A stretch of DNA of 64,000 bases from Allobaculum mucilyticum. GTDB taxonomy: Bacteria; Bacillota_I; Bacilli_A; Erysipelotrichales; Erysipelotrichaceae. Of this stretch, positions 1 through 64,000 are shown piece by piece; within the stretch, counting starts at the first letter, position 1, and every line of letters begins with the position of its first letter. Where the stretch lies: contig NZ_CP078089.1 of the NCBI RefSeq assembly GCF_022701195.1, positions 2,294,001-2,358,000 on the forward strand, in the 5' to 3' direction. The position numbers and the translations under genes are program-made. The notes below the pieces were generated by a model, which saw only the letters and a program-made list of their open reading frames with translations, was not told where the DNA came from and ran no database searches.

Positions 1-81
1 TTCAAACGTCGATTCTTAAAATCACTGAAAGTACTCGAACAATCATAATCACAAAACGCAATAGCGTTGAGTCAATATCAA

Positions 82-1600
<1,519 letters not shown>

Positions 1601-1869
1601 AAGGAGAAAGTACAAGGAAGCCCAGAGATGAGAAAACTTATTTCTGGCAAATGAGTATTGAAGTGAAGTCTGTCTGTGAGGTTTTGGAAGAGCGATCTTC
1701 CAGAAGAATGGATCTTTGAAAACGAGCATCAGTAAGAAGACATAACAGTAAGGTCTGACGAAAAGTTGTAAAGATAACCGAAAGTCAAACGAAACAGTTA
1801 GAAAACAGTTCTTACGTAAATAAATATCTCGAAACAAGCATAACTAGTAACCATAAGTTATAGAGAACT

Positions 1870-4733
<2,864 letters not shown>

Positions 4734-4838
4734 AAGATTCGAGAGAGAAAGCAGCGTAAGCGAAGTTGAATAACTGTAAGCCTGAAGAAGTGTCGGAAGA
4801 CTGATGTTTGTTTTGAAAGATCCATTCAATCAATACTA

Positions 4839-4945
4839 GTGCAGTGGCGATAGCGAGCAGGATATACCTGTAACATCCCGAACACAGCAGTCAAGCTGCT
4901 CAACGCCGACGATAGCCGCAAGGCAAAAATAGGAAGCTGCTGAAC
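4839..4945 (+). rRNA. rrf: 5S ribosomal RNA, operon A
   Basis: It begins GTGCAGTGGCGATAGC and carries the conserved CCCGAACAC segment; it ends in GAAGCTGCTGAAC about 105 bp after the 23S end. It differs from the operon B copy by a single base. The termini are approximate. Confidence 0.9.
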
Positions 4946-4950
4946 AGAGA

Positions 4951-4998
4951 AGCCCGATGTCAGAGAAGAGATTCTCAAAGACATCGGGCTTTTTTTAA
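4951..4998 (+). terminator. Intrinsic terminator of rRNA operon A
   Basis: A perfect 10-bp stem AGCCCGATGT / ACATCGGGCT (4951-4960 and 4981-4990) is followed by seven T. The same stem follows operon B. Confidence 0.93.
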
Positions 4999-5099
4999 TA
5001 CAATTTCTGCTTCTGCTGAGGTACTGAATGAAGAAAACTGGATCGTCTAATATCATTAGTATGGTTAAACAGCACTAGAAACAGAAGGGAAAAATAGGT

Positions 5100-5946
5100 A
5101 TGGAAATCGATGTGGCTTTGATATTATCGCTGGTCCTGATGGCGGTTATCGTGCTGCTGGTTTACAAAGGGATCATTCAGGCGAAGGATATGTGGAGTCT
5201 GGTATCGGAAATCGATGTTCTGGAAACTGAAAATGCTCGTCTGAAGAATCAAATCCATGAGGCAGAGGCGACAAACCGGACGCTTGAAAACCAGCTGTAC
5301 GTTCTGAATAAAATCCGTGGTGAGGCAGATGTGCTAAAGAAAGAAATTGCCGGCCTGGAAGAAAAAAACAGTGCGCTTCTGAACGAGTGCCGGCAGCTCT
5401 ACCAGAGACAGAAGGCCATAGATCAGATCATATCCACTTATTCCTACTGGAAAAAGATAAACCGTTCAGATTATGAGTTCACCATAACATTGCCCAGTAA
5501 ACACTTAAGTATTCCACTCCCCCCCTGGGACAGACAGACCAGGAGCAACTCTCGTTGGAGCCAGGGCAGCGGTGCAGCTGTTTATAAAGGATGGTTTTCA
5601 GCCAGAACGAGTTGAGATTGGCGGCGGAGTCAATGAAATAAGTCATGTGGGAAATGCTGCTTTTAATGCCAGGTACAAGTCATTTTCAGAATTTGAACAG
5701 AAATTCAGAGCAGACTTTGATCTGCAAATAGAGTGGATGGAAAACAGGAGCGGTTGGATTTCATACATAGACTATTCATACGTACGTATTGAATTACAGG
5801 ATAAGGACGGTTATCTGCTTAAACTGACCGTACCAGCAAGCGGGCGGGGCGTCGGATATGTGCTTTCGGTCCTTAACAATTATCCTCTGAGCTCTTTAGC
5901 AGAGATTCTTCTGCTCGTCGATCCTCCTGAAGATTGGAGCAGGTAA
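5100..5946 (+). pseudogene. Membrane-anchored coiled-coil protein, frameshifted
   Basis: Two overlapping reading frames look like one gene of about 280 residues. The first (5100-5615) starts with a single hydrophobic helix (residues about 5-24), followed by a long heptad-rich coiled coil (about 36-120). The second frame (open through 5572-5946) continues as a compact, mixed alpha/beta-looking domain with no family I recognise. The switch is most likely at the seven-C run at 5519-5525, where one extra C would explain the frame change. No gene lies close enough to define an operon. The product would be inner-leaflet anchored with an intracellular coiled coil or, in the opposite topology, surface exposed. 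Function unknown. An indel error is as likely as a true mutation. Confidence 0.55.
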
Positions 5947-6071
5947 CTGGAAGTCTGCAGAACATGGGATGGACTGCAGAATCCAATGACTGGATGCCTT
6001 ACTCTCCTGCAAAATAAGCGATGAATCTCCTGTATTGATAAAATTCACATAGACATCATATTGAAATAATG

Positions 6072-6114
6072 AACTCCCGAAGTCAGAAGCTGTACTGACT
6101 CCGGGAGTTTTTAT
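6072..6114. terminator. Bidirectional terminator-like hairpin
   Basis: Stem AACTCCCG...AGTCAG paired with CTGACT...CGGGAGTT, followed on the + strand by a short T run. It sits between the convergent 5100-5946 gene and the RpiR regulator gene and could serve either. Confidence 0.75.
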
Positions 6115-6140
6115 GTGCGGATATTTGAGATAAGGAACGC

Positions 6141-6896
6141 TCAGACTTCATCAAAGTGAGCGTATTCCAGGTATTTTCTGGCAAGAACAGTCAGCGTAAC
6201 GGACAGAGCGTTCATAGACTGAGCACCTTCCGCCTGCAAGGGAAGAGGCGAGACTTCGTAATGAAGAGAATACTGGCTGCGGTCGCTCAGAAAGTTTTTG
6301 GACAGCATGGTAACTGAGCAGATCGGAACTTTGCGGATGTTGAGCAGGTTGACGATATTACGGAGATGAGGCGTTTCTCCGCTGAGACTGACGATAATCA
6401 CCAGATCATCCGGCGTAAGCGTACGGGCAATGATTTCAAAGTTGGTTTCTCCGGAAATCAGATGATTGGGTTTGCCATACAGGAAGAGCTCCGAAGAAAA
6501 CTGCTTGGAATAGTTGTTCTGTACAAATCCGGTGGCATAGATAATCAGCCGGTTTGAAGAATCGATTGCTTTGAGAAGAGGCATGTAATTGACCTGTGCA
6601 CACATATCAAAGGTGCGCAGAACGTCATAGCGATACTGGTCGACAAGATCCTGCGGTATGACTTCCCGTGCATCAAGTGCCTGCTGCATTTCATACTTCA
6701 TCTGTGAATAGCCGCGGTAACCTAGCTTCTGTGCAAGACGCAGAACAGAAGAGCGGCTGGACTGAAGCATTTTTGCCATGTCGTTAATCGACAGAGCGCA
6801 CAGATCTTCAGTATGCGATACCAGAAAGCTGGCCATTTCTTTTTCTGTCTCATTGAGTCCGTCATAGCTGACTTTGATCTGCTGGAAAAAATTCAT
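6141..6896 (-). CDS. RpiR/MurR-family transcriptional regulator
   Basis: A sugar-phosphate-responsive repressor or activator. Residues 1-75 form the RpiR-type helix-turn-helix (LNETEKEMASFL, then SINDMAKMLQSSRSSVLRLAQKLGY). Residues about 105-240 form a SIS domain, which in this family binds phosphorylated sugars; the conserved IIVSLSGETPH segment is visible. At 251 residues it is slightly shorter than the usual 280. AAGGAG lies 6 nt before the ATG. It sits downstream of, and on the same strand as, the PTS/alpha-glucosidase genes but behind their terminator (7085-7120), so it is probably transcribed separately while sensing the sugar phosphate produced by that PTS. The target is inferred from position only. 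Confidence 0.88.
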   Translation of the reverse strand: MNFFQQIKVSYDGLNETEKEMASFLVSHTEDLCALSINDMAKMLQSSRSSVLRLAQKLGYRGYSQMKYEMQQALDAREVIPQDLVDQYRYDVLRTFDMCAQVNYMPLLKAIDSSNRLIIYATGFVQNNYSKQFSSELFLYGKPNHLISGETNFEIIARTLTPDDLVIIVSLSGETPHLRNIVNLLNIRKVPICSVTMLSKNFLSDRSQYSLHYEVSPLPLQAEGAQSMNALSVTLTVLARKYLEYAHFDEV

Positions 6897-7084
6897 GAAC
6901 TGTCTCCTTGGCCGGAAGCGGCACTTCTATGGCGATAAAAGCGGAAAAACGAAGGGGGCAGAACGTCAGGTCTTCTGCTGTTCAGATTTAACGTACATGA
7001 TTTCATCGATTTCGATAAGTCTTTCCTTTATTCCGGATGATTTATGATCTGTTATTTATACAGAAGCGGCTTTCCATACACAGA

Positions 7085-7120
7085 GAACAGAAAAGACTCC
7101 GACGGGCATCTCGGAGTCTT
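7085..7120 (-). terminator. Terminator of the PTS/GH13 operon
   Basis: On the - strand, the stem AAGACTCCGA / TCGGAGTCTT (7111-7120 and 7093-7102) with an 8-nt loop is followed by TTTTCTGTTC. It lies 60 bp beyond the GH13 stop. Confidence 0.85.
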
Positions 7121-7178
7121 ATAAAGGAGAACATAGAAGAAAAGGAAGAGAAAGAAGTTCAAGAAAGCAGCTGTTCGT

Positions 7179-8900
7179 TCAGTCCGGCTGTCCGGGAAAG
7201 AGAATCATCAGAGATTCATAAGGGCGAAGGGAGTGAATCTTTTCGATTTCCTGGGGCGTATCCGGATAGCCGGAAAGAAGAAGCTGAGCATGATTCAGGT
7301 TTGATTTTTCCTGATTGGAAAGGGGCAGATCCTGAATCGAGAAAGGAATTGTACCGTCCGCAAAGGAGCAGATGACATACAGGGTATCGGATCCATCAGT
7401 TCGTTTATAAGCGAAAATCTGCGGATGATCTTCAAGAAGCAGAGTATAGGTTCCGTCGCGCAGAACGGGGAGCGTTTTTCGCAGGGCAATGAGTTTGCGG
7501 TAATGATAGAAGACCAAATCCGGATCTTTCAGGGCGTTCTTAACAGAGATTTCCTGATTGGCTTTTGAACAGGGCAGCCAGGGCTCATGGCTGGAGAAAC
7601 CGTGGTTTGGCTGATCGCCATCCCAGACCATCGGGACACGGGCATTGTCACGGCTTCCATTATGGCAGACTTCGCGGATGAAAGATTCCGGTTCATTGTT
7701 CTCTCTGAGCAGATCAATGAAGCAGCGGGTTTCAATGTCCTGGTAATCATCGAGACTTGGAAAGACCGGATTGATCTGGCCAAGTTCTTCTCCCATATAA
7801 ATATAAGGAGTACCTTTCATGCCATGCAGAAGCGTACCCAGCATTTTTGCGGATTCAACACGGTACTTTCCATCATCGCCATTGCGGGAAACAGCACGGG
7901 GCTGATCGTGGTTGTTCCAGTACAGCGAGTTCCATCCCTGTTCGAGATTGTACTGCCATTTGGAGAGATTCTCTTTCAGATCCGCAAGCGGAGCCCGTTC
8001 GACGGAGAACTTGCCGTACTTGCCATAGTCAAGATGCATATGCTCGAACTGAAAGATCATGTTGAGTTCTTTGCGCTCCGGATCTGTATAGAGAAGAGCC
8101 TGATCTGTTGTGGTGTTGGGTGTTTCGCCGACGGTCATGACATCATAGTGGGAGAGAACTTTTTCATTCATTTCCTGCAGAAATTCATGAACGCGCGGTC
8201 CGTTTGAAGCACCCATGTAATAGGACTTTATATACGTGTAACGGCCGTCATTGTCCGGGAAAGCCGGATCTTTGGAAATGACGGAAATTACATCCATTCG
8301 AAAGCCGTCTACTCCTTTATCGAGCCAGAAGCGCATATCATCATAGACTGCTTCGCGTACGGCCGGGTTTTCCCAGTTGAGATCGGGCTGCTCTTTGGCA
8401 AAGCAGTGCAGATAGTACTGATCGCGTTCTGGAACGTAAGTCCAGGCAGGACCGCCGAATGTCGATCCCCAGTTATTGGGCAGAGAGCCGTCTTCCTTTG
8501 CATCTTTCCAGATGTAGAAATCGGAATACGGATTATCGCGGGATGATTTAGACTGGATGAACCAGTCATGCTGGTCAGATGTATGGTTGACGACAAGATC
8601 CATAATGATGCGAATGCCTTTGGCGTGGGCTTCCGCCAGCAGAGCATCGAAATCCTCCATCGTGCCATACATGGGATTGATGGCCCGGTAGTCTGCAATG
8701 TCATAGCCATTGTCGACAAGGGGAGAAACATAGATCGGATTCAGCCAGATCGTATCGGCACCAAGAGACTCAATGTAATCGAGCCGTGAGCGGATTCCGT
8801 TCAGATCGCCGATGCCGTCATTATTCGAATCCTGAAAAGACTGCGGATAAATCTGGTAGACAACGCTGTTTTTCCACCAGTCCGTCTGCGGGCCTTTCAT
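7179..8900 (-). CDS. malL: GH13 oligo-1,6-glucosidase / alpha-glucosidase
   Basis: Cytoplasmic retaining alpha-glucosidase of the oligo-1,6-glucosidase group (GH13_31-like). The N-terminal WWKNSVVYQIYPQSFQDSN and a (beta/alpha)8 barrel are clear. Catalytic residues are visible: nucleophile Asp in GFRMDVI, acid/base Glu in TVGETPN and the stabilising Asp in NNHDQPR; DLVVNHTSDQH is conserved region I. The 573 residues match the family's usual 550-580. The start codon overlaps the EIIA stop as TAATG, and a GAGGAGG ribosome site is embedded in the end of EIIA, so the two are translationally coupled. It probably hydrolyses an isomaltose-, sucrose- or maltose-type glucoside brought in by the adjacent PTS. 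Trehalose-6-phosphate hydrolase is a less likely alternative. Confidence 0.9.
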   Translation of the reverse strand: MKGPQTDWWKNSVVYQIYPQSFQDSNNDGIGDLNGIRSRLDYIESLGADTIWLNPIYVSPLVDNGYDIADYRAINPMYGTMEDFDALLAEAHAKGIRIIMDLVVNHTSDQHDWFIQSKSSRDNPYSDFYIWKDAKEDGSLPNNWGSTFGGPAWTYVPERDQYYLHCFAKEQPDLNWENPAVREAVYDDMRFWLDKGVDGFRMDVISVISKDPAFPDNDGRYTYIKSYYMGASNGPRVHEFLQEMNEKVLSHYDVMTVGETPNTTTDQALLYTDPERKELNMIFQFEHMHLDYGKYGKFSVERAPLADLKENLSKWQYNLEQGWNSLYWNNHDQPRAVSRNGDDGKYRVESAKMLGTLLHGMKGTPYIYMGEELGQINPVFPSLDDYQDIETRCFIDLLRENNEPESFIREVCHNGSRDNARVPMVWDGDQPNHGFSSHEPWLPCSKANQEISVKNALKDPDLVFYHYRKLIALRKTLPVLRDGTYTLLLEDHPQIFAYKRTDGSDTLYVICSFADGTIPFSIQDLPLSNQEKSNLNHAQLLLSGYPDTPQEIEKIHSLRPYESLMILFPGQPD

Positions 8901-9325
8901 TATTCATCCTCCTCGTCTTCATCATCGCTGCCTGTAAGAGAAGCATTGACATAGACGATCTGGGAGCGGGCTTCTTCGATCGCCTGAGCGATGCCAGCTT
9001 CCGTCAGACTACCGGATTTTGCCTGCAGAGCCAGAGTGAGAACAAGAGGAAGATTCATTCCGGCAATGACATGCGTATTCGGGCGCTTGAAGATATAGGG
9101 AGCGCATGCCTGGCAGACCGAACCGCCAACCATATCTGTAAAGATCAGAATCTGTGAATCGGGATCAATCGGATCGATTGCAGCGGCCAGTTCTTCTTCA
9201 ACGGGCGTATTGGAGAGATAGGCCGAAATATCAAGGATGTTAAGATCCGAAGGGAAGATGTAGTTGAGAGTGTCTTTTAATCCGGAAGCCATGCGATGGT
9301 GGCTGGCAAGAAGAATGGTTGTCAT
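8900..9325 (-). CDS. PTS mannose-family EIIA component
   Basis: EIIA-man-type phosphocarrier (141 residues). It accepts phosphate from HPr and passes it to EIIB. The N-terminal TTILLASHHRMASG aligns with the family's THGxxA loop, which makes His9 the likely phosphorylated residue. VGGSVCQAC and MNLPLVL are the usual following motifs. The protein ends in a very acidic tail (SDDEDEEDE) encoded by the purine-rich stretch that also serves as the GH13 ribosome site. AAAGGA precedes the ATG. It is separated from EIID by about 350 bp containing an inverted repeat, so its level may be set separately from the membrane components. Confidence 0.88.
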   Translation of the reverse strand: MTTILLASHHRMASGLKDTLNYIFPSDLNILDISAYLSNTPVEEELAAAIDPIDPDSQILIFTDMVGGSVCQACAPYIFKRPNTHVIAGMNLPLVLTLALQAKSGSLTEAGIAQAIEEARSQIVYVNASLTGSDDEDEEDE

Positions 9326-9364
9326 GAGCGTATCCTTTCAGTTTTTCAGAGAATCGTAGAAAGA

Positions 9365-9415
9365 AGGTTCTGCCCGTGCAGAACAAAGGAGAATAAGGAG
9401 ATACGGGCAGAACCT
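9365..9415. repeat. 13-bp perfect inverted repeat between EIID and EIIA
   Basis: AGGTTCTGCCCGT (9365-9377) and its exact complement ACGGGCAGAACCT (9403-9415) flank a 25-nt loop. The structure lies in the 350-bp gap between EIID and EIIA. There is no strong T run, so it looks more like an mRNA-stabilising or partial attenuating hairpin than a full terminator. The rest of the gap (9416-9672) holds nothing I recognise. Confidence 0.7.
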
Positions 9416-9672
9416 GGATGACCGGATAGAAAACTACCGGATGATTCGAACCGTCCGGATTGTCATAGTGAATGAGAATGATGCGATCGAGGGCATGAAC
9501 AGACGGTTAAGCGGGGAAGCGTACCCCAAAGTTCGGACAGAGAAAGAACGATAAGAAGATCGGAAAATATAGATAAGAAGAATTTCAGCAGAGCAGAAAT
9601 GTGAGAAAGAAGAGCAGTGGATCAGAGGGCAAATTAGAGAAGCAAGTAAGAGAAGTGATGCGGGATGAAGAA

Positions 9673-10524
9673 TCAGACAGTCAGAATGCCGAAGAACGAG
9701 CAGACCATAGCCAAGGCGATAATCGCGAAGATCACCTGGATGACACTCATTTTTCTTGAAGAGAGAAGCTTGTAGACTGCGAAGGTCAGAAGAGCGGGGA
9801 GCAGAGCAGGCATGATCTGATCCAGAACGTCATTCTGGATATTCAGAGCGACTTCTCCAAACGCAAACTCAAGACCCACCGTCATATGGATAACAGAAGG
9901 AATCAGAGCACCGACAACAGTCAGACCCATGATCGATGCAGCCTGTGTGAAAGTCTGCAGCTTGTCGCCTAAAGCAGTGATGAGTTTCAGACCGGACTCA
10001 TAGCCAAGATCAAAAAGCTTGAAGCGAACAAACAGGAAGACCACATTCAGGATCATCCAGATTACAGCACCGATCGGGTTGCCTTCCAGACCCATGTAAG
10101 CGGCAATGGATCCCATGATTGTCGGATAGAGAACCCAGATCAGGGTGTCGCCGATTCCGGCAAGCGGACCCATCATGCCGGTCTTGAAGTTCTGAACAGT
10201 TTCAAGAGCGTTCAGACGGTCTTTTTCTTCCATGGCAAGAGAAGCGCCAAGCAGGATGTTTCCCATCCAGGTGGTGGTGTTGAAGTACTTGAACTGATTG
10301 TCCAGCGAAGCTTTATAGTCTTCGTCATTGGGGTAGAGCTTGCGCAGAGCCTTTTCCAGACCGAATACAACGCCTGGGCCCTGCTGGCTTTCGTAGTTGA
10401 AGATATTGCAGGCCATGAACATATAGCGAAGGGCAGCCGTACGGATATCTTTTTTCGTCAGGACTTTTGAAGAATCCAGATTGTCTGCATTCTGAACAGA
10501 TTCGTTTGTCAGATTGTTATTCAT
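9673..10524 (-). CDS. PTS mannose-family EIID component
   Basis: Membrane subunit of the sugar transporter (283 residues from the chosen start). Family hallmarks are ALRYMFMACNIFNYESQQGPGVVF at the N-terminus and KTGMMGPLAGIGDTLIW in the middle, with several hydrophobic helices in the C-terminal half. The longer open frame extends upstream into EIIC, but ATG 10524 is preferred because GGAAGGAG lies just before it and the homology begins there. Its start overlaps the EIIC stop (ATGAATAA), as expected for coupled EIIC-EIID translation. With EIIC it forms the translocation channel. Confidence 0.9.
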   Translation of the reverse strand: MNNNLTNESVQNADNLDSSKVLTKKDIRTAALRYMFMACNIFNYESQQGPGVVFGLEKALRKLYPNDEDYKASLDNQFKYFNTTTWMGNILLGASLAMEEKDRLNALETVQNFKTGMMGPLAGIGDTLIWVLYPTIMGSIAAYMGLEGNPIGAVIWMILNVVFLFVRFKLFDLGYESGLKLITALGDKLQTFTQAASIMGLTVVGALIPSVIHMTVGLEFAFGEVALNIQNDVLDQIMPALLPALLTFAVYKLLSSRKMSVIQVIFAIIALAMVCSFFGILTV

Positions 10525-11323
10525 CCCAGTCGTCTCCTTCCTCTTCGATTGCGGCAGATCCGGCAGAAGCAGTGGCTGCAGCAGGTTTGGATGATGCGGT
10601 TGTGAAGTAGTAGTAAGCCAGGGCAAGGCCAACGATCGATACGCCCAGCATCGGAATGTTCAGGTAAGCGGAAAGAACGAAACCGGCCAGAAGCATGGAC
10701 AGATATTTTTTCGCTGGCATAACCTGAAGCAGAAGAGCAATACCGACAACCGGAAGCATGTTTCCGGCGATCGACAGACCATTTGTGAACCATTCCGGAA
10801 CTACGGAAAGAATGAAGCTGACAATCTGTTCACCGAAGATGACGCAGAGTGCTGTTGGAAGAGCAGTGGAAAGCATGAAGATCACGGGACCAAGCCAGAG
10901 AATGCGGTTCATTTTTTTGAAGTTGAGCGCATCACAGGCTTTTTTTGCGGCGTTTGCAACATAGGTGTTGAGCAGCTTTGCAAGAACATCGAGCTGAATG
11001 CCGAGCATTCCGACCGGAACACCAACCGCAAGAGCAACCGCTTTTGCGGAATCCAGATCACCTGTTGTCCGGCAGGCAACGAATATGCCGACCAGCGCCG
11101 CCAGTCCCCAGTTCGGGACTGAACTTCCTCCGATATTCGCAACACCAAGATTCATCAGCTGGAACGTACCGCCGATCATAAGAGCAGTTGTAAGATCCCC
11201 CATGATGATGCCGGCCGGAACCGAGATCATGATCGGGAACTAAGTCATCAGGACCAGACCCTGCTGGTCAATGACCATCCAGCAGGCCAGCAGGATGATC
11301 AATACAGCCTGTAAGATTTCCAT
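10517..11323 (-). pseudogene. PTS mannose-family EIIC component with in-frame TAG
   Basis: Polytopic sugar channel subunit. Full length would be 268 codons, the normal size, from ATG 11323, which has a good GAGAGGAAAC ribosome site. The first 26 residues form a membrane helix (MEILQAVLIILLACW) ending DQQGLVLMT; codon 27 is TAG (11242-11240), and the frame then continues FPIMISVPAGIIMGD to the end without other damage. A shorter product could start at the ATG at 11230, but it would lack the first helix. Family motifs (GDLTTALMIGGTFQLMNLG and GIQLDVLAK) are intact. Possible explanations are a recent nonsense mutation, suppression or readthrough, or a base-call error. TAG acts as a normal stop for several other genes in the window. 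Confidence 0.85.
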
Positions 11324-11343
11324 ATTCAGTTTCCTCTCCTGTT

Positions 11344-11859
11344 TTATTCAGCAAGACTGAAGACCAGATCAGTCCCTGATACAGGTTTGATATAGGTTTC
11401 GAATGATTCTTCTGCATCACCTGGCACGTAGTGGAAAGTAACAGGTACGCCAAGCTTCTGCAGACGACGGAAGTCATCGACTTCTTTCTGGCTTACAGAG
11501 ACCATCTTCTTGACGGTTGTCTTTCCTTCGCCATCGAACATGATGCCGATATTGACTTTCGGGATATCGACGCCGTTCTCTTTGAGGGTGACGAGCGTTT
11601 CCGGTTCACGGACAATCAGGAAGACGTTGTGGTTATCATACTTTCCTGCATTGAAGTTTTTGATTGCGGTCTGCGTGTCGATGATCGACATGCCGGTTCC
11701 CACCGGCTTGCTCATGCGCATCGCCTGTTTCTGGATTTCGTCGTTGGAGACGATATCGTCGACAACCATCAGCCGTTTGGCTTTTGTGGCACCCGCCCAC
11801 TGGGTGACGACGATTCCGTGGATGAGTCGCTGATCGACTCTTGCTAAAACAATACTCAT
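11344..11859 (-). CDS. PTS mannose-family EIIB component
   Basis: Cytoplasmic phosphotransfer subunit (171 residues) and first gene of the operon. It starts SIVLARVDQRLIHG; His14 in RLIHG is the residue phosphorylated by EIIA in this family. QWAGATKAKRLMVVDD and VNIGIMFDGEGKT are typical. A longer open frame exists upstream, but ATG 11859 is preceded by AGGAGG and matches the family N-terminus exactly. The 20-bp gap to EIIC and the gene order B-C-D are standard for man-type systems. The sugar is not determined by sequence. Confidence 0.92.
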   Translation of the reverse strand: MSIVLARVDQRLIHGIVVTQWAGATKAKRLMVVDDIVSNDEIQKQAMRMSKPVGTGMSIIDTQTAIKNFNAGKYDNHNVFLIVREPETLVTLKENGVDIPKVNIGIMFDGEGKTTVKKMVSVSQKEVDDFRRLQKLGVPVTFHYVPGDAEESFETYIKPVSGTDLVFSLAE

Positions 11860-12270
11860 TTGGTTTTCCTCCTGGCTTTCGCCTGTATCTGTTTGACGAT
11901 CACAGGATAAAAGAGTTCTTCGGCAAGGTAAATGGATCTGAGACTGGTTGGGAAAGCGTCCCGCACAGTGGATTTTTCCCAGAACGACGGGAAATTCCCG
12001 CTGAAATAACTGCTTTAGATAAAGCAAAATGTAAAACGCACTTCAAAAGCCAAAATTGTGAAACCGGTACCGTCCCACAATGGAAATTCGGAAAAAGCTG
12101 CTTCCCATGCCGCAAAACCCAGCCCAGCGATCCAGAAGATCTCACTTAAACCCAAAGACCTCACTGGCCAGATCAGGCGTACTCTCCATGCAGGAAAAAA
12201 GAAGAAATAAATAGAAGAAAGAATCCAAACCTGTTTTCTCCCGCACCATCCAAAAAGCAAAAACAGAAAC

Positions 12271-12297
12271 AAAAAAACAGCAGCAAGCGCTGCTGTA
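12271..12297 (-). terminator. Strong intrinsic terminator upstream of the PTS operon
   Basis: On the - strand, ACAGCAGC-GCTT-GCTGCTGT is followed immediately by seven T. It lies 410 bp upstream of EIIB with no - strand gene before it, so it ends either a small RNA or a prematurely terminated PTS leader. The 11860-12480 stretch has no convincing gene. Confidence 0.75.
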
Positions 12298-12471
12298 GAA
12301 CACAGAAAATATGAGCAGAAAATGAGGACGGAAAAGAACAGGAAAACCCGCCGCTTGACTAAAGAGAACCGCGAAGAACCAGTGCATAAAACCGTGAAAC
12401 ATACCGAAAAAGCACTCCGCATTCAAGCGATCAGGCAAGTCATCTGACTGAACCTGAAGGCTGGAAATGAA

Positions 12472-12499
12472 TGAAAGCGATTGCGGGTTGAATTATACT
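12472..12499. promoter_or_regulatory. Overlapping divergent -10 elements with a cre-like site
   Basis: ATTATA/TATAAT (12492-12497) provides a consensus -10 on the - strand, and TATACT (12494-12499) one on the + strand. The -35 boxes are weak on both. Next to them TGAAAGCGATTGC (12472-12484) matches the CcpA operator consensus except for the last positions. This could drive the PTS leader leftwards and the O-antigen-ligase-like gene rightwards. The call is tentative. Confidence 0.35.
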
Positions 12500-12540
12500 T
12501 ACAATCAGGCAAGATTCTGCCAGTTCACGGTGTTTGTGTT

Positions 12541-13911
12541 ATGTTATTCGTCATGAACAGCAACAGGTTTGAACAAAACGGCACATTTCAACATATACAG
12601 GAGTTAACATCGACTGATTTTGCTCTGGCAGCTGGCTCAGTCCTTCTCTTCCTTCCATTTGAGTGGTCGATGGGAATCATCTTCGTGATTCTCGCAATGA
12701 ACATACGAAATGGAAAGCTTCGAGAAGCAGCCGCAAAACTGCCAGGCGGAATCTGGCTCTACAGCTTTGCCGGGCTGCAGCTCCTCTCATCAATCCTTTC
12801 CAATAACCCGATCGGCGTCATCAATGCATTAGGAACCATCGCCATCGCACTGTTAATTGCCTTATACGCGCAGAGCGTTACACCATCGAATCTGCGTCTG
12901 GCGATGAAAACCACAGGCGCGCTTTCCGGAGTGGCCGCCATTTGCGGGATTCAGGAATTCATCCATCTGGCCAGGATAAATAACGCGCCAGTTCTTGAAT
13001 GCCTGCAGACACTTCCTGAATTCACAAGAATCCGTTCTACCTGCTACAACCCGAACCTGTATGCTGCAATGATCGTCTTCTATCTGATCATCTGCCTCTA
13101 TCTCCTCTTTACATCAGAGAACTGGAAAGCACGGGCCGGATGGAGCGCAGTTCTTCTCTTTAACCTGATTGCTCTGCTGCTGACCGGAAGCCGTATGGCC
13201 ATGGCAGCTGTCCCGTTCCTTCTGCCGGTATTCTTCTGGTTCGCCAAAAAGAAAAAGCCATTCTGGACAACAGTTGGATTAGAAGGCGGAGCAGGAATCA
13301 TGCTTCTGATCCATCCGCAGATCATCCCGCGCTTTGGCTTTACCGCTTCAGTCAGCGAACGCTTCCTGATCTGGAAAGGCGCCATTGAAGGCATCTCGAA
13401 AAACTGGCTGATCGGCGGCGGACCGCAGTATTACAGCGTCATCTCCAGACGGATGATGACTCCAAAAGCCCCGCATGCCCACAGCCTCCTGCTTGATCTG
13501 CTTCTCAACAGCGGCCTGCTCGGTACCGCGTTCATTCTTCTCTTTGTCAAAGACGCTATGCGTCTTGCCTGGAATGAAAAAGTCGACGAACGCATGCCGT
13601 ATCTGCGTGCCGCACTTCTCTGTGCAGTGGGTGCCGTTCTTCTTGAAGGTCTTGCAGACTGCACCATCAATTTCCCGGCTCCCGCAATCTTCGTACTTAG
13701 CGTCCTGAGCGCACCGGCTGCCTGGATACAGACCGAACAGCAGAAAGATCTTCTCAGCATCCCTGTTCCGACATGGTCTGTTCCAGCCGCTTATTCCAGC
13801 GCTGAAGCCATTCCGGTTCTGATGCACAGTGCATTCAGCACACCAGTTTCCGTACCCGTTCGTACTGCCGCTTCCGCAAGCAGGCAGATCGGTCGAACAC
13901 CAACGTCATAG
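12541..13911 (+). CDS. O-antigen ligase / Wzy-type polytopic membrane protein
   Basis: About 456 residues with at least ten hydrophobic helices. It carries the Wzy_C/WaaL-type signature: a large loop with GSRMAM, then the region FLIWKGAIEGISKNWLIGGG and PHAHSLLLDLLLNSGLLG, matching the PxxHxHSxxL...xGxxG pattern of the ligase superfamily. Such proteins join or polymerise undecaprenyl-linked glycans at the outer face of the membrane, and in Gram-positives act on capsule, teichoic acid or exopolysaccharide. The start is uncertain: TTG 12481 opens the frame, but the -10 at 12494 favours ATG 12541 or ATG 12553. No glycosyltransferases are adjacent, so it stands alone. The C-terminal 50 residues are low complexity. 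It ends in TAG. Confidence 0.82.
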   Translation: MLFVMNSNRFEQNGTFQHIQELTSTDFALAAGSVLLFLPFEWSMGIIFVILAMNIRNGKLREAAAKLPGGIWLYSFAGLQLLSSILSNNPIGVINALGTIAIALLIALYAQSVTPSNLRLAMKTTGALSGVAAICGIQEFIHLARINNAPVLECLQTLPEFTRIRSTCYNPNLYAAMIVFYLIICLYLLFTSENWKARAGWSAVLLFNLIALLLTGSRMAMAAVPFLLPVFFWFAKKKKPFWTTVGLEGGAGIMLLIHPQIIPRFGFTASVSERFLIWKGAIEGISKNWLIGGGPQYYSVISRRMMTPKAPHAHSLLLDLLLNSGLLGTAFILLFVKDAMRLAWNEKVDERMPYLRAALLCAVGAVLLEGLADCTINFPAPAIFVLSVLSAPAAWIQTEQQKDLLSIPVPTWSVPAAYSSAEAIPVLMHSAFSTPVSVPVRTAASASRQIGRTPTS

Positions 13912-13942
13912 CCAGGCACGATCTCAAATAATTAAAGAAATA

Positions 13943-14034
13943 ACCCCCCCCGCGCTCTTTGCGATGGAAAATGTCAGACACTCTTCAGGAGAGATGTCTG
14001 CATTACTCCAGCAGAGTCCGCGGGGGATTTTTTG
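13943..14034 (+). terminator. Terminator with long structured loop after the O-antigen-ligase-like gene
   Basis: CCCCCGCG (within 13946-13954) pairs with CGCGGGGG (14019-14026), followed by ATTTTTTG. The loop of about 65 nt contains a second small hairpin (AGACACTC / GAGAGATGTCT). This is larger than a usual terminator; I could not match it to a riboswitch class. The rest of 14035-14221 shows nothing beyond the next gene's ribosome site. Confidence 0.6.
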
Positions 14035-14221
14035 AATCATGACTTCCGCACAAAACCTGTTATTCAGAAAATCTGAAACCAGGACAGGCAGACAGAACGA
14101 AAAATAACCGCCTTAATCGTACAAAAGCGGCCCGGTCTTATAAAAGAGCTCGATATCCTTGGAATCAGTAAAGAAAATAAACTGAGAAGGATTCTTTTGA
14201 ATCAGAATGGAGGACATAAGC

Positions 14222-15145
14222 ATGCGTTGTCGTTATTGCAGCACTGTTTCACATACCTCATCAGGTTTCTGCCCCAACTGCGGAATGCCTTATGACGATG
14301 AGTCATTTGTGGAAGACAGTTCAGAAATGACAAACTTAGTGGATCCAACAGAGATGAATAGCTGGATCAATCCGCAGAACCCGATGTCTGACGAACGAAG
14401 CAGAAAGGAACCGAAAATCCAGAACCCTCAGGCACCAGCTGCGGCTTCTTCTCGCCCTGGACAGCTTCCGCCAGTTATCCCCTCCACACCAAAGAAGAAG
14501 TCCCACAAGAGAACATGGATTCTGCTGTCTGTTCTCATAATTGTCTTTATTGCTGGCAGCGGATTCGGATATTCCTTCTCGAACAACAGGCAGGCTGAAG
14601 ATGCTTCCGGTTCTTCCCGTGCAGCAGATGTGGTGAGTATCGATCCCGAAAAGAAAGAAGTCATAGATGAGATTGAAACCGGCATGCTCTCAAGAACGCA
14701 GGCAGTCCAGCAGCTGATATCAGAAGGATATACGAACGCAGATGCAAACAGCCTGGTTGATTCTCTGAACATAAACTGGAAAGAACTCGCCCTGGCCAGG
14801 GCGAAGAGCTATCTGAGATGGTGTGCAGAAAACGAACTGACAGACTATACTGAGACTTCTCTGCTGCGAAAGCTGGTTACCCTGAACGGGTTCACCAGGA
14901 GTGAAGCCCAGTGGGCCGTCGCTCAGATCAATGAATCTTACTGGTTTGAGGAGACTGGAATTCCTGGATGGATGGATTCTGAAGAAAATTATTATGGAGA
15001 TGCCGAGGGAAATGCTGAGGGAGCACCGGAGGAATACTATTTGGATCCTAGCGTGCCGAATTGGGATGATTCTGAAACAGAGCCTAACATCGACCCATAT
15101 GAAGCAACAGAATACCAGGAGCCTGATAATACTATTGGAGCTTGA
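14222..15145 (+). CDS. Zinc-ribbon / membrane / Ltp-like domain protein, paralogue 1
   Basis: About 307 residues, in order: an N-terminal zinc ribbon with two CxxC pairs (CRYCSTVSHTSSGFCPNCGMPY); a disordered acidic linker; a basic KKSHKR stretch followed by one membrane helix (ILLSVLIIVFIAGSGFGY, residues about 100-118); then an extracellular helical domain resembling the Ltp repeat. In the last, SRTQAVQQLISEGYTNADAN, VDSLNINWKELALARAKSYL and SLLRKLVTLNGFTRSEAQWA fit the Ltp pattern of a short helix-turn-helix ending in DW.E.AL.xAKxYL. Ltp is the lipoprotein by which temperate streptococcal phages block DNA injection by other phages; that role is only a lead here. ATG 14222 is chosen because GGAGG ends 8 nt upstream and it matches the paralogue start M-x-C-R-Y-C. 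First of four tandem copies. Confidence 0.8.
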   Translation: MRCRYCSTVSHTSSGFCPNCGMPYDDESFVEDSSEMTNLVDPTEMNSWINPQNPMSDERSRKEPKIQNPQAPAAASSRPGQLPPVIPSTPKKKSHKRTWILLSVLIIVFIAGSGFGYSFSNNRQAEDASGSSRAADVVSIDPEKKEVIDEIETGMLSRTQAVQQLISEGYTNADANSLVDSLNINWKELALARAKSYLRWCAENELTDYTETSLLRKLVTLNGFTRSEAQWAVAQINESYWFEETGIPGWMDSEENYYGDAEGNAEGAPEEYYLDPSVPNWDDSETEPNIDPYEATEYQEPDNTIGA

Positions 15146-15167
15146 TGTTTTTAACCAGAAATATGGA

Positions 15168-15216
15168 ACTCGATTCAACAGAAAGATCCCGCAGCCAATA
15201 AAGACTGCGGGTTTTA
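15168..15216 (+). terminator. Terminator of paralogue 1, in a repeated segment
   Basis: CCCGCAG (15188-15194) pairs with CTGCGGG (15205-15211), followed by TTTTAT. It belongs to a segment (GAACTCGATTCAACAGAAAG...) repeated after paralogue 2 and, degraded, after paralogue 3. Confidence 0.85.
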
Positions 15217-15298
15217 TCTGATCCAGCTTTTTACAGAATGAACAGGTCATGATGACGAAAGGGTTTGAGTGGAAGCGGAGGTGGATGCGGTAAGAGGG

Positions 15299-15402
15299 AA
15301 GAACAATTCAATATTGAATAGTGAAGAATTAGCAGAGTTCTATTAAAAAGTGATAGTTCTCCCTAGAATCGGATATGAATTCTTTCAAATCAAAAGGGAG
15401 GA
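15299..15402 (+). repeat. Repeated leader of the Ltp-like paralogues, copy 1
   Basis: It contains AATTCAATATTGAATAG (self-complementary core), a T/A-rich stretch, then CCTAGAATCGGATATGAATTC and the GGGAGG ribosome site. Near-identical copies precede paralogue 3 (16459-16562) and, more diverged, paralogue 4 (17401-17508). The duplicated unit therefore includes regulatory sequence and gene. A promoter is likely inside, but I cannot fix its boxes. Confidence 0.75.
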
Positions 15403-15408
15403 ATGACG

Positions 15409-16299
15409 ATGCACTGTCGGTATTGCAGCAGAGATTCACAGACCACTTCGGCTTACTGCCCGTATTGCGGAATGCCGTATGAGGAAAAGTCACTGATCGA
15501 AGATAATACGGAGAAAACAAAACTAGCAGACTTGGATGATGACAATGACCGAACGATTGTGCAGAATCCGGAGTCTGAAGAACAGAACTCAGTTGTTCAG
15601 AAGATCCAGTATCCCGGTGCTGATTATCTTCGCGAAAAGCAGAGCACTTCAACGATTCAGATTACTTCCCAAACTGAATCCGCGAGAAGAAAATGGATTC
15701 TGCTGTCTGTCCTCATAATTGTCTTTATTGCCGGCAGCGGATTCGGATACTTCTTCTGGAACAGGCCGGCTGGAGATGCATCCGGTTCATTCCGGATGAC
15801 AGGTATAGAGATTGTCGACCCCGAAAAGATAGAAGTCATAGATATGATTGAAGAAAACCTGCTCTCAAGAACGCAGGCAATCGAACGGCTGAGATCAGAA
15901 GGCTACTCAGACGCAGATGCAGTCAGTCTGGTTGATTCTCTGAACATGAACTGGAAAGAACTTGCCCTGGCCAGGGGGAAGAACTATCTGAAGTGGTGTG
16001 CTGAACACGAACTGACAGATTATACCGAGACTTCTCTGCTGCGAAAGCTAGTTACCATGAACGGATTCACCAGGAGTGAAGCCCAGTGGGCAGTCGCTGA
16101 GATCAATGGATCTCACTGGTTTGAGCGGGTCGGAATTCCCGGATGGAAAGAGGCTGATGAGACATGGCATACGTATTATCCAGATCCGGATGAAGAGTAT
16201 CTGTGGGGTTCCGATGATGCAGAGTTCCCTGAGCCCCCATATTATGAAGAAGATTCATATGTGCCTTACGACGAACCATTAGAAAATTACGGCGCCTGA
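15409..16299 (+). CDS. Zinc-ribbon / membrane / Ltp-like domain protein, paralogue 2
   Basis: 296 residues with the same layout as paralogue 1: zinc ribbon CRYCSRDSQTTSAYCPYCGMPY, acidic Thr/Asp linker, RRK then membrane helix ILLSVLIIVFIAGSGFGYFFW, and an Ltp-like domain (SRTQAIERLRSEGYSDADAV, NMNWKELALARGKNYLKW, SLLRKLVTMNGFTRSEAQWA). It ends with an Asp/Glu/Tyr/Pro-rich tail. Two ATG codons lie near the GGGAGG ribosome site; 15409 has the correct 7-nt spacing, whereas 15403 is too close. It is the copy most similar to paralogue 1, so the two arose by recent tandem duplication. By the positive-inside rule the zinc ribbon faces the cytoplasm and the Ltp-like part the outside. Confidence 0.8.
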   Translation: MHCRYCSRDSQTTSAYCPYCGMPYEEKSLIEDNTEKTKLADLDDDNDRTIVQNPESEEQNSVVQKIQYPGADYLREKQSTSTIQITSQTESARRKWILLSVLIIVFIAGSGFGYFFWNRPAGDASGSFRMTGIEIVDPEKIEVIDMIEENLLSRTQAIERLRSEGYSDADAVSLVDSLNMNWKELALARGKNYLKWCAEHELTDYTETSLLRKLVTMNGFTRSEAQWAVAEINGSHWFERVGIPGWKEADETWHTYYPDPDEEYLWGSDDAEFPEPPYYEEDSYVPYDEPLENYGA

Positions 16300-16323
16300 T
16301 GATGATTTTCAATCAAGAAATAT

Positions 16324-16376
16324 GGAACTCGATTCAACAGAAAGATCCCGCAGCCAATGAAGACTGCGGTTTTTGT
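16324..16376 (+). terminator. Terminator of paralogue 2, repeat of the first
   Basis: CCGCAG / CTGCGG with the same loop as the terminator after paralogue 1, followed by TTTTTG. The flanking GAACTCGATTCAACAGAAAG is identical to the first copy. Confidence 0.85.
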
Positions 16377-16458
16377 CTGGTCCGGTTTTCCACAAAATGA
16401 GCAGCTCACGCAGGCTAACAGCATTAGACCGCAGTACAAAGGGATGCTGTAAGCGGAA

Positions 16459-16562
16459 AGAACAATTCAATATTGAATAGTGAATAATCAGTAATGTTCT
16501 ATTAAAAAACAATAGTTCTCCCTAGAATCGGATATGAATTCTTTCAAATCAGAAGGGAGGAA
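16459..16562 (+). repeat. Repeated leader of the Ltp-like paralogues, copy 2
   Basis: Nearly identical to 15299-15402: AACAATTCAATATTGAATAGTG, then CCTAGAATCGGATATGAATTC and GGGAGG. Confidence 0.75.
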
Positions 16563-16567
16563 TGGCG

Positions 16568-17291
16568 ATGCACTGTAGGTACTGTAGCAGAGATTCACAG
16601 ACCGCCTCAGCTTACTGTCCGTATGGTGGCATTCCTTATGATGAAGAGTCGCTGATCGAAGATAATTCAGAAAAAACAAGTTTAGTTGACTTGGATGATG
16701 ACAATGACCGGACAATTGTGCAGAATCCGGAGTCTGAAGAACAGAACATAGTTACTCAGGAGATCCAGTATCCCGGAGCTGATTATCTTCGCGAAAGGCA
16801 GAGTACTTCAACGATCCAGATTGCTTCACGAACTAAATCCACCAGAAGAAAATGGATTCTGACTGGCATCCTGATCTTCCTTCTTGCAGCTGTTGGAATT
16901 TTTGGATGGAACAGGCAATGCAAATGAGAATTACTTATCAATCCGATCGTCAATTACGATGGTTACCGATGCCGAACAGAGGGATGTTCTGGAGAAAGTT
17001 TATTGGTTCATGACGTCAAAAAGTAAGACAATCGAAAGGCTGAGCAAGTCTAGAGGCTATTCTGCTGACTCGGCAGCCCGCATTCTTGATTCTTTACAGA
17101 TTGACTGGAAAAAAATCGTACTTGTCAGAACAGAAGAGTATCTGATCTGGGATGAAGCAGATGAGCAGCCTGCTCCTACAAAAGAAGCAATGTTTGAGTT
17201 TCTATGCAAAGACCTTGGATTCAGCGAGTATGAGGCAAGATGGGCAGTCGAGCAGATCAGCGAATCGCGCTGGGGTACAGAAGACTTGTAA
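16568..17291 (+). pseudogene. Zinc-ribbon / Ltp-like paralogue 3, frameshifted
   Basis: The first frame (16568-16927) encodes the zinc ribbon (CRYCSRDSQTASAYCPYGG; the last CxxC has lost its first Cys to Gly), the acidic linker and the membrane helix, then stops at GWNRQCK. The rest continues in the +1 frame from NENYLSIRSSI to the end at 17291, with TIERLSKSRGYSADSAARILDSLQIDWKKIVLVRTEEYL as the Ltp-like motif. Alignment with paralogue 4 shows one extra base between 16905 and 16922. The extracellular part is shorter than in copies 1 and 2 and has no acidic tail. The Cys loss fits either real decay or a poor base call. Confidence 0.7.
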
Positions 17292-17400
17292 TCTTCAACT
17301 TAGAAATACGAAACTCGATTCAATAGAAATAGAACCCGCAGCCAAAGCAGGCGAAAGCCTTTGTTGGCGAGTATTTGGGTATGCTGTAATAGAAGGAAAA

Positions 17401-17508
17401 TTCAGTTTTGCATAATGAAAATTTAGCAGCGTTCTGTTAAAAGACGCTCATTCTCCCTAGAATCAGATATGAAATCTGAAATGAATTCATTCGAATCAGA
17501 AGGGAGAA
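17401..17508 (+). repeat. Diverged leader of paralogue 4
   Basis: It keeps GTTCT, TTCTCCCTAGAATC, GATATGAAATC and an AAGGGAGA ribosome site from the repeated leader, but the AATTCAATATTGAATAG part is mostly lost. The preceding 17309-17345 is a degenerate copy of the repeated terminator, without a clean T run. Confidence 0.5.
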
Positions 17509-17514
17509 ATGACA

Positions 17515-18242
17515 ATGCACTGTCGGTATTGCAACAGAGATGCGCAGAGCGCTTCAGGTTACTGTCCATATTGCGGAATGCCTTACGAAGATGAGTCGCT
17601 GATTGCGGATCAATCGGAGAAAACAAGTCTGCTGGGCATGGAGGATTACAATGACCGGACGATTGTGCAGAATTCGGTTTCTGGAAATCAGAACACAGCT
17701 GGCCAGAAGATCCAGTATCCCGGAGCTAATAATCTTCACCATGGACAGAACTCTTCAGCGATCCTTCAGCGATCCATGCAGCTTCTCGAAAAAAATCCGC
17801 CAGAAAGAAATGGATTCTGACTGGCGTCCTGGCGGTCCTTATTGCAGTTATTGGAATTGTCGGATGGAACTGGTATTCAAACGAGAATTACTTATCAATC
17901 CGGTCGTCGATTTCGATGGTTACGGATCACGATCAGAGGATTGTTCTGGAATACATCAACGAAATAAATCCGTCAAGAAGTGAGGCAGTCGAAGCACTGA
18001 ACGAGAATGCAGGTATTAAATATGGCGAAGCGTCCGGTCTTCTTGACTCTTTACAGATCGACTGGAAAAAAGTTGCCCGCCACAGAACGGATTACTATCT
18101 GAACTGGTGTGAAGAAAACAATGAAACTATTCCGACAAAACAGCAAATGTACCACCTGCTCACTGAAGTCTCTAAATTCAGCGACGATGACGCAAGCTGG
18201 GCAGTCGATCACATCAGCGAATCTCGCTGGGGATCTAACTGA
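17515..18242 (+). pseudogene. Zinc-ribbon / Ltp-like paralogue 4, frame shift at an A7 run
   Basis: The zinc ribbon (CRYCNRDAQSASGYCPYCGMPY) and linker are in the first frame, which ends at 17820. From KKWILTGVLAVLIAVIGIVGW (membrane helix) the protein continues in the -1 frame through SIRSSISMVTDHDQRIVLEYI and SGLLDSLQIDWKKVARHRTDYYL to the stop at 18242. The switch falls at seven A (17789-17795), read GAA AAA AAT in the first frame. That is also a classic -1 slippery arrangement (A AAA AAT), so programmed slippage cannot be excluded. A one-base deletion, real or technical, is the simpler reading. It is closest to paralogue 3. Confidence 0.68.
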
Positions 18243-18495
18243 GAAGAAGACTGATCATTTTCGGATGGCTATGCCGGAAATGCAGGGAATGGTGAATACG
18301 AGCGATATCTCGTAAGACAAGCCTTGACGGTGACTGTAAGCATTTTTATCGCACTGCCAGAATATTTAATCTGAACAGAAACAGCTGGAAGAAATCAGAT
18401 CCTGAACGGCCAGGGTCTGAAGATTCTTGCTGTTTTTGTCTGTCTGGATCAAGTCAGACAGACGTGCGAAAAGAAACTGTACCCATAATCCGGAC
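18243..18495. other. Gene-free stretch between the Ltp-like array and the lipoprotein gene
   Basis: I see no gene. GTCTGTCTG (18438-18446) and CAGACAGAC (18455-18463) form a 9-bp inverted repeat preceded by five T; without a T run after the stem on either strand it is not a convincing terminator. Confidence 0.5.
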
Positions 18496-18524
18496 AAAAA
18501 AAGAAAGAGCCCCGAAGGGCTCTG
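18496..18524 (-). terminator. Terminator of the lipoprotein gene
   Basis: On the - strand, AGAGCCC-TTCG-GGGCTCT is followed by TTCTTTTTTTG, 30 bp after the stop at 18554. Confidence 0.9.
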
Positions 18525-18553
18525 GTGGAAAATGAATGCGCGGGGGACGATGC

Positions 18554-19108
18554 TTACTCAGTGATTGACAGCAGGAGATTAGAGATGTGCAGGTACGCTT
18601 CTGTCCAGTACTGGAACTCTTCAGGAGTCCAGCTGTCGCTTGCATCATCAAAGGCGTCCAACTTTTCATCCATTTCATCGACCTTGTCGACCCAGCTGGT
18701 CATTTCCAGCAGAAGCGACAGATCGGTTGGATTGGCCATGTAGGCTTTCATGAAGCCAATATAGTCATCGTAGAAGGAGACAAAGGTATCTACTGCTTCT
18801 TTGAATTCCGGACGGATGCCGGATGCAGCTGCTGGTTTTGCCTCAGGTTCTGGTGCAGGTTCCGGAGCCGGTGCATCTTCGACAGCTTCGCTGACTGGTA
18901 CGCTTTTCACCGATTCTTCTGCTTCATTCTTTTCAGCCTGTGATGGTGCCTTTGAATAGACTGCGCTGTTTTTTACAGTCTGCTGGGAGGACGGTTCAGC
19001 GGTATCAAATTTCTTCGCTGTTGCATCCTTTTTGGTGGATGAGCCGCATCCGGCAAGCAGAGTTGTAGCAGCTGCCAGAGAGAGCACGATCCGTTTTGAG
19101 TTTTTCAT
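18554..19108 (-). CDS. Putative lipoprotein with C-terminal helical domain
   Basis: 184 residues. The N-terminus KNSKRIVLSLAAATTLLAGC is a lipoprotein signal with lipobox LAGC (Cys21), so the product is anchored to the outer face of the membrane. A Lys/Ser/Glu-rich and then Pro/Ala/Glu-rich linker (residues about 25-95) leads to a helical C-terminal domain (IRPEFKEAVDTFVSFYDDYIGFMKAYMAN...) of the DUF6591 kind found in small Bacillota lipoproteins. GAGGAAAG precedes the ATG. Partner and function unknown. Confidence 0.8.
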   Translation of the reverse strand: MKNSKRIVLSLAAATTLLAGCGSSTKKDATAKKFDTAEPSSQQTVKNSAVYSKAPSQAEKNEAEESVKSVPVSEAVEDAPAPEPAPEPEAKPAAASGIRPEFKEAVDTFVSFYDDYIGFMKAYMANPTDLSLLLEMTSWVDKVDEMDEKLDAFDDASDSWTPEEFQYWTEAYLHISNLLLSITE

Positions 19109-19271
19109 TGTTTCTTTCCTCTTTTCCTTTCTTCTTTTTTGTCAATGTCCCTGAACCGGGAAGATTGCCCCGGTTCAGTACATTTCAATTCAATTCAGTT
19201 GTTTCTCTTTTCTTTTTTTTCTTCACTTTTTGTGCTGCAGGGATGATTTGCAGTGAGCTTTGATGGAAGCC

Positions 19272-19769
19272 TCAGGCATCTCCATCGAGCTTTTCGTCGG
19301 GTTTGTGGATATTGCTGATCCTGAGCAGAAGCTCAAGTTCACGGCCGGCCTGACCGAGTTCTTTGAGTGACTTGCAGCTTTCTTCAAGAAAGGCATAGTC
19401 TTCCGTCTGCAGATCGTCCTGTGTTCCAAGTTCAAGCAGGCGGATCCGGCAGGCCTCAAATTTGGTAAAGGCCAGTTCGGCATGAACAACAATCTGCGCC
19501 AGCGAGCGCAGCTCAACGGCTTTGTCATATTTCATGCCGATTGCGCAGCATTTCGCACAGTGCTGGCTGGAGAGCGTGTAATCGCCATACGCTTCCTCCA
19601 TCGCCAGAACATCCCCCGGATCGATCCCGGATTTATTCCGTTCCATTTTCTCCAGCTGGTTTTCCGATAAGAAGCCGATCTTTTCTGAGGCTTCCTTGCG
19701 GGTCAGTCCCGCATGCTCCCGGGAGAGCTGGTAGATACTTTTTCTTTTTCGCAAAGACTTCTTTCCCAT
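19272..19769 (-). CDS. XRE-like helix-turn-helix protein
   Basis: 165 residues. Residues 10-60 form a Cro/CI-type helix-turn-helix: IYQLSREHAGLTRKEASEKI, then LSENQLEKMERNKSGIDPGDVLAMEEAY. The rest is helical with a CAKCCAIG segment that could bind metal. The ATG at 19769 lacks an obvious ribosome site. About 160 bp separate its stop from the lipoprotein start; a stem CTGAACCGGG / CCCGGTTCAG (19151-19178) without T run lies in that gap. Probably a local or stress-type regulator; the target is unknown. Confidence 0.7.
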   Translation of the reverse strand: MGKKSLRKRKSIYQLSREHAGLTRKEASEKIGFLSENQLEKMERNKSGIDPGDVLAMEEAYGDYTLSSQHCAKCCAIGMKYDKAVELRSLAQIVVHAELAFTKFEACRIRLLELGTQDDLQTEDYAFLEESCKSLKELGQAGRELELLLRISNIHKPDEKLDGDA

Positions 19770-20004
19770 AGCTGACTGCGTCCATTTGCGGACGCGCTCC
19801 TCTCCAGGAAGCGCATCTGCTGATGGACATTCAGCTTGATTCTTCTTTTCAATACCAGCGGTAATCAGCCAGCGCTTCCATTACAGGGCGTGTAAATTTT
19901 GCGCGGCTGGTGCTGGGTGCTGGTTCTGTTTTTAAGTGTGAAAGAAACGGCAGATAGTGCCGGAGAAATGCCGGAAGAGAAAGACTGAAGGACGACCGAA
20001 CGCA

Positions 20005-20040
20005 AAAAGAGGGAGGAGAGATGCGTCCATCTCTCCTCCC
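20005..20040 (-). terminator. Terminator of the GH3 gene
   Basis: On the - strand, GGGAGGAGAG-ATGGACGC-ATCTCTCCTCCC is followed by TCTTTTTG, a stem of at least 10 bp about 65 bp past the stop. The interval 19770-20004 holds no gene I can support. Confidence 0.9.
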
Positions 20041-20103
20041 GGGATTGCTTGAAGCGTTTGTCTGTTGGTTTATCTGCTTATTACTGGCAGCTGATCTTTC
20101 GAC

Positions 20104-22518
20104 TTATTCGAAGTTTTCGAGACCGTACCAGGCGACGCCTTCACCCTTCCAGCCAAGTTCTACCAGGTAGGTGTGCTCGTCGAAGTTCGTTGTGAAGTTA
20201 TGGCTTCCGGCTTTTGCGTTCGGGTTGTATTCACGCCATACTTCAACGGATTTCTTGTCATCGGAGTACCAGCCGATGCCCTCGTCTTTCCATCCGGCTT
20301 TAACCAGATAGTCTTTTTCACGGGAGCTCAGCGTGTAAACATGATCTCCGGCATTCGGGTTGTACAGACGATAAACAGGGGATTTGGACTGTTTCGGAGC
20401 AATCCATCCTACGCCCTCAGTTGTCCAGCCGACTTTAGCGAGGTAGTCGCGTTCTTTGGAGTTGCTGGTGTAGAAGTGTTCACCGGAGTTCGGGTTGTAC
20501 AGACGATACATTTCGATGCGGTTCGCATCGGATTTGGACTGATAAGTCAGACCGAATCCGCGTTTGTAAACGATATCTGTTGTGGAGTATTCTTTCTTGT
20601 CTTCGTCGTATTTGTAAACGTTGACAGGGAGCTGTCCGGAAGCACCAAATGTGCCCAGAGCAACTTCGATACCAGCCAGGATGTTTGGTCCGTAGGCTTC
20701 GTTAGCAGCTGTCGCGCCGCCGATGATGGCTTCAGTCGGGTCGACACCAGTTCCTTTGTTTCCGTATACAGCCATGACTGCATCCGCATTTGGATACCAC
20801 TGCGTGTCATATGGCTTATCTGCAGAGATGATGATGGTCTTTTTGCCTTTGGATTTGGCATAGTTCATGATCTCGTTTGGCATCTTGCTCGACCAGTGAT
20901 TTCCGCCCATGCGATCCGCTCTGGAGACTTCGGTAACTGCTGCAACATAGTCAGCAGCATCGATTTTTGCTTTTTCTTCGTCGGTCAGTTCTGTTTCGCC
21001 CATATAGACGAAGTAATCGAGTTTTGCTCCGTTTTCTACGGTTTCAGCTTCTTTGCCGCGGTTCCATGCCATGGAAACGAGGCCAGGTTCGTTGCTGTAA
21101 GGAGTAGCAACCAGTACGGTTGTGTCTGCTTTAACATCCATTGGCAGGACGTCGTCGTTGTTGCGGGTTACAGTAACAGCACGTGCAGAGATTTCACGTT
21201 CTGCCTGTTTGTTTTCTGCGCATCCGACAACTTCTTTTGCTTCTGCAAGAGAGTAGTCATCTTCTTTCCAGTCAAGGATACCCTTGCGGGCTTTCAGTGT
21301 CAGGATACGTGTGCAGGCGTCATTCAGACGTTCTTCAGTAAGCTTGCCGTTCTGGACTTCCTGTTCACAGTAGTCGATGACCGCATCGAGATCTTTCAGA
21401 TCGTCTTTGCAGTAGAGAACAGTCGGCATGCAGATCAGGTCTGCACCGGCTTCCATGGCAACAGCTGTACGCTGAGGCTGAGACCATGCTTTGGCAACGC
21501 CTTCCATGTTCATAGCGTCAGTAGAAACGACACCGTCGAATCCCATTTCGCCTTTGAGCAGGTCGGTGATGATTTTCTTAGAAAGGGTGGCTGGCAGCTG
21601 CTCTTCCTGATTGGTCAGATCAGAATGAAGTGTTGTGTTGTCGAGTGCCGGGTAAAGAATATGAGCGGTCATGATCATTTCGATGCCCTCACCGATCACG
21701 ACTTCGTAAGGTTTCAGTTCGTTGTTTTTAATTTCTTCAACCGTCTTGTTAACGATTGGCAGACCATAGTGGGAGTCAGTGGCAACATCGCCATGGCCAG
21801 GGAAGTGTTTCGCACATCCAATAATGTTGTATTCGCTCATACCGGCGATTTCAGCAGAAGCCATCTCACCAACTGCGACGGGATCATCACCATAGGAGCG
21901 GAGACCGATTACAGGGTTGTTCGGGTTGTTGTTGACGTCAACGGATGGGGCAAGGTCGGTGTTGATGCCAAGAACGGAAAGTTCGGAACCGATAATTTCG
22001 CCGACTTTTTTCGCATCTTCTGTATTTGCAGTAGCACCGAGAGCCATGTTTCCTGGCAGAGCTGTACCGGTACCAAGACGGGTTACGGAGCCGCCTTCCT
22101 GGTCAATCGTAATCAGCAGTGGCAGACCGCCGTCGCTGATTGCCGCTTTCTGAAGATCCATCGTCAGGTTATAGGACTGTTCAGTCTGCTGTACGTTGTT
22201 GGCAAACAGGATAACTGCACCAAAGTCATAATCAGCGATAATCTGAGCAACTTCATCGTTCATCGTTGTGAAGTCTGTTGCGGTATCATCCGTGGTTCCC
22301 CATTTACGGAAGTCAACCATGATCATCTGTTCGATTTTCTGACGAGTTGACATTTTGCTCAGAATGTCATCAACACGTGCCTGGATTGCTACGTCTGAAT
22401 CTGCATCTTCAGCGTGAATAGCAGGAGCGGATGTGAACACGATTGAGCAGGCTGCAGCACAACTCAGAGCAGCAGCCGCTGCGCGTCTGGCAGCAGTACG
22501 CAATTTTTGTTTCAGCAT
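20104..22518 (-). CDS. Secreted GH3 beta-N-acetylhexosaminidase with DUF5648-like repeats
   Basis: 804 residues. A signal peptide with a twin Arg/Lys start and an Ala-rich core ends near APAIHAED (residue 37). Residues about 45-400 are a GH3 barrel: the family signature KHFPGHGDVATDSHYGLP gives the catalytic His of NagZ-type enzymes, and GVVSTDAMNMEG the nucleophile Asp. A second alpha/beta domain follows (about 430-660). The C-terminus carries three repeats of the DUF5648 type (YRLYNPNSGEHFYTSN, YRLYNPNAGDHVYTLS and WREYNPNAKAGSHNFTTN, each ending in GW..EG..W), probably glycan or cell-wall binding. Expected to release GlcNAc from muropeptides or host glycans outside the cell. A long reverse-strand open frame (20173-22350) is a shadow. 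Confidence 0.9.
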   Translation of the reverse strand: MLKQKLRTAARRAAAAALSCAAACSIVFTSAPAIHAEDADSDVAIQARVDDILSKMSTRQKIEQMIMVDFRKWGTTDDTATDFTTMNDEVAQIIADYDFGAVILFANNVQQTEQSYNLTMDLQKAAISDGGLPLLITIDQEGGSVTRLGTGTALPGNMALGATANTEDAKKVGEIIGSELSVLGINTDLAPSVDVNNNPNNPVIGLRSYGDDPVAVGEMASAEIAGMSEYNIIGCAKHFPGHGDVATDSHYGLPIVNKTVEEIKNNELKPYEVVIGEGIEMIMTAHILYPALDNTTLHSDLTNQEEQLPATLSKKIITDLLKGEMGFDGVVSTDAMNMEGVAKAWSQPQRTAVAMEAGADLICMPTVLYCKDDLKDLDAVIDYCEQEVQNGKLTEERLNDACTRILTLKARKGILDWKEDDYSLAEAKEVVGCAENKQAEREISARAVTVTRNNDDVLPMDVKADTTVLVATPYSNEPGLVSMAWNRGKEAETVENGAKLDYFVYMGETELTDEEKAKIDAADYVAAVTEVSRADRMGGNHWSSKMPNEIMNYAKSKGKKTIIISADKPYDTQWYPNADAVMAVYGNKGTGVDPTEAIIGGATAANEAYGPNILAGIEVALGTFGASGQLPVNVYKYDEDKKEYSTTDIVYKRGFGLTYQSKSDANRIEMYRLYNPNSGEHFYTSNSKERDYLAKVGWTTEGVGWIAPKQSKSPVYRLYNPNAGDHVYTLSSREKDYLVKAGWKDEGIGWYSDDKKSVEVWREYNPNAKAGSHNFTTNFDEHTYLVELGWKGEGVAWYGLENFE

Positions 22519-23281
22519 ATCATTGTTCCTTTTCTTTTCGGGAGACGGAAGAAGGGAAGAAGCTGCGCCAACATTCAGATATCCCTTAACCGGCTCCTTT
22601 TCTTCAAGTTTAAACCTGAAAATAAATGGCTTTCAACGCTAAAAAATGGCAATATGCATAATTTCATTTACTAAAAAGTACAAGATTGCATCTAAATAGT
22701 AAAGAAGTATTCAAGGGATAAATTGATTTATCGAAAAGTATCCAGTCACTATCCAAATGGGTAATTCATGATCGTGATATTATAATTCGTTCAGTATTTC
22801 TGCAGAAGTGTATTCTGAATTTGTCATGACGATATAAATAGGGCGGTTTTACATTTCCGGATATATGTATATATCTTTCTGAAGCCAGATTTCTGTTCAG
22901 AATCAGGCAGAAAAGAGGCAAAATCACAGAAGGAACGCACATTTAGCAATGCTTCCGGCCGCCGGAAAAATATAAAAATAAAACAGAATTATCAAACTGA
23001 CAGCCAGACTCTAAAAACACAAATCTCTGTTCTGCCGTATTCAGAAAACTGCGAAAAGCGTTTAAGAACTGCCTGTTCTATCCTTACATCTTCTCAGTCT
23101 TCACTCTCGTCCGGTTTTACGCGTTCTAATGAGTCTTCACGCGTTCAATGCCGATCATCTCCTCTATGCCTCTTGCCAGAACCAGTCTGGCAGCGGGAAG
23201 TGTCAAATGAAAATTCTTACAAAAGTATAAAAATACAATAACAGCAATCAAATATCGACAGATGAGGACAATCTAAAATTT
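22519..23281. other. Long gene-free stretch upstream of GH3
   Basis: AT-rich up to about 22880, then mixed. On the - strand a weak TTGTAC-N17-TATGCA pair near 22640-22690 could drive the GH3 gene. I see no gene, no RNA structure I know and no repeats other than scattered AAAAGTA. It ends at the putative left end of the insertion sequence. Confidence 0.4.
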
Positions 23282-23363
23282 CTTGAGGTGGGCACAGGCC
23301 TATAAAGTTTTCTGAGGTGCGAACCTCAAAAGACTAAGGCGACCTTTAAAGCTTCGTGAGGCT

Positions 23364-23441
23364 GGGGGGAGGGGTCAGCTGAAGGGGGGCATTAGACATA
23401 GCTCGGACCATGCCCCCCTGGAAGCTGACACCTCCCCCCCC
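23364..23441. repeat. Very strong GC-rich hairpin inside the IS left end
   Basis: Left arm 23364-23392 (GGGGGGAGGGGTCAGCT, then GGGGGGCAT) pairs almost perfectly with right arm 23410-23441 (ATGCCCCCC, AGCTGAC, CCTCCCCCC), leaving a 17-nt loop. A stem of about 29 bp with G6/C6 runs is far larger than a terminator. It lies 160 bp before the first IS gene and could block readthrough transcription or act as a transposition substrate. Confidence 0.85.
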
Positions 23442-23600
23442 TATCCATTTTCTTGAGGTTTTCGCCTCTCTGAGACTTATGGGTATTGAAAGAGCTTTCC
23501 GCACGAAATACAGTTAGGAGTAACAAAGCGTAAAAAAGGACGAAACCCCATTTGAAGTTGGCGACACAAAAGGTTTCGTCCTGCCCAGAAAGGCATCTAT

Positions 23601-24152
23601 ATGATAACAATAGGGCAGGCCCTTAACAACGATCTCCTTAAAAATACAGATTCGGATCCGACTGCTATCCAACATCACCTTCAGTCTGAATACAACCAGG
23701 ACTACGGTCATTTTATGGCTGGTCATCCTGTCTGCCCTGATTGCGGACATCGACTGTACCGCCATGACACATGCAACAGAAGTGTTAAGATCCAATCGGC
23801 GCAAACCGTAGTAAGCCTTACTATCCGCCGAGTCCATTACCCTCATTGCGGCAGAACCCATCGTGTTCTGCCGCTTTTCGTCATTCCCAGCTTCCAGATC
23901 TGCAGCGACACCGCTGCTGAAATCATTGAGCTTCACAACAGTGGAAAGCCAGTTTCCAAGCAGTCCAACGGACTGGTTGATGCATCGACGGCCTACCGCT
24001 TTCTAAACCAGATGAAGAAGCGCTTTTCTGCCGTTCTTAAACGACTGCGCACTTTCAACGATCTATTCACATGTTCCGCAGTAAAAATCGGTCCTTACCT
24101 GATGATTTCTCCTGGATTTCTGCATTTTTCGATTTTTCAACCTATAACGTGA
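23601..24152 (+). CDS. DUF6431-like zinc-ribbon protein of the IS
   Basis: 183 residues. The first zinc ribbon CPDCGHRLYRHDTC is followed by VKIQSAQTVVSLTIRRVHYPHCGRTHRVLPLFVIPS, the hallmark of the DUF6431 group, which I recall as small transposon-associated proteins near ISL3-type transposases. The C-terminal third has a helix-turn-helix-like STAYRFLNQMKKRFSAVLKRL. It stops 50 bp before the transposase. Probable roles are DNA-end recognition or regulation of transposition; unproven. The abrupt hydrophobic end (FLHFSIFQPIT) may mean slight truncation. Confidence 0.65.
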   Translation: MITIGQALNNDLLKNTDSDPTAIQHHLQSEYNQDYGHFMAGHPVCPDCGHRLYRHDTCNRSVKIQSAQTVVSLTIRRVHYPHCGRTHRVLPLFVIPSFQICSDTAAEIIELHNSGKPVSKQSNGLVDASTAYRFLNQMKKRFSAVLKRLRTFNDLFTCSAVKIGPYLMISPGFLHFSIFQPIT

Positions 24153-24203
24153 CGCGTCATTTCTCCTCTTATGAGAATCTGCCCTCACTAAGGAGGAAGG
24201 ACT

Positions 24204-25652
24204 ATGCGCAAGAAGGCAGAAACCCGTAATGTAGCGATAACTTCTCTCGAAAATTCCGTTCTTGAGCTCTATGGACTAGATCAGAACGCCGTCGAGAGTC
24301 TTTCGTCTACCAATCTGGGTGATTTAGTCATTATCAACGTCACTTTAAAACCGGATTATCCACCCTGTCCAAGATGCGGACATGAGCATCCGAATGTCTG
24401 TAACTACGTGGACAAAACAATAACTCATTCAATTCTTCATAACTGCCGCTGTCAGATTAACTATCATGCCCGCCGCTATAAATGTCCGGTATGTAATCGT
24501 ACCTGGTATGAATTTAATCCATTCGTTTTCAAGAAGCAGAGGATCTCGGTCTCTACTGTCGTATGCGTCCTCGAGGAAATGAGAGACCCAGCCGTAACAT
24601 TTACATCAGTCGCCAAGCGCTATAATCTCTCGCCTACGACTGTTCAGCACATCTTCGACGATCATGTCCAGATCCCCAAAGCGACAACGCTTCCCCGCGT
24701 GCTGCAGCTTGACGAGACTTATTCCTTTAAGTCGGGAACCTCAGTCTATGTATGCATGCTTCTGGACTACGACACACAGACCGCTGTTGATCTGCTTCCC
24801 AGCCGGAAAAAGCAGGATCTTATCGACTTCTTCAGCAGTTTCCCGCTGGAAGAGAGACAAAAAGTTCGGTTTATTGCAGCGGATATGTACGAGACTTACA
24901 GGGTTGTCTGTAAAAAGTTCTTTCCAGACGCGATCTATGCCTGTGACAGGTTCCATGTGATGCAGGAATTCAACAGGCGACTGACTGAGGTCCGCATCCG
25001 GACGATGAAAGGCACCCTGAAAGGGTCCGATGAATATTACCTTCTGAAACACCAGAATCACCTTCTCGGAATTAAGCCCAATGCAAAAAAGAGGATTAAA
25101 AATCCAGATCCATATTCGAAGAAGAAAGATATTTGGGTAAACGTATTTGATCCGAACGGTGAACGCACCTGCAATGCCCACTTCAAGACGTGGTTAAACG
25201 AGTATGAGCTCCGTGAGCTTCTGCTGAGTATCAGCGATGATCTTACGGAAGCCTATGAAATGCGAAATACCCTGAGCGAGTTCTTTAGAAATGGAACAAA
25301 GGTGGATGCCGCCGATCGGCTGCAGGTCATTCTCGCAGATCTTAACCGGTCCCAGGTTAAGGAACTTAACGCATTCGGACAGACTGTAGTCAACTGGTTC
25401 AGGGAGATCGTTAATTCTTTCGAGATCGTCAAGACGGAGTACGTCGTTGACAAGAAGAACGGAAAAGCTCGAAGGAAGGATCACCGGCTGACTTCTTCTA
25501 TGATCGAAAATCGAAACAAACTCGTGAAACAGATCAAGAACAACGCGAATGGATACACGAACTGGAAGCGATTCAGAAATCGCGTCCTGTACGTATTGAA
25601 TCGGCCAGCCTTTAGATTGGAGCCGTTCGAGAAAGAAGACAAGGGAACGTAA
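24204..25652 (+). CDS. ISL3-family transposase
   Basis: 482 residues, full length for the family. It has an N-terminal zinc finger (CPRCGHEH with a later CPVC), a helix-turn-helix (VTFTSVAKRYNLSPTTVQHIFDDH), and a DDE catalytic core with LQLDETYSFK, FIAADMYETY, YACDRFHVMQEFN and the final Glu in SSMIENRNKLVKQIKNNANGY. It starts at an ATG after AGGAGGAAGGACT. Cuts and pastes or copies the IS at its ends. No stop or frameshift is seen, so the element may be active. Confidence 0.93.
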   Translation: MRKKAETRNVAITSLENSVLELYGLDQNAVESLSSTNLGDLVIINVTLKPDYPPCPRCGHEHPNVCNYVDKTITHSILHNCRCQINYHARRYKCPVCNRTWYEFNPFVFKKQRISVSTVVCVLEEMRDPAVTFTSVAKRYNLSPTTVQHIFDDHVQIPKATTLPRVLQLDETYSFKSGTSVYVCMLLDYDTQTAVDLLPSRKKQDLIDFFSSFPLEERQKVRFIAADMYETYRVVCKKFFPDAIYACDRFHVMQEFNRRLTEVRIRTMKGTLKGSDEYYLLKHQNHLLGIKPNAKKRIKNPDPYSKKKDIWVNVFDPNGERTCNAHFKTWLNEYELRELLLSISDDLTEAYEMRNTLSEFFRNGTKVDAADRLQVILADLNRSQVKELNAFGQTVVNWFREIVNSFEIVKTEYVVDKKNGKARRKDHRLTSSMIENRNKLVKQIKNNANGYTNWKRFRNRVLYVLNRPAFRLEPFEKEDKGT

Positions 25653-25705
25653 TGACAGTCCAGGTTCCCCTTTAAACAAAAATGAGGTTTTGAAACCTCA
25701 AGCCT

Positions 25706-26194
25706 TTGAAAAGCTCGCAGGTATCAAAACCTCAACAAAATTTAGAGCGCCCCAAAAAATCCGTTGATGTCATCGCAAAGGAAGTCATCAACGGAAAATG
25801 GGGCAACGGAGATGATCGGAAGAACCGGCTGACCGGTGCCGGATACGACTACAATGCCATTCATGCAAAGGTCAACGAGCTGCTGGGGCAGAAAGCGAAA
25901 CCTGCTGCTCCGGCAAAGAAGTCTAACGATGTGATTGCCCAGGAAGTTATTAACGGTAAGTGGGGTAATGGAAACGACCGGATCAACCGTTTGAAAGCTG
26001 CCGGTTATGATCCGACTGCTATTCAGGCTCTTGTTAATCAGAAACTGGGAGCAGGAAAAAAGAGCATTGATACGGTCGCCCGAGAGGTCATTGCGGGAAA
26101 ATGGGGTAATGGTCAGGACAGAGTAAACCGACTGAAGAAAGCCGGTTATGATCCGGCAAGCGTGCAGAAGCGCGTAAACGAGATTCTGAAATAG
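25706..26194 (+). pseudogene. CW_7-repeat lysin fragment fused to the IS end
   Basis: Three copies of the Cpl-7-type cell-wall-binding repeat (CW_7): SVDVIAKEVINGKWGNGDDR, NDVIAQEVINGKWGNGNDR and SIDTVAREVIAGKWGNGQDR, each followed by NRL..AGYD...... VN..L. Such repeats form the C-terminal, peptidoglycan-binding half of phage or bacterial lysozymes and amidases. The catalytic half is missing. The frame opens at a TTG inside the IS right end, and restoring the pre-insertion sequence gives a stop just upstream (TAA), so the lost half was not simply split by the IS. Presumably the remnant endolysin of the eroded prophage to the right. Expression would need an IS-borne promoter. Confidence 0.75.
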
Positions 26195-26308
26195 CGACAA
26201 GTCAGAATTTGATTAATTCAAAAAGCTAACAGAACCTATATGGAAATAGAGAACTGCTAGCTTGAAATCGCTTTCAATATTAACGATTAATATTGTTTAA
26301 CATCCATT

Positions 26309-26674
26309 TTAATCAGTGAGATCATCTATAGCGTCCATGTCATAAATATTAATCAAAACAGTCATATCATGACTGCACGTGATTCGCACTACGTCCCCAA
26401 TTTTTGGAGTATAGCTCGTCGATTTAAAATCTTTCAGTTCAAAACAATAGCAATTTGTTGAAAGTGGAAGATCAACATTTGATTCATCTGGAATAACAGT
26501 TATACAGAAATCCTTCTCTCCAGCTGATATTACATTTCCTGTTAGATAGTAGGCAGTTGATCTCCCGTGATCAGCTATATACTGTATGCCGAGTACTGTC
26601 AGAATGCATAACCCTATGACGGCTAATACCTGAAAAATTAAACTTCTATCATTACCAGATAATTGTCGTCGCAT
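26309..26674 (-). CDS. Small membrane protein of unknown function
   Basis: About 121 residues from the internal ATG (MRRQLSGNDRS). One membrane helix (LIFQVLAVIGLCILTVLGIQYIA, about residues 14-36) and an extracellular beta-rich part (YYLTGNVISAGEKDFCITVIP ... YTPKIGDVVRITCSHDMTVLINIYD) reminiscent of a small OB-like fold. AT-rich compared with its neighbours. No family recognised. The start could instead lie at 26716. Confidence 0.45.
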   Translation of the reverse strand: MRRQLSGNDRSLIFQVLAVIGLCILTVLGIQYIADHGRSTAYYLTGNVISAGEKDFCITVIPDESNVDLPLSTNCYCFELKDFKSTSYTPKIGDVVRITCSHDMTVLINIYDMDAIDDLTD

Positions 26675-26822
26675 AATTCGAGTTGATCTCAATTCCCCTG
26701 TTCCCCCATCCATCATTTACTATATTGTACATTCTATTTTCAAATTGCGAGCTCCCGGTTTTTCCAATTTTGATCAGACCAGGAACTACCGCCGACATTA
26801 CATATAATATTCCTCTGGCCAT
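26652..26822 (-). pseudogene. Truncated GIY-YIG (T5orf172-like) nuclease fragment
   Basis: From ATG 26822 (GGAGG just upstream) the frame reads ARGILYVMSAVVPGLIKIGKTG...FENRMYNIVNDGW, the start of the small GIY-YIG proteins common in Bacillota mobile elements, with the Y..V..KIG.T core and Arg of the second motif. After about 38 residues homology ends and the frame stops at 26652, overlapping the membrane protein gene in another frame. The catalytic Glu half is missing. Either a recombination scar or a frameshift in the G-rich GGGGGAACAGGGG. Confidence 0.55.
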
Positions 26823-26933
26823 ATTCCTCCATCTTACCATCCAGATTCTGTTTTTTGAAAGAATCTGGATTTTTTCTTTTTCCTGTCACAAACCTACCCT
26901 CCTCACGGCTACCCAGTGAAGGAGGTAATCACC

Positions 26934-27202
26934 ATAGATGAATTCCAAAAGAACTTCTCAACGTTCTGAATAGAATTGCCAACTCGCTTCAAGCACCAGC
27001 ACATGCTCCTGCTAGTTCTACTCCACCTGAACAGCCAAAGCTCACGCTTGAAGAAGTCCGAGCCATTCTCGCTGAAAAATCCCGGTCCGGTTTTACAGCA
27101 AAGATTCAGCTGCTGCTTGAAAAGTATGGTGCAAGCAAACTTTCCAAGATTGATGCTGGACACTATCAGGCTCTTGTCAAAGATGTGGAGGAGCTGAAAT
27201 GA
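26934..27202 (+). pseudogene. Small phage-type gene upstream of DUF2800, frameshifted
   Basis: AAGGAGG (26919-26925) sits 8 nt before ATA 26934 where an ATG would be expected. DEFQK is followed, after one missing base in the A run at 26947-26950, by ELLNVLNRIANSLQAPAHAP, a Pro/Ala linker and TLEEVRAILAEKSRSGFTAKIQLLLEKYGASKLSKID, ending EELK. The stop overlaps the DUF2800 start (ATGA). Similar proteins of about 90 residues commonly precede DUF2800 in Bacillota phages and are sometimes annotated as 'rrp5-like'. The frame has no usable start codon because of the indel. Confidence 0.6.
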
Positions 27203-28308
27203 GTCATAGCATACTTTCTCCATCCTCGTCCCATCGTTGGCTTCATTGTACGCCATCCGCAAGGCTTGAAGAACCCTATCCGGATACTTCCGGTCTTGCA
27301 GCCAAAGAAGGAACAGCCGCTCATGCCCTGTGTGAGTACAAGCTGAAGACAGCGCTCGGCATGAAGTCGACTCGTCCCGAATCTGATTTCCAGGATGAAG
27401 CAATGGAACAGCACTCGGACGAATACGTCTCCTGGATTCTGGAAACTATCAAGGACGAGGTCAAGCCAGTCATCATGATTGAACAAAAGCTGGACCTCTC
27501 TGACTACGTTCCAGAAGGATTTGGTACAGCCGATTGCATTATCGCCAGCGGAAACAAGCTGCATGTGGTCGACTTCAAGTACGGCCTGGGCGTGTTGGTC
27601 AATGCAGAAAACAATACCCAAATGATGCTGTATGCACTTGGTGCCCTGGAACTGTTCGATAGCATTTACGACATTGAAACCATCGAAATGACAATATTCC
27701 AACCACGCAAAGAAAACATCAGCTCCTGGACCATCACACCCGATGAGCTAAAAACCTGGGCTTATGAGATTCTCAAGCCCAATGCAGAACTTGCCTTTAA
27801 CGGTGAAGGTGAACTTTGCAACGGTTCCTGGTGCCAGTTTTGCAAAGCCGCAGCCAAATGCAGAAAACGCGCTGAAGCCGCTCTGGAACTGGCCAAGGAT
27901 GAATTCAAAGATCCCACCAGCCTCTCCGATGAAGAAATCGAGCAGATTCTTCCAAAGCTGGATGATCTGATCAAATGGGCGGAAGAGATCAAAGACTACG
28001 CCCAACTGAAAGCGCTGAAGGGCAAAAAGTGGAGTGGCTTCAAGCTAGTCGCTGGCCGTTCCAATCGCAAGTACGTGAGTGAAGCCAAAGTCATCGCGGC
28101 TTGTCAGGCAGCCGGATTCACAGACATCTATAAGAAAAGTCTGAGAACCATCACAGATATGGAAAAAGTCATGACCAAGCCCGTCTTCCAGGAGATTCTA
28201 GGAAACCTGGTCACCAAACCAGTCGGAAAACCAACCCTGGTCCCTGTCTCAGACAAACGAAAAGAAATCGAATTTACGGAGGAAACTGAAAATGAAAGCA
28301 AACACTAA
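27199..28308 (+). CDS. DUF2800 family (RecB/Cas4-like nuclease fold) phage protein
   Basis: 369 residues. The start SHSILSPSSSHRWLHCTPSARLEE..., then GTAAHALCE, VDFKYGLGV and the cluster of Cys near CNGSWCQFCKAAAKCRKRA, define DUF2800, a PD-(D/E)xK/RecB-type nuclease family with an iron-sulphur-like Cys set, found in the replication/recombination cassettes of siphophages. Asp and Lys of VDFKYG are the predicted catalytic residues. Overlaps the small gene before it (ATGA) and DUF2815 after it (17 bp), so it is translated as part of an operon with the single-strand-binding protein and polymerase. Confidence 0.88.
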   Translation: MSHSILSPSSSHRWLHCTPSARLEEPYPDTSGLAAKEGTAAHALCEYKLKTALGMKSTRPESDFQDEAMEQHSDEYVSWILETIKDEVKPVIMIEQKLDLSDYVPEGFGTADCIIASGNKLHVVDFKYGLGVLVNAENNTQMMLYALGALELFDSIYDIETIEMTIFQPRKENISSWTITPDELKTWAYEILKPNAELAFNGEGELCNGSWCQFCKAAAKCRKRAEAALELAKDEFKDPTSLSDEEIEQILPKLDDLIKWAEEIKDYAQLKALKGKKWSGFKLVAGRSNRKYVSEAKVIAACQAAGFTDIYKKSLRTITDMEKVMTKPVFQEILGNLVTKPVGKPTLVPVSDKRKEIEFTEETENESKH

Positions 28309-28837
28309 AGTCGTAACCGGTAAAGAAACCCGCCTGTCCTACTTCAACGGATGGAAACCCATCTCCATCAATGGCGGAGATGAAAAATACTCTACCCAGA
28401 TCCTGATCCTCAAGGATGACCTGGATACACTGGCCGCTATTGAAAAAGCGGTAGATGCAGCCATCGAAAACGGTCTGGCCAAATTCGGAGGCAAGAAACC
28501 AAACAAACAGGCCATCAAACTCCCGCTGCGTGATGGTGATATCGAACGAGACGATGACGTCTACAAAGGCCACTACTTCCTGAACGCTTCCAGCATGGAA
28601 GCTCCACAGATCGTTGACCGTCACGTACAGCCAATCCTTGACCAGAGCGAAGTCTACTCCGGCTGCTATGCCAGAGTGTCTCTGAACTTCTATGCGTTCA
28701 ACACCAACGGCAACAAAGGTGTCGCCTGCGGTCTTGGCAATATTCAAAAGATCAAAGACGGTCCTCGGCTGGGCGGCAGAACAACCGCAAACGACGACTT
28801 CGTCAGTGAGGATGCCGACGATGACTTCCTCTCGTAG
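28292..28837 (+). CDS. DUF2815 family single-strand DNA-binding-like protein
   Basis: 181 residues. TRLSYFNGWKPISINGGDEKYSTQILI, then PLRDGD and GHYFLNASSMEAPQIVD, match DUF2815, an OB-fold protein adjacent to DUF2800 and DNA polymerase in phages, thought to bind single-stranded DNA. The acidic tail (NDDFVSEDADDDFLS) is typical of SSB-like proteins that recruit partners. Overlaps its neighbours by 17 bp on both sides. Confidence 0.88.
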   Translation: MKANTKVVTGKETRLSYFNGWKPISINGGDEKYSTQILILKDDLDTLAAIEKAVDAAIENGLAKFGGKKPNKQAIKLPLRDGDIERDDDVYKGHYFLNASSMEAPQIVDRHVQPILDQSEVYSGCYARVSLNFYAFNTNGNKGVACGLGNIQKIKDGPRLGGRTTANDDFVSEDADDDFLS

Positions 28838-30746
28838 GCTGTTCATCGACATCGAGACCTCTTCTACTACCGACTTATCCAAAGCTGGTGTTTACCGCTA
28901 TGCAGAGAGCGAGGATTTTCAAATCCTGCTCTTTGCATTTTCCTTTGATGGAGATCCCGTCGAAGTCATCGACATGAAGCACTTTGAAGTCCTGCCTGAT
29001 TTCCTAATCGAAGCCATTCTTGATCCGGATGTGATCAAAGTAGCGCATAACGCTGCCTTCGAAAGAATCTGTCTGTCCAGGTATTTCCGCAATCTTGGAA
29101 TGCTTGATGATTACGAGTTCCTTGATCCGGAAGACTGGCAATGTTCCATGGTCCATGCAGCCACGCTTGGACTGCCGCTTTCGTTGGACCAGCTCTCACA
29201 GGTGTTGAACCTGGAACGGCCAAAGCTCAAGGAAGGTAGAGCGCTCATCAAGATGTTCTGCAGCGGTCCCATCGAGCATGAAAATCCAGAAAAATGGCAG
29301 CTTTTCAAGGAGTACAACAAGCGGGATGTGGAGGCGGAAATCGAGATCGAACAGCGGTTGATAAAGTTTCCGGTCAGAGCGTCTATATGGACGGAGTACC
29401 AGTTGGATCAAAAGATCAACGATTTCGGTGTTCTGGTCGATATCAACCTGGCTGCTCATGCCCTGGAAATTAGTGAGACAGCCAAAGAATCGCTGCTCAA
29501 ACGTCTTCAGGAAATGACCGGATTGGAGAATCCAAACTCACCCTCACAGATGAAAGAGTGGCTTTTGCAGCAGAATCTGCCAACAGACACTCTCAACCAG
29601 AAAGCCATGAAGGTACTAATGGAGAAAGCCTCTAACAATATACGAACCGTTCTTGCTCTTCGTAACCAGCTGGCTATGGCCTCGGTTAAGAAGTATGAAG
29701 CCATGCTCAACTCGGCTTGTTCGGACGGACGAATTCGCGGGATGTTTCAATTCTACGGAGCCATTCGCACAGGCAGATATTCCGGAAGAATTGTGCAGCT
29801 CCAGAACCTCCCCAGGAACAAAATGCCCGATCTCAAAGAAGCAAGAAGTCTTGTTGCCGATAAGAATATACAAGCTCTGGAAATGCTGTATGACGATATT
29901 CCCGATACGCTTTCTCAGCTCATTAGAACTGCGCTGATCGCTCCAGACGGAAAAGACTTCATTGTCGCTGACTTCTCCGCGATCGAAGCCAGAGTTCTTT
30001 CCTGGCTGGCGGAAGAAGAATGGCGACAGGCAGTCTTCAAAGAGAACGGCGACATCTATTGCGAAACGGCCAGCCGAATGTTCAAGGTTCCCGTGGTCAA
30101 ACACGGTGTGAACGGTGATCTCAGACAGAAAGGCAAACAAGCAGAATTGGCCTGTGGCTATGGTGGCTCAGTAGGAGCCATGAAAGCCATGGGTGCATTG
30201 GATTTCGGAATGAAGGAAGAAGAACTCAAACCACTGGTTGATTCCTGGCGTGAAGCCAATCCGAAGATCGTGAAGTATTGGTGGGCAGTTGATGCTGCCA
30301 TCAAGAAAGCGATCAGGACCAAACAACCGGTGTTTCTAAAGAACCTGGTCTTCTCTTATTCGTCTGGCATCCTCTTCATTCAGCTTCCTTCTGGCAGGTC
30401 ACTGGCTTACCCAAAACCCAAGATCGAGAGCAATGAATATGGAACAGAATCGGTGACGTATATGGGGCTAGGCTTGAACAAGAAATGGGAACGACTGGAA
30501 AGCTACGGTCCGAAGTTTGTCGAAAACATCACCCAGGCTATCTCAAGAGATCTTCTCATGAATGCCATGAGCAACTGTCAAAAATACAAAATCGTCGCCC
30601 ATGTACACGATGAAATCATTGTCGAAGCCGACTCCTGTATGTCTGTTGAAACGATCTGCCAAAAGATGTGTGAGCTACCGCCTTGGGCTAACGGTCTGGT
30701 ACTCAATGCCGAAGGGTACAGAACTCCCTTCTATTGCAAAGATTAG
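28821..30746 (+). CDS. Phage-type family A DNA polymerase
   Basis: 641 residues from ATG 28821, chosen because homology begins at RRLFIDIETSS. The N-terminal 3'-5' exonuclease domain has FIDIETSS and VAHNAAFER. Polymerase motifs are complete: motif A VADFSAIEARVLSW, motif B RQKGKQAELACGYGG, motif C AHVHDEIIVE. It lacks the 5' nuclease domain of cellular Pol I, as usual for phage enzymes. It replicates the element's DNA together with the DUF2815 and DUF2800 proteins. Ends in TAG; the next gene starts 9 bp later. A helicase and other replication genes are not found nearby. Confidence 0.93.
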   Translation: MTSSRRLFIDIETSSTTDLSKAGVYRYAESEDFQILLFAFSFDGDPVEVIDMKHFEVLPDFLIEAILDPDVIKVAHNAAFERICLSRYFRNLGMLDDYEFLDPEDWQCSMVHAATLGLPLSLDQLSQVLNLERPKLKEGRALIKMFCSGPIEHENPEKWQLFKEYNKRDVEAEIEIEQRLIKFPVRASIWTEYQLDQKINDFGVLVDINLAAHALEISETAKESLLKRLQEMTGLENPNSPSQMKEWLLQQNLPTDTLNQKAMKVLMEKASNNIRTVLALRNQLAMASVKKYEAMLNSACSDGRIRGMFQFYGAIRTGRYSGRIVQLQNLPRNKMPDLKEARSLVADKNIQALEMLYDDIPDTLSQLIRTALIAPDGKDFIVADFSAIEARVLSWLAEEEWRQAVFKENGDIYCETASRMFKVPVVKHGVNGDLRQKGKQAELACGYGGSVGAMKAMGALDFGMKEEELKPLVDSWREANPKIVKYWWAVDAAIKKAIRTKQPVFLKNLVFSYSSGILFIQLPSGRSLAYPKPKIESNEYGTESVTYMGLGLNKKWERLESYGPKFVENITQAISRDLLMNAMSNCQKYKIVAHVHDEIIVEADSCMSVETICQKMCELPPWANGLVLNAEGYRTPFYCKD

Positions 30747-30755
30747 GAGAACAAC

Positions 30756-31163
30756 ATGGTCAGCAAGGAAAACAAGAAAACCATCATTGAAATGCGAAAA
30801 GCAAACAAAAGCTACGACTACATCGCCAGCCAGCTTAGTCTGACAAAGTCTGCTGTCCAAAACGTATGCAGACAGGCAGGGCTTGCGGGAAAGAAAGCCA
30901 AGCAGCGGAAAAGATGCAAACAGTGCGGAGCTCTTCTTCCTGAGGATGCTCCCAAAAGAAAGATCTTCTGTTGTCAGAAATGCCGTGAAGACTGGTGGAA
31001 CAAGCATCAGCATCTGGTCCATAAACGAAATCCAGTCATCACCTACTGCAAAACTTGTGGCAGTCCCATCGAGAATTACAAGAGCTATCAGAAGCAATAT
31101 TGCAATTCTCACTGCTTCCATATGGGTAAATTTGGTCGCGACAAAGCCATAAATTTGAAGTAA
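30756..31163 (+). CDS. Sigma-70-like HTH / zinc-finger protein of the element
   Basis: 135 residues. An N-terminal sigma-region-4-like helix-turn-helix (KKTIIEMRKANKSYDYIASQLSLTKSAVQNVCRQAG) is followed by two zinc-binding Cys groups (CKQCGALL...FCCQKCREDWW and YCKTCGSPI...YCNSHC). Proteins of this layout sit just upstream of serine recombinases in integrative elements of Bacillota and are often labelled 'RNA polymerase sigma-70'. It may control the recombinases. Belongs to the replication operon by spacing. Confidence 0.75.
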   Translation: MVSKENKKTIIEMRKANKSYDYIASQLSLTKSAVQNVCRQAGLAGKKAKQRKRCKQCGALLPEDAPKRKIFCCQKCREDWWNKHQHLVHKRNPVITYCKTCGSPIENYKSYQKQYCNSHCFHMGKFGRDKAINLK

Positions 31164-31233
31164 TCCTTACGTCGAATTTACTGGATAATACGGCCTTTCA
31201 GAGTGATATATGGACCAACGAAAGGAGATCCAC

Positions 31234-32430
31234 ATGATCAAACAACTGAAACGGGTCGCAGCCTATTGCAGAGTTTCGGTGGAATCCGAGTTGATGCAGT
31301 CCTCTATCACAAACCAGATCGCCCACTTCACCAACAAGATCAACAACAATCCGCTTTGGCAGAACGCAGGCGTATTTGCAGACTATGGCATCAGCGGAAC
31401 CAACACCAAGAAGCGCCCTCAGTTCAATCGAATGATCGCTTTGGCACTGCAGGGCAAGATCGATCTGATTCTGGCCAAATCCATCCAGCGTTTTGCCAGG
31501 AACACCGTCGATCTGTTAGCAACAATCCGTCAGCTCAAAGAACACAACGTGGAGGTTTTCTTTGAGAAAGAAAATATCTCCACATTCAGCCATGATGGAG
31601 AACTCATGCTTTCCATCATGGCTTCTTTTGCCCAGGAGGAAAGCCGCAGCATCTCTGAGAATGTCCGCTGGGGCATAATGAAGCGTTTTGAAAAGGGGCT
31701 GCCCAATGGCAGAAACCCAGTTTTCGGTTATGACTGGATCGATCAGGATCTGGTGGTCAACGAAAAAGAAGGCTGGATCGTAACTCAGATGTTCAAAGAC
31801 TATGCCTCCGGTATGCCTGTCAGTCACATTGCCAAATGGATGAACCAGACCGGCGTTACCACACGCAAGGGGAATAAGTTTCAAGCCTGCTCCATTAAGG
31901 CTATGCTGCGCAATCCGACCTATACAGGTGTTCTTCTTCTTTGCAAAGAGTACGTCGGTGATCCCATCATCCATGACCGGCACCTTAACCGAGGAGAACT
32001 TCCACAGTACCTGGTCGAGAACCATCACGAACCACTTGTTGATGAGGAGACTTGGGAAAGAGCTCAGGAACGGACAGAGAAAAACCGGCATCCCGGTCAC
32101 AGCAGAAAGAAATACAACACTTTTACCGGCAAGCTCAAATGCAAGAAATGCCACCGGAACTATCAGCGCATTGTCCAGAGTTATAAAGGTCAAAAAAACA
32201 TCTATTGGCAATGTTACTCGAGACGGTCGCACCTTGATGAGTGTGATTCCATGAACCTGTACGAAGAAGACCTGGAAAAGATTGCGGCCAGCATGCTGAA
32301 CATGAAAAAGCTCGATCCCATCATGTTCCGAGAACTGGTCGAGTGCATCGAAGTCGAACCAGACGGAACCCTCGAGTTCCATTTCACAGACGGAAGAAGA
32401 AAAACATGCAAGTACGAAAAATCCCTGTAA
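31234..32430 (+). CDS. Large serine recombinase 1
   Basis: 398 residues. The resolvase domain starts VAAYCRVSVESELMQSS (catalytic Ser in CRVS), with ILAKSIQRFARNT and QEESRSISENVRWG as conserved blocks. It is followed by a recombinase domain (FGYDWIDQDLVVNEKEGWIV) and a zinc ribbon (CKKCHRNY...CYSRRSHLDEC). ATG 31234 is used because AAAGGAG lies 8 nt before it; the earlier ATG 31210 is less well placed. Shorter than classical integrases (about 450-550), it lacks the long C-terminal coiled coil. It likely acts together with recombinase 2 to integrate or excise the element. Confidence 0.9.
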   Translation: MIKQLKRVAAYCRVSVESELMQSSITNQIAHFTNKINNNPLWQNAGVFADYGISGTNTKKRPQFNRMIALALQGKIDLILAKSIQRFARNTVDLLATIRQLKEHNVEVFFEKENISTFSHDGELMLSIMASFAQEESRSISENVRWGIMKRFEKGLPNGRNPVFGYDWIDQDLVVNEKEGWIVTQMFKDYASGMPVSHIAKWMNQTGVTTRKGNKFQACSIKAMLRNPTYTGVLLLCKEYVGDPIIHDRHLNRGELPQYLVENHHEPLVDEETWERAQERTEKNRHPGHSRKKYNTFTGKLKCKKCHRNYQRIVQSYKGQKNIYWQCYSRRSHLDECDSMNLYEEDLEKIAASMLNMKKLDPIMFRELVECIEVEPDGTLEFHFTDGRRKTCKYEKSL

Positions 32431-33980
32431 CCAGAACGATGGCCAGAGTTCAGCCCATCGTCGCCAGAAAAAATGTAGCTGCATACGCCAGAGTTTCCAC
32501 CGATCGGGACGAACAGCAAAGCAGCTATGAAACGCAGGTTTCCTACTACGAGAACATGATCCGTGAGCGGGCAGATTGGAATTACGTCAACGTTTATACG
32601 GATGAGGGTATTTCTGGAACCAGTACAGCCCACCGTGAAGGTTTCAAGCAGATGATCCAGGACGCACTGGATCACAAGATCGACCTGATAATCACCAAGT
32701 CCGTTAGCCGATTTGCCAGAAACACAGTCGACTCCCTGACCACTATTCGGGAACTCAAAGAACATGGCGTGGAGGTCTACTTCGAAAAAGAAAATATCTG
32801 GACCTTCGATGGCAAAGGAGAGTTGCTGCTGACCATCATGTCCTCACTGGCGCAGGAAGAAAGCCGCAGCATTTCTGAAAACGTGAAATGGGGCGTCCGG
32901 AAGAAATATGAAGAAGGGACCTACAAGATCCCTTACGGCAATCTGATGGGATACACCAGATCAGAAGACGGTGGAGTCAGGATCGTGGAGGAAGAAGCCG
33001 AGATTGTCAGATTGATCTTCCGGATGTTTTTGGAAGGAAATACCTACACCGACATCAAGAACTACCTGGAAAGCCAGCACATCAAGACCAAGTTTGGTCG
33101 AGATAAATGGGATCGAAATGTTATCAAGCAAATGCTCATGAACGAGAAGTATAAAGGTGATCTCCATCTTCAGAAGGTCTACACGCCTGACTTCATCACC
33201 AAAAAGCAGGTCAAGAACAAAGGCGCCATTCCTTCCTACTACATCACAAACTCTCACCAGGGTATCATTAGTGTTGAGGACTTTGACAAGGTCCAGAAGA
33301 TCATCAAAGACCGTAAGTACAGATATGGCAAAGAACGGCTTGGTTGCCATACACCTTACTCATTCAGCCACCGCGTTCAGTGTGCTATCTGCAAATCCTG
33401 GTATACCCGGAGCGTTACCACCCGGTCGAACGGAAAGAAAGTACCCGTGTGGTTATGCTGGAAGAATAAATACGAGAGCGACCAGCGATGCCCATCACAT
33501 CAGGTGCAAGAGAGTGTGTTGGAGCGGGAATTCGTGAATGCGCTCAATGAACTGCTTGAAGATAAGCAGAGCATCCTCAACGAATGGAGCGAAAAGTTCG
33601 ATGCCACTTACAACACCGAAAAGCACCAGATCAAAGCCGACCGCATCCAGGTAAGGATGGAGAAGATCGCTGAGAAGGCCGAAAAGCTGATCGAAGAAAC
33701 TCCTGCCAACTTCAACGAAGCCTACAACAAGCTGCTCATCGAATACGAGCAACTTGAGAAAGATCATGCCAAGCTGGCTGCTAAGATTAGAGACTTGCAG
33801 TATGAAGGCGAACGAACACAACATTATCTGGAGCTTCTCCAGAAATTGGACCATGTGGACGCTTTCGACGGAGATCTGGTCAGAGCAATGGTTGACAAGG
33901 TGATGGTGTACAAGAACCGGACGCTGGTCCTCCACTTTGTTGGAGACCGGAGGATCAAGCGAGAACCAGAGAAGAAGTGA
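32406..33980 (+). CDS. Large serine recombinase 2
   Basis: 524 residues from ATG 32406, which overlaps recombinase 1 by 25 bp. The resolvase domain has NVAAYARVSTDRDEQQSS (catalytic Ser), IITKSVSRFARNTVDS and QEESRSISENVKWG. A recombinase domain, zinc ribbon (CAICKSWYTRSVTT...CWKNKYESDQRCPSHQV) and a long coiled coil (about 420-490) follow, then a final beta domain. The coiled coil controls directionality in large serine integrases. The gene marks the right end of the mobile region; attachment sites were not found by eye. Confidence 0.93.
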   Translation: MQVRKIPVTRTMARVQPIVARKNVAAYARVSTDRDEQQSSYETQVSYYENMIRERADWNYVNVYTDEGISGTSTAHREGFKQMIQDALDHKIDLIITKSVSRFARNTVDSLTTIRELKEHGVEVYFEKENIWTFDGKGELLLTIMSSLAQEESRSISENVKWGVRKKYEEGTYKIPYGNLMGYTRSEDGGVRIVEEEAEIVRLIFRMFLEGNTYTDIKNYLESQHIKTKFGRDKWDRNVIKQMLMNEKYKGDLHLQKVYTPDFITKKQVKNKGAIPSYYITNSHQGIISVEDFDKVQKIIKDRKYRYGKERLGCHTPYSFSHRVQCAICKSWYTRSVTTRSNGKKVPVWLCWKNKYESDQRCPSHQVQESVLEREFVNALNELLEDKQSILNEWSEKFDATYNTEKHQIKADRIQVRMEKIAEKAEKLIEETPANFNEAYNKLLIEYEQLEKDHAKLAAKIRDLQYEGERTQHYLELLQKLDHVDAFDGDLVRAMVDKVMVYKNRTLVLHFVGDRRIKREPEKK

Positions 33981-34047
33981 GAAATGCAGAAAAGGGCTGG
34001 CTCCATGAGAGTGGAGTCAGTCCTTTAGTCGGTATTTGCCCGACAAG

Positions 34048-34090
34048 TAGAAAAGAAACGCGGAACCATAGCGTTTACGGCTCCGCGAAA
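34048..34090 (-). terminator. Terminator downstream of the Abi gene
   Basis: On the - strand, CGCGGAGCC and GGTTCCGCG form a stem followed by TTTCTTTTC. It closes the defence island transcript and may also stop readthrough from the recombinase. Confidence 0.7.
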
Positions 34091-34118
34091 AGAATTTCTT
34101 TTTGTCTTCATCTAAAGA

Positions 34119-35042
34119 TTATGATTCGCTGCAAAGCTTGTCAAGCGTTTTGAGGATAAGGTTGTAACGGCTGGTCAGAAGAGGGTCCGAAGCAAAGTAT
34201 GCCTTATGCCGTAAAAACCTTACTGTTAATAGAGATTTTAAATCAGAAGTAACGCTATCAAACATTTTTTGGCTAGTACAGACAGATTTAAACAACAAAA
34301 GTGACGCAATTAGGTCGTGAATAACATGATTGCTTAAACCGTTTTCAGCTGCCTTAACCGAAACAGCTTGAAGTTTCTTCAACTTAGATTTTACTTTAGG
34401 TGAGCATCTGAATTCCGCACCTTTTTTGGTATATGTGCTTCTTAGCGAATTCAATAGACAGTTATTATGAGCGCATGCATTCCGAATAAACTTGGAAGAA
34501 TAGATCAAAGGTAGCAAGTCCTTTACAAGTTCCGGGTTCTTGTTTTCGAAATACATCTGAAAAAGCTGAATAAACGAGTGATAAGTACAAACTTCTACAA
34601 ATACCCATACTGGCATCTTGTTATGATAATGCTGCTTCAAATCATAGGTTGCAGAATTTGTTTCTCGTAGTAAATCATTTTTTATTTCTGGGTGTTGAGT
34701 TAACAAGTCCTCTACAATTTTAAATCCGTCTTCATCTGGGTCATTCGTTATCGATCGAAGGAGCATCACTTTCAATTGATGTTCTATCGACAAACATAAA
34801 TCCAGTACTACATATCGAAGATGGGTGTCGAGAACTGATAATTCAACTAGATGAGCAAATTCAAGAGCCTGATACTGTCCGTTTTTATTTTTTAGATAGT
34901 TCTTTGTATAGGCTTTTAGCTTAAAGAGATAAGTATTATTCTCTAGAAATTCCTTTGCCTCTTCTTCAGAGATAATATTAAACTTAATTCCCTTATCACG
35001 TAGAAATCTAACTTGTTCATCAACTGTCAACTTTTCTTTCAT
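34119..35042 (-). CDS. Abi_2-family abortive infection protein (HEPN-type)
   Basis: About 307 residues. The N-terminal KLTVDEQVRFLRDKGIKFN...LENNTYLFKLKAYTKNY is the Abi_2 (AbiD/AbiF) start. RNACAHNN near residue 207 is the R-x4-H motif of HEPN ribonucleases, which kill or arrest the infected cell by cutting RNA. LSIEHQLKVMLLRSI is also conserved. ATG 35042 is preferred to the TTG at 35069, with AGGA in front. The gene is clearly more AT-rich than the neighbouring recombinases, a sign of separate transfer. It directly follows a broken copy of the helicase tail. Confidence 0.85.
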   Translation of the reverse strand: MKEKLTVDEQVRFLRDKGIKFNIISEEEAKEFLENNTYLFKLKAYTKNYLKNKNGQYQALEFAHLVELSVLDTHLRYVVLDLCLSIEHQLKVMLLRSITNDPDEDGFKIVEDLLTQHPEIKNDLLRETNSATYDLKQHYHNKMPVWVFVEVCTYHSFIQLFQMYFENKNPELVKDLLPLIYSSKFIRNACAHNNCLLNSLRSTYTKKGAEFRCSPKVKSKLKKLQAVSVKAAENGLSNHVIHDLIASLLLFKSVCTSQKMFDSVTSDLKSLLTVRFLRHKAYFASDPLLTSRYNLILKTLDKLCSES

Positions 35043-35059
35043 TATCCATTTTCCTGTTT

Positions 35060-35342
35060 CTATTCCCAAAACAGCTCATCCAGCTTCTCTTCTAATTTTC
35101 CTTCTTTGACCAATTCCAGAGAATCCACTTTCCTGAAATTGTTTTCTTTGATCTTTCCAGCGTAGTTGAAGCCAATAATGAAATTGGTCGCGATCTTGTA
35201 GATGATCTCCGTCGGTACCAGACCATAGACTTGTTTAGAGAAGATGCGTTGAAGTCTCTCCGTATCATCAGGATACAATTCCTCATATCCTTACTCTGGA
35301 ATAATCGTTTCACGATTTCGGCTGGATAAAATCCAGACTTCT
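35060..35342 (-). pseudogene. Diverged duplicate of the helicase 3' end
   Basis: This segment encodes KSGFYPAEIVKRLFQSKDM and, after a one-base loss near 35283, YPDDTERLQRIFSKQVYGLVPTEI...NNFRKVDSLELVKEGKLEEKLDELF, an imperfect copy of the last 94 residues of the helicase at 37169-40483. Substitutions are spread evenly and many are conservative, so it is an old or separately acquired copy rather than an assembly duplicate. With the intact tail it brackets the DUF262 gene as direct repeats of about 280 bp. Confidence 0.85.
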
Positions 35343-35359
35343 TGAAAATCTTCGAAATT

Positions 35360-37144
35360 CTAACAATTATCAAGCAGCTTATAATAGGCTTCCTTGATTC
35401 GTAATGCCATAAGTTTTCTTCGCTCTTGCAGAAAATCTGGATACGACATATGTTCCCATCCATGAGGAAGGGCATTTTCATCTTCCATTTTACGAATCGC
35501 TTTTTCACTCATTCCATTACAGATAATGGGGTAGTAATCAGCAGGAGCAGTATCAAGGATACTAATATTTTGATTCCAATCTATCAGAGCATAGTTAGCC
35601 ATCTGATTAATCATCGAATCGCTATATCCCAACGATTTCAGGTATGCTTTAGGAAACAAATGGTGCTTCTCAAGTGATTTTTTCTTTCCATCTATCCCAG
35701 CTTGGAAAAGAGCACTCACATGGAGATTGCTTTTAGTAAACAAAACAGGGGTTCCAAGCAAATTTAATGAAGCCACATACGCAAACCAGGCATTATTTCC
35801 GCGCCCGCTGACGGCCAAACCATTGACACCTGGCAATGTGATACTGAAAAAATCATCAGTCCATTCTTCCGAAATACGATCAAGAAAGAATTTTTTATAT
35901 TCTTCAATAGAGCTTATCTGTTTGATTCGATTGAGCTGACCTTCAACAGTAGACTCAAAAGAACCTGTGTACATCGAAGATAAGATTGCGTAAAAGAACC
36001 AAAGCGAGCAAAGGTTTTGGTTTTCCAGATTAGACAACTTGTATCGATGTTTGCCTATTAAGTAAAAAGCATAAGTATAAAATAGTGCATTTTTTGATAA
36101 AATCATTTCTGAATTTAGATATCCGGCATTCATGATCGATTTGACAAATTCGTGCCAGTTCGTTAAATCCAAAACCAAAGGTAGAGTTTCTTTTAGATTA
36201 TCAAATCGTTCGGTCTTTAGGACTTCATTGATCACTCCTTTATTCTCAAAATCCGCACCGCGTAAAAGTTTATAACCATATTTCAATCTGCCTCGGTTGA
36301 ATCCGAAAGCAAGTACAACTCGGATAATGTCTTGCGGGGTAACAACCGTGACAGGATTATAGGCTGTCGAGGTTTTATAAACGGGCGATTGAGAGTTTTT
36401 GCAAAAAGATTCAATCAAATCTCTGCCCTGGCTCCAGTAGATCGACATTAAAGTCAGAATAAAGTCATTCTGTTTCAGAGTCACTCCACCAGAATTGACA
36501 CGGACAAAAATCTCCGATACGACTTCTTCGTCAACATCACTGAAAATATTGAATACTGGGAAAGGTCTATTCTTGATATTAGTAATTGAGTTAATTCGTT
36601 CATAAACCTTGTTGGCTAGTTCGGATGAGAAAGACTCATTTTTCGATTCCATTGATTTTTGAAGCCGCATTATGTAGCTGTTTGTGAAAGCAAACATGTT
36701 ATCAGTTGTGAAGATTTCGCTGATGTTTGGAATCCATTCTGGATCATTAGAAATCGCTTTTGTCCAGACTTCAAACTTATCTAAAACAGGATTGTATGCA
36801 ATCTTTATCTGCACCTTTTCAAATTTATCATTCACGACAGGTTGGCCTTTTATCACCGCAAAAAGAGATGTCAAGCGTTGCTGTCCATCAATAATCACTT
36901 CTTTTGGGGATGCATAGCTTTTGCCGTTCAGGGCAATTGAATGATTATCTTCTAAATCTGGACAATCCCATAACATTAGATAGCCGATCGGAAAACCTTT
37001 TAAAAGCGAGTCAAACAAATCACGAACCTTGGTGTTTTTCCAAATAAAAGGACGTTGTAGAGCGGGCAATCCTAATTCACCTGTTGATATTTTTTCGACA
37101 AGCTGTCCCACATTAAATGTAGCTATCGTATAAAGTTCCTTCAT
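35360..37144 (-). CDS. DUF262 (GmrSD-like) protein with C-terminal HNH-type motif
   Basis: 594 residues. The N-terminal DUF262 domain contains LPALQRPFIWKNTKVRDLFDSLLKGFPIG and the nucleotide-handling signature VIIDGQQRLTSLF, as in GmrS/BrxU-type NTP-driven modification-dependent nucleases. The middle is helical. Near the C-terminus KKKSLEKHHLFPKAYLK followed by NYALIDWNQNIS fits the His-Asn core of the HNH nuclease half of GmrSD proteins, so both activities appear in one chain. It starts 24 bp after the helicase stop and is probably co-transcribed with it. AT-rich. Expected role: cutting foreign, perhaps modified, DNA. Confidence 0.85.
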   Translation of the reverse strand: MKELYTIATFNVGQLVEKISTGELGLPALQRPFIWKNTKVRDLFDSLLKGFPIGYLMLWDCPDLEDNHSIALNGKSYASPKEVIIDGQQRLTSLFAVIKGQPVVNDKFEKVQIKIAYNPVLDKFEVWTKAISNDPEWIPNISEIFTTDNMFAFTNSYIMRLQKSMESKNESFSSELANKVYERINSITNIKNRPFPVFNIFSDVDEEVVSEIFVRVNSGGVTLKQNDFILTLMSIYWSQGRDLIESFCKNSQSPVYKTSTAYNPVTVVTPQDIIRVVLAFGFNRGRLKYGYKLLRGADFENKGVINEVLKTERFDNLKETLPLVLDLTNWHEFVKSIMNAGYLNSEMILSKNALFYTYAFYLIGKHRYKLSNLENQNLCSLWFFYAILSSMYTGSFESTVEGQLNRIKQISSIEEYKKFFLDRISEEWTDDFFSITLPGVNGLAVSGRGNNAWFAYVASLNLLGTPVLFTKSNLHVSALFQAGIDGKKKSLEKHHLFPKAYLKSLGYSDSMINQMANYALIDWNQNISILDTAPADYYPIICNGMSEKAIRKMEDENALPHGWEHMSYPDFLQERRKLMALRIKEAYYKLLDNC

Positions 37145-37168
37145 ATTATTCCTTCATCCATAATGTGT

Positions 37169-40100
37169 TTATTCCGAAAACAGCTTATCCAGCTTCTCTT
37201 CAAGTTTTCCATCTTTGACCAATTCCAACGAGTCAACTTTTCTGAAGTTGTTCTCTTTGATTTTTCCCGTATAGTCGAATCCCAGAATGAAGTTGGTTGC
37301 AATCTTGTAAATGATTTCTGTCGGTGCTAGACCATAGACTTGCTTGGAGAAGATGTGCTGAAGCCTCTCCGTATCATCTGGGTACAGTTCCTTCATCTTT
37401 TTGCTCTGGAATAACCGTTTCACAATTTCTGCAGGATAAAGCCCTGACTTCATATAAAGGTCAATGAAAGTCTTGTTTGGATCATCAAAGCAGCCAGGAT
37501 CCTGTTCTTCCAGCTCGTCTACCATTTTCTTTACCACCCATTTTGGAGTGAAGATCTGGTTATTCTTCTGTGGAGGAATATAGTCAAAAATATCGCCTTT
37601 GGCATCTTCCTTCATGTACTGAGAAAGCTGATCTTTCTTCTTCATGAACTCTATGACAGATTGGCTGAAGATAACCGGATCAAAGATTCTACCTTTGAAG
37701 TGTTCGATTTCTCCTGTTTCTTCATTAACCACATCACCGCCATCACGCAGCAACCGAAAGTTCTCCAGTGTAGTACTAGTTACTTCCTCAAACACATCTG
37801 CTGGAACAATCTCATCGAAATTATCAATCGTGATATTTCTTTCCATGTGATTTTCGTCTGTACCATAGGCCATCAGGAAGGAAGGGATAGTTCGAGTGAA
37901 TCCGCGAAGGTGATCCTTGATCGTCTTCTGAACAGCCAGACTCTCTTTTTCCTTCACAGAAGTTTCTACTGCGTTAACGATTTCCTTGCTGGCTTCTTCT
38001 ACAAAGGTTTCCGGGAGTTTTTCCAGAGTGTTCTTATAGGCTTCATCGGCTTCTTTGACCTTTTCATCAAAGATTTGATGAATCTTTGGTAGTTCTTCAG
38101 GATCAGCAACAGCTTTTATAGCTTCAGTACGCTCATGCTCGATCTTAGTCGTATCGATACGGTGATTGGTCTGCGCTTTCTCGATAGCACGTTCTGCTTT
38201 ACCTTGTAGACTGTTTTCCAGTCGCTTTTTCTGTCTGGGCGTCAGATCTTTGCCGTATTCCTTTTTTGCAGTCTGAACCATCGGGTCAACGGCTTTCACC
38301 TTAAACTCCTTCTTAAGGCGTTCCAGTTCCTTCTGCTGCGCATCTGGTTCTCTGGCAACTTTCGTTTCCTGAACCGCTTTTTCCAGCGATTCCTGGACGT
38401 CATAGATCTTTGCACCGAAAACCTCTTCGGTCTTTTCTTCAATCACAGCTTCAGGGATCTCAACTTCACCATCTTCATTGACATACAAGTCTTCACCATC
38501 TTCAACAGACAGCAGGACGTCTTTTTCCTGGATCGGTTCAAACTTGTTGATGATATCCACTATAGCCTTTGGTGCATGGAAGACGTTGGTAATGTTCTGG
38601 AACAGGAAGTCGGACATAAAACCTCGATTGACGACCTCCTGAGAACGCAGTTTTCTTGGAATAGAAAGAACCTGTTCAGCGTCCAGTTCAACCATCTTGC
38701 CGTGGCTGTCTTCAGCGATAACCGGGAAGAAGTTAAGCAGCTCTTTGACGTTTTCCGCATGTTGATCCCGAGTGCCGCGGTGATCTGATGTTTCAGTTGA
38801 AAGACCGTTGGCAAAGTCTTCATACATCAGCAATGTTCTGGAGGGATCGAAATCGAAGACATAGGCTCTCTCTTTACGGAAAAGCTGTCCATTCTTTTTG
38901 AAGCTGTATGGATTCTGCGCACGGAAAGCCGCCTGCATGTATAGTGCAGGAGATTTTACGTTGGAAAGCATCAGGACAGCCGTCCACTCCGGAACGGTAA
39001 TTCCTGTGGTCAGCTGGCCAACGGAAAGTGTGATGGTCTTATCGTGTTCGTCAATTGCTTTACGGACCTTGTCAAAAGACTTCATGTAGACTTCGTCTTC
39101 TGAAAGTTTTCCATCACCCGCCGCAACTACGATCTCATACTCTTTGAAGATAGGATGATTTTGCAGCTTTCTGGCCAGTGCTTTTGCACTATCAACCCGA
39201 TCTAAAAGCCAGAAGGTATGCTTCAGTTCATTACGCAGTTCAGGTGTAGAGAAAGGAAACTTTTCCTGAATGACCATCGCATCCAGAAACTTATCCACAT
39301 CAGCACCATGAATGAATTTACCATTTTTATCGGTCTTGAAAAACTCATTCAGATCAAAGGCGTATTCTTCTGTTTCTCCGTTCAGATCAATGCCTTTTGA
39401 AATCTCGTCTTTGACGATTTCCGACATCTGATAGGAGAACAGATTCAGCTGCGGCAAGGCAGAATACGGATTTTCACCATCTGAATTCCAGTCACGCTTG
39501 GCCTTCTGTTCATCTGCATAGGTCCAGTTGAAAATTTCTTTATCTTCAAACTTGTCGTTGGCAATCGCCTTGAAGGGTGTTCCGGAAAGATGAAGTTTAA
39601 AGCAGGGCTGAAGGCGGTCGAACGCAATCTCAGATTTGAGGGTATCCGTTCCTTCGTGTGCTTCATCGAGAATGATCAGATCCCACTTCTGATCATAGAC
39701 TTCACCCAGCTTGTCGAACTTACCGCCAGCATGAATGCTGCCCTTCAAATCCTGCAAAGAGATGAATTCAATGCAGCGAAGTTCAGGGTTCTGATTCAGA
39801 GCGTGAATGTATTCAAGCCGTGACAGAACATGCGGCTTCTTTTCAAGAGAGGGCGTTTCGGATACAAACGCATAACCAGATTCCGTTCCCAAAAATTTCG
39901 TATAGTCCTCATACCAGGAGTTCGCAATTGCAGGGCGATTGGTGAGGATCAGGACGTTCCTGGCATCCACGTATTTTGCGAAATCATAAGCAGTCAATGT
40001 CTTGCCAAATCGAGGCTTGGCATTCCAGAGAAACTCACCGGTAACAGGGCGTGTACGATAGGCATCAGCTGTTTTCTCAACCGCTGCTTCCTGCTCTCTA

Positions 40101-40483
40101 CGAAGTGTATAGGGGATAACACCTTTTGTTTTCAGAAACCCATGATCACGACGAAAATTGTTGAACTGCCAAAGAGAGTGTTCTCCATCAAGATGGAACC
40201 ACTCAGTCCCTGGAATTCGTTCTACGCCCTGCTTCTGAAGATAGCGATGAAAATCAGAATCGTGAAAAGCCTCGCCACTACCATCCTCAAAGATCGCATT
40301 CCCACGCCACTGTTCTTCTGTGATGGTATCCAGAGTATGAGCTTGCTGCTTAATCCGAGCATCTACATCCTGCTTGTCGGTATAACCAATCTTCACCCAG
40401 CCATCATGACGTCTGATTTCAGGAGTGGTATAGGCGTAACACATCGGAATGATCCGCTCCGTCGTTTTAATCTTGGGTGCCAT
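37169..40483 (-). CDS. GIY-YIG nuclease / DEAH helicase restriction protein
   Basis: 1104 residues. Residues about 14-100 form a T5orf172-type GIY-YIG nuclease (YAYTTPE, WVKIGYT, DARIKQQ, and GTEWF with the catalytic Glu). Residues about 125-560 are a superfamily 2 helicase: Walker A AKPRFGKTLTAYDF, DEAH box LIILDEAHEGTD, SGTPFKA and QAAFRAQNP. A long charged coiled coil (about 690-850) follows. The last 150 residues begin with FTPKWVVKKMVDEL, resembling methyltransferase motif X, but the SAM-binding motif I is degenerate (FIDLYMKSGLYPAEI), so it is probably a recognition or docking remnant. Coupled by TAATG to the methylase gene. Likely the restriction and translocation subunit of a two-gene R-M system. 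Confidence 0.88.
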   Translation of the reverse strand: MAPKIKTTERIIPMCYAYTTPEIRRHDGWVKIGYTDKQDVDARIKQQAHTLDTITEEQWRGNAIFEDGSGEAFHDSDFHRYLQKQGVERIPGTEWFHLDGEHSLWQFNNFRRDHGFLKTKGVIPYTLRREQEAAVEKTADAYRTRPVTGEFLWNAKPRFGKTLTAYDFAKYVDARNVLILTNRPAIANSWYEDYTKFLGTESGYAFVSETPSLEKKPHVLSRLEYIHALNQNPELRCIEFISLQDLKGSIHAGGKFDKLGEVYDQKWDLIILDEAHEGTDTLKSEIAFDRLQPCFKLHLSGTPFKAIANDKFEDKEIFNWTYADEQKAKRDWNSDGENPYSALPQLNLFSYQMSEIVKDEISKGIDLNGETEEYAFDLNEFFKTDKNGKFIHGADVDKFLDAMVIQEKFPFSTPELRNELKHTFWLLDRVDSAKALARKLQNHPIFKEYEIVVAAGDGKLSEDEVYMKSFDKVRKAIDEHDKTITLSVGQLTTGITVPEWTAVLMLSNVKSPALYMQAAFRAQNPYSFKKNGQLFRKERAYVFDFDPSRTLLMYEDFANGLSTETSDHRGTRDQHAENVKELLNFFPVIAEDSHGKMVELDAEQVLSIPRKLRSQEVVNRGFMSDFLFQNITNVFHAPKAIVDIINKFEPIQEKDVLLSVEDGEDLYVNEDGEVEIPEAVIEEKTEEVFGAKIYDVQESLEKAVQETKVAREPDAQQKELERLKKEFKVKAVDPMVQTAKKEYGKDLTPRQKKRLENSLQGKAERAIEKAQTNHRIDTTKIEHERTEAIKAVADPEELPKIHQIFDEKVKEADEAYKNTLEKLPETFVEEASKEIVNAVETSVKEKESLAVQKTIKDHLRGFTRTIPSFLMAYGTDENHMERNITIDNFDEIVPADVFEEVTSTTLENFRLLRDGGDVVNEETGEIEHFKGRIFDPVIFSQSVIEFMKKKDQLSQYMKEDAKGDIFDYIPPQKNNQIFTPKWVVKKMVDELEEQDPGCFDDPNKTFIDLYMKSGLYPAEIVKRLFQSKKMKELYPDDTERLQHIFSKQVYGLAPTEIIYKIATNFILGFDYTGKIKENNFRKVDSLELVKDGKLEEKLDKLFSE

Positions 40484-42447
40484 TAGTCCATCTCCTTTAC
40501 ATGCGTTTCGATGAATTCGATTTCTTCTGGTGATAAACCGTATTTTTTATAGAGTTGCTGATCAATTTCAGGGATAGACTTGGACCAGTCAATGTCAGAG
40601 TTTGAAGTGAAGTCTTGAAGAGGGACGAATTGCCATGTGCTTTTTGGATTATGCTGGGTAGCTTTTTTAACGCCTAACATAACCCGGGCAAATTTAGTTT
40701 TCAAATATTTCAATAACGACTCTGCTTCTTCCTCTTCATCGAATGCCCCAACGCTCAGAAAAGTATCTGTATGCCCGATCAAGGGCTGCCCGATCAAGGG
40801 CGTAGATAAGACTTCACCGAGAGCTCCTGAACCGTTGGCTTCAGGAACGAAGACATTGAATTTGTCAAGATAGTCATTATTTAAGATATATTTCCTCTTG
40901 ATTGCCTTATAAAGTCTTTTACTATTAAGTCTCCCTAAAAGCCGAACTTTATCATTTCCTGATAGTTCGTCATCGAACGCTTCAGGGACCTTTTCAAATA
41001 AATTGGAAGCAATCATATTTCCTGTGCCTGTACCAACTTTTGATTTAGCAAAAGGAAAATCATGATAAAATTCGTCTGAAAATCGATATAAACCACGGTT
41101 GGATACAATTGAAGCGATATTTTTCCTATCGATATCTGTAATTGATTTAACTTTTTTCAATATTGAGTTTAATTCGGGAAAGGCCGTGAAGGCTTCAATT
41201 GCTCCATAGACTTCATCTGCATTTCTAAATGTTATAGCTACTCCACCTTTTATGTCAGTGTTTTGGAAAACAGTCGATGCATCTGGAATATATTCAAGAA
41301 CTTTAAAGTGTGGATCAGACAGTCGCTTCTTATTCCATTCTTTTGGCGTCTGACCTGCATTAAATAAGAACCGAGCAGGAGTGATTAGCTCTACTTTATC
41401 GGAAATGGAAAACGCAGCATCCATAAATTTGTTATAGACTGGGGGCTTTCTAGTGCTTAAATCGCTATCTTCTTGATATGGCGGGTTACCTATCACTACA
41501 TCAAATTTTCGATCTGCCATTTCACTGCCTTCTTTCGCTTCAATTTCTTTATACAGAATTGTTGATTTTGATCTCCACTTGCGTACGGTGCACAGTGGAG
41601 CTTTTTCATCTGTTTCTTCATCAAATCCAAAGAGGGTTAACTGCTCAAACAACGGCTGCGGAACTCCGAGGGGAACTGTTCCATGCAGGCCATCCATCTG
41701 CCAGAAATTCCAGGTGATAATATTGACGATTGCAGATAACAGGTTTTTGTCGGGTAATCTGTCCCAAGATGCCTGGTAGTAATCGATGAATGTCATCAGG
41801 AGGTTGACTCTTCCAATGAGCAGGTTGTCACCCTGGTATTCATAGCCATAGACGCTTTCATAGGCTCTTTTTGCCCATTTGATCCAGTCTTTCTCGGTTT
41901 CTGTGTTTTCTGTGACGACGCGCAGTTTGCGATCAAGAATGCCGATCCGATCTTTGATCGGGATGAGATCGCCTGTGGATGCGTTGTAGCGGGAGACGAT
42001 GAATGGAGCTTCACCGCAGGTGATTTCCAGGACGGAGCGGTCGACGTAATCCTGCCAGCTGTGTTCGTCGGTGAATTCAATTTTTTCCGGTACTGTGTCC
42101 CAGTCCTGCCCGTCTTCCTTATTGAATACATCGGGTCGTCCAAACCATTCTTCATCGAGATGGCCGACCATTTTGTTCACAATCCAGGAAGGGGTAAAGA
42201 CTTCGGCTTTGGACTTTGTTCTCTGCTGCTGTGCTTCGAGTGTTTTGAATGCACGGGGTTGCAGGGGAATGCGCGTGGTTCCCTGAAGGACGCCGGGCGA
42301 GATTTCATAACGGTCGCAGCAGTTTGTTCCACATTCGCTGTAACTGTTGGTTGCCCAGATAATTCGTTTTCCTGTTGTTTTATCTTCAAGAAGTTTATTC
42401 AGTACAATATCTAGAGGATACTCTCTAAATTGAATCGCATTTTTCAA
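40483..42447 (-). CDS. Eco57I-like N6-adenine DNA methyltransferase
   Basis: 654 residues. FTPSWIVNKMVGHLDEEW is motif X, VLEITCGEAPFIVSRYNASTG motif I (SAM binding) and VVIGNPPYQED the catalytic motif IV (NPPY). The C-terminal third is a target-recognition region. It begins at a TTG preceded by AGGAGG 8 nt upstream; no ATG is better placed. Its stop overlaps the helicase start (TAATG), so both are made together. It protects the host by methylating adenine in the recognition site and probably supplies target specificity to the helicase-nuclease. Confidence 0.9.
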   Translation of the reverse strand: MKNAIQFREYPLDIVLNKLLEDKTTGKRIIWATNSYSECGTNCCDRYEISPGVLQGTTRIPLQPRAFKTLEAQQQRTKSKAEVFTPSWIVNKMVGHLDEEWFGRPDVFNKEDGQDWDTVPEKIEFTDEHSWQDYVDRSVLEITCGEAPFIVSRYNASTGDLIPIKDRIGILDRKLRVVTENTETEKDWIKWAKRAYESVYGYEYQGDNLLIGRVNLLMTFIDYYQASWDRLPDKNLLSAIVNIITWNFWQMDGLHGTVPLGVPQPLFEQLTLFGFDEETDEKAPLCTVRKWRSKSTILYKEIEAKEGSEMADRKFDVVIGNPPYQEDSDLSTRKPPVYNKFMDAAFSISDKVELITPARFLFNAGQTPKEWNKKRLSDPHFKVLEYIPDASTVFQNTDIKGGVAITFRNADEVYGAIEAFTAFPELNSILKKVKSITDIDRKNIASIVSNRGLYRFSDEFYHDFPFAKSKVGTGTGNMIASNLFEKVPEAFDDELSGNDKVRLLGRLNSKRLYKAIKRKYILNNDYLDKFNVFVPEANGSGALGEVLSTPLIGQPLIGHTDTFLSVGAFDEEEEAESLLKYLKTKFARVMLGVKKATQHNPKSTWQFVPLQDFTSNSDIDWSKSIPEIDQQLYKKYGLSPEEIEFIETHVKEMD

Positions 42448-42759
42448 ACCTGTATCCTCCTGTCAAATCATTCATACATAATATTAGTCATATTATAGCC
42501 CGATACTGAAAGCAAAGCGGGTAGCTGAAAAATAATGAAAGCCGAAATACCGATTTGTTCTCTGGATCCTGTAATTTTGAAATTTTCTAATCGACTCACA
42601 TGAAAAGCCCCTTTCAAGAAGAGCATGTTTGACTGTTTGCATGCTTGCTAGTTGGGGGCTAATTACGGGAAAGATCATTTTTTCTTATTCGTGTTTTTGC
42701 TTTTTACGTTTTCTGATCTCTAATTCTGTTTTCGATTTGATCGAGTGGATTCAGGCTGG
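42448..42759. other. Gene-free boundary of the defence island
   Basis: AT-rich, no convincing gene, terminator or promoter identified. It separates the methylase start from the 3' end of the LuxR-type regulator on the same strand, so it should contain both the regulator's terminator and the island promoter. Confidence 0.4.
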
Positions 42760-45142
42760 TCAGATCAGGTGAAGATCTCTGGCGCGCAGAACAGCTTCCG
42801 CTTTGCTGGTGACACCAAGACGGCGGTAGTTTTCCTTGATGTGGTAGCGGACGTTATCGAGTTTTAAGGAGAGCTGAGCGGAGATTTCTCTTGCGCTGAG
42901 GCCTCTTGCCTGAAGGATCAGGATCTGCAGTCCGTTGGCGGAGAGTTCTGGGGTAACGATGTCCTGGAGGTAATGGGGATAGAGGGAGGAGAAGTGTCTG
43001 CTCTGAATGAGGAGCTGTTCGAGCCATTTCTGGTCTATTTCTGGATCGGTTTGAAGGTGTGGCGCGGCTTCTTCCAGGCAGTTTGTGATTTCGGGTCCGG
43101 CATGGGCAATGATGGGGATGAATCGGAGTTTGCTGGCGAGATGGAGGGATTCAAGGAATAGTTCCATCCATTGATGTTTCATCCGTTTCATAAGGATGGT
43201 CCTGTAGAGTCCGATTTCGATCTGGTACATGGTCCGTCCGCCGTATTCGGCATAGTAGGCGAGTTTGTCGAGAAGGGAAAGGGCCTGTAGATAGTGATGC
43301 TGGCGGATCCAGACCAGGACTAGAGTCAGGTACTGATAGCGGTGCAGGACGTAGAATTCTTCGCCGGTATCTTCAAGATTGTTTTGCCAGGTGCTGATGG
43401 TTTTTGAGTCGTCTTTGAGCAGGGCAATATGGCAGAGCAGAGCGTCGAGGTTATCGATAATTTCGTTCTGCCGTTTTTCTGCTGCGCTTTTTCGGAACTT
43501 GCTTAGAAGTGTGATGGCGTCTTCGATCTGGTTCTGCGCGACATAGAGTCTTGCTTTGAGTGCTGCTGCAACGAAGGACATTTCAAATTTTCCGCCGCTG
43601 GTGATTTCGACTTCGGCTCGGGAAAGAAGACGGAGTACTTCGATGGGATCTTTTCCTTTTTCATACTGGCTTTCTGCCAGGGCAAGGGGGACAAGGCCTT
43701 TTCCGTAGGCGCCAAGGACGCGGCTGACGAGTTTGCCGCAGGAGAAAGCGATGGCTTTGTCATGGGCGGACCAGTGGGAGAAGTCTTTGCCTCCGTTCAT
43801 CAGGGAAGGAAGATTGCTGGTGACAGAAAATTCGGGAAGTGAGAATCCGCTGGTGCACATCATTTTATAGGCGGTTGAAAAGAGGGAGAGCATGGAGCTG
43901 CTGCCGTTATGGATCAGGCAGATGTCCAGATACAGGCTCATGCGAAGTGCTTCGCGTCTTTGGGCTGCGTTGTCGCTTTTTGTTCTGTCTTTTACGCGCT
44001 GCCTCCAGATTTCACTCTGTTCTGGCTGCATGAGCAGGTCATAGAGTACGGAAAGGGAGGTCATCAGTTCGAGTGAGCTTTCGGCTTCTTTTCGGATAAA
44101 GCCAGGTAATAGCGGCGAAGAGGATAGAACCAGCCGTTGGAAACGTGTCTTGAACTGTTGCGGATGAGGAGCTGAATGATGCGGTCTTTGCGGCCGCTTT
44201 TTTCATACATGTGAATGGCATTGCTCAGATCGCCTTTGAGTTCATAGAAGAGTCCTGCGTTATAGGCTGCGTCTTTGATCAGCGTGGGTCCGAGCTGTTT
44301 AAGAGCGTAGTGTTCCATGGCAACTTTAGCGGGACGGCGAAGAAAATAGCCGTCGTCGGATTCCATGACGAAATTGCCGAGTTCTTTGGCCCGGCTGATC
44401 TGCAGGGCTGCCTGGGTCTTCCCGGTGACGAATTCAGCAAGTTCTGTTGTAAAGAAGTCACAGACGGAGAGTGATGCCAGAAATTCGATCAGATCGATGG
44501 GCCATTCCTGAAAGAGCTGGTATTCGACCTGGTTGACGAGCTGTTCCCGGATTTTAGATTCAAGGGAATCAGTGCTGGTGTAGCCTTGTCATACCATTCG
44601 AGTGCCCAGAGAAGAACGGAGAGATTGCCGTTGCTTTTTTCCCGGATCAGATCGACGAGTTCTTCTGGAAAGTCGGATTTGCGTGAGCGGATGAGTCTGT
44701 AGAACTGGCTGAGGTCGACTTTGAGATCGGTTTCATCGATCAGCGTAAAGGGGTGCAGCGAGAGCTGGTTGGTCAGCCAGCCTGGGATCGGTGCCCTTGA
44801 GATGAGGATGACCCACAGGTCTGTCTTTTTGCTGAGAAGTTCAAGGATCTGTCTGCGTTCTTCCCAGTTTTCCAGGCGCTGCAAATCATCAATGATCAGT
44901 GCATCAAGATCTTCATATGAGTCTGTATCGATACTGAACGGACCTCTCTGGCAGCTGATCCGGCGGTACTTCAGTCCTTCGACTGCAGAAAGGACGGTCT
45001 GCGTTTTTCCAAAGCCGATTGCCCCATAGAGATAAACGGCTGTTTTATGTTTTCTCGCACTGAGCAGCTTTCTCTGGGCATCTTTGGGGATGAGCCAGTT
45101 CAGGGAGTCTGTCGTGTTTTCGAGTGTTGAATCTGGTGTCAT
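42760..45142 (-). pseudogene. MalT-like LuxR-family ATP-dependent regulator, two 1-nt frameshifts
   Basis: Together three frames give about 795 residues, the size of MalT-type (STAND) regulators. The N-terminus has a P-loop YLYGAIGFGKTQTV and DALIIDDLQRL (Walker B), a winged-helix region and TPR-like repeats (AAYNAGLFYELKGDLSNAIHMYEKSG). The C-terminal LuxR helix-turn-helix is ILILQARGLSAREISAQLSLKLDNVRYHIKENYRRLGV. The first break is a lost G (44584) between EWYDKG and YTSTDSLES; the second a lost C near 44090 between LSEKKP and ESSLELM. Both restore a continuous homologous frame with one base. If real, the regulator is dead; if indel errors, it is intact. It may regulate the surface protein gene next to it. 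Confidence 0.8.
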
Positions 45143-45536
45143 CTGCTCTCTCCTTTCTGTTCTGTGGGTCTGCTTTATTATTACTGGATCTGGATCTGTC
45201 TGATCCTGAGGTCTGGTTATTAACTGCCTTGACCTGCACTTTCGAATTTTTTGCGTTCTGGATCTGCGTTCAACTGAATCGATGCTCTTTACAGCGGCTG
45301 CTCTTCTGATGGATGCAGCGCGGGACTGGCTGGTGGAGTATCGGAGCTTCTCTGGCTTTGGATCCTTTGTTCTTCTTTGGTCGTCTGTGCTGTCGGGTCT
45401 TCGTTTCTGTGAGATCGACCGAGATGTACAGATACAGAACTGCCTGCGTTGATTGACTCAGAATGGATCCTCAATCTGTGTCTGCCCTGAATCAGTTTCA
45501 CTGTATCCAATCCAGAAAGAGACGACGTGAAAGAGT
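45143..45536. other. Gene-free stretch upstream of the LuxR-type regulator
   Basis: T-rich on the + strand. No gene, RNA or clear promoter boxes recognised. It should contain the regulator's promoter on the - strand. Confidence 0.35.
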
Positions 45537-45581
45537 GAAAAATGGCATCAAAGAGAATGAAAAATCATCTCTTTGATGCCA
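45537..45581 (-). terminator. Terminator of the MBG-repeat protein gene
   Basis: A perfect 14-bp stem TGGCATCAAAGAGA / TCTCTTTGATGCCA with an 11-nt loop; on the - strand it is followed by TTTTTC. It lies 290 bp after the stop at 45869; the interval between shows no gene of its own (a + strand open frame 45573-46337 is a shadow). Confidence 0.8.
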
Positions 45582-45868
45582 GATTCGATTGGTCGTAAAT
45601 CCACAGTGGTCTGCTGCAGATGCTGCTGCGTTTGCAGGATTCTTATTCTCTTTGTGCCTGCTCTGGCACCGTTTTTTAAAGCAGGCTGTCTTTACAAAGA
45701 GTCGAAAAGCGGAAAGGAAAAACAGGTCTGGATGGGCAGTCCGTCTGCCTTTCCTTCCTGGAAAAAGGAGAGTTCTGCAGGTGCCGGATTCAAAAGGAGT
45801 GCAGCAGGACGTTTACGGATTTACGGATGGGTACATGGGGGACGAATCGTTATGCTGGATGTTTATGC

Positions 45869-48800
45869 TTACTGCTCTTCCTCTTTTTGTTTCTTCTTGC
45901 GCAGACCAAGGAACGTCAGAACTGTTCCGCCTGCTCCGCCGATCATTGCGATCAGGGAGACCATAAGATCTGCAGCCTGGCCAATCGCTGTATTGGCGGA
46001 TTTGGAATTGCTGGAAGAAGAGGTGCTGGAGTCAGATGATCCTTCGTTTTTCAAAGAGGTGTTGGAAGACGAATTGGAGGAGTTGGATGAATCTGGTTTG
46101 TCCGGCTTGTCCGGTTTGTTTGGCTCTTCCGGCTTACCGATATTTTCCTGCAGCTCAGCCTGGCTGATCAGATGGCATACCATACCAGGTTCAATCGAGA
46201 AGGTGATGGATGTTCCATCTGCGGATTTTGTAAAGGCAATCGGAGTCGACTCGCCGTTTCCAACAGACAGAAGCTTGAGTTCTGTTCCTTCTTTTCGCAT
46301 TTCTTCAGGCAGTGCCATGGTCACCAGCATTGCATAAGAGGAAGTACCGGTTCCTGGATTCTGTCGTGCTGAAGCATTTCCAAATGGATGTTCAAGAGCC
46401 AGAGAGAAGAGGCGGGCATGAACTTCAGTTTCCGGAGGTGTCGTAATCGGATAGAGATCACCCAGATCAGACGAGCGATCCTGCAGATGCAGGGTCAGGG
46501 TTTCTGTATGGCCATCGGCGATCGCAGCCAGATCCATCGCACTCAGCACACCGGAATCAGCAATCTGGTTGAGAAGGTCTTCATGCGTCGTACTGATTTC
46601 AGCTTTCGGGAGAGTTTCGTCGACCACTACGTCCAGAACCAGGGTACCTTTGCCAATCTGTGCGGTTTTCTCATCGGCTCTTGGGAAGGTCGGCCCGGAT
46701 GCTGGAAGAACGACGAAGCTCTGTTTTAGTTCGCCAGTGAAGTTTTCTGTACCGCGGATCGTCATGACGTATGCTCCGCCAGCACTCTGAATATGATCGG
46801 AGCATTCAAGGGTAACAGGATATTCGCTTCCATCTACTGCAGTCCAGGTGAGATCTTCGAGTGTCTGTTCAAGTGCAGTTCCGTTTTCACGAAGCAGGTC
46901 TTTCAGTGTTGCAGAAAGATCGTCAATTGAACGCGGCTGAATGGTCATCGTTCCATTCTTTGTTTCAAGGGTGTAGTCGCCAGTAAGAGCGGTGATGTCG
47001 CCTTTGATTTCATACTCGCAGGCATCTTCGCCTTCTTCACGGATCAGAATGACTTCAGGTCTGTTTTCTTCTTCATCGAGCCAGCCTTCCAGTGCGGCTT
47101 CAAATTTCGGATCTGGATCACCGAATGTTTTCTCTGCGTCTTTGATATTCAGAGTCAGAACTGCCGGTCGGATCGAGAAAAGAGTACTTGCCTGTTTTTC
47201 ATCAAAGGCATAGTTGGAATTTGAAAGGGAAGTAACGAAAGCCGTATAGCCTTCGCCTGCATGAACTGCTCCGCCATCTACATTTGCGGTGCATTCGTCG
47301 CCATCCAGGATGCCTTCCAGTACAGCTTCCGGTTTCTGCTCTTTGCCTGTATAGACCAGATCGGTGCCTTTCCAGTTCAGAGTGACGTTTTTTGGAGAGA
47401 TGGTAAATTCGGCTGTTTCGTCATCTTTGGAAAGGACGTAGTTGGAATTGGAAAGCGATTCAATGCGGGCTTGGTAAGTGCCGGCATTGGTCTCTGCTCC
47501 AGTGATTTCTGCATTGCAGGTATCGGAATCGAGAATGCCTTCAATATGAAGGGCTGGATGCTGAGGGGTTCCGTTATAGACAAGCGGCGTTTCATCCCAG
47601 TTCAGGGTTACAGGACGCTGCGAGATCGTAAAGGTCGAATTGACATGCTCAAATCTGTAATCCGGGCAGCTCTCTTTATCGATGAGCAGGGTAATCGCAT
47701 ATTCACCGGCGTTTTCTCCTTCTTCGCGTCGGATCAGAATTTCCGGTGCGGTATCCTCTTCCAGAATGCCGCTTACTGTATAGGCAAGCTTCGGATCGGG
47801 TTCGCCATATGTCTTTGATGCTGGATTAGCGGTAACCATGGCAGCTTTAGGCGAAATGGTAAAGCGGGTCTGGGCACTGCCATCAGCTGGAAGTGCGTAA
47901 TTGGAATTGGATAGAGAATCGATTTTTGCACTGTAGGTTCCGGCATGAATCTGCTCACCGCTCTGTGTAAAGGTGCAGGTATCGCCGGAAAGAATGCCAT
48001 CCAGGTGAGCAACCGGATGCTGGCTGGTTCCGTTATAGACCAGATCTGTATCGGACCATGTAATGCCGACGGTTTTTGGAAGAATCGTGAGCGTTCCGTT
48101 TTCACAGGTTACCTCATAGTTTGAATCAAGATCGGAATTATGGGTGAGTGTAATCGTATGGGTTGCGGCGTTTGTATCTTCATCCCAGCTTGTCGAAATA
48201 CCGGCAAGCGTCTCGCCGGATACAAGATTGTCTGCTTTGTATTCGAATGCCAGGATCGGATCTCCATAGGTGATGGTCTGATCTTTGACACGGACAGTGA
48301 CGCTTCTCTTTTCAATGGTCAGAGTTCCGGGCTTCATGGTAAATCTGTAGTCCGGATTGGTCTGGTCTGTGACAGTCGGGATGATCGTATAGTCTCCGAC
48401 GTTTTCACCTTCTGCACGTTTCAGATCAATCTGGCCGGCAGTATCGCCTTCGATAAGGCCTTCCGCTGTAAATGTAAGCTGCGGATCAGCTGTTCCATAT
48501 GTTTTACGAAGATCATCTGCTGTAATGACTGCATCCTTTGGACGAATGCTGAACGGCACCTATGTCACCTCGTATTCGTGAAGCGTGTAGTTCGGGTTGC
48601 TCAGACCAGTAATGGTTACTGTGTAGTTCTCTCCGGCATGGACCTGGGCGCCTTCAAGGATGACATCACAGGTATCTGAGCCAACTAACCCGTCGCACAC
48701 TCTGGCACTTGGTGTCTGCGGTTTTCCGTTATATGTCAGCTGCGTATAGCTCCATGCGATCGCTGCGATTCTGGGATCGATGGTCAGATATCCTTCATTG

Positions 48801-51329
48801 GCGATCTGAACGTTAAAGTTGCTCTGCTCATCGGGAACCTGAACGCTCAGTTTATAGCTGCCGGCATTTTCTCCGGGTTCACGGATAACGGTAATCTTAT
48901 CGATGAGCTCTTTTCTGGCGAGTTCATCTTCAAACCGAACTGCTGATTTCAGGTTCTCGTCCTGTTCGCCGTAGGTTTTTGAAAGGTTTCGCAGGCGGAT
49001 GACAGCATCCTTTTTAAGGATCGAATAGATGTGGGTGGTTGTCGATGCATCCAGATTGTAGTTGGGACTGGTTGGAGAAGTCAGCTGTGCCTTATATCCT
49101 GTTCCGGCCTTTGTCTGTTCGCCATATCCGTAGCAGTCAAGATCCTCATCGCCTTCCACAGCGCCGATGATCTGATAGCGCGGGAACTGTTCCTGGCCGT
49201 TGTAGATGAGTTCATCTTCAAGCCAGACAATGTGCAGCGTTTTCTGACCGACCAGAAGTTTTCCCTCGGCAGCTGTAATGGCATAGTTCGGGTTGGCATT
49301 GTCATCGACCTGCACACTAATGGCATGGATACCTGCATCCGGGTTCTGCGGAGCACTCAGGGTAATGCCCTCTAATGTATCGCCATGAACAAGACCGTCA
49401 GCACTCCAGGTCAGTTCTGGAATCGCATCGCCGTAAATCATTTCCTGCTGATCGGCTTTTACGGTAATGGCCTTTTTATGGACAGTTACAGGAACTTCTA
49501 CGCAGGAGGCTTCAAATTCTTCTGTTTTCGTACTGGTGAATTCCAGTACGGCGGTTCCTGCTTTTTTGATGGTGACATATCCTCTCTCGTCAATCGAGAC
49601 GGCATCGCCGGATCCGGGTTTGACTCTCCAGCTCTTTTCGCCATCTGAAGTACAGATCGGAGCGAGAAGCTGTCCTTCATCGCCATAGGTGTATTCAAGA
49701 GAATCGGGAAGGTTTGCCCATTGCGGCGTCTGATAGCCGGCTTTGACATCCACAGACCAGGAATCGCTCAGATATAAATCTGTTTCACTGACACTGACTG
49801 TAATTCTCGCCTGTCCATAGCTCTGGCCGACCATATACGTTCCGTTTTCGTCTGATTCAATGTGGATGATGCCAGGGGCAGAACTCTGATAGGTATAGTC
49901 GCCATTGCCATTGCAGGTCAGATCAATCGGGTACCTCTGATTGAGCTCAATATGCTTTGCACAGTGATCACTCCAGGTGCGGGGAGCTTTTGTGACTGTG
50001 AAGTGAACGGACACTGGAGTATTAAGCATGTAATTGGTGATTCCTTCTTTCAGGACAACCTGGGCTTCATAGTCTCCTGGCTCAAGCGTGTCTGAGGGAT
50101 CGAATGTTTCACCTGTACTCATTTTCGTGACGGTGCCCAGCGTGAAATCATCCTGACTGAGATACGGGATGTTCTGATCGTACTGGACATCTACCGTAAG
50201 CGGTGCGGCATCAGACATGAAGACCCAGTCCTCTCTTTCCGGAGAAATCAGAGACGATACATCTTTGGGACTGATCGTAATGGTCCGGCGGACGGCAGAA
50301 GCTTTGTAGTCATCGGTTACATCGGAGCGCATTTCGATGGTAAATGATCCGATCCCCGGCGCATTGAACAGACCGCGGTAGAGCTGCTCTTCTGTACCGT
50401 CAGACTTGATCCACCAGTAGGTGACGGGAAGGCGATAGGGATTGGTGAAACTGGATGTGATGTCGATCGGAATCACCGTATAATCGCGCCAGCTGTTCAC
50501 TGCTCCAAGATTTGGGTCAAGAACAGGTGCATTGGTAATGGTGATCGTACCGGAGAGCGCAACATTGGAATCAAAGTCTGCAAGATTCAGACCTTCAAAG
50601 GAAGCGAATTCTGCAGTCCAGTGAACTGTATTAACAGCCCCGCGAGCAGGATTGTAATCCGGGCATTCATAGGTGTAGTAAATCCGTTTCTTCTCTCCGC
50701 CGCCTTCCCGGGTACCCATGCCGACCGGATTTGGAGCATAAGTCGAATTCATGACAGCCTTAAAGGAGTTATAGGTCTGCAGCAGAGTGACATCTTCCGG
50801 AAGCGGATCAACTGTCAGGTGCTCTTTACGGGTAATCGGGAAAGTTTTCGAAAGTACGATCGTATTTTCATCTGCACCGTTTTGAAGCAGCCAGTTATCA
50901 TTCAGAGGTGCACCAGACGGGGTGTAACCCTCCTGCAGGGTAATGGTGATCGATGCGCAGTAAACCGTATTGAATCCGGCTTTTGATCCGATTACCGAAT
51001 TGCCCTCTGCATCGGTCCAGTTCACAGAACTGACGCCAGCAACGCCATCTGTAACATTAACTGAACGGACAAACGGTGCCCCGGCGACCGGCACACTGAC
51101 CTGCTGAATCAGACTGGCAAGATCCGCAGTTGCATCGGCCAGCGGAAGTAATCTGTGATGGCTGTTCACTTTCCGGAGCGGCAGGTGAACCTGCAGAATC
51201 CGGAAGTGCAGAAACTGTATTGGGAGTTTGCCCGGCTGGATCATTTGCCCTAATCGGCAGGGAGGTCATGATCAGCGAGCAGGGAAGAAGACAGGTTAAA
51301 AACCTGGCCAGATGATCGTGCTTGTTCAT
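45869..51329 (-). pseudogene. Giant MBG-repeat surface protein with frameshift and in-frame TAG
   Basis: Full length would be about 1,820 residues. Signal peptide LTCLLPCSLIMTSLPIRAND; after SEPSQ-type linker the frame changes near 51139 (one extra base in GGCC) and continues DATADLASLIQQVSVPV. Bacterial Ig-like and then many MBG-type repeats follow, each with YGD or YGT P.L.. , GE.AG.Y and NY.L/NYTL elements, alternating with IVWLEDELIYNGQEQ-like halves. At 48562-48560 a single TAG interrupts HEYEVT-VPFSIRPKDAV; the reading frame is otherwise continuous to 45869. The C-terminus is a Ser/Asn spacer, a membrane helix (LMVSLIAMIGGAGGTVLTFLGL) and KKKQK, without LPxTG, so it is anchored by the helix. 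Probable adhesin. A product starting at GTG 48559 would lack a signal peptide. Confidence 0.8.
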
Positions 51330-51344
51330 ACGTTTTTCTCTTTT

Positions 51345-51805
51345 CTCTGTGATTGTTTTCTAAATATCAGTTAAAGCCAGTATGCATGGGGCTTGACAAA
51401 AAGGCCACTCCCCAAAAAGGTAGTCTGGTTCGAATTTCCTGAATTCATCTCAATTCTGCCGAAATGCAAAAACAGCCTTTTGAAAATTCATAAAGCGTAA
51501 AAAAGACACAGATACAGTAAAAAAATAATCTTCCTGCTGCAAGCAACGGAATTGATGGAACCGAGAGCACAAAGAAAGAAAACCAGGAGAAACACAGTTT
51601 GAAATGCAGAAAAACGGTATAAGCAGAAATTCACGAAGGATTTAAAAATAACATCAATAAAAAAGCAGACGAATCCAGGAAACAGTGCATCTGTCTGTTC
51701 CGGAGGATCCATCTGCTTTTTCGTGTTTTATCCCTGTATTTAACTGTCCTTAATAATATAAGGAAAGAGAATTTGCCTGTTTCTGTTCTACCAGAGAACA
51801 GACAA
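51345..51805. other. Gene-free stretch upstream of the MBG-repeat gene
   Basis: No gene recognised. It should contain the surface protein promoter on the - strand, but I could not assign boxes. A + strand TTGACA-like TTGACAAAAAGG near 51394 has no matching -10. Confidence 0.35.
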
Positions 51806-51844
51806 TAAAAAAACGCTTCATTCTGCCCAGGCAGAACAAAGCGT
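51806..51844 (-). terminator. Terminator of cysK
   Basis: On the - strand, ACGCTTTGTTCTGCC pairs with GGCAGAATGAAGCGT, followed by TTTTTTTA, 18 bp after the cysK stop. Confidence 0.92.
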
Positions 51845-51861
51845 CAGAAATCATAAATTCA

Positions 51862-52797
51862 TCAGGCAGCAGGATACAGGTCGGTCGAAAGATAGCGATC
51901 GCCGCTGTCTGGCAGAAGAACCACAATTGTCTTCCCCTTGTTTTCTTTGCGGGAAGCAATCAGTTTTGCGGCATGCAATGCAGCACCGGAAGAAATGCCG
52001 GTCAGCAGTCCTTCTTTTGCGGCGAGTTCACGTGCCGCATCAAAGGCTTCTTCATTGGTGACTTCGATCAGTTCATCATAAATATCGCGATCAAGTGTTT
52101 CTGGAATAAAGCCTGCACCGATTCCCTGAATCTTATGCGGACCTGGTTTTCCGCCTGCCAGAACAGGAGATCCGGCCGGTTCAACCGCAATCACTTTAAG
52201 ATCGGGGTTCTTCTCTTTCAGATACCGGCCGGTACCGGAAATGGTTCCGCCTGTATCGACACCCGCAACAAAGAAATCAACATGACCGTCTGTATCGTCC
52301 CAGATTTCCGGTCCTGTTGTTTCATAGTGGGCTTTGGGGTTGGAGGGATTGCTGAACTGAGATGGGATAAAGCTGCCTGGAATCTCTTTTGCGAGCTCTT
52401 CTGCTCTGGCAATGGCTCCTTTCATGCCCTGAGAAGCCGGTGTCAGTTCCAGCTTTGCGCCATAGGCTTTGATCAGCTGCCGGCGCTCTTTAGACATGCT
52501 TTCCGAAAGAACAATGATCACCGGATAGCCTTTTGCAGCGGCAACAGCGGCCAGACCGATTCCGGTATTGCCGGAGGTCGGTTCAATGATGGTGCTTCCT
52601 TCTTTAAGAAGGCCTTCCTTTTCTGCATCTTCAATCATCTGTCTGGCAATACGGTCTTTGACCGATCCGGATGGATTGAAGTGTTCGACTTTGGCGAGGG
52701 TTTTTGTATCTTGCGCATCTTCTGATTCAAGATGGCTCAGTTCAACAAGCGGTGTATGGCCGATCAGCTGATCGGGAGATGTATAGATTCTGGACAT
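51862..52797 (-). CDS. cysK: Cysteine synthase A (O-acetylserine sulfhydrylase)
   Basis: 311 residues. Converts O-acetylserine and sulfide to cysteine, with PLP. The PLP lysine lies in NPSGSVKDRIA, the phosphate/substrate loop is PTSGNTGIGLA, and GVDTGGTISGTGRYLKEKNP and TGISSGAAL are further hallmarks. Length is normal. AGAAAGGAG is well spaced before the ATG. Single-gene unit with its own terminator. Upstream lies an unusual block of tandem repeats. No sulfur-specific operator or S-box riboswitch was seen. Confidence 0.95.
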   Translation of the reverse strand: MSRIYTSPDQLIGHTPLVELSHLESEDAQDTKTLAKVEHFNPSGSVKDRIARQMIEDAEKEGLLKEGSTIIEPTSGNTGIGLAAVAAAKGYPVIIVLSESMSKERRQLIKAYGAKLELTPASQGMKGAIARAEELAKEIPGSFIPSQFSNPSNPKAHYETTGPEIWDDTDGHVDFFVAGVDTGGTISGTGRYLKEKNPDLKVIAVEPAGSPVLAGGKPGPHKIQGIGAGFIPETLDRDIYDELIEVTNEEAFDAARELAAKEGLLTGISSGAALHAAKLIASRKENKGKTIVVLLPDSGDRYLSTDLYPAA

Positions 52798-52863
52798 GAT
52801 GTATTCTCCTTTCTGCGTTTTCTGTATACTGCCGTTTTCTCTGAATCAGGTACCGGTCTTCAA

Positions 52864-52938
52864 AACTCCCTACGTGACTCCCTATATATCCTACGTGACT
52901 CCCTATATATACTCCCTATATATACTCCCTATATATAT
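52864..52938. repeat. Tandem repeats upstream of cysK
   Basis: About four to five units built on ACTCCCTATATAT: two copies carry a TACGTG insert (CTACGTGACTCCCTATATAT) and the last two to three are plain 13-mers, ending in TATATATATGG. On the cysK coding strand the unit reads ATATATAGGGAGT, giving repeated TATATA boxes 70-140 bp upstream of the start codon. Slippage here could change cysK promoter spacing or strength. Confidence 0.85.
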
Positions 52939-53263
52939 GGAAAAGAACGATAAGAGAAAGTACCGGGACGGATGGCTCTGAAGCAGAAGAGTATTTATTC
53001 TGCAGATGAATCAGAGCGTCTTAACGGACATGCATCGACATCGCCGGCTCTGTACGGATAAAAGAAAAGCGTGCATACCGATTCCTCCTTGTGGTGACAA
53101 GAGAGTAAACGCATAAGCCTAGCAAATCAATAGGATTAACCGGAATCCGGGATTCTTTGAAGAAAAAACAGTCTTTCAGAGAAGAAAAGACCCCTTCCAG
53201 AACGATGGCGCCCTATCTGAACCCAGATGAGAAATAAGATTTCAGGCAGCAGGGAGTTTTCAA
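52939..53263. other. Gene-free stretch between cysK and the rRNA promoters
   Basis: Nothing gene-like on either strand; only AATCCGGGATT-like small inverted repeats around 53140-53155. Confidence 0.35.
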
Positions 53264-53293
53264 TTGACAGAGACCTTACAAAAGCGCTAGAGT
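53264..53293 (+). promoter_or_regulatory. Candidate rRNA promoter P1
   Basis: TTGACA (53264-53269), 18-bp spacer, TAGAGT (53288-53293, 4 of 6 matches to TATAAT). The farthest upstream of three. Confidence 0.5.
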
Positions 53294-53366
53294 ACAAAAG
53301 CTGACTGTACGAAAAACAGCAGCGGCTTCAACTCGTGAAATTCTTAAAGAAAATCACAAATAATGC

Positions 53367-53395
53367 TTGCATCTAGTATAGAGCGGTGTTATTAT
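53367..53395 (+). promoter_or_regulatory. Candidate rRNA promoter P2
   Basis: TTGCAT (53367-53372), 17-bp spacer, TATTAT (53390-53395). The upstream 40 bp are A/T-rich like an UP element. Confidence 0.6.
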
Positions 53396-53497
53396 AGTTG
53401 AGCGCTGAGGGAAATCGCTTCTCTCAGTCATCAAATCATCCTTACTTATCGCATAAACGCCGGTTGTGAAATTACTAAATAAATTCACATAAAAGTG

Positions 53498-53526
53498 TTG
53501 ACGACAGGAAGTCAGGATGATATGAT
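53498..53526 (+). promoter_or_regulatory. rRNA promoter P3
   Basis: TTGACG (53498-53503), exactly 17 bp, TATGAT (53521-53526): the best match in the window. About 45 bp downstream is a boxA-like GGCTCTTTGAAAACT (from 53568), as expected of an rRNA antitermination leader. Confidence 0.8.
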
Positions 53527-53694
53527 AAGCAAGCCTTGTGAGTCACATCGAGTGATTCACAAAAGATGGCTCTTTGAAAACTTTACAGACAGACAAAGAA
53601 ATTCGAATATACATTCAAACGTCGATTCTTAAAATCACTGAAAGTACTCGAACAATCATAATCACAAAACGCAATAGCGTTGAGTCAATATCAA

Positions 53695-55220
<1,526 letters not shown>

Positions 55221-55490
55221 AAGGAGAAAGTACAAGGAAGCCCAGAGATGAGAAAACTTATTTCTGGCAAATGAGTATTGAAGTGAAGTCTGTCTGTGAG
55301 GTTTTGGAAGAGCGATCTTCCAGAAGAATGGATCTTTGAAAAACGAGCATCAGTAAGAAGACATAACAGTAAGGTCTGACGAAAAGTTGTAAAGATAACC
55401 GAAAGTCAAACGAAACAGTTAGAAAACAGTTCTTACGTAAATAAATATCTCGAAACAAGCATAACTAGTAACCATAAGTTATAGAGAACT

Positions 55491-58366
<2,876 letters not shown>

Positions 58367-58472
58367 TAAGATTCGAGAGAGAAAGCAGCGTAAGCGAAGT
58401 TGAATAACTGTAAGCCTGAAGAGTGTCGGACGACTGATGTTTGTTTTTGAAAGATCCATTCAATCAACTAAA

Positions 58473-58579
58473 GTGCAGTGGCGATAGCGAGCAGGATATA
58501 CCTGTAACATCCCGAACACAGCAGTCAAGCTGCTCAACGCCGACGATAGCCGGAAGGCAAAAATAGGAAGCTGCTGAAC
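58473..58579 (+). rRNA. rrf: 5S ribosomal RNA, operon B
   Basis: Same sequence as the operon A copy except one base (AGCCGGAAGG against AGCCGCAAGG). Ends are approximate. Confidence 0.92.
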
Positions 58580-58583
58580 AGAG

Positions 58584-58628
58584 AAGCCCGATGTCAGAGA
58601 AGCAATTCTCAAGACATCGGGCTTTTTC
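58584..58628 (+). terminator. Intrinsic terminator of rRNA operon B
   Basis: AGCCCGATGT / ACATCGGGCT stem (58585-58594 and 58614-58623) followed by five T. Confidence 0.93.
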
Positions 58629-58737
58629 TATTTGTCCGGGAGTGGAGCAGCACCACATCTCCCTACAGGTAAAGGGAATATTGGTTTTGCGAAGGAGCGG
58701 AACATTACCGGAATGAAACTTTTCGTGCGATGCGGCT

Positions 58738-58766
58738 TTGACAATGGGGAGAAAAAGCGGTTCAAT
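58738..58766 (+). promoter_or_regulatory. Promoter of the marR-MATE operon
   Basis: TTGACA (58738-58743), 17 bp, TTCAAT (58761-58766, 4 of 6), 100 bp before the MarR start. Confidence 0.6.
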
Positions 58767-58791
58767 ACTGTCTGCTAGTTACCAATAGTAA

Positions 58792-58804
58792 TTATCTAAG
58801 ATAA
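58792..58804. promoter_or_regulatory. Palindromic operator candidate for the MarR regulator
   Basis: TTATCT-A-AGATAA is a perfect 6+6 palindrome around one base, located 26 bp after the -10 and 65 bp before the marR start, where an autorepressing MarR protein would bind. Confidence 0.5.
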
Positions 58805-58868
58805 GTAAAAAGACGCCGAATCATCTGTTCTGAACAGCCCTGATTCGATACCTGGAAAGGATGGAAGG

Positions 58869-59360
58869 ATGAGTACTGCCAGTCAGATCGAACAGCTTCT
58901 CGATCTTTGTTTTTACGCGAAGAAAATCACCGAAACTCTGCCGGCTCTTCCAAAAGGGATGAAGCACCGGCATAACTTTGTGCTCTATGAAGTGTACAAG
59001 ACGCTTCAAAAACTGGGCGTCTGCCATGTCAGCGACATCAGCCGCAATCTCAATACGAGCATGCCAAGCATTACCAAGCTGATTACAGAATTGGAAAAAA
59101 TGGGGTTTGTTCTGAAAACAGCGGATCCTTCCGATAAGCGGGCCGTTCAGCTTAGTTTGACGGAAACCGGTTATCAGTTTGTAAAGGACTACATGCTGGA
59201 TTTCCATCAGGCGTGGGCAGAAAACCTCGACGATGTCAGTGAAGAAGAAATCCGCAATGCCCAGCATCTGCTGGAAAAGTTCAAAGTGTCTATGCCTGCC
59301 AATCATCCTTCCCGTGAAGATGAAATGGACGGGCTGCCTGGCTCTTCATTTCGAAACTGA
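58869..59360 (+). CDS. MarR-family transcriptional regulator
   Basis: 163 residues. A winged helix-turn-helix is clear: HNFVLYEVYKTLQKLGVCHVSDISRNLNTSMPSITKLITELEKMGFVLKTADPSDKRAVQLSLTETG, with the DKRAVQLSLT wing typical of MarR proteins. N- and C-terminal helices would form the dimer. Starts at ATG after GGAAAGGATGGAAGG. It lies 20 bp before a MATE transporter gene, the standard arrangement in which the regulator represses itself and the pump until a drug or other ligand binds. Confidence 0.9.
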   Translation: MSTASQIEQLLDLCFYAKKITETLPALPKGMKHRHNFVLYEVYKTLQKLGVCHVSDISRNLNTSMPSITKLITELEKMGFVLKTADPSDKRAVQLSLTETGYQFVKDYMLDFHQAWAENLDDVSEEEIRNAQHLLEKFKVSMPANHPSREDEMDGLPGSSFRN

Positions 59361-59380
59361 AAAATTGGAAAGGTATTTCT

Positions 59381-60763
59381 ATGAAAAATAAATCGAAAGG
59401 AAAATCAGAAATTTCTTTTACACAGGGATCCATTGCCGGTGCTCTGATCCGTTTTTCTCTGCCCGTACTTGGTGCTCTGATTCTTCAGGCGGCATATGGC
59501 GCAGTGGATCTTATGGTCGTCGGCATGTTCTGCGATCCGGCCAGCATTTCCGCTGTCGGAACGGGCAGTACGTTTATGTCGATGATCACCTTTATTATTA
59601 CGAGTCTTGCGATGGGTTCGACAGTAACGATTGCCAGACATATCGGAGAAAAGAAGCCGGAAGCTGCTGGAAAGACAGTCGGAACCACGATTATTCTGTT
59701 TCTTCTGATCGGTATTGTGCTGACTGCTGCTCTTGAGCTTAGCATCATGCCGGTCATTGAGATTCTTCAGGTTCCGGCAGATTCTGTATTTAAAGCCATG
59801 GATTATCTGCGGATCTGTTCAGCGGGTATTCTGGTCATTATTGCCTATAACATCATCGCCTGTATTCTGCGCGGAGCGGGAAATGCGAATCTTCCGCTGC
59901 TGTTTGTTGCGATTGCCTGTGCTGTAAATATTGTCGCTGACTTTGTGTTTGTCGGAGTCTTCCATATGGATGTAGCCGGTGCTGCCTGGGCGACTGTTCT
60001 GGCTCAGCTTGTATCGGTTGTTGTGTCTTTGCCGATTCTGATGAAAAAGGATCTTGGCTTCCATTTTGCCAAGAAGGATCTGCGGATTTATAAAAATGAG
60101 ATGCGGCAGATTCTGCAGATTGGAATTCCGATTTCACTGCAGGAGTTCACAGTTCAGATTTCTTTTCTGGTGATTAATGCGATTGTTAACGGCATGGGTC
60201 TTCTGCCTTCTGCCGGCTATGGCGTTTCACAGAAAGTGACGGCGTTTATCATGCTGGTGCCATCGGCTCTGATGCAGAGCGTTTCTGCTTATGTGGCTCA
60301 GAATATCGGAGCCAATCAGGCAGCCCGGGCACGCAAGGGTCTGAAGATTGCGATTGCGGGCGGAACAGCGATTGGTATTCTGATGTTTCTGCTTGGATTC
60401 TTTAAAGCAGACTGGCTCTCTTCATTCTTTACATCGGATCTGGGTGTTATTGCACAGAGTTCCGACTATATCCGCGGATTCTGCTTTGACTGTGTACTGA
60501 CCTGTACGCTGTTCAGCTTTATCGGCTATTTCAACGGCTGCTCCCGTTCAACGCCGGTTATGGTTCAGGGCATCGTTTCCGCTCTGTTCCTTCGTATTCC
60601 GCTGACGATGTATTTTGCCTCTCTGCCCAATACGAATCTGTTTCTGGTCGGGATTTCTGCACCGATCACCACTGTCTTTGGCATTCTGTTCTTTCTGGTC
60701 TGCTATATATGGATTGGACGAAAGAACAGAAAACAGGTCAGCCAGTCTCTGTCTGCTCTGTAG
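59381..60763 (+). CDS. MATE-family multidrug/Na+ or H+ antiporter
   Basis: 460 residues with twelve predicted membrane helices in two homologous halves. The start KSEISFTQGSIAGALIRFSLPVLGALILQAAYGAVDLMVVGMF and ISAVGTGSTFMSMITFIITSLAMGSTVTIARHIGE are MATE signatures. Exports cationic drugs or toxic metabolites in exchange for ions. Operon partner of the MarR regulator. Ends in TAG, followed by a terminator. Confidence 0.93.
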   Translation: MKNKSKGKSEISFTQGSIAGALIRFSLPVLGALILQAAYGAVDLMVVGMFCDPASISAVGTGSTFMSMITFIITSLAMGSTVTIARHIGEKKPEAAGKTVGTTIILFLLIGIVLTAALELSIMPVIEILQVPADSVFKAMDYLRICSAGILVIIAYNIIACILRGAGNANLPLLFVAIACAVNIVADFVFVGVFHMDVAGAAWATVLAQLVSVVVSLPILMKKDLGFHFAKKDLRIYKNEMRQILQIGIPISLQEFTVQISFLVINAIVNGMGLLPSAGYGVSQKVTAFIMLVPSALMQSVSAYVAQNIGANQAARARKGLKIAIAGGTAIGILMFLLGFFKADWLSSFFTSDLGVIAQSSDYIRGFCFDCVLTCTLFSFIGYFNGCSRSTPVMVQGIVSALFLRIPLTMYFASLPNTNLFLVGISAPITTVFGILFFLVCYIWIGRKNRKQVSQSLSAL

Positions 60764-60794
60764 ATCTGCAGTATAAATTTTTAAGATGAAATTG

Positions 60795-60821
60795 ATCCGG
60801 GTCTGTTCACCCGGATTTTCT
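60795..60821 (+). terminator. Terminator of the marR-MATE operon
   Basis: ATCCGGGT / ACCCGGAT (60795-60802 and 60809-60816) with a 6-nt loop, followed by TTTC. Confidence 0.85.
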
Positions 60822-61008
60822 GTATGTAAAAGAGCGTTGTCTGGAATACATATTTCCGGAGTTTCATAAGTTCCGTTTTCTGTCTGCTTTGATGATCTGA
60901 ACATTCAGGCGTTCTTTCTGACGTCTGTAAATCTTTCGCGGTATTCTGTCAAAAACAGTCTGTTTAAAAACGATGGTCTGCAGGAATGCAGAGAAAGGAT
61001 AGTCAGTT

Positions 61009-61554
61009 ATGTTTGAATTCAGAGAAGTCGATCTGCGAAAACCCAATCAGGCAAGAAGCGAGGAAGGAAGACGGACGCAGCATCTTATTTTCCAGATGGG
61101 TCAGGTTCTGCCGAATTCTGAAGAATACAGTCAGCTGCTTCATGAGCTGTTTACGGATCTTGGCGAGCATGCACGCATAAATCCGCCGTTTTACTGTAAT
61201 CTTGCAAACAATATTCATATTGGAAAGAACACGGTGATCATGCCGTACTTTAAATGCATGAGTGCCGGTCAGGTTGTCATTGAAGATGACGTGCGGATTG
61301 CACTGAATGTTTCGCTGATTACGAACAATCACGATCTGTATGAGCGCGATATTCTGACGGTTGCCGATGTTTACATCAAGAAAGGCGCATGGATCGGTGC
61401 AAATGCGACTGTCCTGCCTGGTGTAACGGTTGGAAAGTATGCGGTCATTGGTGCCAACTCCCTGGTCAACCGGGATGTACCGGACTATGCGGTTGCGGTC
61501 GGCAATCCGGCAAGAGTCATCCGCATGCTGGATCCACAGAAGTTTAAAGACTGA
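61009..61554 (+). CDS. Maltose/galactoside-type hexapeptide O-acetyltransferase
   Basis: 181 residues of the LacA/Maa/NodL group. It contains left-handed beta-helix hexapeptide repeats (IHIGKNTVIMPYFKCMSAGQVVIEDDVRIALNVSLITNNH; GAWIGANATVLPGVTVGKYAVIGANSLVNRDVP), with catalytic His in ITNNHDLYER and the closing GNPARVI. Transfers acetyl from acetyl-CoA to a sugar hydroxyl, probably in sugar detoxification. It lacks the usual N-terminal Met-x-x-GE-type maltose lid motif, so the substrate is open. Ribosome site AGAAAGGATAG before the ATG. Stands alone. Confidence 0.88.
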   Translation: MFEFREVDLRKPNQARSEEGRRTQHLIFQMGQVLPNSEEYSQLLHELFTDLGEHARINPPFYCNLANNIHIGKNTVIMPYFKCMSAGQVVIEDDVRIALNVSLITNNHDLYERDILTVADVYIKKGAWIGANATVLPGVTVGKYAVIGANSLVNRDVPDYAVAVGNPARVIRMLDPQKFKD

Positions 61555-61769
61555 ACAGAAATGATCCAGGAAAAAGCTGCCGGATTCTGGAAGGCAGATT
61601 CTGGATAAGTGATTTGAACAGAACAGAGGGTCTGACATAAAAGTAAGAGCCCTTTTTGTATTGTGTGAAGAAAACAATCCGGATGGATCAGGAAAAATCA
61701 GACCGGTTCTGGATGTTTATTGGAGATCTATTTGATTTTTGAAATATCCGAATAAAGCCTTTACGGCTT

Positions 61770-61928
61770 ATGGAAATCAGTGATAAGAAAACTGTGAACG
61801 ATCAAGTCAGAAAAGAACATCTGTTTCAAACGGACAAAACGAAACTGCATGATCTGCTGAATCGGGCACAGCGGATTGATGCAAAATGGTCTTTTCTGTA
61901 CGGGAATATCCTGAAGCGCAGAAGCTGA
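61770..61928 (+). CDS. Possible small protein, 52 residues
   Basis: ATG 61770 opens 53 codons: charged, helical (DQVRKEHLFQTDKTKLHDLL, then RIDAKWSFLYGNILKRRS). No ribosome binding site of quality precedes it and no family is recognised. The rest of 61555-61992 is otherwise empty. It may be chance. Confidence 0.25.
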   Translation: MEISDKKTVNDQVRKEHLFQTDKTKLHDLLNRAQRIDAKWSFLYGNILKRRS

Positions 61929-61992
61929 CCCCTTTTTCAGAGTTCCGTCTGCTTCAGGAAGCAAAAAGAGAAAAAGAAAGAAAAGAGGTTCT

Positions 61993-64000
61993 ATGAAGAA
62001 TCAATACAGACATGCAATCAGACAGAAGGCAATCACGCGCATGAGCAGTCTGCTGTGTGCAGGAACCATGGTTCTTGGCGCCGTTATGCCAGGTCAGGTC
62101 CTTGCCAAAGCACCGCAGGCAGAAGAAGCCGCAGTTACCGCCATTCAGCCAAAAGCTGTGGAGCTGACTGAAACAGTTGTCGATGACAATGATGCTTCGA
62201 TTGTCTACTCCGAAGGCGATGCTAACAACGGCGGATGGAAAGGCAGCGGAAGCGGCGAACCGGCAGATACTGAGCATTATGCCAACGTTTCCGGAGCCAG
62301 TCTGACCTTTACCTTTACCGGACAGAATGTCGAAATCTATGGCGTTAAAGCACCAAACCACCGGAAATTCTCTGTTTCCATTGATGGCGGCGAAGCCATT
62401 AAATGCGATGCTTGGAACTCATCCAGAACAGGCACCAATGAACTGCTGTTCAGCGCGGCAGAATCTGGCCTGACTCTGGAAGAAGGTGAACATTCGCTTG
62501 AGCTGACGATCCTGGATGAAGCCAATGAAGCTGCAACAGGAACGCTGTATGGAATGAGCGTAACCTATTTCAAGACCTATTCATCTGCAGTACCCGAGCC
62601 GGAAATCGGCTATACAATTGTCGAAGACATGAAAATCACGGAATCGGATGAGCTGTTCAAAGTGAAATACAACGGCACATGGTCTGGCGGAGAGACAAGC
62701 TACCCTGGCAGTTTCCATGACGGCTATGAACACTATGCACACAGCGGCGATTCATTCGAGATGAAGTTTATCGGCAATAAGGTCGAAATGTGGGCAACGA
62801 AAGACCCGGGTCATGGCGTCTATACCTTCACGATCGACGGCGTGGAAGTCGGTACCGCAAGTGCGACAAACAGTTCCCGTGTGAACCAGCAGCTGATCTG
62901 GGCATCCGATATCCTTGAAGAAGGTGAGCACACATTGAAAGTTGAACTGAAAGACCAGAATGATAAAGCCATTCAGCTCGATTACCTGAAGGTCTATCAT
63001 GGAGATCTCACTCCGACAGGCGTCAGTCTCACAACGAATCTGACAACGGTTATCCCCGGATCAACTGTGATTCTCAATGAATTCTTCGAACCATGGAATA
63101 CAACCGGCGATCTGGTCTGGAGCAGCAGCGATCCGGAAACTGCATCGATTGACCAGCATGGAACGGTCACCTTTGCAGGAAAAGACGTAATTACGGAAAA
63201 GAAATCGGTAACGTTCGCAGCCGCTCTGAAAGACAATCCGGAAGTCAGCGGTTCGATCACCCTGATGGTTGATCCGGATCTTGAATCCATCAATGCCTAT
63301 GTCGGCAATGAGAAACTGCTCGATCTTCCGGAAAACTATGCATCCCTCTTTACCGGTCAGCAGAGCAGCTTTAACGGAACCCTCTGGCTCAACGATACAA
63401 TCAACTCCAAAGTCAATGTAGCGTCCATGTCTGCAGAACTGCATAACGTTGAAATCAGCTTCTCGGATTTCACAAATGAAGATGGCGATAAGCTCCCGGC
63501 AGATGCCATGCGTTATGGCTGGCTTGAAACGACTACCGCCAATATCGGCCGCGGCAATTCCGGAGCCCCTGTTAAAACATTCCCCGATAAGATCGGCAAT
63601 CCTGGAAAAATCGATATCCCGGCAGAAAGCATTCAGTTTGCCTGGCTGCAGTTCTCAACAACATCTGAAACAAAACCGGGTACCTATACAGGTAAAGTCC
63701 GTATTAACTGTGATGAACTCAGCGGACAGAAAGAACTCGACTATACTCTCGAGGTCATCGGCGTCAAACAGCCGGAAGCTGAGCTGACAGAAATTCAGAT
63801 CTGGCAGCATCCGTTCTCTGTTGCGGATAACTATCTTGGACTTGGATCTGAAAACTTCGGCTCGATCTGCACAGACAGTCAGAAAGATTTCTACTTTACA
63901 AAAGAACACTTCGATCTGATGCGTGACTCCTATGAAGATTACGCAGCAATGGGCGGTCATGATGCGGTCGCAAACATTGTCGAACAGGCATGGGGCCATC
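61993..64000 (+). CDS. Large secreted glycoside hydrolase (DUF4091/GH123-like), 5' part
   Basis: The gene runs off the window after 669 codons. AAGAGG precedes the ATG; a signal peptide (RMSSLLCAGTMVLGAVMPGQVLA) ends near residue 38. Two CBM-like beta-sandwich domains follow, each with a GW.G.G or TW.GG start, SGDSFEMKFIGNKVEMW-like core and EGEHTLKVEL end (residues about 60-195 and 210-335). Next comes a Big2-like domain (VSLTTNLTTVIPGSTVIL...WSSSDPETASIDQHGTVTF). The visible end, LTEIQIWQHPFSVADNY ... DLMRDSYEDYAAMGGHDAVANIVEQAWGH, matches the start of the DUF4091/GH123-like catalytic region, which acts on host or bacterial amino-sugar glycans. Assignment of activity is tentative until the rest is seen. 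Confidence 0.8.
   Translation, partial: MKNQYRHAIRQKAITRMSSLLCAGTMVLGAVMPGQVLAKAPQAEEAAVTAIQPKAVELTETVVDDNDASIVYSEGDANNGGWKGSGSGEPADTEHYANVSGASLTFTFTGQNVEIYGVKAPNHRKFSVSIDGGEAIKCDAWNSSRTGTNELLFSAAESGLTLEEGEHSLELTILDEANEAATGTLYGMSVTYFKTYSSAVPEPEIGYTIVEDMKITESDELFKVKYNGTWSGGETSYPGSFHDGYEHYAHSGDSFEMKFIGNKVEMWATKDPGHGVYTFTIDGVEVGTASATNSSRVNQQLIWASDILEEGEHTLKVELKDQNDKAIQLDYLKVYHGDLTPTGVSLTTNLTTVIPGSTVILNEFFEPWNTTGDLVWSSSDPETASIDQHGTVTFAGKDVITEKKSVTFAAALKDNPEVSGSITLMVDPDLESINAYVGNEKLLDLPENYASLFTGQQSSFNGTLWLNDTINSKVNVASMSAELHNVEISFSDFTNEDGDKLPADAMRYGWLETTTANIGRGNSGAPVKTFPDKIGNPGKIDIPAESIQFAWLQFSTTSETKPGTYTGKVRINCDELSGQKELDYTLEVIGVKQPEAELTEIQIWQHPFSVADNYLGLGSENFGSICTDSQKDFYFTKEHFDLMRDSYEDYAAMGGHDAVANIVEQAWGH

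What the first reader, a model, noticed from the sequence alone, without database searches (positions are those of the whole stretch)
14222..18242. Tandem family of zinc-ribbon, membrane-anchored Ltp-like proteins
Four paralogues in a row share a cytoplasmic zinc ribbon, one membrane helix and an external domain that fits the Ltp repeat known from phage superinfection exclusion. The external parts and tails vary between copies while leader and terminator are conserved, as expected for an expanding and diversifying set of cell-surface defence or sensing proteins. Zinc ribbon plus Ltp in a chromosomal array is not a described defence system to my knowledge.
Basis: partly seen in the sequence, partly recalled or inferred. 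Interest (0 to 1): 0.75.

Follow-up and report, generated by a model that had tools for sequence, protein, structure and literature searches.

The report
Tandem zinc-ribbon, membrane-anchored Ltp-repeat proteins
A bacterium carries four neighbouring genes for membrane-anchored proteins whose outer part folds like a phage protein that blocks DNA injection by other phages; one gene is a natural hybrid of its neighbours, two look broken, and a role in phage defence is plausible but unproven.

The parts
14222..15145 (+). Copy 1, intact, 307 aa: zinc-ribbon motif (C3, C6, C17, C20), linker, membrane helix, two Ltp repeats, acidic tail
14513..14569 (+). Copy 1 membrane helix, preceded by KKKSHKR (N-terminus probably inside)
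   Evidence: hydropathy 2.15 at aa 98
14639..14959 (+). Copy 1 external domain, two Ltp repeats (aa 156-186 and 189-240)
   Evidence: PF07553 27.6 bits; PHROG 4980 E 4.7e-15; fold match to 4EQQ
14960..15142 (+). Copy 1 acidic Tyr/Pro-rich tail (pI 4.05, net charge -18)
15188..15211 (.). Hairpin CCCGCAG...CTGCGGG after copy 1, terminator-like
   Evidence: scored on the - strand only
15283..15408 (+). Leader of copy 2, with perfect 14-bp palindrome at 15306-15319
15409..16299 (+). Copy 2, intact, 296 aa, chimeric: N-part like copies 3 and 4, membrane helix and ectodomain like copy 1
14513..15690 (+). Duplicated unit U1 (membrane helix of copy 1 to N-part of copy 2)
   Evidence: 916 of 1158 aligned bases identical to U2; one search shows identity falling at both edges
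15691..16849 (+). Duplicated unit U2 (membrane helix of copy 2 to N-part of copy 3)
16348..16369 (.). Terminator-like hairpin after copy 2
   Evidence: scored on the - strand only
16442..16567 (+). Leader of copy 3, palindrome at 16465-16478
16568..16927 (+). Copy 3, front part (zinc-ribbon motif lacking the fourth Cys, membrane helix), ends early
16938..17291 (+). Copy 3, external part (Ltp-like), open in another frame
   Evidence: PHROG 4980 E 0.0039; no PF07553 match
17515..17820 (+). Copy 4, front part (zinc-ribbon motif), ends early before the membrane helix
17802..18242 (+). Copy 4, membrane helix and external Ltp-like part in another frame
   Evidence: PHROG 4980 E 2.9e-6 for 17916-18239

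Best explanation
The genes encode host-chromosomal surface proteins of the Ltp kind. The zinc ribbon and linker stay in the cytoplasm, one helix spans the membrane, and a pair of acidic Ltp repeats (three helices each) sits on the outside, followed in copies 1 and 2 by an acidic flexible tail. By homology to TP-J34 Ltp, the likeliest action is that the negatively charged repeats catch the tape-measure protein of an incoming siphophage at the outer membrane face and stop DNA injection, with the membrane helix replacing Ltp's lipid anchor. The array grew by tandem duplication. One event had both edges at the conserved start of the membrane-helix codons and so joined the front of one gene to the ectodomain of its neighbour (copy 2). 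Copies 3 and 4 have since lost their frame. Shown: architecture, Ltp repeats and fold, chimera, breaks. Inferred: topology, phage exclusion, tape-measure target, function of the zinc ribbon and tail.
Confidence: 0.46

Rival explanations
1. A non-defence cell-surface protein: the Ltp repeats bind another protein or wall component (adhesion, wall organisation), as suggested for pneumococcal CbpL. The zinc ribbon plus helix is only this bacterium's common anchor.
For: The same genome has other zinc-ribbon, one-helix proteins with unrelated ectodomains, also in clusters: three at 1082-1086 kb, four at 1355-1362 kb, one at 1571 kb. CbpL carries an Ltp domain without lipobox. Several surveyed Ltp genes lie among genes that I read as housekeeping (read from protein starts, output partly cut).
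Against: The closest annotated phage matches are superinfection-exclusion or lipoprotein genes. The array is narrowly distributed, unlike a conserved wall factor: no full-length match in 4 same-genus genomes, of which only one is 98% complete and three are 58-67%.
Confidence: 0.28
2. An envelope-stress or antibiotic sensor of the TcaA/YvbJ-like zinc-ribbon membrane protein type, with signalling through the cytoplasmic ribbon.
For: Zinc-ribbon motif, Thr-containing linker, one helix, external domain. The comparison with TcaA/YvbJ is recalled and was not tested.
Against: The ectodomain is Ltp by sequence and fold; I recognised no signalling partner in the adjoining genes.
Confidence: 0.1
3. A decaying paralogue array without current function; the frame breaks are one stage of loss.
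For: Two of four copies broken, a zinc ligand lost in copy 3, lower or no PF07553 scores in copies 2-4, dN/dS 0.65 between the external parts of copies 3 and 4 (against 0.51 for copies 1 and 2; difference small and not tested), an in-frame stop in the nearby EIIC gene.
Against: Copies 1 and 2 are intact over about 300 aa with dN/dS 0.51 in the ectodomain and 0.27 in the N-part.
Confidence: 0.13

Closest known systems
Ltp of Streptococcus thermophilus phage TP-J34 (PDB 4EQQ; Pfam PF07553)
   Same: Two tandem three-helix repeats outside the membrane, acidic, same fold
   Different: Anchored by a helix behind a zinc ribbon instead of a lipid; insertion between the repeats; acidic C-terminal tails; chromosomal tandem array; no activity shown
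Zinc-ribbon, TM-anchored Ltp-repeat proteins of relatives (L122, L123, L124, L125, L127, L182)
   Same: N-terminal CxxC/CxxC motif, one helix, Ltp repeats outside
   Different: 3-6 canonical, well-scoring repeats (80-275 bits in PF07553 for the four scanned); single genes except the pair L125; L122 beside type III restriction, L123 beside Wadjet
Tandem array of four Ltp genes beside cas9-cas1 (L121)
   Same: Tandem chromosomal Ltp genes, two repeats each
   Different: Hydrophobic signal-like start and Ig-like domain (Big_2 in the one scanned), no zinc ribbon
CbpL of Streptococcus pneumoniae
   Same: Host-encoded, non-lipidated protein with an Ltp domain (PMC5137146, passages)
   Different: Choline-binding anchor and Excalibur domain; one repeat; studied for pathogenesis, role of its Ltp domain unsolved
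CwpV of Clostridioides difficile
   Same: Host-encoded surface protein with variable external repeats that stops infection after adsorption (PMC4737114, passages)
   Different: Wall-anchored; homology not tested here

Membership tests
Ltp (PF07553) repeat proteins | PF07553 match at or over the curated cut-off (23.2 bits) | tested here: met
   Copy 1: 27.6 bits, met. Copy 2: 16.8 bits, not met. Copy 4 external part: 19.1 bits, not met. Copy 3 external part: no match.
Ltp (PF07553) repeat proteins | Two tandem helical (HTH-type) repeats | tested here: met
   Independent repeat HMM in copies 1 and 2, not in the external parts of 3 and 4 at E 1e-4; six main helices in the models
Ltp (PF07553) repeat proteins | Fold of TP-J34 Ltp | tested here: met
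Ltp (PF07553) repeat proteins | Acidic repeat domain | tested here: met
   Ectodomain cores net -7 to -9
Ltp-type superinfection-exclusion lipoprotein | N-terminal lipobox cysteine (lipid anchor) | tested here: not met
   Membrane helix behind a zinc-ribbon motif; no lipobox start. Filed as an Ltp-repeat protein, not as an Ltp lipoprotein.
Ltp-type superinfection-exclusion lipoprotein | Encoded in a prophage lysogeny module | tested here: not met
   Neighbours are O-antigen-ligase-like, DUF6591, HTH and GH3 genes; phage-like genes only from about 27 kb
Ltp-type superinfection-exclusion lipoprotein | Blocks phage DNA injection via the tape-measure protein | not testable with these tools
   needs plaquing, adsorption and binding assays
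Known PADLOC defence system | Match to a PADLOC model with its partners | tested here: inconclusive
   Only weak ZorB and PDC-M14A matches, E 0.002 or worse, for copies 1 and 2; none for the external parts of 3 and 4
TcaA/YvbJ-type zinc-ribbon membrane proteins | Homologous ectodomain | not tested
   Resemblance in anchor recalled only

The most novel reading that the evidence does not exclude
The array is a host-encoded, recombination-driven repertoire of phage-injection blockers. The conserved start of the membrane-helix codons acts as a natural cross-over point at which fronts (zinc-ribbon sensors) and Ltp ectodomains are exchanged between neighbours, and the cytoplasmic zinc ribbon reports an injection attempt to the cell. 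That would be a two-sided Ltp system rather than a passive plug.
Probability: 0.08. Interest if true: 0.75.

Novelty: new variant of a known kind. Interest (0 to 1): 0.4.

Why it matters
Ltp has been studied as a prophage lipoprotein, although similar genes were known to be scattered in Gram-positive genomes (PMC3952083, passages). Here and in several relatives its repeats are carried by host proteins with a zinc ribbon and a membrane helix, sometimes in tandem and in three loci next to CRISPR-Cas, restriction or Wadjet genes. If they exclude phages, they are an overlooked host use of a phage weapon, with the anchor as the exchanged part. The chimera gives a concrete, testable case of how a surface gene gets a new outer domain in one step.

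Tried and rejected
Unique zinc-ribbon-Ltp system: rejected, because 7 of the 43 Ltp genes that I read have an N-terminal zinc-ribbon motif and a helix. My regular expression flagged 10; three (L139, L143, L145) were dropped on reading, being lipoproteins with CxxC pairs outside. The 43 include near-duplicate genomes and two genes of the own genome. Of the seven, four were given to Pfam: three (L122, L123, L182) show zinc-ribbon matches, all below cut-off, and L125 rests on cysteine spacing; L124, L127 and the second L125 gene were not scanned.

Close relatives elsewhere: viral-contig scan with copy 2 found no relative. The genome-contig scan with A3 used only two patterns and returned 3 zinc-ribbon look-alikes of Oribacterium, so it says little. 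Copy 1 in 59 genomes (the own one and 58 relatives): 6 of the 58 match, all in part (some frames read). Profile of copies 1 and 2 in 195 family genomes (own included): 12 others match, best the zinc-ribbon Ltp gene of G105 (L124) at E 4e-13.

Bias of the fold by Ltp rows: checked with a second model from the four own copies; the match to 4EQQ stays. RecX is second and weaker; not pursued. A PDB sequence search with profile A5 finds 4EQQ at 4e-26, but A5 holds 16 Ltp rows; copy 1 alone gives E 0.33.

Defence enrichment: 31 Ltp neighbourhoods (214 genes, within 4.5 kb) against 20 control regions (184 genes, central 10 kb) that I picked on contigs of the same genomes. The test was prompted by L121-L123, which are its only three clear positives; without them it is 0 of 28. 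Of the 38 neighbourhoods in the script's list, 3 near-duplicates (L132, L137, L151) and 4 in which my pattern found no Ltp frame (L138, L144, L157, L160) were dropped; L125 was left out as too short. PADLOC at E 1e-20 gave hits in both sets. In the controls these were helicase-, kinase- and candidate-type models (one PDC-S01 at 1e-165, PD-T4-6 at 1e-119); in the second half of the test set, DpdF, PsyrT and the like. In some searches only 25 of 63 and 25 of 52 families were shown, and alignment mode does not say which protein matched; Cas9/Cas1, REase_III and JetC/JetD were placed with the phmmer run. 'Clear system' is a post hoc judgement; 3 of 31 against 0 of 20 gives p 0.27. L157, dropped, lies beside genes that I read as type I restriction (not tested with a model).

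N-part tree: alone it resolves poorly (AU p 0.059 for the rival topologies), while helix plus ectodomain strongly supports 12|34. The chimera therefore rests on the site counts and unit identity, not on the N tree. The unit is not uniform: the tails fall to about 0.4 identity and a spacer to about 0.6.

Assembly error as the cause of the breaks: not excluded (genome completeness 92.5), but copy 3 also lost a cysteine, copy 4 has a tandem duplication, and long genes elsewhere in this assembly are open (for example 1070 and 827 aa).

Literature: 'zinc ribbon' with 'host cell surface-exposed lipoprotein' and with 'superinfection exclusion' gave 0 papers each in the PMC library; further listings. 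Six papers were seen in passages, none in full. No preprints or subscription papers were searched. The organism was not identified.

Full report
What is there. On the + strand at 14222-18242 four paralogous genes follow each other. Copy 1 (307 aa) and copy 2 (296 aa) are intact. Their order of parts is: zinc-ribbon motif C3-C6...C17-C20, a linker, positively charged residues (KKKSHKR in copy 1, ARRK in copy 2), one hydrophobic helix, an external domain of about 107 aa, and an acidic tail (net -18 and -16). The ribbon is called from cysteine spacing and from paralogues of the same genome that pass the Pfam cut-off (L099, L100); the window copies' own Pfam zinc-ribbon matches are below it. Copy 3 loses its frame just after the helix and lacks the fourth zinc-ligand cysteine; copy 4 loses its frame just before the helix; the external parts of both are open in another frame. 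The long leader with the perfect palindrome ATTCAATATTGAAT precedes copies 2 and 3; a G+C-rich hairpin follows copies 1 and 2.

How the copies arose. Copy 1 and copy 2 agree poorly in the N-part (42% aa, dS about 1.7) but well in helix and ectodomain (86% and 78% aa; dS 0.22 and 0.25). Copy 2 and copy 3 show the reverse: 83% aa (dS 0.48) in the N-part, 34% in the ectodomain. Counting sites where copy 2 agrees with only one neighbour gives 14 (copy 1) against 90 (copy 3) in the N-part, and 151 against 25 in helix plus ectodomain (Fisher p 1e-34). Seen as units, 14513-15690 and 15691-16849 are identical at 916 of 1158 aligned bases (79%; 20 shuffles: mean 42%, maximum 45%), and identity falls at both edges, within the codons for R-T/K-W-I-L at the start of the helix. 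One tandem duplication between two genes with both ends in this short conserved stretch yields exactly this chimera. The N-part tree taken alone is not decisive (AU p 0.059). The acidic tails of copies 1 and 2 can hardly be aligned, while the untranslated stretch behind them is almost identical: composition is kept, sequence is not.

Distribution. The full-length protein is found in none of 4 same-genus genomes (one 98% complete, the others 58-67%), and only partial matches occur in 6 of 58 relatives. PF07553 itself occurs in 15 of 195 family genomes, 36 of 294 order genomes and 13 of 392 phylum genomes, the own genome counted in each. Among 43 Ltp genes whose architecture I read (near-duplicates and two own genes included), 7 have an N-terminal zinc-ribbon motif with a helix (L122, L123, L124, two tandem genes in L125, L127, L182); three more that the script flagged were dropped on reading. 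Tandem Ltp genes also occur in L121 (four) and L125 (two). The own genome uses the same type of anchor for other ectodomains in clusters at 1082-1086 kb and 1355-1362 kb and at 1571 kb, and has two further Ltp genes, one TM-anchored and one with a lipobox.

Is it defence? For: homology to a proven exclusion protein; the acidic ectodomain that the Ltp model needs (PMC3952083, passages read); and the neighbourhoods of L121 (Cas9, Cas1), L122 (type III restriction enzyme) and L123 (JetC, JetD of Wadjet). Against: those three loci prompted the counted test and are its only clear positives; with them it is 3 of 31 against 0 of 20 controls, p 0.27, without them 0 of 28, and not all PADLOC families were listed. 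Several Ltp genes lie among genes that read as housekeeping (output partly cut). The array's own neighbours are not defence genes, although a restriction/AbiD/GmrSD-type block lies at 34.1-42.4 kb of the window. A host Ltp domain can sit in a protein studied for something else: CbpL (PMC5137146, passages). Two recent S. thermophilus defence surveys that I saw in passages speak of Ltp, or of the lipoproteins, as prophage-encoded (PMC11514479, PMC12322248); the 2014 Ltp paper says the family is scattered in genomes of phages and bacteria.

Verdict. These are Ltp-repeat proteins with a zinc-ribbon/helix anchor, not Ltp lipoproteins, since the lipid anchor and prophage setting are not met. Phage-injection blocking is the most likely single role (0.46, lowered from 0.50 when I saw that the neighbour test holds no independent support). 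The combination is recurrent and, by my searches, unnamed in print (no paper in the PMC library holds both terms). The chimera and the partial decay are the parts best shown here.

Noticed in passing
window 34119-42447 (-): Defence-like block: AbiD/Abi_2 (34119-35069), GmrSD_N protein (35360-37144), ResIII helicase (37169-40483), Eco57I-type methylase (40483-42447).
   Followed up: partly
window 27199-33980 (+): Phage-like genes (DUF2800, DNA polymerase A, serine recombinase) just before the restriction block, probably an element remnant.
   Followed up: no
window 10517-11343 (-): PTS EIIC gene with an in-frame stop near its start, so probably broken or misassembled.
   Followed up: partly
L098 2434-7149, L099 3544-10749, L100 2500-4581 (own genome): Further zinc-ribbon, one-helix proteins with other ectodomains, in clusters; two of those in L098, scanned, give no Pfam match at E 0.01.
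   Followed up: partly
L121 4472-12894: Four tandem Ltp genes (Big_2 domain in the one scanned) directly before a cas9-cas1 locus, and a 108-aa protein behind cas1 that I read as cas2.
   Followed up: partly
L123 1-7164: Wadjet-like jetC-jetD genes followed by a zinc-ribbon/PASTA/Ltp gene.
   Followed up: partly
L129 5626-8274: Ltp gene between what reads as an integrase and a repressor, a lysogeny-module setting like that of ltp in phage TP-J34 (neighbours not identified with a model).
   Followed up: no
L152 7110-12998, L155 3141-7787: Giant proteins (1963 and 1549 aa) with 6 and 8 Ltp repeats, mostly at their C-terminal ends.
   Followed up: no
window 79-4945 and 53692-58579 (+): Two rRNA operons in the same orientation near the two ends of the window, a possible site of large duplications or deletions.
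   Followed up: no
window 25706-26194 (+): Small protein with three CW_7 repeats behind an ISL3 transposase.
   Followed up: no
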